Shown here piece by piece: positions 1 to 34,229 of a DNA stretch of 34,229 nt (position 1 is the first letter of the stretch; every line of letters begins with the position of its first letter). The stretch spans positions 1 to 34,229 of the forward strand of contig JAFGAO010000272.1 of the NCBI GenBank assembly GCA_016933615.1, written 5' to 3'. Made by a program: the position numbers and the translations under genes. The stretch comes from Acidobacteriota bacterium (GTDB taxonomy: Bacteria > Acidobacteriota > UBA6911). A model generated the notes under the pieces. It did no database searches. It was given only the letters and a program-made list of their open reading frames with translations, and was not told where the DNA came from.

Positions 1-18
1 CGCAACTCTTGAGTTGCG
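1..18. repeat. short hairpin at the window edge
   Basis: The first 18 bases hold two 8-nt arms (CGCAACTC and GAGTTGCG) separated by two bases, which in RNA would give a 7-bp stem with a CTTG loop. No T-tract follows. It may be the end of a terminator or of a dispersed repeat cut by the window edge. Bases 19-177 show no supported gene. Confidence 0.4.
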
Positions 19-271
19 CCGCCTTAGCATCTGCCCGTCCGGCGCTCGCGCCAAAATGTAAACTTATTTTTGCGCGAACCCTAAGACAAAATTCTCAAGG
101 CACCGCTTCCCAACTCCTTGCACTACAGGCACGTCCGAAATCCCTTTCTAAACCCCCCGATTCCGACATAGAATGCCATGGAATTCTATGAATGGGCGAA
201 TTCGAAGCCCAAGGTTGACATAAGCCGTATCAGAAGCTGCGGGGAGCCTGGGCGTTCGGAACTCGCAACAG

Positions 272-475
272 ATGGCAGCTTGTTCCGACTATCCCTTGGG
301 CGGGGAAATAGAAATGTGGATCGAGGACGAAAAGCAGGTCCTTACCAGAAGCGCCCTGCTTTTCGTCCCCGCCGGGATGAAGCACTGCCCCCTGATCCTG
401 AAGCGCGTCGACAGGCCGATCTTCCATTTCACCGTAGTTCCCGGCGGCCGCTACGTCAAGGACGAAGATCGTTAG
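272..475 (+). pseudogene. truncated cupin-domain remnant
   Basis: The 67-residue reading frame resembles the second half of a small cupin: a GGEIEMW strand, then FVPAGMKHCPL, then RPIFHF, which are typical cupin beta-strand motifs. The first half of a cupin, with its metal-binding His/Glu motif, is absent: the same frame is open only back to a TAA at 221-223 and that stretch is not cupin-like. A different frame starting at 178 opens with a plausible protein start (MEFYEWANSKPKVDISRIR), so a frameshift or internal deletion between 178 and 272 is likely. No good ribosome site precedes 272. It converges on the flavoprotein gene ending at 482. Function cannot be assigned; a working short protein is possible but less likely. 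Confidence 0.45.
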
Positions 476-481
476 GGAACG

Positions 482-2209
482 CTAAACCGCATCGATGTAG
501 CCGCAGGGGCACTCCTCCCAGCATTTTTTGCAGCCGTCGCAGATGGCCAGGTCGACGTAGTAGTACTTGCCGGGCTGGACCTCGGGAAGCTTTTTGAAAC
601 AGGTGTTCTGGCAGTACATCCAGCAGTTTTCGCATCCGAAGCAGAGGCCGCAGCTGAAGCAGCGGGCCGCTTCCTCGACGGCCGCCTCCGGCGTGATCCC
701 GAGGTCCACTTCTTCTTTCGGCTTTGCAAGGCGCTCCTCTGCAGAGAGCACGTTCCGCTTCGCTCTTTCCTTCGCGGGATACCAGTCGAGCTTGATGCGG
801 TCCGGGCCGATCTCGCGCAGGGCCGGCGGCTTCACGGGTTGCCGGCCGCGCAGCTCGGCGTGAATGCATTCGGCCGCCTTGCACCCCTGGCCGATGGATA
901 TGGTGGCCAGGCCGAGGCGAAGCGTGTCTCCTCCCGAGTAGACCTTGTCGATGGAGGTGCGCCCCCAGTCGTCGACATTGAGCCACGACCCGTTGGCCTG
1001 GATGGCGCCCAGGGTGCTCCAGTCGGGCTCCTGGCTGACCGCCATGATGACGGTATCCGCCCGGATTTCCTTGACGTCCCCTTCGATGGGGACGGGCCGC
1101 CTGCGCCCGGAACTGTCCGGTTCGCCAAGCTGCATGCGCTGCAGGATCAGGCTTGTTATTTTCCCTGAAGCGTCGCGCTCGATTTTCGCCGGGGCCGCGA
1201 GAAATTCGAACTGGATCCCCTCTTCCAGGGCCTCCTCGATCTCGCGCTCGATGGCCGGCATTTCGTTTTTGGTGCGCCGGTACAAAACGGTGACGTCGGC
1301 TCCCAGGCGGCGGGACACCTCGGCCGAGTCCGAACTCAGCCGCAGGGAAACCCTGGCGGCGTCGATCGCCGTATCGCCCCCGCCGACGATCACGACCTTG
1401 CGGCCGACTTCCAGCTCTTTTCCGGAGTTCACCCGGTTCAGAAAGTCGGTCCCCGTGTAAACGCCCGGCCCGTCTTCCCCCGGGATTCCCATGGTGCGGC
1501 CCTTGTGGGCGCCGATCCCCACGAATACGGCGCTGTAGTCGCGCCGGAGATCCTCGATGGTTACATCCTCCCCGATGGTGGTGCTGCACCGCAGCTCCAC
1601 GCCCAGATCGAGAATTTTCCGGATCTCGCCGTCGAGCACTTCGCGGGGCAAACGGTATTCCGGGATTCCGTAGCGCAACATGCCGCCCGGCTTTTCGAAG
1701 CTCTCGAAAACGGTAACCTTGTATCCCCGCCTTGCCAGCTGGTAGGCGCAGGACAAACCGGAGGGGCCGGCGCCGATGACGGCGACTTTCTCATCGAAGG
1801 GCCCGCCTGCATCCAGTTTGGGCAGCTCCAGTTTCCTTTCGATCCCCCAGTCGCCTATGTACCGTTCCACCGAATTGATCGCCACGGCCCCGTCCTTCTC
1901 TTTGCGGTTGCAGACGGTTTCACAGGGGTGCGGGCAAATCCTGCCCATCACGGCCGGGAAAGGGTTGGTCTCCACTTCGATGTACCACGCCTGGTCGCTG
2001 GCCTGCTCCAGGGAGGTTTTCGTTTTTTCACGCTGGGCGATGACCGTGAGCCAGCCGCGAATGTCGTTGCCGCTCGGGCAGCCCGTCCGGCAGGGAGGGT
2101 TCTTTTCCGCGTACTTCGGCCTCAACGGCGAGATTTCCTTCCGGGTTCCGGTGGAGGCCATGCTGATGGCCGTTTTATTAAGCGGTTTCTTTTCCTTGAA
2201 CAAAGCCAT
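482..2209 (-). CDS. DsrL/GltD-like NAD(P)-dependent iron-sulfur flavoprotein oxidoreductase
   Basis: A 575-residue cytoplasmic oxidoreductase of the glutamate-synthase small-subunit superfamily. The N-terminal cysteine motifs CRTGC and CPHPCETVC match the 4Fe-4S site of that group. An FAD-binding VIGAGPSG motif and an NAD(P)-binding VIVGGGDTA motif follow. The C-terminus is very cysteine-rich: CFSCGLCFGCENCWMYC, then CDGCKKCWEECPCGY, a ferredoxin-like tail of the kind seen in DsrL, the NAD(P)H:acceptor partner of dissimilatory sulfite reductase. No dsr gene is nearby, so a role moving electrons between NAD(P)H and ferredoxin or an unknown partner is inferred. The start chosen is ATG 2209, with GTGAGGA about 9 nt upstream; a GTG at 2224 lies inside that ribosome site. 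It appears monocistronic. Confidence 0.8.
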   Translation of the reverse strand: MALFKEKKPLNKTAISMASTGTRKEISPLRPKYAEKNPPCRTGCPSGNDIRGWLTVIAQREKTKTSLEQASDQAWYIEVETNPFPAVMGRICPHPCETVCNRKEKDGAVAINSVERYIGDWGIERKLELPKLDAGGPFDEKVAVIGAGPSGLSCAYQLARRGYKVTVFESFEKPGGMLRYGIPEYRLPREVLDGEIRKILDLGVELRCSTTIGEDVTIEDLRRDYSAVFVGIGAHKGRTMGIPGEDGPGVYTGTDFLNRVNSGKELEVGRKVVIVGGGDTAIDAARVSLRLSSDSAEVSRRLGADVTVLYRRTKNEMPAIEREIEEALEEGIQFEFLAAPAKIERDASGKITSLILQRMQLGEPDSSGRRRPVPIEGDVKEIRADTVIMAVSQEPDWSTLGAIQANGSWLNVDDWGRTSIDKVYSGGDTLRLGLATISIGQGCKAAECIHAELRGRQPVKPPALREIGPDRIKLDWYPAKERAKRNVLSAEERLAKPKEEVDLGITPEAAVEEAARCFSCGLCFGCENCWMYCQNTCFKKLPEVQPGKYYYVDLAICDGCKKCWEECPCGYIDAV

Positions 2210-2319
2210 GTTTCGTTTCCTCACTGGTGCTGGAAGTTGACGGGGGGCTCTAAAAACGCGAACGTTTATAATATCGATAATGCCGCCGGTTTACAAAGGT
2301 GAAATCCCCTTTTTGAGAA

Positions 2320-2347
2320 CGATACCGATCCCGATACCGGCCCCGAT
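2320..2347. repeat. GATACC/GATCCC short tandem motif
   Basis: The stretch is built from units of the type CGATACCGATCCCGATACCGG. A related but degenerate set, partly in the opposite orientation, lies at 18766-18863. Both lie in intergenic space, which suggests a dispersed simple-sequence element of this genome. The rest of the 2210-2411 gap holds no gene I can support. Confidence 0.4.
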
Positions 2348-2397
2348 TTTTGTCCGCTGATGGTATAAATACAAGATTCAGACGGCCCGGAACATAT

Positions 2398-2411
2398 GGG
2401 CCGGAAGGCCC
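2398..2411 (-). terminator. possible weak terminator after the tannase-family gene
   Basis: A hairpin GGGCC-ttcc-GGCCC begins directly after the TAA of the tannase-family gene. It has only 5 bp in the stem and no run of U after it, so it is a weak candidate; an alternative pairing with the GGCCC at 2384-2388 is possible. Confidence 0.3.
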
Positions 2412-3965
2412 TTACCAATCGGGTATGCCGCAGCGGAAATTGTCCGCTTTGCCCGGATCGCCCTCGCCCTTGTAGATCGCCGCTTCCGGGTATTCGCATA
2501 CCGGAAGTGTTTTATAGACGCGGGATCCGTCGCGGTAGGAAGCCGGGATTTGGTCCGGCGCGACGCCTTCCTCCGTCCACTTCGCGAGCGCGCCCATGGC
2601 GTCGAATGTCCCCGGGAGCGCCGCGGGGCACATTCCCATGTCCGGAACCATGAACAGGCGGAAAAAGTCATCGACGGCCTCTTCGCCCCCCATGGTCTCG
2701 GCGACGGCGTCGTGGTATTCCGTGATCGTGCGCGGCGGCACCCAGGTTTCGTTCCAGGACTGGTAGACCAGGAGCTTGCCGCCGCTTTCCTTGAAGGCTG
2801 TGAGATCCGTTTCGATGGAATTGATCATGGCGCCCAGCCGGGCGTCGGTCCGGCGCGTGTCCAGTTCCACATCGAAGGTCCGGAAATCCCAGTCCGGATC
2901 CTCGAAGGCCATGTACCGGAAGAAGTCGTTGTTGATGAACAGGGGCTCGGGCCCCTGGATCATCGCTCCCCAGAGAAGCTCGCTTCCCGGCTCGAAGCCC
3001 GAATAGATCCGGGTGCCGTCGGCGAATTTCGCGCCGGCATAGAGCCGCCTCGCGGTATTCACCTGCGCCTCCGTGAGGCAGGACGCCCTGTCCGGCCCGG
3101 GACACTGGATGGATTTCGGGTCGAAACGGCACCGGGTAGGATCTTCGATGGCGTCGTCTATGACTCCATCCAGCGCGTCACAGGCATCGAGCGCAGCCCG
3201 GTTGAGCACCGGATACTTTTCGGGCGGAAGGTAGCCGGGCGCATCCACCCCGTCTTTGAGCGCAACCCAGCTCAGGTATTCGGATCCCGGCTGAAGGTGG
3301 GTGAGATGGAAAGCGGGATCCCCGGACAGGATGCCGTCGTAGTCATCCGGGTAGCGCTGGGCTTCAGCCAGCCCCTGCCTCCCGCCGTTGTGGCATCCGT
3401 CGAAATAGGAATATCGCGGAGGCTTTCCGTAAAACATTGCGATGAGGTGCTTGGCGACGACCGTGGTTTCGTGCACGGCGCGATGGGCCCAGTCGACGAG
3501 CCTTTCCGGGTGCCCCATGGCCCACTTGTGCCCGGGATCGAGGTGGCCCGTATCCGTGGAGGCCGTTGCATACCCCCGTGCCAGGGAACTCGCCAGCCCC
3601 TGATACTTGATCGCCCCTTCAAAAGCGGGATTTCCCGTCATCAGGAATCTGTTGTTCCAGGTTTCGGCCGGGGGCAGCCAGACCTCGAAGCCGATCCGGG
3701 AATCCGGGACGGGACTGACATGGCCGATCACGCGGCAGAAAGGCTCCGTCACCTTCAAACCGGGGGGAGTGCCGAATATTCCGGGGGTTTTGGGCGGGAT
3801 GAACCCGAGCGGATCATCCAGAAAAACGGCCGTATCGATGGTTACGTTCGGAAGTTCCAGCCCGGCGAGATTTTCACACGGCTGCTGCGCCCGGGCCGTT
3901 GCGACGAACGCCATCAGGCAGGCGGCCGCCATCAGGCATCCCGAATGCATGCGATGTGTTTTCAT
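2412..3965 (-). CDS. tannase/feruloyl esterase family protein with substituted catalytic triad
   Basis: A 517-residue secreted protein: a signal peptide ends near ATARA (residues 22-26), then the tannase fold runs the full usual length. Family landmarks are clear: WNNRFLMTGN, the calcium-loop region CDALDGVIDD (262-271) and FFRLFMVPDMGMC (434-446). Known family members use a CS-D-HC arrangement. Here the nucleophile motif reads GCHNGGRQG (Cys191, His192 where Ser is expected), the Asp position reads SWNET (Glu406), and the His position reads GMGMC (Met445, Cys446). The two cysteines that normally form the disulfide remain while all three catalytic residues differ. It may be a pseudoenzyme, a binding protein, or use another mechanism. 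A good ribosome site (GGAAGGGG) supports ATG 3965. It is divergent from the VWA gene at 4264. Confidence 0.85.
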   Translation of the reverse strand: MKTHRMHSGCLMAAACLMAFVATARAQQPCENLAGLELPNVTIDTAVFLDDPLGFIPPKTPGIFGTPPGLKVTEPFCRVIGHVSPVPDSRIGFEVWLPPAETWNNRFLMTGNPAFEGAIKYQGLASSLARGYATASTDTGHLDPGHKWAMGHPERLVDWAHRAVHETTVVAKHLIAMFYGKPPRYSYFDGCHNGGRQGLAEAQRYPDDYDGILSGDPAFHLTHLQPGSEYLSWVALKDGVDAPGYLPPEKYPVLNRAALDACDALDGVIDDAIEDPTRCRFDPKSIQCPGPDRASCLTEAQVNTARRLYAGAKFADGTRIYSGFEPGSELLWGAMIQGPEPLFINNDFFRYMAFEDPDWDFRTFDVELDTRRTDARLGAMINSIETDLTAFKESGGKLLVYQSWNETWVPPRTITEYHDAVAETMGGEEAVDDFFRLFMVPDMGMCPAALPGTFDAMGALAKWTEEGVAPDQIPASYRDGSRVYKTLPVCEYPEAAIYKGEGDPGKADNFRCGIPDW

Positions 3966-4249
3966 ATCGGCATCCCCTTCCGCCCCGAAGCGCTCCGGGG
4001 CATGAGCAGGTGAATTTACAGTTCATGATTGTTTTATGCCTTTGGCCGAATTTATATGGATTTCTCATCCGGGACACAAGAAAAATTTTGGCGTTGTTGC
4101 CAAGAATCACATAAGGATTCCGGGAAGGAGGAGGCATCGGGCGGCTCCCGAAGCGCCGGGCCCGGGATCCCCCGGCGGCATTGCGGCCCGAAGCCGCTCC
4201 CAAAACAGCTGCTCCGCGGTAAAATTTGGGATATATTGTTTCAAAAGAT

Positions 4250-4255
4250 GGAGGG
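4250..4255 (+). promoter_or_regulatory. ribosome binding site that fixes the VWA start
   Basis: GGAGGG lies 8 nt before ATG 4264, which begins a hydrophobic signal peptide. The frame is open further upstream, to 4036, but that extension is not signal-like and has no comparable ribosome site. Confidence 0.7.
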
Positions 4256-4263
4256 CGTTCAAA

Positions 4264-5127
4264 ATGAGAGGCTTATCGGCGGCACTTCCGGCCATTTTCC
4301 TGATGATCGGCGCGCTTCAGGCGCCGGCGCAGAATCCCACCTTTTCGGTCAAGAGGGAAGAGGTACGCGTCGACGTGCTCGTAACCTACAATGGCAAGCC
4401 TTTGGAGGGCCTCGAGGCTTCCGATTTCGAGGTCCGGGACAACGGGGTGCCGCAAACCGTCGAATCGGTCCGGTTTCAGGAAATACCCGCAAGCGTGATT
4501 CTGGTTCTCGACATGAGCGGAAGCGTGGCCGGCAGATTGATCGACGATTTGAAAAAAGCCGGCTTCGCCCTCCTGGATGAATTGAGGAAGGGCGAGCGGG
4601 CGGCCCTGATCACGTTCGACCACGCTGTGACCCTCAATTCGACGCTTACGCCCGACCTGGAGAGCGTCCGGCGCGCGCTCGACCGCACCCGGTCCCGGTC
4701 CTACGGGAAGACTTCCCTGATCGACGCCGGCTACGCGGGGCTGATCCACGCGGAGTCCAAAGCCGACCAGCCGCTTATCATCGTATTCAGCGACGGGCTC
4801 GACACGTCGAGCTGGCTCACGGACGATATGGTGCTGGAATCGGCGCGCCGCAGCAACGCGATCATCTATGCCGTATCGGTCGGACGGCTGCCGGACAGGA
4901 AATTCCTCCGCGAATTGACGCAAAGCACCGGTGGGTTTCTGGTTGAAATCGAATCGACCCTGGATCTCGGGGCTGTCTTCGTGGACATTCTCGAAGAGTT
5001 CCGCCAGAGATACCTTTTGACCTATGTTCCGACGGGGGTGGAAAAGGCCGGGTGGCACGAACTTGAAGTGAAAGTCAAAAATCACCGGTACGACAGCATC
5101 AGCGCCAGGAAGGGCTACGTGCGATAG
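4264..5127 (+). CDS. secreted VWA-domain protein (VWFA-related Acidobacterial type)
   Basis: A 287-residue protein with a signal peptide (hydrophobic residues 5-20, likely cleavage after APA), a short beta-rich segment (FSVKREEVRVDVLVTYNGKP) and a von Willebrand A domain. The metal-ion site is complete: DMSGS near residue 85, a Thr in YGKTS, and the Asp in IVFSDGLD. This arrangement, with an opening 'DVLVTYNGKPLEGL' strand, is characteristic of a family very common in Acidobacteria. The role is probably extracytoplasmic protein binding; the partner is unknown. It lies 19 nt ahead of the next gene, so the two are probably co-transcribed. Confidence 0.85.
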   Translation: MRGLSAALPAIFLMIGALQAPAQNPTFSVKREEVRVDVLVTYNGKPLEGLEASDFEVRDNGVPQTVESVRFQEIPASVILVLDMSGSVAGRLIDDLKKAGFALLDELRKGERAALITFDHAVTLNSTLTPDLESVRRALDRTRSRSYGKTSLIDAGYAGLIHAESKADQPLIIVFSDGLDTSSWLTDDMVLESARRSNAIIYAVSVGRLPDRKFLRELTQSTGGFLVEIESTLDLGAVFVDILEEFRQRYLLTYVPTGVEKAGWHELEVKVKNHRYDSISARKGYVR

Positions 5128-5146
5128 GCGGAGGAAAGCATCCATC

Positions 5147-7762
5147 ATGGCGACGGCAAACCTCCCACCCGGCACGGGTATTGCGGGCCTGGACAGGATC
5201 CTCAAAGGGCTGCTCCCGGGCGACAACATCGTGCTGCAGGTGGATTCCATCAACGACTACACTCCCTTCGTCGCGCCCTTCTGCGGGCAGGCGCTCTTGG
5301 AGGGCAGGAAGGTCATTTATTTCCGCTTCGCCCACCACGAACAGCTTCTGCAAGATATTAGCGGCCTCGAAATAGTCCGTCTCGATCCCCAGGCTGGCTT
5401 CGAGTCCTTCGCCGCGGAAATCCACCGGAAAATAGGGGAGGCGGGCCCCCGGTCCTGCTACGTTTTCGACTGCCTCTCCGACCTGGCCGCGGACTGGTAC
5501 AGCGACCTGATGCTGGGCAACTTCTTCATGGTTACCTGCCCCTACCTTTATGAGCTGGAAACCATCACTTATTTCGCCCTTCTGCGGCACCGCCACTGGT
5601 CCGAAACCGTGGCCTCGATCCGGGACACCACCCAGCTTCTGATCGATGTCCACCGGCACCGCGGGAAACTGTACGTGCACCCGCTGAAGGTCTGGAAAAG
5701 GGATTCGCCGACCATGTACTTCCCGCACGTCCGGGAGGGCGACGAGTTCCGGACGGTCACCGAAAGCGCCGTCATAGCGGATCTTTTCGCTTCCACCTCG
5801 CATCCTGAAGTGGGCTCCGCCGCGCGGGTCATCGACATGTGGAACCGGGTGTTCTTTCAGGCGCAGGACGCCCTGGCGCGGCAGGCGCGCGGGGAGGCGC
5901 TTTTCCTGGAAACCGACGAAATCTTCGAACGCCTCCTGCGCATGATGGTCACGCGCGATGCGCGCCTCCTGAAGCTCGCAAAGAGGTATCTCAAGCTGGC
6001 GGACCTTCTCGCGATCCGCAAGAGAATGCTCGGCACGGGGCTCATCGGGGGCAAGTCCGCGGGGATGATACTGGCCCGGGCCATCCTCTGCGACCGCGAC
6101 GACAAGTGGAAAAGCCTGCTCGAGACGCACGACTCCTTCTACATAGGCTGCGACGTATTCTACACCTACCTGGTGCGCAACAACTGCTGGCGACTGCGCC
6201 AGCGGCAGCGGGATCCGGCCCGATACCTCCAAACCGCGGCGGAAGCGCGGGAGCGGATCCTGACCGGGACCTTTCCCGGCTTTATCCGGAGCCAGTTCGT
6301 CGAAATGCTCGAGTACTTCGGACAGGCGCCCATCGTGGTACGTTCCAGCAGCCTGCTGGAAGATGCGTTCGGCAATGCCTTCGCGGGGAAATATGTGAGC
6401 GTTTTCTGCGTCAACCAGGGGACTCCGGAAGAGCGCCTGGAAGCTTTCGAAAATGCCGTTCGCAGGGTTTTCGCCAGCGCCATGGGGGAGGAAGCGCTCG
6501 ATTACCGTGCCCGGCGAGGGCTGCTCGCGCAGGACGAGCAGATGGCGCTTCTGGTCCAGCGGGTGTCGGGCGCGATGTACGGCGACTTTTTCTTCCCGCA
6601 GGCCGCGGGCGTGGGCCTGTCCTTCAATCCCTACGCGTGGAGCGAAAAGATCGATCCCGAAGCCGGCCTGCTGCGGCTCGTGTTCGGGCTCGGCACGCGC
6701 GCCGTTCTCGCCTTCGAGGGCGACTACACCAGGATTGTGGCGCTCAACGCCCCACTGCACAGGCCGGAGGCGTCCCTGCACGAACAGAGGGAATGCTCCC
6801 AGAAGCGCGTCGACGTGCTGAACCTCAAGACGAACCGGCTGGATTCCCGGTGGTTCGAGGAAGTGGCCGGCGACAATGCGCGCTTCCCCCTGGAAATCTT
6901 CGCATCGCGCGACGAGAAATTGATGCGGCGGGCCAGGGAAGCGGGACAAAAAGATGTCTTTCCGTGGCTGTTGACGTTTGAAAAGCTTCTGACCGGAACC
7001 TCCTTCACCGATGAGATGCGGGATCTGCTCCGGACCCTGAGCGAAGCCTACGAGCACCCGGTGGACGTGGAGTTCACGGTGAACTTTCTCGGGGAGAGCG
7101 CCTGCAGGATCCACCTGGTTCAATGCCGCCCCTTCAAGGTCAAGGGAGGAGGCTGCGCCGCCGAACCGCCCGAAACCATCGACGACGCCGGCCTCGTTCT
7201 TCAAACCCGCGGTCCCGTAATCGGCCCCGTCTGCCGTTGCTTTATAGACCGGCTGATCTACGTCGTGCCCTCCGTGTACGCCCGCATGCCGGAAAGGGAC
7301 CGCCACTCGGTAGCCAAACTGGTCGGACGTCTCGCCCATCTCGACGAGGGGGCATGCAGCCTCATGCTGATCGGCCCGGGTCGGTGGGGGACCACGACGC
7401 CGTCTCTGGGGGTCCCGGTGTCGTTCGCCGACATCAGCCCCGCGGCCGTTTTGTGCGAAATCGCCGAGATGCACGCCGACCTTGTTCCCGAAGTTTCTCT
7501 CGGGACGCATTTCTTCAATGAAATCGTCGAGAACGACACGCTCTACCTTGCCGTCTTCCCGGACAATGAGGGCGTAGCCTTCAACCGCAAGCTCCTCGAA
7601 GGCGCCCCCAACAGCCTGATAAAGATTCTGCCGGACTGCGGGCGCTGGCAGGAGGCGGTCCGGGTCATAGAGCCGGACGCGATCGGGGAGGGATTGAAAA
7701 TTTGCCTCAATGCGAACGCGCAGAAGCAGAGGGCGGTCTGCTACCTGACCGCCGGGGAGTGA
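5147..7762 (+). CDS. large PEP/pyruvate-binding domain protein with P-loop-less RecA/KaiC-like N-terminus
   Basis: An 871-residue cytoplasmic protein. Residues 1 to about 230 look like a KaiC/RecA-type domain (GTGIAGLDRILKGLLPGDN) but the Walker A P-loop is missing: DSINDYTP stands where GxxGxGKT is expected. From about residue 290 (GLIGGKSAGM) to 530 it matches the ATP-binding domain of PEP synthase and pyruvate phosphate dikinase, including VVRSSSLLEDAFGNAFAGKY near residue 400. The phosphohistidine swivel motif and the TIM-barrel PEP domain of true dikinases are absent; the roughly 150-residue C-terminus (IGPGRWGTTTPSLG) is conserved in look but unknown to me. It is therefore unlikely to make PEP; a nucleotide-dependent regulatory or phosphotransfer role is a guess. 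GGAGG precedes ATG 5147. Confidence 0.75.
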   Translation: MATANLPPGTGIAGLDRILKGLLPGDNIVLQVDSINDYTPFVAPFCGQALLEGRKVIYFRFAHHEQLLQDISGLEIVRLDPQAGFESFAAEIHRKIGEAGPRSCYVFDCLSDLAADWYSDLMLGNFFMVTCPYLYELETITYFALLRHRHWSETVASIRDTTQLLIDVHRHRGKLYVHPLKVWKRDSPTMYFPHVREGDEFRTVTESAVIADLFASTSHPEVGSAARVIDMWNRVFFQAQDALARQARGEALFLETDEIFERLLRMMVTRDARLLKLAKRYLKLADLLAIRKRMLGTGLIGGKSAGMILARAILCDRDDKWKSLLETHDSFYIGCDVFYTYLVRNNCWRLRQRQRDPARYLQTAAEARERILTGTFPGFIRSQFVEMLEYFGQAPIVVRSSSLLEDAFGNAFAGKYVSVFCVNQGTPEERLEAFENAVRRVFASAMGEEALDYRARRGLLAQDEQMALLVQRVSGAMYGDFFFPQAAGVGLSFNPYAWSEKIDPEAGLLRLVFGLGTRAVLAFEGDYTRIVALNAPLHRPEASLHEQRECSQKRVDVLNLKTNRLDSRWFEEVAGDNARFPLEIFASRDEKLMRRAREAGQKDVFPWLLTFEKLLTGTSFTDEMRDLLRTLSEAYEHPVDVEFTVNFLGESACRIHLVQCRPFKVKGGGCAAEPPETIDDAGLVLQTRGPVIGPVCRCFIDRLIYVVPSVYARMPERDRHSVAKLVGRLAHLDEGACSLMLIGPGRWGTTTPSLGVPVSFADISPAAVLCEIAEMHADLVPEVSLGTHFFNEIVENDTLYLAVFPDNEGVAFNRKLLEGAPNSLIKILPDCGRWQEAVRVIEPDAIGEGLKICLNANAQKQRAVCYLTAGE

Positions 7763-7891
7763 ACGTTTTCAGAGCCCTGTGGATTAATGTATTATGGCAC
7801 CCGGGCTCCCGCCGGCTCGCGGTCCGATGAAAATCGTTTTGTGCTTTTATTGATTCCATTAACTTCACCCGTGAAAGGATCGGAGAGCGAA

Positions 7892-8800
7892 ATGATGAAA
7901 CGGATTGCATTTTGCATTGCTGCGGCATGTCTGTGTGCAATTCTTGTCGCCCTGGCGCCGGGATGCGCGACCCGGGATACGGCCGAGAAGCCGGCGCCGG
8001 ATGCCGCCACGCAGGCGCCGCGGGAGGGTTTTGTCCCGTCCCCCGTGTTTTCCCCGCCCTATCCGCCGCTGCCGCACCATTTCAGCGACATTCACACCCT
8101 CCAGATTTTGTGCCGGGCCCCGGAAGGGGCAATCAAACGGGCGCTCGCACCGCCGCTGGAACCGGTCGCCGGCAAAGATATGTTTGTACTGCTGATGGCC
8201 TGGACTCCTGACGTGGAGAAAATGGGTTTCAACGTCCACGAGATCGCGATCAACGCCCCGGTTCAGTGGAACGGCCGGGAAGGGAACACGACCCTGATCG
8301 AATATATCGACAGCGACATGGGCCTGATCGCCGGGCGGGAGGTTTACGGGTGGCCCAAGAAGATGGCCGATATCGAATGGACCGAGACCGGAACGGGCTG
8401 GACCGTCACGGCCAACAAGATGCGGGACCAGGGCGGCATTCCGCTCTTGAAAGTCGAATACAAAGTATCCGACTCCACGCCCGAGGTCGAATGGCCGGAC
8501 ATGGGCCCCACCCTGCTGGTCCGGCGCATCCCCCCGGCTTCGCTTACGACCCCGTCGTTCAACCAGATCGTGTGCGTCGGCTGCAACATGGAGAGGCCGG
8601 AAAGCGGCGCCCCCCTGGTGGCCCGGCCGGGAGCGAGGGACACGAAAGGTTCCGCCGAGGTCCGGTTCTTCGACGGACCCCACGACCCTCTGACCTTCCT
8701 GGGCCCGGCGGAAGTGCTCGACGCGAAAATGAGCATCATGGAGGGCGACATGCCCGGCGGCCTGGGTCTGGGCGAAGTCCTGCACCAGTGGGAGGAGTAG
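7892..8800 (+). CDS. exported acetoacetate decarboxylase (ADC) family protein, probable lipoprotein
   Basis: A 302-residue protein. The N-terminus is a basic, then hydrophobic signal (residues 4-23) ending in LAPGC, an imperfect lipobox, so surface anchoring is likely. The body matches the acetoacetate decarboxylase fold: the sequence GREVYGWPKKMADIEW aligns with the YPKK active-site motif, placing the Schiff-base lysine at Lys156 with Lys157 beside it. Classical ADC is cytoplasmic; an exported relative implies a different substrate or a binding role. The start is one of two adjacent ATGs (7892 or 7895) behind GGAG; the frame is open upstream but lacks a signal peptide there. It converges on the selenoprotein 1 gene, 109 nt away. 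Confidence 0.75.
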   Translation: MMKRIAFCIAAACLCAILVALAPGCATRDTAEKPAPDAATQAPREGFVPSPVFSPPYPPLPHHFSDIHTLQILCRAPEGAIKRALAPPLEPVAGKDMFVLLMAWTPDVEKMGFNVHEIAINAPVQWNGREGNTTLIEYIDSDMGLIAGREVYGWPKKMADIEWTETGTGWTVTANKMRDQGGIPLLKVEYKVSDSTPEVEWPDMGPTLLVRRIPPASLTTPSFNQIVCVGCNMERPESGAPLVARPGARDTKGSAEVRFFDGPHDPLTFLGPAEVLDAKMSIMEGDMPGGLGLGEVLHQWEE

Positions 8801-8836
8801 ACGCCTCTATGCTTCGGGGTCGATACTGAACCCGGG

Positions 8837-8857
8837 TCCCGCCTGGCGCTGGCGGGA
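8837..8857. terminator. possible bidirectional terminator between convergent genes
   Basis: A 7-bp stem (TCCCGCC/GGCGGGA) with a 7-nt loop sits in the 109-nt gap between the convergent ADC-family and selenoprotein 1 genes. Short A/T runs flank it, but neither side has a strong T-tract. Confidence 0.35.
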
Positions 8858-8909
8858 AAACGCCTCGCCTTTCAGGCCCGGTCGATCAAAGACGGCCGTC
8901 AGACGGGCA

Positions 8910-10703
8910 TCAATGGCTTCTGCCGATGATGCATAGTTCGTCCTCACACTCCCTGTATACGGGCATGCGGAGCGGCTTTTCATCAAGCCTGACCCCTTCT
9001 TCGGGGATCCACTCGTCTACGGAGGCGGTTTTGTAATAGGTATAATCGGTCGACTGCCAGATGGGATTGGTTTCGCCGCCCACAACCACGAAGTTGATGC
9101 CGTCCGGATTCGGTTTGAAGAAACCGGATCCCGACTGTCCCGCCAGCCACTGGCTCAGCCTGCCCGGATCATTCCAGCCTTCGTCCTTCAGGGACTTCGC
9201 CGCCAGCGGGTCCACTACGAAAGTGCAGTTTCCCATCATCCCGGAGGATCTCATTTTCTGCAGCAATGCGTCCGCCCCGCCCATTCCGAGGGTCGAGACG
9301 TTCCAGCCGCGGAAAATACTGACGGCGCTTTCGGAGGCTTTGAACCCTTTGCGCACGTGGAACGGTTCCCAGGGGCTCTTTTTTTCGTTTTCGGCGCAGC
9401 ACTGGTTTGTAAAACTCAGACCGTTGCCGATAGTGGCCATGTAGGTGTCGCCCGCGCGCGCGTTGCCGAAGTTGATGCTCATAAGGGTCCAGGCCCGGCC
9501 GATGACGGAATTGGCGTAGTTGAACGGGCCCATCGCGCCGACGCCGCCGTTCATGCCGATGGTTTCGGCAATCGGACCGCTGACCACCACCATGCTCCCG
9601 TAGGATCCCGTCGAACTGGGAATGGAGGGGTGCCGGGTCGAAGCGATCGCCAGGATGACCGGCAGATGTTCCGGCCTGGCGCCGGCCATGACGGCGTTGG
9701 CGGCCACCTTTTCCACGGTGTACTCGCGCATTTCCTCATGCGTTGTGACCGACATCATGCCGACCACTTCCCCGGGATCGCGGCCGGTCCCCGTAAGCAT
9801 TTCGGCGACTCTTTCCTCCGTCGGCAATACGATGGGCAACCCGTCGGTCCAGCCGTTTTCCAGGAACAGCCGGTGAAGATTCGCCTCCGAGTCCGGCTCC
9901 AGCAGGCGCGGCCTTCTGGGCCTTTCGGGTATTTCGGGATTCGCCTCCGCTTCGGTCAAGGGCTTCGTGAGCGCGTCGATGATTTCCGTCATCAGCGGCC
10001 GGCCGGTTACGGGATCGCTGCCCCGTATGTATTTACGGAGAGTTTCCCTGGGAACCCAGCCGACAGGGTAGGGGGGGAAGGTCCAGCGCAGGTTCATCCC
10101 GTGGGAGGCCCCGTCGCGCAGGACGTATTCCGCGAACCGCGCAGTGGCGACGGGTGCCGTGGGAACGCCGTAGTCGCCTTCCATGATGCGGGAGAATTCG
10201 GCGACACTCGCCGAACAGCCGTCTCACCCGCCGACGCCGAAGACCACGCCGTCCGCTTTTTCCTTAAGCTCGGGCCAGAGTTCGGGGCTGTCCTCGAAGG
10301 CACTGTGGCTCTTTATGTGGATCACCGTTTTGACGGAAGGCATATTTTCACCGAACCACTTCTGCATTTCCTCGAAGAACTCTTTGCTGCCGGCGAAACC
10401 GACATCCACGAGGTAAATCGTCCTGTTGTCCAGGCTGTCCAGCCTGGGAGCCATCCGGAGCGGGACCAGTTCATCCCGGGACAGCGTGGGCTGCGTTTCG
10501 GGATTGCGGTTGGCCAGAATGCCCGCGCCGGCTGCGGCCACCCGGCCGAAGATTCCGCAAGGCTGCCCCCTGGGATCCAGAACCGTCAGTTCCGGCCCCG
10601 GGGATCCGGACGTGCGCCCGCAACCCGCACAGGATGCCAGGATGACCGCGCCGGCGATCAGCCGGGCCGAATGGATTTTGGAAAGAAAATGGAATGCGCG
10701 CAT
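8910..10703 (-). CDS. UGSC-family selenoprotein 1, exported lipoprotein (in-frame TGA read as Sec160)
   Basis: Read through one TGA, this is a single 597-residue protein; read conventionally it breaks into a 159-residue and a 424-residue frame that are exactly in phase. The site reads GVGG-U-DGCSAS, giving a Sec-x-x-Cys redox pair at the place where the family has UGSC. The N-terminus is a signal ending in a perfect lipobox (L22-A23-S24-C25), so the protein should be anchored outside the cytoplasmic membrane. After the Sec domain comes a roughly 330-residue domain with WTDGLPIVLPTEERV and VSGPIAETIGMNGG, shared with selenoprotein 2. Biochemical function is unknown; a redox role is inferred. 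It is last in the six-gene operon, 64 nt after the XDH large subunit, with GAGAGG before ATG 10703. A simple nonsense mutation is unlikely given the SECIS-like hairpin. Confidence 0.88.
10197..10215 (-). promoter_or_regulatory. candidate bacterial SECIS element of selenoprotein 1
   Basis: Eight nucleotides after the TGA, the mRNA has a perfect 8-bp stem (UUCGGCGA/UCGCCGAA) closed by a 3-nt loop GUG. The apical loop begins 16 nt after the UGA and its first base is G. This fits the general bacterial SECIS pattern: a short stem-loop inside the coding region just 3' of the UGA with a G in the first two loop bases, recognised by SelB. Confidence 0.75.
10224..10226 (-). other. in-frame TGA, proposed selenocysteine codon
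   Basis: TGA between GGG (Gly) and GAC (Asp) in the selenoprotein 1 frame. TGA also serves as a normal stop in this window (for example at the end of the genes at 7762 and 19671), so a changed genetic code does not explain it. Confidence 0.85.
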
Positions 10704-10767
10704 ATTTTTCCCTCTCTGGTTTACGCTCTCCGGTGATTTTCATCCCAGGTCGGATACTTGAAGAGGA

Positions 10768-13122
10768 TTATATCTTCCCCAGCGCCTTCAGGACCTTGTC
10801 CGGGGTGACGGGAAAGTCGGTGATCCATTTGCCGGTCGCGTTGTAAACCGCGCCGGCCAGGATGGTGGCGGTCACGGCTCCCAGGCTTTCCCCGACCCCG
10901 ATGGCTCCATAGGGCGCGTACCCCAGGCCGCTTTCCACGATGCGCTGGTGCATGGGCCCGGTGATATCGTTGAACGAGAACCATTTGTAGTCAACAAGAT
11001 TGTCGTTGAGAACGACGCCGGTGTCCGGGTCGTAAACTTTGCAGTCCTGGCGGCCGTGGCTCAAGCCCATGTACGAGCCGCCGTACTGCTGGGCGTTGAC
11101 CCCTTCGGGGTCAAAGCATTTGCCTACATCGTTGGAGTTGACGACGGTCTTGATCTCGATCTCGCCGGTATCCGGGTCGACTTCCACCTCCACCCAGGTG
11201 GCCTGCCTGCCCATATGGTAGATCTCCTCGTGGTGCATTTCGGCGCCGCTCGAGGCGATGAACGGCTGGTAGTGCTGCCAGTTGTAGCCTGCCACCTCCT
11301 GGAGCGTTTTCCGGTTGCCCGGCCTGGCTTTCTCGAATACGACGCTGTCCTTGATATCCAGGTCTTCGGGCCTGCAGCCGGGGAACTGGGCCGGGACGTC
11401 CACCACATCGGGTTCGGTGCCGGTCCGGGTCGGGGTCGTGCACTGAGCCAGGATGAGAGCCCTGATTTTTCGCGCCGCGTCCACCGCCATCGGCAGGGTT
11501 CGCACCAGGCCGGCCGATCCTTCTCCGGCAGCCGTGTCCAGGCCGGTGTCGTCGAAGGGCCTGAATTCGACGTCTTCGTACCGGACCCCTATTTCATCGG
11601 CGACCACGCGGCAGATGGTGCTCTCGTGGTTCCAGCCGCCGTCGGCGTGCCGGGCCAGGATCCTCACCAGGGGAGTCTGCCGCTGGATATTGATTCCCAT
11701 CTGAAACGCCTGGAAGTAACGGTTCGGGTCGGGCGACCAGGCAATGCTGTGCGCCATCGCCGCTCCGTGCAGCTTGCCGTTAGGCAGCATCCTGGCCCCG
11801 GGGGCGTGGTATTTCCCGTCCCAGCCGAAAGCTTCCTTTCCCGCTTGAAGCACCGCATCCAGAGAATCCGCCATGGGAAATCCCCTGGGCTTCTTGACAT
11901 TTTCATCCACCCAGGATATCGGGCGGCCGCGGCAGCCGTCGTTTCTGACGGCCACGACGTGCGGGTCCAGCCCGGTCTCGGCCGCGACGCGGAAAAATAC
12001 GTTGTTCCACAGGCCGCATGCCCTCATGCCGTGCCGGTAGCAGATCGACGCCGGGCGGTTGATGTACGGGATTTCAGTGTAGCCGTAAAGATTGGGGATC
12101 GATGTTCCTTCCCAAAGCTTGCCGTGCACCTCCGCGGACGCCCGCACGGACCTGTCTTCGACGGCCAGGATGGTGCCGTCATTCCTGAACCCGACCTTGA
12201 TGTTGTGCACTCCGTGCTCGTATCCGCCCGCGTGGAAATAGCTTTCGTCGTACAGGAGTTTGACCGGCTTTTTGGTCCTCTGGGCAAAGATGCATGCCAT
12301 GATCGGGAACCAGCTGTTGTAGACGATCCAGTTCTCATAGCCGAACTGCGCGCCCTGGTAGAGAGAATGCACATGAATGTGGAGGTGATTGCCGAAGTAC
12401 CTTGCGAGGACGACCTGCGTGCGCATGGGAATCTGGTTATGCGCCCAGACCTCGAGGTATTCCCCCCGCAACACGGCCACACAGCTCAGGGCTTCCACGC
12501 CCGCGACGGTAGTTTCGTCTTCGCTCCATCGGAATTCGACAACACGGTCGGATTCCGCGAATCCTTTTTCCACGTCGCCGTGCACTTCATAGCCCTCGAA
12601 TAACCGGCTCCCGCTGTACCGTATGTTTGTCTCCGGATAAAGTTCAGGCTGCAAAATGACGGCGTCGGGGGCGACGGCTTTCTCCGGGTCGAGCTCGAAA
12701 GGCAGGATCTCCCAGTCAATTTCGGCAAGCTTCATGGCTTCGTCGCAGATCCGCGGGCTGTCGGCACAGACGGCGAACCCCGTGGGCTCTCCCGCCCAGT
12801 TCGCTTCCTGAGCCAGCAGCTGTTCGGTCTGATGGCTGAAAATCCACATGGTGAAGTTTTCCCACCGGACATCCGTAAACCATTTGTCATCGTACCGGAA
12901 GACCGCTTTGACCCCGGGGCAGGCTTCGACCGCCCGGGTATCCAGATTCCTGATCCTGGCATGAGGATAGGGGGACAAATACATCTTGGCGTAGAGCATG
13001 CCCGGCAGGTACACGTCCCTCGTGTACAGGCCCGTTCCGCTGGCTTTTTCATAACCGTCTTTGCGGCGCAGCCCTCTTTTCCCGATGGCATTGAAGGAAT
13101 TGCGTGTAGTATAGGCCGGCAC
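10768..13122 (-). CDS. xanthine dehydrogenase/aldehyde oxidase family molybdenum subunit
   Basis: A 784-residue molybdenum-cofactor subunit of the molybdenum hydroxylase family. It shows the N-terminal hammerhead region (KASGTGLYTRDVYLPGMLYAK), pterin-contact segments, and the C-terminal IGVGES motif whose Glu745 corresponds to the catalytic glutamate. The usual GGGFGGK segment is altered to YQGAQFGYENW, so substrate or cofactor contacts may differ. There is no signal peptide; export would depend on the Tat signal of the partner subunit. No FAD subunit is present, unlike three-part XDH or CO dehydrogenase. The start is GTG 13122, directly after the TAA of the 2Fe-2S gene, with GGAGGAAAG spanning the junction, so translation is probably coupled. 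The substrate is unknown. Confidence 0.88.
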   Translation of the reverse strand: MPAYTTRNSFNAIGKRGLRRKDGYEKASGTGLYTRDVYLPGMLYAKMYLSPYPHARIRNLDTRAVEACPGVKAVFRYDDKWFTDVRWENFTMWIFSHQTEQLLAQEANWAGEPTGFAVCADSPRICDEAMKLAEIDWEILPFELDPEKAVAPDAVILQPELYPETNIRYSGSRLFEGYEVHGDVEKGFAESDRVVEFRWSEDETTVAGVEALSCVAVLRGEYLEVWAHNQIPMRTQVVLARYFGNHLHIHVHSLYQGAQFGYENWIVYNSWFPIMACIFAQRTKKPVKLLYDESYFHAGGYEHGVHNIKVGFRNDGTILAVEDRSVRASAEVHGKLWEGTSIPNLYGYTEIPYINRPASICYRHGMRACGLWNNVFFRVAAETGLDPHVVAVRNDGCRGRPISWVDENVKKPRGFPMADSLDAVLQAGKEAFGWDGKYHAPGARMLPNGKLHGAAMAHSIAWSPDPNRYFQAFQMGINIQRQTPLVRILARHADGGWNHESTICRVVADEIGVRYEDVEFRPFDDTGLDTAAGEGSAGLVRTLPMAVDAARKIRALILAQCTTPTRTGTEPDVVDVPAQFPGCRPEDLDIKDSVVFEKARPGNRKTLQEVAGYNWQHYQPFIASSGAEMHHEEIYHMGRQATWVEVEVDPDTGEIEIKTVVNSNDVGKCFDPEGVNAQQYGGSYMGLSHGRQDCKVYDPDTGVVLNDNLVDYKWFSFNDITGPMHQRIVESGLGYAPYGAIGVGESLGAVTATILAGAVYNATGKWITDFPVTPDKVLKALGKI

Positions 13123-13797
13123 TTACTTTCCTCCATTGAGAGCGCGGGCTGCCTGCCGTACGGCCGGGATATGCCGTATGTAAGTTGCGCACCGGCACAG
13201 GTTGCCGCCCAGGGCTTCCCGGATGTCGGCTTCCGTCGGATCAGGATTCCGGTCCAGCAGGGCTTTGGAAGTACAGATAAAACCTGGGGTGCAGTAGCCG
13301 CACTGCATGCAGTAATTCATGATATAGGCTTCGATCAGCGGGTGCCCGGAAAGGGCAATGCCCTCGGCTGTTTCTATTTTGCTGCCGTTGCACTCGACGG
13401 CGAGAGTCAGGCAGGAGAGAATCGGCCTGCCGTCCAGTATCACGGTGCACGACCCGCAGGCGCCGTGGCCCAGGCACATGTCCTTGATGGACAGGCAGCC
13501 CAGTTTTTCGCGCAGGCAGTCGCGCAGCGACTCTTCAGGCTCCACTCCAACCTCGTAGTCTTCGCCGTTTACGTTGAGTTTTATTTTTGGGGGCGCCCCT
13601 GCGGCGGCCGCCGCGACCCTGGCGGCCGGCAGGTCCGAAGCGGCGCCGGCGTCAACGGGAGATACTCCGGTGATGGGGCCTGCCATGGATGCGCCGGCAA
13701 TCAAACCGGCGTCCCTCAGAAATTCCCGGCGGGACAGGACGCCGGAAGATTCTTTGGGCCTCGGTTTTTCGGGGCGCCTGTCTTCTTCTTTCGGCAT
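13123..13797 (-). CDS. Tat-exported 2Fe-2S subunit of the molybdenum hydroxylase
   Basis: A 224-residue electron-transfer subunit. It has a twin-arginine signal (SRREFLRDAG, near residues 22-31) followed by a hydrophobic stretch, then the plant-type 2Fe-2S site (CLGHGACGSC plus a later Cys) and the second, all-helical 2Fe-2S site (CMQCGYC and CRC). Family members without a Tat signal are cytoplasmic; here the signal predicts periplasmic assembly, carrying the large subunit along. AAAGGAAAG precedes ATG 13797. The gene lies 51 nt after the 4Fe-4S gene and abuts the large-subunit gene. Confidence 0.9.
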   Translation of the reverse strand: MPKEEDRRPEKPRPKESSGVLSRREFLRDAGLIAGASMAGPITGVSPVDAGAASDLPAARVAAAAAGAPPKIKLNVNGEDYEVGVEPEESLRDCLREKLGCLSIKDMCLGHGACGSCTVILDGRPILSCLTLAVECNGSKIETAEGIALSGHPLIEAYIMNYCMQCGYCTPGFICTSKALLDRNPDPTEADIREALGGNLCRCATYIRHIPAVRQAARALNGGK

Positions 13798-13848
13798 GCT
13801 GCTTTCCTTTCAAGGCTGCAAATGCGGGCCCGCGATGGAAACCGGACC

Positions 13849-14394
13849 CTACCCCGCGATCCAGACGGACGGATCGGACGCGGCAACCAGCCTGCGGGCT
13901 GCCTTCTTGGCCGCCAACTCGGATAACTCCTCCATGGTCCCGGCGCGCAGCGCCTTCGGCGGGCAGCTCTCCACGCATGCCGGCTGCTGTCCTTTTTCGA
14001 CCCTGTCCAGGCAGTAGTTGCATTTCTGCATGGTCCCGTCCTCGCCGTACTGCGGCACTCCGAACGGGCAGGCGGAGGCGCAGGCGTGGCAGCCGATGCA
14101 GCGGTCCCTGTCCACGATCACGATGCCGTCCCCGGCGCGCTTGCGGATCGCGTTCGCCGGGCACACCTGGATGCAGGCCGGCTTCCCGCAGTGCATGCAG
14201 GAGAGCGAGACGCTGACGATTCGGGCGTCGGGCCAGGCTCCGGACTCGACCGTAGTGACCCGGCGCCAGCGGGGGCCCTGCGTGCCGGGTTCCGCCGTCG
14301 CCGCCGGCGGGATATGGTTCCAGTTCTTGCAGGCGGCCGTGCAGGTATAGCATCCCATGCAAACGGTCAAATCGATGTAGAAGCCTCTTTGCAT
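13849..14394 (-). CDS. DmsB/PsrB-type 4Fe-4S ferredoxin subunit
   Basis: A 181-residue protein with four cysteine clusters typical of DMSO-reductase electron-transfer subunits: CMGCYTCTAAC, CMHCGKPAC, CIGCHACASAC and CNYC with following cysteines, predicting up to four 4Fe-4S clusters. It has no signal peptide, so co-export with the Tat-bearing catalytic subunit is inferred. No DmsC/NrfD membrane anchor gene lies in the operon, so how electrons leave is open. The ribosome site overlaps the stop of the preceding gene (TAGGAGGACGGGATG), indicating tight coupling. Confidence 0.9.
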   Translation of the reverse strand: MQRGFYIDLTVCMGCYTCTAACKNWNHIPPAATAEPGTQGPRWRRVTTVESGAWPDARIVSVSLSCMHCGKPACIQVCPANAIRKRAGDGIVIVDRDRCIGCHACASACPFGVPQYGEDGTMQKCNYCLDRVEKGQQPACVESCPPKALRAGTMEELSELAAKKAARRLVAASDPSVWIAG

Positions 14395-14403
14395 CCCGTC
14401 CTC

Positions 14404-16572
14404 CTATGCCTTCCTCACCTGGCAGAGCTGGGACTTGAAAGCCGGGAAACCCGATATCGGATCCAGGGTTCTTGCCGTAATTGTATTGACGTCGGCCTGG
14501 GGCCAGCCGTGATATACGTGAACCACTCCCGGCTGGGCTAAATGGGTGATGTTTGCCTTGACCGTGATGCCGCCTGCCGAAGTCTCGACGACGGCATCCT
14601 CTCCCTGTTGGATCCCGCGCGCCCGGGCGTCTATAGGATGGATGTCCACTTTGGGATCGGGCTGGAGCTCCCGCAGGCGCGGGTTGTTCCGGTGGCGCGA
14701 GTGCGTGTACATCGGTTCCCGCGACCCGGTGTTGAATATCAGGGGATATTTCCCGGCCATTTGAGGCGCCGCCACCGGTCCCTCCGGCGGTTCCCGGTAC
14801 ACGGGCAACCCGTCAAAGCCGGCCTTTTCCAGAACGGCGGATTTCAGCTCGAACTTGCCGGAAGGCGTTTTGAACCCGGGCTTGCCGGACTGCGGCTTGC
14901 CCGGAGGAATCACCATGCCCTTGGGCTCTTTCATCAGGTCGGCCGCTTGAATGCCCAGCGGTTCGAGCTGCCAGTCCAGGGTGGCTAGGATATCCCCGTT
15001 CCAGAAATCCGCTCCCATGCCCATATGTTTCGCCAGGTCCCACATCCACTCCATATCGCCCCGCGCCTCGCCGATGGGCCGTACCACGGGCTGAGGAAGG
15101 AATACGGTTCTTTCGGCGATGGCGATGGGGCCCAGCCTCTCGAGCGAGGTCGCTGCCGGCAGCGCGATATCCATCAATTCCATGGTGGGGGTCAGCCAGA
15201 AATCCGCTCCGGCGGCAAACTCCATGTCGCGGATCGCCTTGGAGTACAGATGGTCCTGGGGCCACATGCGGTAATTGCAGCCCACGAACAGGCCTGCCCG
15301 GAGAGTGCCTTCCCCGACATATTCGGGCAGCCGGTTGACCTGAATCTCCTGCACGAACTGCTCCCAAACGGGGAAGTCCTTGAGATCGGCGCGCTTGTCC
15401 CGCAGCGGCGGAAGCAGCGTTTTCCAATCGGTGATGTCGCGAAATGACAGCGGCGGAATGGACGGCTCCATTCCGGGCACCGCGACGGTGCCGGTCAGCG
15501 CGGTCATGGCCGAAATGGCGCGGTGGTTCTGGCAGCCGTTCCAGTGGTGTACGGTCGATGCGGCGCTCGTTATCCATCCGGTGGGCAAATTCGAAGCATA
15601 CATCCGGGCGGCGGCGACCAGTTTGCCCGCCGCAACGCCCGTGATGGTCTCCACCTTCTCGGGAGTAAATTGCTGTACGTAATCCCGGAAATCCTCGAAT
15701 CCGCGGGTCCAGTCGCGCACGAAATCCTCATCGTACAGCCCTTCATTGATAATGACGCGGGCCATGCCCAGTGCCAGCGCGCCGTCGGTGCCGGGGCGCA
15801 GCTGCAGGTGGATGTCGGCCAATTTCGTGGTGGGCGCAAGCCGGGGGTCCACATCGATGATTTTGACGCCCCGCTCTTTGGCCTGGACGAGTCTTTCCAT
15901 CTCGCAGGCCATGGCCCATGCCGGGTTTTGCGCCCAGAGGATCACGGCCCTGGTATCCGGCGTCAAACCGGCGCTGCCCGCCCCGTTGAGGCTGGTTGCC
16001 AGAACCGTAGCCCGGTGGCAAACGGAGCTTTCCGTCCCGTAATTGGGGGAGCCGAATTTCAGCGCCAGGCGCTGCAGATTGGGGCGCACCGCATCCTTGG
16101 GGTCGCCGGCATAGAACAGGACTTTCTCGGCGCCGTACTTGCGGCGGATCCCGTCAAGCCTTTCGGCAATCGTATCCAGGGCCTCGTCCCAGGAGATGCG
16201 CTGCCAGGCGGCGCGGGCGCTTCCCTTGGGATTGGTGCGCTTCATGGGATACTGGAGCCGGTCCGGATGGTACAACTGCAAAAGTATGGATTGCCCTTTG
16301 ACGCAAATCGGGCCCCGGGGATAGTCCCTGAACGGCTGCACGCGCGTGGCCCGGCCCTCTTTGACCAGGACTTCGATGCCGCAGCGCCCGATGCAGCACA
16401 TGTCGCAGATGCTGCGCCGGATTTCCTCCCCGGCGGCGATTTCGGTTTCCGCGGCGCGGACCGTGGACGCTCCGGGCAAAAGACCCGCCCCGGCCGCGCC
16501 CAGCACGCCGGAAGCCTTCAGAAAGGTTCTCCGGTCCAGTCTGCGGCCCGGGATGAATGGCTTGTGCCGCAT
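14404..16572 (-). CDS. Tat-exported DMSO-reductase-family molybdopterin oxidoreductase catalytic subunit
   Basis: A 722-residue molybdo- or tungsto-enzyme. A twin-arginine signal (DRRTFLKASG, near 13-22) is followed by the 4Fe-4S site (Cys56, 59/60, 64 and 90). SSVCH places Cys185 as the probable metal ligand, as in the polysulfide/thiosulfate reductase and acetylene hydratase side of the family. The C-terminal cofactor domain (FNTGSREPMYTHS) is present. Pairing with the DmsB-like subunit is typical. Substrate cannot be told: sulfur compounds, arsenicals, or a hydroxylation/transhydroxylation of an aromatic are all possible. AAGGAGG lies 9 nt before ATG 16572. It is the second gene of the operon, 101 nt after selenoprotein 2. 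Confidence 0.88.
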   Translation of the reverse strand: MRHKPFIPGRRLDRRTFLKASGVLGAAGAGLLPGASTVRAAETEIAAGEEIRRSICDMCCIGRCGIEVLVKEGRATRVQPFRDYPRGPICVKGQSILLQLYHPDRLQYPMKRTNPKGSARAAWQRISWDEALDTIAERLDGIRRKYGAEKVLFYAGDPKDAVRPNLQRLALKFGSPNYGTESSVCHRATVLATSLNGAGSAGLTPDTRAVILWAQNPAWAMACEMERLVQAKERGVKIIDVDPRLAPTTKLADIHLQLRPGTDGALALGMARVIINEGLYDEDFVRDWTRGFEDFRDYVQQFTPEKVETITGVAAGKLVAAARMYASNLPTGWITSAASTVHHWNGCQNHRAISAMTALTGTVAVPGMEPSIPPLSFRDITDWKTLLPPLRDKRADLKDFPVWEQFVQEIQVNRLPEYVGEGTLRAGLFVGCNYRMWPQDHLYSKAIRDMEFAAGADFWLTPTMELMDIALPAATSLERLGPIAIAERTVFLPQPVVRPIGEARGDMEWMWDLAKHMGMGADFWNGDILATLDWQLEPLGIQAADLMKEPKGMVIPPGKPQSGKPGFKTPSGKFELKSAVLEKAGFDGLPVYREPPEGPVAAPQMAGKYPLIFNTGSREPMYTHSRHRNNPRLRELQPDPKVDIHPIDARARGIQQGEDAVVETSAGGITVKANITHLAQPGVVHVYHGWPQADVNTITARTLDPISGFPAFKSQLCQVRKA

Positions 16573-16673
16573 GGTGTATTGCCTCCTTGCGTTGCCTGTT
16601 GCGCCGGCGGGCGCACGGAAGAGGAAAAGGGCCGAGGCCCCCCCTCTCCCTTATCGCGCATCTCAAAGGGGCG

Positions 16674-18488
16674 TCAACGCCATCGGTCCACGCCGACGGC
16701 TGTGCCCCGGCCGCCGTTGAAATGCCAGATGGATTCGTCCGCGCCGCCGCCGCCCACTACGATCAGGTTTTCTTTAGGGTCTCTCGAGCCGAAAATCGGG
16801 ATCTTGTAGTCGTCGCCGAATTTCTCGTACAGTTCATTGAAGGTGTAGCCCCACTGGTTGGTTCCCTCGGTCCTGTCCCCGATGGCTGTCGCAAATTCCC
16901 ACCAGCCGTGCCGCTGATAATCGCGGATCGTCGCCTTGAAGTTGTTGAACAGCCATTCGTAGACCGCCTTCTTGGTCGGGAAAATCTCCCCGATGGGTTT
17001 GGCCAGATTCGGCACTATGAAGAAGGTATGCCCGCTGTTCATTTTCAGGGGGGCGATCCGGGGAGCCAGCCATTCGAGGACGTTATGCGGCCCGGGTTTT
17101 CCCAGCACTCCCAGGTCATCCGCGATGCTTCCGATCCCGTCCTGGAGCCTGCGGGATGCCCCGGGGGCAAACTCGTTGACGCCGAAACCCCGATGCGAGG
17201 TTTTTACGAGAACACTGTCCCGCCTGCTGTAGCCGAACTCCTCGCCGACGGTTTCCCAGCCCGGCGGCAGATTGGGCGTATCCTCGGCGGCGACGGCGAA
17301 TAACGGGTTGCCGGCATCGGTGCGTTTGATGCCCGCGATGCAGCCGCCGAAATTGATGGTCATGAGCCGCGCCGCTTTGGCCAGGGACACGTTGGCGCGG
17401 TTCCCGTAATCCAGGAATTCGTGCCTGGCGCCGACGCCGATCTCCCCGGCGATGGGGCCGTCGACGATATAGACGGTGCCGATGGAGCTGCTGGTGCCGG
17501 GGCAATTGGTGCTGCCGCCGCCCTGTTCGGCCATCGCCAGCAGGACGGGCATGTACTCCGGTTTGCATCCGGCCATGGCGCCGATTACGGCCACCTTCTC
17601 GACGGTAACGGTTTCGTAGCGGGAGAATTTGACGGGTTCCCCCCGGGCATCCGTTACGACCGTATCGGGGCTGAGGCTGGTGCCGGTGAGCATTTTGGCG
17701 ACTCTAGCCTCGGTCGGGGGGATTATGGGGGAGCCGTCGGTGTAGATGCTGATCTCGGCGTCGGCGGACTCCACGCGCTCCGTCGCGTTGAAGAATTCCA
17801 CGGCCTCATCGTAGGTGCCTTCGAAAATATACCTTTCAGGTTTTTCCGGCATATAGGTGCCCGCGTACTTCTCCCGGTCGGTCAGGGGATCGGTCAGGGA
17901 TTTGATAAGCGCGGGGACTATGGGATACAGCCGCTTGTCGGGCGTGCCGGTGCGTTCGATCGTCACCCAGCGCAGCTGGGGCACATTGTTGAGCAGAGCC
18001 GTTCTCTCGAAATATTTCTTCTGGTCCCAAAAGCCGAATCTCACCGTCGGGATCCCGGCTTTTTCCACGTTCGTATTGTATTCAGCCTGAATACTGGTGG
18101 CGGCCCCTCACCAGGACTGCCCTCCGATTACGGCATCCGCTTTGGCCAGCAGCTCGCCGTCCTCGGCGGGGTTGGTGGGGCCGAAACCGTTGTGCTGTAT
18201 CCGGACCCAGTGCGTGTCCGGATAGGTATCCTTTAAGTATTGTTCCAGGAAGGGCCCGGTCTGCGGACCGGCCTCGCATACGGCAATATAGATGGTCTTG
18301 CCCTTGATGGTATCCAGGCGCGGCGCCAGTCCCCGCACCTCTACGGGACCGGGAATGCCTTGCGGATTCAGGAACCGGTGCACCGGCTCCTCGGCTTCGT
18401 CCGCAGCTTGCGCAGGCGTGCCTGCAAAGGCGAGCGTCACCCCAAGTGGCAACAACGCCGCTAGAACGATTTCGAAAAGCCTCTTCAT
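16674..18488 (-). CDS. UGSC-family selenoprotein 2, exported (in-frame TGA read as Sec127)
   Basis: Read through one TGA, this is a 604-residue protein; the two conventional pieces are exactly in phase and lack any ribosome site between them. The site reads GGQSW-U-GAATS: Sec-Gly as in UGSC, but the Cys position is Ala. A Sec-type signal peptide covers residues 1-28 and ends in AQA. The N-terminal domain (to about 250) and the C-terminal domain (YTDGSPIIPPTEARV, VDGPIAGEIGVG, LMTINFGGC) are paralogous to selenoprotein 1. Function is unknown. It is the first gene of the operon, with AAAGGAG before ATG 18488 and a possible promoter at 18550-18579. A second domain cysteine (for example in the STNCPG motif) could be the resolving thiol; this is a guess. 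Confidence 0.87.
18078..18094 (-). promoter_or_regulatory. candidate bacterial SECIS element of selenoprotein 2
   Basis: Thirteen nucleotides after the TGA, the mRNA has a perfect 7-bp stem (GUAUUCA/UGAAUAC) closed by a 3-nt loop GGC. The loop starts 20 nt after the UGA and its first two bases are G. The stem sequence is unrelated to that in selenoprotein 1 while geometry and loop start are alike, which argues for selection on structure. Confidence 0.75.
18108..18110 (-). other. in-frame TGA, proposed selenocysteine codon
   Basis: TGA between TGG (Trp) and GGG (Gly) in the selenoprotein 2 frame, at the position homologous to the TGA of selenoprotein 1. Confidence 0.85.
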
Positions 18489-18549
18489 GGTAAAGCTCCT
18501 TTCGAAACGGTTGAATGAAAAGCAGATTTTTTCACCTGATGATGGCCCT

Positions 18550-18579
18550 ATCATAGAGGCGTTTCAATCCCGGGTACAA
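18550..18579 (-). promoter_or_regulatory. possible promoter of the selenium-molybdenum operon
   Basis: On the minus strand TATGAT (18550-18555) stands 18 nt after TTGTAC (18574-18579), about 62 nt upstream of the first gene. The -10 matches the consensus at 5 of 6 bases, the -35 at only 3 of 6. Confidence 0.3.
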
Positions 18580-18975
18580 GGGAAAACCACGGCGGCTTTG
18601 CCTCGGGGCCTGCCCGAATGGAAACAAAAGGGTCTCAGGCGTATCCTGCGGCGCATCCAATCTCCAGAAAGATCCCCGGCTCCGCGAAAGTGGCGGAAAA
18701 GCTTGAAAAATCCGGTAAGTATTCGGCGGCGGGTTTACAGCGTTACCCGCGCCTCCGGCGCCAAGCCGATCGGGATCGGATTCGGTATCGGGGTCGCTTT
18801 CGAAACCGGGAAGCCAGAATCCGCGGTGAATTCGATCCGATTCCGAACCCGACCCCGAAACGGATGGAGCCATCCCGGCCGCTTTGAGCCGCTCACGGCA
18901 TAAAGCCCCTGGATCCGACGGGATGGTATGGTACTTTAAAGATAATCGCATTGACTCTTCCTTTCCGGGGGCGAT
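18580..18975. other. intergenic region between divergent genes
   Basis: About 400 bases with no supported gene. A 139-residue frame on the minus strand is low in complexity (runs of SGSGSESD and ESDPDTESDPD) and is generated by the GAT/CGG repeat at 18766-18863. The promoter of the DUF1573 gene presumably lies near its right end, but no clear boxes were seen. Confidence 0.5.
18766..18863. repeat. imperfect inverted repeat made of CGGATTCGG-type units
   Basis: The left arm (18766-18796) and the reverse complement of the right arm (18833-18863) agree over most of their first 25 bases with one gap, around a 36-nt centre. Some mismatches are G-U compatible. The units resemble the tandem motif at 2320-2347. 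Confidence 0.45.
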
Positions 18976-19671
18976 ATGAAACCTTATGGTTCCGCGCTGT
19001 GGATAATTTTATTGGCAGGGCAGAGCGGGCTTTGGGGGCAGGAAAAAGTCGCGTCCATAGCCTATGACGATTCCGTGAAGGATTTCGGCAAAGTGATGCA
19101 GGGGGAGATGCTCGAGCACGTGTTCGGCTTCAGCAACCGGGGTTCGGGCACTCTGGAAATATTGGGTGTCGAAGCTACGTGCGGTTGCCAGACGAACACT
19201 CTTTCAGATACGCAGATATTGCCGGGGCAAAGCGGCCGCATAGAAATCAATGTGGATACGGCCCTGCTCTCCGGGTCCATAGAAGAGACGGCCCGCGTCA
19301 CTACCAATGATCCGAGGCGGCGCAAGGTTTTTTTCACCATAAAAGCCGATGTGCAGCCGGAGATCCGCGTATCCAGCCCGTCGGTCTATTTCGGGGACGT
19401 GCCCGAGGGAGAGCTGGCCGCCCGGGAAGTGACGCTCACCGTCGCGGCCGGAAAATCCATCGAGATCCTGAGCGCCCGGTCCAGCGAGGATGGCGTGGCC
19501 GTGAAACTGGAGCCGGTGCCGGAAAGCGGAGGAAAAACGGTAAGGCTGATCGCAACACACAAAGGCGACGGGAAGTTCGGCTACCGCACCGGAAGTATCA
19601 CCGTAAAGACAACCAGCACCCTCACCCCGGAGCTGTCGATTTACCTGTTTATAAGGAATTTAAACCGCTGA
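18976..19671 (+). CDS. DUF1573 domain-containing exported protein
   Basis: A 231-residue protein with a signal peptide (residues 1-21, ending near LWG) followed by an immunoglobulin-like DUF1573 domain: YDFGKV-type start (KDFGKVMQGEMLEHVF), FSNRGSGTLEI and the hallmark cysteine pair in ATCGCQTN. A second beta-sandwich repeat covers residues 125-230. Such proteins are periplasmic or surface proteins of unknown role, abundant in Bacteroidota and Acidobacteriota. GGGGGCGAT precedes the ATG. It is divergent from the selenium-molybdenum operon and converges on the MFS gene. Confidence 0.85.
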   Translation: MKPYGSALWIILLAGQSGLWGQEKVASIAYDDSVKDFGKVMQGEMLEHVFGFSNRGSGTLEILGVEATCGCQTNTLSDTQILPGQSGRIEINVDTALLSGSIEETARVTTNDPRRRKVFFTIKADVQPEIRVSSPSVYFGDVPEGELAAREVTLTVAAGKSIEILSARSSEDGVAVKLEPVPESGGKTVRLIATHKGDGKFGYRTGSITVKTTSTLTPELSIYLFIRNLNR

Positions 19672-19681
19672 GGGAGCGGAT

Positions 19682-19691
19682 GCGCATGCGC
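19682..19691. repeat. perfect palindrome GCGCATGCGC between convergent genes
   Basis: A 10-bp perfect palindrome in the 62-nt gap between the DUF1573 and MFS genes. It is too short, and has no loop, to be called a terminator. Confidence 0.3.
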
Positions 19692-19733
19692 TTCCATTTT
19701 CATCCCCCGGAGTATTTCAGGCTTCTGGAATTT

Positions 19734-21095
19734 TTACTGAGATTTTTTTAGCATCCCGTTCAATTTTGGGCCCTCGGATTGAAGCTTCAGGAATATCAGG
19801 ACCACCGAGCCCGCCAGCGACCCGATGGCCATTATCATAGCGACCGCGGGCAGCGCCAATCCCACCCCGAACAACAAACCCGCCAGGATGGGTGATAGCG
19901 TGGCCCCGCCCCGGCCCACCCCGATCATGAAACCGGTGCCGAAAGCCCGCGCATGGGTCGGAAATGCCTGGGCCGCGACGGCGATCAGGCTTATGACGCC
20001 GGCATTCAGGAAGAAGCCGGCGACGGCGCAGAAAGCGGTTATCAGCGCAAGATCCGCCGAGGTGCGGCCGAAGACGGCAACAAACACGGCGGAGAGAACC
20101 AGCGAAGCGATGGAAAGCTTTTTAATGCCGAACCTGAAAGTGAAAAGGCCGAAGGCTGCCCCGCCCAGCGCCCCGCCGGCATTGGCCCAGCCCAGGACAC
20201 CGCTGGCCGAAGAGGCCGTGAATCCCATATCGACCAGAATTTTGGGCACCCATTTCATGATGAAATAAAAAGTCACGAGATTGAGAAAGTAAGCGGAGGA
20301 AACGATCAGGGTAGTCGCCACCAGGCCGGGGCTGAAAATATCGCCGACGGATTTCCTGCGCGAATCGGGCGAAACCTCGGGCAGCGCATCCAGGGCGGCG
20401 TGCCCCAGCCTTGCGAAAGTTTTATTGATCTTCCCGAGGGCGCCCGGCGGCTGCTTGCGCGTCAACCAGTGAACGGATTCCGGAATAAAAATGACGATTG
20501 CGGGAATGAAGAGCGCCGTTACCGCGGCGCCGAAATAAAAAATCGAGCGCCAGTCGTATCCGGCCAGCAATCCGGAAGCTGCGGCTCCCCCCAAGGCTCC
20601 ACCAACGGGATACCCGATGGCCATCAGGGAAATGCACAGATGCCGCCGCCGGATATTGGAAAATTCCGCGACCAGGGCATTGATCGCCGGAAGCATGCCC
20701 CCGATTCCCAGCCCTGTGACGATGCGCCAGAAGGAAAGGGAAAAAACACTTCCGGCGGTTGTAACCATGAACATGCCCAGGGTCATGACCAGCAGGCAGA
20801 ACAGGACAGCCGTCAGGCGTCCCGATTTGTCCGCCATCCCCCCCAGCAGGAAGGACCCGAGGCTCATTCCGACAAGTTCCATGGAGGCAACGATGCCCAG
20901 GGCGGCCGGGTCCACGCCCCACTCGCCGGCTATGCCCGGCAGGGCAAAGCCGATCGCCAGAACGTCGAAGCCGTCCAGGGCATTCAGGCCGACAGTGATG
21001 GCTACGATTATGATCTGGAGCCGCGTCATTGCGGAATGATCCATGACTTCACGCGGGTCGGCACTCAATCCGGAGTTCGTCTTCATACGTTTCAT
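19734..21095 (-). CDS. MFS transporter, aromatic acid:H+ symporter (AAHS) type
   Basis: A 453-residue membrane protein with about 12 hydrophobic segments. The first reads GLNALDGFDVLAIGFALPGI, the TM1 signature of AAHS transporters such as PcaK and BenK, where the Asp pair is needed for aromatic acid uptake. The loop between TM2 and TM3 has the MFS motif GGMADKSGRL, and PESVHWL follows TM6. It probably imports an aromatic or other carboxylic acid with protons. The start is uncertain: ATG 21095 (AGGAC just upstream) or ATG 21086. It lies 44 nt after the CoA-transferase gene and ends the MaoC/CoA-transferase/MFS operon. Confidence 0.85.
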   Translation of the reverse strand: MKRMKTNSGLSADPREVMDHSAMTRLQIIIVAITVGLNALDGFDVLAIGFALPGIAGEWGVDPAALGIVASMELVGMSLGSFLLGGMADKSGRLTAVLFCLLVMTLGMFMVTTAGSVFSLSFWRIVTGLGIGGMLPAINALVAEFSNIRRRHLCISLMAIGYPVGGALGGAAASGLLAGYDWRSIFYFGAAVTALFIPAIVIFIPESVHWLTRKQPPGALGKINKTFARLGHAALDALPEVSPDSRRKSVGDIFSPGLVATTLIVSSAYFLNLVTFYFIMKWVPKILVDMGFTASSASGVLGWANAGGALGGAAFGLFTFRFGIKKLSIASLVLSAVFVAVFGRTSADLALITAFCAVAGFFLNAGVISLIAVAAQAFPTHARAFGTGFMIGVGRGGATLSPILAGLLFGVGLALPAVAMIMAIGSLAGSVVLIFLKLQSEGPKLNGMLKKSQ

Positions 21096-21139
21096 CGTCC
21101 TGTTTGAGCCGTCTGGGCGGCACAACGGCTGCCTTTCGT

Positions 21140-22351
21140 CTAAATGATGGCTCCTTCGTCCTTGAGGCGGGTTATGTCCTCCCAGGAATACCCGGCTTCC
21201 AGAAGGATTTCTTCCGTGTGCTGGCCGACCTGGGGCGCCGGCCCCTGCACTTCGGCGCCGGTCTCGCTGAATTTCACCGGACTGGCCACCAGCCGGATCT
21301 CGCCGGCATTGGGGTGGTCGAGTCTGGCGAAGAAGCCGTTCTGTTCCGCCTGGGGATCGCCGGTTATCTCCATGACGGTCTGTGCCATGGAGTTGACCAT
21401 GCCGTGCCGGTCGAGAATATCCATCCACTCGCGCAGGGTCCTCGCGGCGAAGATTTCGCCGATGATCGACACCAGGGCTTCGTTATTCCTCTCCCGTTTG
21501 GCATCGGTGTCGAACCTCGTGTCCTGCTGCAGCTCCGGGCGCCCGACGGCTTTGCAGAAGCCGGGCCAGTAGCGCTCCGACTGCATCATGGCCAGCTGGA
21601 TCCAGCGCCCGTCGCCGGTCCGGTAGCTGTTCCAGAGCGGGTTTTTCGCCTTCAGCCGCTCAATGTTGGGAATCTCTTCCTTCCGGTACAGGGCAACCTG
21701 AAGATCCTGGTTCATGACCCACGCGGCAGTCTGATAGAGGGAGAAGGCCACCTTCTGTCCTCTCCCGCCTCTTTCCCGGGACAGAAGCGCCGCCAGGATG
21801 CCCGAGGTAATGCACATCGAGGTAATGTTGTCGCCGATGCCCGGGCGGTGGCTGGGGGGAGTTCCCGACGGGGCGCACAGTTTGGACATGAGGCCGCCCC
21901 GAGCCCAGAATGCGGCGTAATCGTAGCCCGGCTTCTCTCTGTCGGCCCCGGACTCGCCGTAGCCGGTCAGGGAGGCATATACCAGCTTCGAATTGCGCCT
22001 GCCGAGCGTTTCGTAGTCCATTCCCAGTTTGTCCAGCACCCGGGGCTGGAAATTGGATACGAAAACATCGCTCCGCTCCACCAGGCGATAGACGATCTCC
22101 CTCCCCTGCTTCAGCCGCAGGTCGACGCCCAATCCCCGTTTGCCCCGGTTCAGCACCTCGAAGACAGGCATGAGGTGATTGCTCATGGGGATCCCCTCTA
22201 TGGACCGCATCCCGCGCAAGCCGTCTCCCATGCCCGGGTTTTCAATCTTTATGACTTCGGCGCCCCAATCCGCCAGGATGGCGCAGGCGCTGGGAACGGC
22301 CACCCAGTGCCCCAATTCCACGACCTTGATGCCGTCGAGAGCCCCTGCCAT
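21140..22351 (-). CDS. CaiB/BaiF-type (family III) CoA-transferase
   Basis: A 403-residue enzyme that moves CoA between carboxylic acids. It begins with the family opening (LDGIKVVELGHWVAVP, ADWGAEVIKIENP) and has FEVLNRGKRGLGVDL and the GYGESG segment. The expected catalytic aspartate is in PGYDYAAFWARGG (Asp144 from this start). The start ATG 22351 is chosen because GGGAGGCGG lies just upstream; an in-frame ATG at 22420 adds 23 residues that look non-conserved and lacks such a site. With the neighbouring transporter and hydratase it probably activates an imported acid; the substrate is unknown. Confidence 0.88.
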   Translation of the reverse strand: MAGALDGIKVVELGHWVAVPSACAILADWGAEVIKIENPGMGDGLRGMRSIEGIPMSNHLMPVFEVLNRGKRGLGVDLRLKQGREIVYRLVERSDVFVSNFQPRVLDKLGMDYETLGRRNSKLVYASLTGYGESGADREKPGYDYAAFWARGGLMSKLCAPSGTPPSHRPGIGDNITSMCITSGILAALLSRERGGRGQKVAFSLYQTAAWVMNQDLQVALYRKEEIPNIERLKAKNPLWNSYRTGDGRWIQLAMMQSERYWPGFCKAVGRPELQQDTRFDTDAKRERNNEALVSIIGEIFAARTLREWMDILDRHGMVNSMAQTVMEITGDPQAEQNGFFARLDHPNAGEIRLVASPVKFSETGAEVQGPAPQVGQHTEEILLEAGYSWEDITRLKDEGAII

Positions 22352-22447
22352 CTTTCCGCCTCCCGCGTCTGTCCTTGAACGTCCAAGGGAACTGTCTTTC
22401 CATTTTCCGTGTTCCGACATTTCCGGATCCGGATCCCCGGCAGCCCG

Positions 22448-22915
22448 CTAGCCGGGCCCGAAACCCCGGCGGTACAAAAGCACCGCAAGCTCGGCTTCGA
22501 GAACGGTTTCCTGGTTCTGATTCAGCACGGTGATCCGGGTGGAGAGCACGCCGCGGTCGGGCTTGCTCGTCTCCTTCTTCGCCGTGATCTTCTGTACTGC
22601 CCGGATGGTGTCGCCGAACTTTACCGCCTTCATGAATCGGGCCGTCGTCTCCAGTATGGCGATGGATGTGCCTTCGAAAATCCCCGTCTGGTTCAGAAGC
22701 CCTGTAGCCATGGACAACACCAGGAGGCCGTGCGCGACCCTTTCTCCGAACGGCCCCTTCCGGGCGTAGGCGGCGTTCGTATGCTCCGGCTGGAAATCCC
22801 CGGAAAGGCAGGCAAAATGGACCACATCGGCCTCCGTAACAGTCCGGGCCCCGCCGGCAATCTCCTCATCGATCGTAAAATCATCGAATGTTCTGCCGCG
22901 CATCTTTTGAAGCAT
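22448..22915 (-). CDS. MaoC-like (R)-specific enoyl-CoA hydratase family protein
   Basis: A 155-residue hotdog-fold protein. The hydratase-2 motif is intact: Asp40 and His45 in SGDFQPEHTN, followed by FGERVAHGLLVLS. This predicts hydration of an enoyl-CoA or dehydration of a hydroxyacyl-CoA. Family length is about 150, which supports ATG 22915 (AAAGGAAG upstream) rather than an upstream start in the long open frame. It is the first gene of the operon, 96 nt before the CoA-transferase. Confidence 0.87.
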   Translation of the reverse strand: MLQKMRGRTFDDFTIDEEIAGGARTVTEADVVHFACLSGDFQPEHTNAAYARKGPFGERVAHGLLVLSMATGLLNQTGIFEGTSIAILETTARFMKAVKFGDTIRAVQKITAKKETSKPDRGVLSTRITVLNQNQETVLEAELAVLLYRRGFGPG

Positions 22916-23324
22916 GCCTGCTTCCTTTCCGGCCGGTTCATCCTCGCGCGAAATGACCGCCTGCATCGGTTCCTTTTTTCGGCGCCGGCACAAGCGGGCT
23001 GAGCCGAAAAAATAAAGGGCATTCTGTGCTTTGACTGATCCGGCAAGTGTAGCACCGATTGCACGTCGAAGAGAAAGCGTTTTCCGGTGCTGAAAAATAT
23101 GAAGGCGGTTTCCCATCCCTCGGGTAGAATAATTCATACTTTTCTGTCTTAGGATCGCAATGGAAATATATTTTATGGAAGGCCGGCAGGTCCTTCAAAT
23201 GCAGGAGGAGATGCATCGGCGCCGTGCTGCCGGGGGTCGGCGCGTTTCCGGCTGATGCTCTTTTGCAGAAATGGACCGAATTGTCCGGCCGGCGTTCCAA
23301 CCCCCTTTCCACAGGAGCTTTATC
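22916..23324. other. intergenic region between divergent genes
   Basis: About 400 bases between the MaoC gene and the divergent esterase gene. No gene, repeat or clear promoter could be supported beyond the ribosome sites at the two ends (AAAGGAAG on the left, ACAGGAGC on the right). Confidence 0.5.
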
Positions 23325-24257
23325 ATGAAGAATCCTCTTGTTTTTTCCCTGCTGATGACAGCGGCCGGCACCCTGTGTTTGGGCCAACAGCCGGGCAGCC
23401 GGCAGGCGGAACAGGTTCGGCCGCCGCGACTGGAGTTCCCGCTATGGGCGGGCGATGCCCCCGGGGCGCTTGGAAAGGAAGAGAAGGACGTTCCGACGCT
23501 GACGCCGCATTTCGCGTCGCCTCCGAAGGCGACGGGGGCCGCTTTCGTCATCTGTCCGGGCGGCGGGTACGCGTCCCTGGCGCCGCACGAGGGATTCCAC
23601 TACGCCCTCTGGCTGAACGAGCAGGGGATTGCCGGGTTCGTGCTGAAGTACCGCCTCGGCTCCAGCGGATACAGGCATCCCGCCATGATCGAGGACGTCC
23701 GGCGCGCAATCCGCTACGTGCGCGCAAACGCGGAGGCGTGGGGACTGGATCCGGACAGGATCGGCGTGATGGGATCCTCCGCGGGCGGACACCTGGCGGC
23801 CGCGGCGCTCACGCACTTCGATGCGGGGGATCCCGAGGCGCCCGATCCGGTCGACCGCGTAAGCTCCAAACCGGATCTCGGCGTCCTGTGCTATCCCGTC
23901 GTCACGATGGGCCCGGATACGCACCGGGGCTCCAGACTCAATCTCCTCGGGGAAAATCCCGATCCCGCCCTGGTTGAGCTTCTTTCCAATGAGAAGCGGG
24001 TCACGCAGGATACGCCCCCGGTATTCATCTTCCACACGGCGGAAGACCCGGCCGTGAAGGTTGAGAATGCCCTGGAATTCGCCGCCGCCCTGAGTCGCAA
24101 CGGAGTGCCTTTCGCGCTGCACATCTACGCCAAAGGGCCCCATGGCATAGGGCTGGGCAGCACGCAGTGGGACCCTGCACTGCGCCATCCCTGGACATTG
24201 GAGTGCAGCCGCTGGCTCGAGGAATCCGGTTTCGGCAAGAGCGGCAAAGGCCCGTGA
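23325..24257 (+). CDS. secreted alpha/beta-hydrolase (BD-FAE/acetylxylan-esterase-like)
   Basis: A 310-residue protein with a signal peptide (residues 1-20). The fold markers are complete: oxyanion loop PGGGYASL (78-85), nucleophile GSSAGG with Ser152, acid Asp241 in TAEDPAV, and His273 in GPHGIGLG. Relatives remove acetyl or feruloyl groups from plant polysaccharides. The start ATG 23325 has ACAGGAGC 9 nt before it. Unlike the tannase-family protein at 2412, its triad is intact. It is followed on the same strand by the methyltransferase gene 178 nt later. Confidence 0.85.
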   Translation: MKNPLVFSLLMTAAGTLCLGQQPGSRQAEQVRPPRLEFPLWAGDAPGALGKEEKDVPTLTPHFASPPKATGAAFVICPGGGYASLAPHEGFHYALWLNEQGIAGFVLKYRLGSSGYRHPAMIEDVRRAIRYVRANAEAWGLDPDRIGVMGSSAGGHLAAAALTHFDAGDPEAPDPVDRVSSKPDLGVLCYPVVTMGPDTHRGSRLNLLGENPDPALVELLSNEKRVTQDTPPVFIFHTAEDPAVKVENALEFAAALSRNGVPFALHIYAKGPHGIGLGSTQWDPALRHPWTLECSRWLEESGFGKSGKGP

Positions 24258-24435
24258 AAGGCGGATTCCGGCGACCGCATCCATGAAATATTTCCCAAAG
24301 CATAGTAAGATAGGGCACGGTTTTTCTATGCAATCAACATCAAATATTTCGTCTGAAATTGTCGGCATGATGCACCAGGCGGCAACTCCTTGAAATGCAG
24401 GTTTGCTTTCCTGTTTGCCGTGCGAGGTAAAAGCT

Positions 24436-25548
24436 TTGACAAGGAATGTGCGCAGGTTCTTTACACGAGGCGCTGCAACGGCGATTCTGTTTGTCCTGGT
24501 TGCGGGCACAGCGCCCGGAAGCGCTCAAATAACGGAGCAGCCGGGCAGAAACGATGATTACAGGAGTTATTACGATTTCGCCGCCTACAACCACACCCGG
24601 AGGGAAGCGCGCCCCGCGACAAGCACAACCGTGAGCAGAACCCTGGCTGAATATTTTCCTGAAGGCGACGTGGTGGAGATCGGCTGCGGGGACGGAGAAC
24701 TGGCGCGGCTTCTTCCCCATGACATGATGAAGCGTCTTATACAAACCGACGTGTACCCCGAACTCCTGGAAGAGAATCCGTTCGACACGCGCAAAATGGT
24801 CGTGGATGTCTACGACATGCCGTTCAGGGACGGCGAGGTGCCCGGGATCGTGAGCATAGAGGTGCTCGACGCCTTGTTCGACGGCAGGAAGGTGCTCGGG
24901 GAAATCCATCGGGTCCTGAGGCCGGGGGCCCCGATGGTTGCTTTCTTTGATATGCAGCCAAGCCACGAGATCATGATGCAAATTTTCCCCGGGGACATTT
25001 TATTCCCCGTGATCAGGCAGTTGCCCGGCACGCAAAAACTGGACGGCAGAAGCGATTACCTGAAAGCGGATCGCGCGCAGTTATTGCGCGTTTTCGAGCA
25101 GCGCGGATCCGGACTGGATCCCGCGGAGTCGGCGGCCCTGCACTCATACATGAATCAACCGGCCCGGGAATACACCGGGATCTTCGGCATGGGGGGCGCC
25201 GAACGGGTCGCCGCCATTGAGAGGTTTCGGCGCATATTGGATGCATTGGAAATAAACTATGAGGTCATCAACGGCGTGAAGAGCTACACGGAGCATCTGC
25301 AGAGACTGCTTGCGGAAACGGGATTCCGCATCGAAGAAGCCGGTTTCCGCACCAGGGCGGCGGTGGTGCCGAGAGCGGATTTGCCGGATTTCCCCGCGGA
25401 CTGCAACTGCCTGGAATACAGAATGGGATTCAGCGCAGAGAAAAATGATCCGGGCCTGGCTCCGGGATACATAAAAATCGAATCGACCATTTACGTGATG
25501 GCGGCAAGAAAAAAGGCGCCACCCGAAGCCGCCCCGGTTCCGAGGTAA
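24436..25548 (+). CDS. class I SAM-dependent methyltransferase with an apparent signal peptide
   Basis: About 370 residues. Motif I of class I methyltransferases is clear (VVEIGCGDGELARLL, around 79-93), followed by MVVDVYDMPFRDGEVPGIVSIEVLDALFDG and EIHRVLRPGAPMVAFF, the usual motif II-III region. The N-terminus is basic, then hydrophobic (ATAILFVLVAGTAPGSA) with an A-x-A cleavage-like end, which is odd for an enzyme that needs cytoplasmic SAM. The start is uncertain: TTG 24436 after GAGGT is favoured, with TTG 24403 or GTG 24448 as options. The C-terminal 150 residues are not recognised. Confidence 0.7.
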   Translation: MTRNVRRFFTRGAATAILFVLVAGTAPGSAQITEQPGRNDDYRSYYDFAAYNHTRREARPATSTTVSRTLAEYFPEGDVVEIGCGDGELARLLPHDMMKRLIQTDVYPELLEENPFDTRKMVVDVYDMPFRDGEVPGIVSIEVLDALFDGRKVLGEIHRVLRPGAPMVAFFDMQPSHEIMMQIFPGDILFPVIRQLPGTQKLDGRSDYLKADRAQLLRVFEQRGSGLDPAESAALHSYMNQPAREYTGIFGMGGAERVAAIERFRRILDALEINYEVINGVKSYTEHLQRLLAETGFRIEEAGFRTRAAVVPRADLPDFPADCNCLEYRMGFSAEKNDPGLAPGYIKIESTIYVMAARKKAPPEAAPVPR

Positions 25549-25680
25549 ATCAACGCCCGGCCATCCGGCCCTCAAATTCAGAGGACGGCAGCCGGGCATT
25601 CCGATCCCGGTGAAATTCGCGGCGGGACAACCTGTTGGGATTTTCTGCCGCGTTATTCCCGAAGAGACAGGTCCATCGAT

Positions 25681-28600
25681 ATGAAAATTCCGTCCCGCAA
25701 GTTTTTTTTCTTTCTCGTCTTGTTGCATTATGCCGCTTCCGCACTTGGCTCCGAATCCGCCATAACCGCCAGGCTTGAGGATCCCGGGGCCGTGTATTTG
25801 GAATCCCCCGGTTTCGATGTGCGCGGGGACGGCGTTGCCGACGACAGCGCCGCCATTCAGGCGGCCATAGACAAAGCCGCGGGCAGCCTCTGGGAAGGCA
25901 TCGTGTTCGTGCCCTCGGGCCGCTACCGGCTGACGCGCACCGTATACGTATGGGCCGGCGTGCGCGTTTACGGCTATGGCCCGACGCGGCCCGTGTTCGT
26001 GCTCGGCGACAGCACGCCGGGGTACCAGCGGGACATCGGCCTCATGGTGATGTTCGCCGGCTTCCGTCCGCGTCCGGCGGGCGAAGGTCCGGGCCGGGGG
26101 TTCCCCGGACCTTTCCGCGTTCCCTTCCCGCCGCCCGGGACCGTGCCGCCGAATGACACCATCGGGGACGCCGGTCCGGGCACATTCTATTCCGCGATGA
26201 GCAATATCGATTTCGAGATCGGCGAGGGGAACCCGGCCGCGGTCGCCGTCCGGGCGCATTTCGCCCAGCACTGCTTTCTCAGGCACATGGATTTCCATGT
26301 CGGTTCCGGTCTGGCGGCCCTCACCGAGGTCGGCAACGAGGCCGAGGATCTGCGCTTCTATGGGGGAGACTACGGCATCCTGACCGGCAAGCCTTCGGCG
26401 GCCTGGCAGTTCACGCTCGTCGATTCCGTATTCGAAGGGCAGCGCAAGGCCGCCATCCGCGAGCATGAAGCGGGGCTCACCCTGATCCGCGGCACCTTCC
26501 GAAACGTTCCCACCGCCGTGGAAATAGACCCTGAGTATTACGACCAGCTGTGGATCAAGGACTGCCGCTTCGAGAACATCTCCGGCCCCGCCCTTGTTAT
26601 CGGCAGCGAGAACAGCCCGCTCGTCGAGGTGGGCGTCGAAAACGCCGTGCTGCGGGACGCCCCGGTGTTGGCGCGCTTCCGGCAGAGCGGGAAGGAGGTG
26701 GCCGGCAGGGGGAAACAGTACCGGGTCCGGGATTTCAACTACGGGCTCATCGTACCGGGCCTGGGGATGACCGGCAGCATCGGCATGATCTACAGGGCGG
26801 AACCTCTGGACGCGATGCCGGAAACGCCGCCTCCCGCCATCCGGCCGCTGCCGCCTGTCGGGGAATGGGTCAACGTGCGCACGCTCGGCGCGGCCGGAGA
26901 CGGCAAAACCGACGATACCGGCGCCATTCAAAAGGCGATTCTGCGGCACCGCGCGCTCTATTTCCCGAGCGGCCGCTACATCATCCGCGATACGCTGGCG
27001 CTCGAACCCGGCACGGTCCTGATCGGGCTGCATCCGCTCATGACGCAGATCATCCTTCCGGACGGCACCCCCGGCTTTGAGGGCGTGGGGGCGCCCCGCC
27101 CGATGATCGCCGCACCGCCGGGCGGTACAAATATACTCAGCGGTTTCGGGCTGTTCACGGGCGGAGTGAATCCCAGGGCTTCGGGCGTGATCTGGCGCGC
27201 GGGCGCGGATTCGATGATCAACGACGTGCGCTTCCTGGGCGGACACGGCAGCATCCCCATGCAGGCCAACAACAACAACGGCACGGCGGATGCCGAGCTG
27301 AGCAGGCGCTGGGACGGGCAGTACCCCAGCCTGTGGGTGACCGACGGCGGCGGGGGTACGTTCGCCAATATCTGGACCCCGAACACCTACGCCCAGGCGG
27401 GCTTCTACGTATCCGACACCAAAACGCCCGGCCACGTCTACCAGCTTTCCAACGAACACCACGTCCGGACCGAGATCAGGCTCGACCGCGTGGAGAACTG
27501 GGACATCAACGCGCCGCAGACCGAAGGGGAAGCCGGCGAAAGCATCGAGGCTGTGTCCCTGGAGATCAGCTCCTCGAAGAACATTACAATCGCCAATTAT
27601 CACGGCTACCGCGTGACCCGCTCCCGCGCGCCTTTTCCCGCCGCGGTCCGCATCTACAATTCGGAGAACATCCGCTTCCGGAACGTGCACGTCAACGCCG
27701 AAAGCGGGATCGGCTTCTGCAACGAGGACGGCTGCCACACGTTCCTGCGTCTGAGCAAGTTCCCGTTCGAGAATTCCATCCAGGACAGGACCCATCGCCT
27801 GGAAGTGCGCGAGCGCGAGTTCGCGGTGCTGGACATTCCCGCCGATCCGCCCGTTCCGCCGCCCGCCGATGCTTCTGCGGTGCTTGCCGCCGGTGCCGGG
27901 GTCCGGAAACTGGAAGAGGGTTTCCACTCCATCTCCGGCGCGGCCGTGGACGACTCGGGCAAGCTCTACTTCGTCGAACACCACAGGAACAGAATCTACA
28001 GCTGGTCGCCGGCCGGCGGGCTCATCATCGAAAGCGACCATCCGCTGGATCCCGTGAACCTGGCGTTCGACCGGTCGGGAAACCTGATGGTTCTCTCCTC
28101 TGCGGGACCGGAGGGAACCGTATACTCCTTCCCCCCGGGCGCCCCGGCCGACATCACCGTGCTGGAGCCGCAGCCGGCAGAGCCGCGGCCGGAGGCGCGG
28201 GCGATTCTGCCCGCCAACTACTGGAACAACGGCGAGTTCAGAAACCAGCTCGATTTTTCCGCGATGCGGTACCGGACGCTGGCCGAGATGTTCGCGGCCA
28301 GCGTCACGACTCCTAAGAAGAAGCAGTATGTCTCGCCCGACGGCAGCATCTTTCTCCCGGCCGGGCTCGTCGTCGGGCAGGGGCCGCCCGATGCCGCCGG
28401 CTGGCGCTTTTCAGACAATCTGGATACGTACGGCTTCCTCAACGCCGCCGTCGGCGACAGGATCTACGTCGCCAGCTCGTCGGAAGCCCGCACCTACAGC
28501 GCCGTGGTGGGCGCCGACGGCAGCCTCGGCGACCTGCGCGTCCTGGCCGAGCGCGGAGGCGAGAGCGTCGCCGCCGGACCGGACGGCAACATCTATGTCG

Positions 28601-28788
28601 CCAACGGGCAGATCTTCGTCTACACGCCCGGGGGGGAAGCGGTCGCGCGCATCGATGTGCCCGAGCGCCCGATCAACATCCTCTTTGGAGGGGAGGGCGG
28701 CCGCACGCTCTACATCCTTGCCCATCGTGCGCTCTATTCGGTCGAGGTGCGGGGCCCGGGCTACCGGAATCCGTTGTTGAGCAGGTAG
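25681..28788 (+). CDS. secreted pectate-lyase-3/GH55-like double beta-helix protein with C-terminal beta-propeller
   Basis: A 1035-residue exported protein. After a signal peptide (residues 1-23) there are two Pectate_lyase_3 type openings, DVRGDGVADDSAAIQAAID (about 47-65) and GAAGDGKTDDTGAIQKAI (about 403-420), each followed by a right-handed beta-helix with PSGRY strands; this twin arrangement is that of GH55-like proteins. From about 720 to the end lie short repeats such as GAAVDDSGKLYFVEH, NLAFDRSGNLMVL, VSPDGSIFLPAG and AAGPDGNIYVAN, which look like an SMP-30/NHL-type beta-propeller. It probably binds or cuts a polysaccharide. The ribosome site is weak. Its last 28 bases overlap the convergent DUF3943 gene. 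Confidence 0.82.
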   Translation: MKIPSRKFFFFLVLLHYAASALGSESAITARLEDPGAVYLESPGFDVRGDGVADDSAAIQAAIDKAAGSLWEGIVFVPSGRYRLTRTVYVWAGVRVYGYGPTRPVFVLGDSTPGYQRDIGLMVMFAGFRPRPAGEGPGRGFPGPFRVPFPPPGTVPPNDTIGDAGPGTFYSAMSNIDFEIGEGNPAAVAVRAHFAQHCFLRHMDFHVGSGLAALTEVGNEAEDLRFYGGDYGILTGKPSAAWQFTLVDSVFEGQRKAAIREHEAGLTLIRGTFRNVPTAVEIDPEYYDQLWIKDCRFENISGPALVIGSENSPLVEVGVENAVLRDAPVLARFRQSGKEVAGRGKQYRVRDFNYGLIVPGLGMTGSIGMIYRAEPLDAMPETPPPAIRPLPPVGEWVNVRTLGAAGDGKTDDTGAIQKAILRHRALYFPSGRYIIRDTLALEPGTVLIGLHPLMTQIILPDGTPGFEGVGAPRPMIAAPPGGTNILSGFGLFTGGVNPRASGVIWRAGADSMINDVRFLGGHGSIPMQANNNNGTADAELSRRWDGQYPSLWVTDGGGGTFANIWTPNTYAQAGFYVSDTKTPGHVYQLSNEHHVRTEIRLDRVENWDINAPQTEGEAGESIEAVSLEISSSKNITIANYHGYRVTRSRAPFPAAVRIYNSENIRFRNVHVNAESGIGFCNEDGCHTFLRLSKFPFENSIQDRTHRLEVREREFAVLDIPADPPVPPPADASAVLAAGAGVRKLEEGFHSISGAAVDDSGKLYFVEHHRNRIYSWSPAGGLIIESDHPLDPVNLAFDRSGNLMVLSSAGPEGTVYSFPPGAPADITVLEPQPAEPRPEARAILPANYWNNGEFRNQLDFSAMRYRTLAEMFAASVTTPKKKQYVSPDGSIFLPAGLVVGQGPPDAAGWRFSDNLDTYGFLNAAVGDRIYVASSSEARTYSAVVGADGSLGDLRVLAERGGESVAAGPDGNIYVANGQIFVYTPGGEAVARIDVPERPINILFGGEGGRTLYILAHRALYSVEVRGPGYRNPLLSR

Positions 28789-29717
28789 GCGGGATTGGTC
28801 AGCAGCAAGATCACTTTTTCCCCCGCGGAAAACCCGTTTCGGCGCATCCTGCCCGTCAAACGGTGCAATGCCTCCCCGATCAGGGATCCGGCGTTGGAAG
28901 TTATCAGCAGGTCCTGCAGGGAAGGGTGCTGTTCCATGGCTTCGAATGTGAACTCCCAGATCAGGGACTGGCTGCATGAAAAGAGCCAGGAAACCAGGGG
29001 GGAGGCGTTCTGAGACCGCATCAGGTTGTAGGTGAAGGCGCCGGTATAGGGATGGCCGATGTAATTATAGTAGTAGGTGTCCGAGTCCCATTCGGGCGCG
29101 GTCGTCCATGCCCTGCCCAGGTTGTCCCATGCGTTTGAAAAAGGACGGTGCCCGGTGTCCCAGGCATCCACGGCCTGAAGAAGCCCCATTCCCAGAAGCT
29201 GGCTGCCCAGGGACAGCAGCCCGGCTCTTTTAAGGCGGGCAGAATTCGAGGCGGGCCGATCCCGCAACAGTCCCGTTTCCTGTAACTGCGGCACCTGAAG
29301 TTCCCGGCGCTCCGTTTCCGCTTCGATGGGATGGCCGGGCGGAGAATGGGAGCCGGAGGAGGCTGTCATAAGCCTGCCCGCATCCATGGCCCCGTGAACG
29401 TTCTTATCAGCTTTTTGGGAATCGGAGAGTGACCGGGTCGAAAAGAGAAACCCTCTCTCCGAATCAAACCGGCTCCGGGCAGCCGGAGCCTTCTGTTTTA
29501 AATGACCGTCCGGGAACCCAATCATGAGGCGATACTCAGCCGTCAGGAAGCTTGATTTTTCAGGGTCCGGCGAATCAAACGCGCCCCATGAATTTGTAAA
29601 GTATACCGGGGGGCCGATTTCGAAAGGGACTCGATCCGATGGATGTGCGGATTCAATAACAGGAAAAAATAAAAATGAATGAGCCAGGACGGATACGCAG
29701 AAAACCTTTATTTTCAT
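28761..29717 (-). CDS. DUF3943-like exported protein
   Basis: A 318-residue protein with a signal peptide (1-24). The N-terminal 140 residues are low in recognisable features. The C-terminal half (about 170-318) matches DUF3943: NYIGHPYTGAFTYNLMRSQ, WLFSCSQSLIWEFTFEAMEQ, HPSLQDLLITSNAGSLIGEA. This family is thought to be outer-membrane associated, with unknown function. The ribosome site (AGG) is weak. The stop overlaps the end of the plus-strand beta-helix gene. Confidence 0.75.
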   Translation of the reverse strand: MKIKVFCVSVLAHSFLFFPVIESAHPSDRVPFEIGPPVYFTNSWGAFDSPDPEKSSFLTAEYRLMIGFPDGHLKQKAPAARSRFDSERGFLFSTRSLSDSQKADKNVHGAMDAGRLMTASSGSHSPPGHPIEAETERRELQVPQLQETGLLRDRPASNSARLKRAGLLSLGSQLLGMGLLQAVDAWDTGHRPFSNAWDNLGRAWTTAPEWDSDTYYYNYIGHPYTGAFTYNLMRSQNASPLVSWLFSCSQSLIWEFTFEAMEQHPSLQDLLITSNAGSLIGEALHRLTGRMRRNGFSAGEKVILLLTNPAYLLNNGFR

Positions 29718-30294
29718 CTATAGCCTAATCCCAAATAGAAACGGAATTTTTATCATACTCCTCCGATAATGAACCTGCTGCAACTCATTCCATCGGATGG
29801 GATGGGTAAAAGCATTACCAATACAAAAGCGGGGATTGGCGCCCGGTATTTATATTTTGGTGACCGTCACCATGGCCTCGGATCTGCTGAAACGGGCGCT
29901 GTTTTCTCTCCGGATTTATTTTGAGGTTATGGTGGCTGTCACCGAATTGATTCGATTGTCTCCACTTGGGTGTTCCAGCCGCTGAGTTCGAAGACGGCAC
30001 GGCCGCCCTTCAGGTATTTGGGATTGAACTCCATGGTGACGGTCTCCATTAAAGAATGCCGCCCATGCAGCGGGGAAATATAACGGGCCAAGACAGGCCG
30101 AAAATGCTAGAATCGACCTATCGGCCGCGGCATGAAGCGCCACAAGATTTCGTAACGAGAATTCCGATTTCGCTCGGGACCTGCAAATAGCGGGGACCGG
30201 CGCTCGCGCCGCTGCAGGCCTCGAAATTTCGCCCGGTGAACAGGCGCCCTTTTCGGCGGCGGCCGGACGGGGGGCTTTTCAGGCACGCAAAGAA
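29718..30294. other. 577-base intergenic region
   Basis: No gene can be supported. It holds the inverted-repeat element at 29859-29943. Two short frames (plus strand 29797-29985 and minus strand 29916-30143) look like chance. A 36-residue minus-strand frame (30049 to 29939) starts at an ATG but has no known similarity, and its stop falls in the repeat arm. Confidence 0.5.
29859..29943. repeat. 85-bp inverted-repeat (REP/MITE-like) element
   Basis: The left arm GGTGACCGTCACCAT (29859-29873) and the reverse complement of the right arm (29929-29943, GGTGACAGCCACCAT) agree at 13 of 15 bases. The left arm is itself nearly palindromic. GGTGACNGTCACC-type arms of this look recur as dispersed REP-like elements in many bacterial genomes. 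No transposase is present. Confidence 0.5.
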
Positions 30295-32064
30295 ATGACC
30301 GGAATTCCTTTATTCCCGTATTCCCATCACGCCCGCAACGGAGTTTCTCCCCCGGGAGATCCGAAATGGATCGCGGTTGCGGTCCTGTTCGTTCTAGCCG
30401 GGATTGTGTCCGGTCCGCGGTCCCGGGTTTCGGCCGGGGAATCGGATCCCGGGAGCATTATCGAAGGAACCGTCCGCGACGATGAGGGCGCCGTCACCGG
30501 CGCCGTGGTCCGGGTCCAGGCGACGGAACACCGCGCCGTGACCGGTCCCGGCGGGAGGTTCGAGCTGGCCGTGCCTTCTTCGTTCAAAGGCCCCGCCAGG
30601 CTGACGGCCTGGGCCGAGGGATATTTCATCGGCGGGCCGGTCGAGGCTTCGCCCGGGGACAAGGGCGTGACGATCCCGCTTCACCGCCACGGCCGGCTGG
30701 ACAATCCCGAATACGAATGGATCCCGGCTTTCGGACCGGGCGGTACCGGCGAAAACCAGGCGTGCTCCGCGTGCCACTACCGGGGCGAGTCCGCTCAAGG
30801 TCCGGCCCTTCCGGTCGACGAATGGCTCGAGGACGCGCATTCCCGATCCGCCGTGAACCCCCGTTTCCTCACCCTGCACACCGGGAAAGACATTTCGGGC
30901 CGCAGGAGCCCCTCGACCCGGTATCGTCATTCGGGAGACAACAGGCTCCTTCCGCTTCCCCGGGATCCGGAAGAGCCCTATTACGGGCCGGGGTACAGGC
31001 TCGACAACCCGGACCACACCGGCGAATGCGGCGCCTGCCATACCCCCGCGGCGGCGGTCGCCGCGCCCTTCAACACCGATCCCGTCACGGTCCGGGGGGC
31101 CGAAGCCGAGGGAGTCACGTGCGACTTCTGCCACAAGGTCTGGGCGGTCCGCCTCGATCCCGAAACCGGCCTCCCTTTTCCCGACAAACCCGGGGTGCTC
31201 TCCTACGAATTCCGCAGGCCCTTCGAGGGGCATCAGTTCTTTGCCGGCCCCCTCGACGACGTGGCCCCGGGGGAGGACACCTATTCCGGGCTTCAGCGGA
31301 GCAGCCAATTCTGCGCCCCCTGCCATTTCGGGGTCTTCTGGAACACGGTCGTCTACGATTCCTTCGGGGAATGGCTGCGGAGCCCCTACAGCCGGGAAGG
31401 CACGGGGAAGACATGCCAGGACTGCCATATGCCGGCCTCCGGGACCGATCGTTTCGCCCACCCGGAAAAGGGCGGGCTGAAGCGCGATCCCGGGACCATC
31501 GCCGGCCACAGGATGCCCGGAGCCGCGGATCCCGAGCTTCTCCGCAACGCGGTGTCCCTGGCCCTGGACGCGGAGCGCTCGCCGGAAGGGGTCCGGGTCA
31601 AAACCAGGGTCGTCAACGACCGCACCGGCCACCACGTACCCACGGACGCCCCGCTGCGGCACGTAATCCTGGTCGTCCGGGCTTACGGCGGCGACGGTTC
31701 CGAACTCCCCCTCGAGAAAGGTCCGGTTCTCCCGGAGTGGTGCGGTTCGGGCGATCCCGCCGACGGCTGCTACGCCGGGCTTGCTGGAAAGGTGTTCGTC
31801 AAGCTGCTTGAAGAAGTGTGGACGGGGATTTCCCCTACGGCCGCCTACTGGAACCCGACCCGGGTGGTGATCGACACCCGGCTTGCGGCGTTCGAATCCG
31901 ATACCGGCGAATACCTTTTCATCGCGCCGGATCCGGGGGACGTGCGCGTCGAAGCCGTCCTGCTCTACAGGCGGGCCTACAAGAAGCTTATGGATCAAAA
32001 GGGCTGGACCGATCCCGACATCGTCATGGAGTCGGCCGCGGTCACGCTACGGCAAAAACACTGA
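30295..32064 (+). CDS. pentaheme cytochrome c with carboxypeptidase-regulatory-like domain
   Basis: A 589-residue exported protein. An N-terminal hydrophobic segment (WIAVAVLFVLAGIVSG, 25-40) leads into a carboxypeptidase regulatory-like domain (IIEGTVRDDEGAVTGAVV to about 130). Five CxxCH heme sites follow: CSACH 157-161, CGACH 244-248, CDFCH 276-280, CAPCH 340-344 and CQDCH 374-378. His residues between them could be distal ligands. The C-terminal 190 residues are beta-rich (HHVPTDAPLRHVILVV) as in the ammonia-forming/octaheme-like secreted cytochromes that carry a similar tail. It is a periplasmic or surface electron carrier; its partner is unknown. The ribosome site is weak. Confidence 0.85.
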   Translation: MTGIPLFPYSHHARNGVSPPGDPKWIAVAVLFVLAGIVSGPRSRVSAGESDPGSIIEGTVRDDEGAVTGAVVRVQATEHRAVTGPGGRFELAVPSSFKGPARLTAWAEGYFIGGPVEASPGDKGVTIPLHRHGRLDNPEYEWIPAFGPGGTGENQACSACHYRGESAQGPALPVDEWLEDAHSRSAVNPRFLTLHTGKDISGRRSPSTRYRHSGDNRLLPLPRDPEEPYYGPGYRLDNPDHTGECGACHTPAAAVAAPFNTDPVTVRGAEAEGVTCDFCHKVWAVRLDPETGLPFPDKPGVLSYEFRRPFEGHQFFAGPLDDVAPGEDTYSGLQRSSQFCAPCHFGVFWNTVVYDSFGEWLRSPYSREGTGKTCQDCHMPASGTDRFAHPEKGGLKRDPGTIAGHRMPGAADPELLRNAVSLALDAERSPEGVRVKTRVVNDRTGHHVPTDAPLRHVILVVRAYGGDGSELPLEKGPVLPEWCGSGDPADGCYAGLAGKVFVKLLEEVWTGISPTAAYWNPTRVVIDTRLAAFESDTGEYLFIAPDPGDVRVEAVLLYRRAYKKLMDQKGWTDPDIVMESAAVTLRQKH

Positions 32065-32066
32065 TT

Positions 32067-32212
32067 CCGCTGCCGGCCGCCGGATCCGGCTTCCTCATTC
32101 TTCGGCACAACAGGAATTTTCACGGCGATCGGAGTCAATAACCCTTTTGTTTTCCACAATGGGATGATTGAAGTTTCCGAAGAATGAGGATGCCGGGCGG
32201 AACCGGCAGCGG
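32067..32212. repeat. 146-bp inverted repeat between convergent genes
   Basis: Two perfect complementary blocks are nested: 32067-32076 with 32203-32212 (10 nt, CCGCTGCCGG), and 32092-32105 with 32177-32190 (14 nt, TCCTCATTCTTCGG). They enclose a 71-nt centre. The left arm also holds a 12-bp palindrome GCCGGATCCGGC (32079-32090). It fills the gap between the cytochrome and sulfatase genes. It may be a bidirectional terminator or a MITE-like remnant. Confidence 0.6.
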
Positions 32213-32249
32213 CCGTGCGGGAAACCGGCCGCCGCCGTGTCCCGCGGTT

Positions 32250-33968
32250 TTACTGTTTCCCGGCAGGCTGCTTTTTGGCAGGCTGCTTTTTCCCGGCGGG
32301 AATTTTTGCGAAAGGCTGTTGGGGAACGGTCTGTTTGACGTAATCGGGCTGCCCCAGGAACGATTCCTCGACAATGACCTCATGCAGGCGGCAGAAATGC
32401 CACTCCGGATCGGCCGGGGTCCAGGTCCCGTTTTCGTAATTGGCGCAGCCGGAAGGCTTGGCGAGAGGATATTCCTCGAGCGGGTCGTCGACAAGGTTGT
32501 AGAAGACACAGTTTTCCGCCTGCGGGCTCTCGTCGCAGATGACCTTGTAGGTTGCGTTTCGTGCGGCGGCTTGCTTGAGGTTGGGTTTGATGGTGCTTAC
32601 GGGGTTTATCGTTTCCGCCAGCATATAGCCTCTATTGGGATCGCGCAGGCCCGATGCGCCCTCGAAAAGTATGGGGGTGATGGATACGGAATCGACCGCC
32701 ACCTTGCCGTCGCCGGTCCTGTTGGGAACGGTCCTGGGCACTTCGAGGCCCGCCAGTTCCAGGATTGTCGAGAACAGGTCCACGCCGTTGACCCACTCGT
32801 CGCTCCGGGACCCGGCCTGGATCTTCGGCCCCCGGACCGCCATCGAAACGCGGACGCCGCTTTCATAGGCCGTGCCTTTGCTGCGCCCCCGCCGGGTGAT
32901 GTACATGTTGTCGATGAACTCGCGCTTTTCGCCGAACATCCAGGTGCCGTTGTCGCCGATGTAGATGATGTAGGTGTTTTTGTCCAGCTTGTCGACCGTT
33001 TCTATCAGCCTCCCGGTCATGGTGTCCATCGTGTTGGTCATCGCCCGCATGAGCGCTTCCGAGGAGCAGGAGCCGACATTCGCGGTGCCGAACTCGCCGT
33101 CGGGCCCCATGCATCCTTCCATTTCCCTGCGCGACACCTGGTCCATCGTGTCGGCGTTGGGGATGACCATCGGGTTCGGCATCTGCTGCCCCGTGATGTG
33201 CGACAGGTTGAATGCGAACCAGACGAACCAGGGCTTGTCGGGATTTTGCCTTTCCTGCTCGGTGATCCACTGGATGGCGTCGGCCGTTTTCACCACCGGC
33301 GCAAATGTGGTCGGCGCGATTCCGGGCAGGGACCGCACGGGCGCTTTTTCGGTCCGGTAATTCTCGGGAGCATCGCTGCCGTCCTGGATGTGATAGTCCC
33401 ATTCCCAGTAGGTCTGGACTCCTCCGTGCAGATTGCCGCGGTAAAGGTCGAAGCCCGCCTGTTTGGGCTTCATGCCGGGGTATTGCCCCAGGCCGGCAAT
33501 GTGCCACTTGCCGAACGCCGCGGTGCTGTAGCCGCCCTTTTCCTTCAGATCCCGGACGAAAGAGTGATGGGTCAGGGAAAGGTAGCCCATGTAATCCAGC
33601 ACTCCGGTCTTGACGGAATAAAGCCCCGTGATCATCGAGGTGCGCGTGGGAGAGCAGAAAGTGTTCACCCAGGCCTGGGTGAATCTCATTCCCGACCTGG
33701 CAAGCGAGTTGAGGGCGGGGGTGGATGCGGGGCGGCCGTCGATCATTTTATAGTCGGAATGATTGCGTCCCGAAGGTCCGTATTGCTTGACCAGGCTGTC
33801 GATCATGCCCGGATACATGTCGGTCGTCGCATCGAAGCCGATGTCGTCGCCGATGATCAGCAGGATGTTGGGACGCTCGGATGCGGCGGACGCGGACGCG
33901 GCGCCTGCCGCAATCGCGGCCAGCACGGCAACCCCGCACAACGAAAATCTGAAGGCTCTGTGGATCAC
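32250..33968 (-). CDS. secreted sulfatase (formylglycine-dependent)
   Basis: A 572-residue exported arylsulfatase-like enzyme. After a signal peptide (1-29) come the metal-binding Asp41-Asp42 (NILLIIGDDIGFD), the formylglycine motif CSPTRTSMITG with Cys105, and GKWHIAGLG. A later DNGTW segment completes the calcium site. The C-terminal tail is a Lys/Pro/Gln repeat (KKQPAKKQPAGKQ). Cys105 must be oxidised to formylglycine by a maturase (FGE or anaerobic anSME), none of which is in the window. The start is GTG 33968, with GGGGGGAT upstream. The substrate is unknown. Confidence 0.9.
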   Translation of the reverse strand: MIHRAFRFSLCGVAVLAAIAAGAASASAASERPNILLIIGDDIGFDATTDMYPGMIDSLVKQYGPSGRNHSDYKMIDGRPASTPALNSLARSGMRFTQAWVNTFCSPTRTSMITGLYSVKTGVLDYMGYLSLTHHSFVRDLKEKGGYSTAAFGKWHIAGLGQYPGMKPKQAGFDLYRGNLHGGVQTYWEWDYHIQDGSDAPENYRTEKAPVRSLPGIAPTTFAPVVKTADAIQWITEQERQNPDKPWFVWFAFNLSHITGQQMPNPMVIPNADTMDQVSRREMEGCMGPDGEFGTANVGSCSSEALMRAMTNTMDTMTGRLIETVDKLDKNTYIIYIGDNGTWMFGEKREFIDNMYITRRGRSKGTAYESGVRVSMAVRGPKIQAGSRSDEWVNGVDLFSTILELAGLEVPRTVPNRTGDGKVAVDSVSITPILFEGASGLRDPNRGYMLAETINPVSTIKPNLKQAAARNATYKVICDESPQAENCVFYNLVDDPLEEYPLAKPSGCANYENGTWTPADPEWHFCRLHEVIVEESFLGQPDYVKQTVPQQPFAKIPAGKKQPAKKQPAGKQ

Positions 33969-34141
33969 TTTTTTATCCCCCCTGCTTCATGTTTATTCTT
34001 TGATGTCAGGGTAATGTGACATTCATTCGGTTTTTATGTCAAGAAGAACGAACGGTCATTCCGGAAAGCGGTAGTCGAAGGGAAGTCGGAACAAGCTGCC
34101 TTCTGTCTCGAAAATAAAGCGAAGCACGCCTCTGCCTGTAG

Positions 34142-34162
34142 GGGCGAACCTTGTGTTCGCCC
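34142..34162. repeat. hairpin repeat GGGCGAAC-cttgt-GTTCGCCC
   Basis: A perfect 8-bp stem with a 5-nt loop, in the context TAGGGGCGAACCTTGTGTTCGCCC. This phrase is a familiar dispersed REP-like hairpin in many bacterial genomes. No gene is seen between 33969 and 34229. Confidence 0.55.
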
Positions 34163-34229
34163 TTCGTTTCATAAATCCGACAATATCGCATGAATCGATA
34201 ACCCGGAATCCAAAACATCGTCGCTTATA

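Follow-up and report, generated by a model that had tools for sequence, protein, structure and literature searches.

A six-gene cluster of an Acidobacteriota bacterium pairs two predicted GrdB-related UGSC selenoproteins with two molybdenum enzymes

What do two predicted selenoproteins of the UGSC family do at the two ends of a gene cluster that also encodes two molybdenum enzymes? The question is raised by a stretch of Acidobacteriota DNA of 34,229 nucleotides, here called the window. Its minus strand carries six genes from 18488 to 8910, with gaps of 101, 9, 51, 0, and 64 nt; re-reading of the sequence reproduced the open reading frames and the five gaps of the initial annotation. The cluster genes, in reading order, and the flanking genes are:

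16674..18488, minus strand: UGSC-1, predicted exported two-domain selenoprotein, 604 aa (translated with TGA as selenocysteine, Sec)
14404..16572, minus strand: MopB, catalytic subunit of the DMSO-reductase superfamily with a Tat-like signal (PF00384, PF01568, PF04879)
13849..14394, minus strand: 4Fe-4S electron-transfer subunit, DmsB-like (Fer4_11; TIGR02951 163.6 bits, under the cut-off of 214.1)
13123..13797, minus strand: XDH-family 2Fe-2S small subunit with a Tat signal (PF01799; TIGR01409 over cut-off)
10768..13122, minus strand: XDH-family molybdenum large subunit with a GVGE segment (PF20256, PF02738, PF01315)
8910..10703, minus strand: UGSC-2, predicted lipoprotein-like two-domain selenoprotein, 597 aa (PF24696 59.2 bits, cut-off 25)
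7787..8800, plus strand: ADC-family protein with a lipobox-like signal, convergent with UGSC-2 (PF06314, E 1e-25)
18976..19671, plus strand: DUF1573 protein, between two minus-strand gene groups (PF07610, E 2e-21)
19734..21029, minus strand: MFS transporter, nearest to the aromatic acid/H+ symport family (TIGR00895 300.7 bits, under the cut-off of 418.6); the longest open reading frame extends to 21428
21140..22420, minus strand: CoA-transferase family III (PF02515, E 7e-109), kept in the congener G008
22448..23137, minus strand: MaoC-like hydratase (PF01575, E 2e-22), kept in G008

Family matches support the earlier view that MopB and the XDH-type enzyme are each accompanied by their own iron-sulfur partner. 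Neither an FAD subunit for the XDH-type enzyme nor an electron sink was found within the six-gene operon. The ADC-family protein, which the initial annotation had named among the genes that might recur beside UGSC homologs, falls outside the operon because its gene is on the plus strand and convergent. The six genes may be transcribed jointly; promoter and terminator consensus scans scored no better than shuffles.

Both outer genes contain an in-frame TGA, and the two sites are homologous. In UGSC-1 the codon lies at 18110-18108 (Sec127, context WUGAATS, with no cysteine at +3), and in UGSC-2 at 10226-10224 (Sec160, context GGUDGC). These codons do not look like chance stops, because the reading frames remain open beyond both, selenocysteine or cysteine is invariant at the Sec-site column of a 41-row alignment (one row, L133, is a thioredoxin-type misfit), and an in-frame TGA is found in 132 of the 152 UGSC rows from the genus (150 rows listed among a tally of 165, plus two further). 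The genome also encodes the machinery, whose absence the initial annotation had named as evidence against its reading: selA, selB, tRNA-Sec (two hits above the gathering score, at 73.3 and 53.5 bits), and two copies of selD, both of which themselves contain a TGA. Directly 3' of the TGA, the RNA folds better than controls when 90 genus sites are pooled, a statistic that pools related sequences. The two sites of the window are:

18063..18110, minus strand: UGSC-1 Sec TGA and candidate SECIS hairpin, weak alone (7-bp stem from 13 nt after the TGA)
10179..10226, minus strand: UGSC-2 Sec TGA and SECIS-like hairpin (-19.1 kcal/mol, z only -1.95 singly)

If the TGAs were true stops, the genes would be broken or split. 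UGSC-1 by itself, without a significant hairpin (-8.9 kcal/mol, z 0.14 for the stretch after the TGA), and another copy with an extra TAA (C44) would fit such decay, but we consider it extremely improbable given the recurrence of the TGA across the genus, the complete Sec machinery, and the lack of any stop in the 60 codons downstream at 93 of 93 tested sites. UGSC-1 and UGSC-2 are thus very probably both selenoproteins.

Each of the two proteins consists of a UGSC domain and an unnamed C-terminal domain (C-domain). Judged by profile scores, they are distant members of the UGSC family and not members of the NF041046 equivalog: UGSC-1 reaches 24.9 bits against PF24696, just below the gathering score of 25, and the NF041046 matches of UGSC-2 and UGSC-1 (38.7 and 28.2 bits) stay under the equivalog cut-off of 125. 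The literal UGSC motif is absent from both, which have UDGC and UGAA instead with the Sec site kept, and it occurs in the standalone UGSC genes of five loci (L102, L119, L140, L105, L214). The two-domain family is present in 17 copies in this genome and in 10-28 copies in each of ten genus genomes. UGSC-1 groups with Chloroflexi/Dehalococcoidia homologues (support 1.0). With 30% identity between them and placement in separate clades, a step shared by UGSC-1 and UGSC-2 is not a given. UGSC selenoproteins and a UGSC/Unknown_1 fusion have already been described in the Global Ocean Sampling paper, whose consulted sections class the UGSC domain as thioredoxin-like and give no function for it (PMC2398784). 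A literature search that excluded most subscription papers and preprints found no functional study of UGSC proteins.

New here is a relationship, indicated by profile comparison, between the UGSC domain and the domain of GrdB/PrdB that carries selenocysteine. An hhalign match to the GrdB-type Sec domain (19 rows) reached 96.8%, with E 2.7e-10 for this single comparison, and placed Sec on Sec. The value was still 96.8% after removal of the rows of this window, and 96.5% against 7 full-length GrdB rows alone, a set without the short GrdB-type row L258, which was probably read beyond its true stop. Controls were far lower: 22 unrelated family profiles gave at most 1.2%, 30 column shuffles at most 0.3%, and the reversed profile 1.1%. 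GrdE matched at 74.4%, and the UGSC domain may therefore be linked to this fold group at large instead of specifically to GrdB. PF07355 gave no direct match to UGSC-1 or UGSC-2 at E 0.1 and none in this genome; one partial match was seen in G009. A thioredoxin-like fold was rejected at 2.0% against 26 Trx-like parts, retained by motif from a set of 49 of which 17 were dropped as UGSC-like. In the AlphaFold model of UGSC-2 (pLDDT 82.2, pTM 0.84), Sec160 is placed between strand 152-156 and helix 161-177; the UGSC domain is modelled with a Rossmann-like strand-helix pattern and has weak flavodoxin-like matches.

The C-domain was rejected as a GrdE-type partner and as a GrdC counterpart, both at or below 0.4% in profile comparison (GrdE 0.1%). 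Fold matches to the class I fumarase alpha subunit (E 5.5e-5, TM about 0.3 at best) and to cyclic amide hydrolase were weak and were not used. Motif matches identify a Trx-like CxTC part fused to the C-domain in 26 loci, one of which has a sub-threshold Thioredoxin_2 match. The C-domain may be the Unknown_1 of the described fusion.

The best solved relative of MopB is acetylene hydratase (2e7z, E 6e-77). The expected metal site of MopB holds Cys-His, a pair also seen in the formate dehydrogenase aligned with it. A function as acetylene hydratase was rejected, as a Cys aligns at the position of the catalytic Asp13 (on an inferred numbering offset). MopB also falls short of the cut-off in all 25 NCBIfam models listed. 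For the XDH-type large subunit, the best solved relative is the alpha subunit of 4-hydroxybenzoyl-CoA reductase (1rm6, E 6e-38); MoCoBD domains and GVGE are present, and we take the Glu of GVGE to be the XDH-family active-site residue. The export signals previously proposed for four of the six proteins (two Tat, one Sec-pathway, one lipobox) held up. Twin-arginine motifs are present in MopB (PF10518 21.8 bits, below the cut-off of 22.7) and in the 2Fe-2S protein (TIGR01409 18 bits, cut-off 16.7), and a Sec-pathway signal in UGSC-1 and a lipobox-like LASC in UGSC-2 were recognized by eye. Export of these four proteins is likely, and the complexes as a whole may be exported.

The initial annotation had looked to a conserved neighbourhood in relatives, and in this respect it was not supported as stated: the six-gene order was not found elsewhere in the genus genomes (at most 13 candidates scored per genome) or in the 80 named loci screened. 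The contig scan kept 80 of 577 relatives, and gene calls on fetched loci came from a custom hexamer caller, which small genes may escape. Among nine other genus genomes, close orthologues occur only in G008, on two contigs (UGSC-1 89%, an XDH end piece 96%, UGSC-2 84%). There UGSC-2 lies 6.2 kb from XDH, with opposite-strand genes between. MopB has no close homologue in the nine congeners; its best match is 40%, and G008 contig ends fall at the expected MopB position. G008 retains the order MaoC-CaiB-MFS-DUF1573-UGSC-1, with the MFS gene upstream of UGSC-1 and the DUF1573 gene in the same place. In the 80 named UGSC/C-domain loci, tblastn at E 1e-15 matched MopB in none and XDH in five.

The looser idea that UGSC proteins go together with molybdenum/tungsten enzymes is supported. 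Within 5 kb of UGSC genes, XDH was found for 13 of 152 genus rows (expected at most 4.4) and AOR for 16 (expected 6.2), an enrichment of 2.6-2.9 times expectation, where expected counts assume whole-genome density and full flanks, and orthologues across species are counted separately. XDH near AOR, for comparison, was seen in 6 of 93 cases (expected 4.3). A looser label set gave XDH near 15 and AOR near 14 of 114 UGSC genes. Groups of 4Fe-4S, AOR, and UGSC genes recur in the genus, as do groups of XDH and UGSC, and several of the 4Fe-4S proteins have a Tat motif by eye. XDH adjoins UGSC and C-domain genes in one gene order common to three loci (L102, L119, L140). Of the earlier proposal that the six proteins act as one pathway outside the cytoplasm, the looser UGSC-Mo/W association is supported, and a conserved six-gene pathway is not.

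The reading that we favour, to which we would give a little less than an even chance, is that exported, GrdB-like, selenolate-dependent UGSC enzymes work with the two molybdenum enzymes in extracytoplasmic catabolism. The UGSC domain would adopt a Rossmann-like fold with selenium at a helix start behind a beta strand. As a selenolate, the selenium would most likely reduce a small organic substrate or attack it as a nucleophile, and the conserved C-terminal domain would help to hold that substrate. One compound, or a series of successive intermediates, would be processed by the UGSC proteins together with both Tat-carried molybdenum enzymes. The MFS transporter may import the product, which the family III CoA-transferase could activate and the MaoC enzyme then hydrate. 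The nucleophilic chemistry, the order of steps, and the choice of an organic acid, aromatic or otherwise, for the substrate are suppositions within this scheme.

Other roles have to be weighed against catabolism. UGSC proteins might be general selenol redox or repair partners that reduce, protect, or mature Mo/W enzymes with no role towards a substrate, and their recurrence near enzymes of two families that are not related to each other (XDH and AOR; MopB once) would suit this, as would the CxTC fusions and a thioredoxin-reductase-sized pyridine nucleotide-disulphide oxidoreductase that adjoins UGSC in two loci (L073, G008:C100) and shares the locus in L105. We find this rather unlikely, since 123 of the 152 genus rows, and 10 of the 17 copies in this genome, have neither XDH nor AOR within 5 kb, the number of paralogues per genome seems more than a housekeeping partner needs, and neither UGSC-1 nor any of 10 related rows (L065-L071) has the +3 Cys of a UxxC redox pair. 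A narrower variant, in which the XDH-type enzyme receives labile selenium from UGSC proteins and becomes a selenium-dependent molybdenum hydroxylase, draws on the proximity of XDH and UGSC genes and on the fact that these hydroxylases are XDH-family enzymes. It appears very unlikely: TIGR03311 scores 93.3 bits on the XDH-type enzyme, where the cut-off is 830.5, export signals are present on UGSC-1 and UGSC-2 alike, and AOR and MopB are also near UGSC.

The cluster could also be a chance or species-specific gathering, in which two paralogues of a many-copy module surround two molybdenum enzymes with no joint action. The uniqueness of the gene order, the distance of UGSC-2 from XDH in G008, and the single close genus orthologue of UGSC-1 with its Chloroflexi/Dehalococcoidia grouping all favour this, and it is set against by the tight same-strand spacing, the XDH/AOR enrichment, and a G001 protein closely related to UGSC-2 whose gene is also beside an XDH gene (L204; node support 0.61); we regard it as rather unlikely as well. 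Returning to exported catabolic enzymes, a broader and more speculative version is that the genus turned a GrdB-like Sec domain into many-copy, exported, substrate-specific bond-cleaving or reducing enzymes, each teaming with XDH, AOR, or MopB as the substrate dictates. Of the cases seen, the window would then be the most elaborate, as it has two UGSC proteins and two molybdenum enzymes. If true, Sec-dependent chemistry would gain an exported branch, and carbon breakdown by Acidobacteriota a new use of selenium. GrdB homology, 10-28 copies per genome, and recurrent Mo/W neighbours make UGSC function directly testable.

Several known systems resemble parts of the cluster. Acetylene hydratase and the formate dehydrogenases are the nearest solved relatives of MopB, which does not keep Asp13 of the former. 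With 4-hydroxybenzoyl-CoA reductase and the XDH family, the cluster shares the large and 2Fe-2S subunits, but the match is only 133.5 bits, there is no FAD subunit, and the Tat signal is on the small subunit. The UGSC selenoproteins described so far (PMC2398784, in the sections consulted; NF041046; PF24696) have the N-terminal domain and Sec site in common with those studied here, and the fusion is alike in outline; the present proteins differ in their predicted export, copy number, Mo/W neighbours, and link to GrdB. GrdB/PrdB of the glycine, sarcosine, betaine, and proline reductases (PF07355) have a homologous Sec domain in which the position of Sec coincides, whereas the UGSC proteins give no direct PF07355 match, have a C-domain unlike GrdE or GrdC, and are apparently exported. 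Grd/Prd operons, for which the consulted parts of a published account mention neither molybdenum enzymes nor export, contain two selenoprotein genes per operon, as does the cluster described here (PMC13188914).

The six minus-strand genes between 18488 and 8910 lie where the initial annotation had placed them, encoding UGSC-1, a MopB enzyme, two iron-sulfur proteins (4Fe-4S, then 2Fe-2S), the large subunit of an XDH-type enzyme, and UGSC-2, with the claimed spacings of 101, 9, 51, 0 and 64 nt, and their broad labels agree with Pfam and NCBIfam profile matches. Export signals are predicted on four of the six proteins (two Tat-like, one Sec, one lipobox-like), again as described, and the two signal-less proteins could be exported via their Tat partners. 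The ADC-family gene is on the opposite strand and does not belong to the operon. The large protein encoded at 5147-7762 has an AMP/ATP-binding domain of the pyruvate phosphate dikinase type; a gene similar by eye lies beyond UGSC-2 in the congener G008 (L198:12414-14000).

The source genome carries selenocysteine genes, namely selA, selB, tRNA-Sec and two selD genes (L288 and L289, on contigs C97 and C203), each selD with an in-frame TGA. It contains 17 copies of the UGSC domain (PF24696), 16 of them with an in-frame TGA. The copy on C44 has a TAA as well and may be decayed, that on C14 has two TGAs, and that on C181, without a stop, adjoins AOR, 4Fe-4S and URO-D-family genes. In a 41-row alignment the Sec/Cys column never varies. 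Across 90 distinct genus sites, predicted RNA folding 3' of the TGA averaged -14.5 kcal/mol, compared to -9.2 at 60 nt and -11.5 at 120 nt further on, and -12.6 kcal/mol in shuffles. For single genes the signal was suggestive after the TGA of UGSC-2 (z -1.95) but not after that of UGSC-1 (z 0.14). UGSC two-domain proteins with Cys for Sec, and a longer N-terminus with extra Cys, occur at several of the loci between L079 and L144, mostly from rumen and gut Bacteroidales.

Profile comparison related the UGSC domain to GrdB/PrdB (PF07355), the Sec proteins of glycine and proline reductases, at 96.8% (E 2.7e-10, 19 rows), and at 96.5% (E 7.3e-10) with the seven full-length rows alone. The GrdB/PrdB set was drawn from the genomes behind the named loci plus one sequence from G009, translated through TGA. 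Sec aligned on Sec, with the following 'GIPtV' segment in register. Controls remained low (22 unrelated families ≤1.2%, 30 column shuffles ≤0.3%, reversed 1.1%), and removing the window's rows left 96.8%. Since GrdE also matches the domain (74.4%), the relation may extend to a wider group. Published passages, PMC2398784 included, label the domain 'likely Trx-like'; this label is unsupported, because the domain scored 2.0% against 26 Trx-like parts and 96.8% against GrdB/PrdB. In the AlphaFold model of UGSC-2 (pLDDT 82.2, pTM 0.84), strands and helices alternate in one domain, where Sec160 sits between a strand and a helix; there is also another large domain. A Foldseek search of the PDB returned nothing at E < 0.001.

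The C-terminal domain (C-domain) had no Pfam match in two standalone examples, and its own model (pLDDT 89.5) had weak matches to class I fumarase as its sole fold matches. Kinship with GrdE or GrdC was rejected (≤0.4% in sequence profiles). Fusions of the C-domain with a Trx-like part occur at 26 loci. L102, L119 and L140, two of them Nitrospinae/Nitrospinota MAGs, share one gene order: four tandem standalone C-domain genes, XDH, a standalone UGSC gene whose product has the literal UGSC motif, and, labelled by eye, enoyl-CoA hydratase-like genes and an acyl-CoA dehydrogenase-like gene. A gene for a pyridine nucleotide-disulphide oxidoreductase about the size of thioredoxin reductase adjoins UGSC in L073 and G008:C100 and shares the locus in L105; selB adjoins UGSC in L077 and is likewise within L105. 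In L214 (G008:C100), adjacent genes encode CoA-transferases, UGSC fusions, a C-domain protein, a standalone UGSC, the oxidoreductase and an XDH; this may be a cytoplasmic version of the system.

An XDH lies within 5 kb of UGSC in 13 of 152 genus rows (150 from the genus listing, two from the own-genome scan), against an expectation of 4.4 or less (P 7e-4), and the window's XDH has matches in five of 80 named loci at E 1e-15. A MopB that close to UGSC was seen in the window alone among 114 UGSC genes examined, and none of the 80 loci matches the window's MopB. AOR lies equally close to 16/152 rows (expected 6.2, P 7e-4), none shared with the XDH list, and the control, XDH near AOR, gave 6/93 (expected 4.3, P 0.26). 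One or the other is near 7 of the 17 copies in the source genome, and 4Fe-4S + AOR + UGSC and XDH + UGSC groups recur across the genus. Counting against the link, 123/152 rows have neither within 5 kb, and the finding on MopB weighs the same way. AOR-family matches number 145 over ten genus genomes (8-25 each, 14 in the source genome), and some of these genes adjoin 4Fe-4S genes with a Tat motif.

Conservation of the operon itself is partly traceable in G008. Its contig C207 ends inside UGSC-1 (89%) and keeps the window's MaoC, CaiB, MFS, DUF1573 order; C25 starts with the last 148 XDH residues (96%), separated from UGSC-2 (84%) by 6.2 kb including opposite-strand genes. An assembly gap may account for the missing middle. 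UGSC-2 there shares one strand with the genes that come after it, for a cupin-like protein, a glycyl-radical activase and a glycyl-radical enzyme (L198:6812-12386 for all four). Close orthologues of UGSC-1 or MopB were not found in the other congeners. UGSC-1 groups with Chloroflexi/Dehalococcoidia homologues (support 1.0) and UGSC-2 with genus members. A gene closely related to UGSC-2, L204 of G001 (node support 0.61), is likewise found by an XDH gene.

The best-supported reading is that UGSC proteins are an exported, catabolic family of GrdB-like selenoenzymes working with Mo/W enzymes; alternatively, they may serve as redox partners of these metal enzymes. As GrdB-like selenoenzymes, they would by analogy share GrdB-like chemistry, and the product would be taken up by the local MFS, whose nearest relatives are aromatic acid symporters at a score below cut-off, and activated with CoA; the MFS, CoA-transferase and MaoC genes fit such a route.

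The query P0001 had matches in 10/10 genus genomes and 4/90 other relatives. The ten genomes, the source included, hold 17, 12, 10, 19, 27, 28, 14, 16, 11 and 11 PF24696 matches (165 in total), and 132 of the 152 tabulated rows carry an in-frame TGA, the remaining 20 having none. With 10-28 copies per genome, this single family is notable because the largest whole bacterial selenoproteomes, as given in a section of a 2026 review (PMC13188914), comprise 57 and 63 genes.
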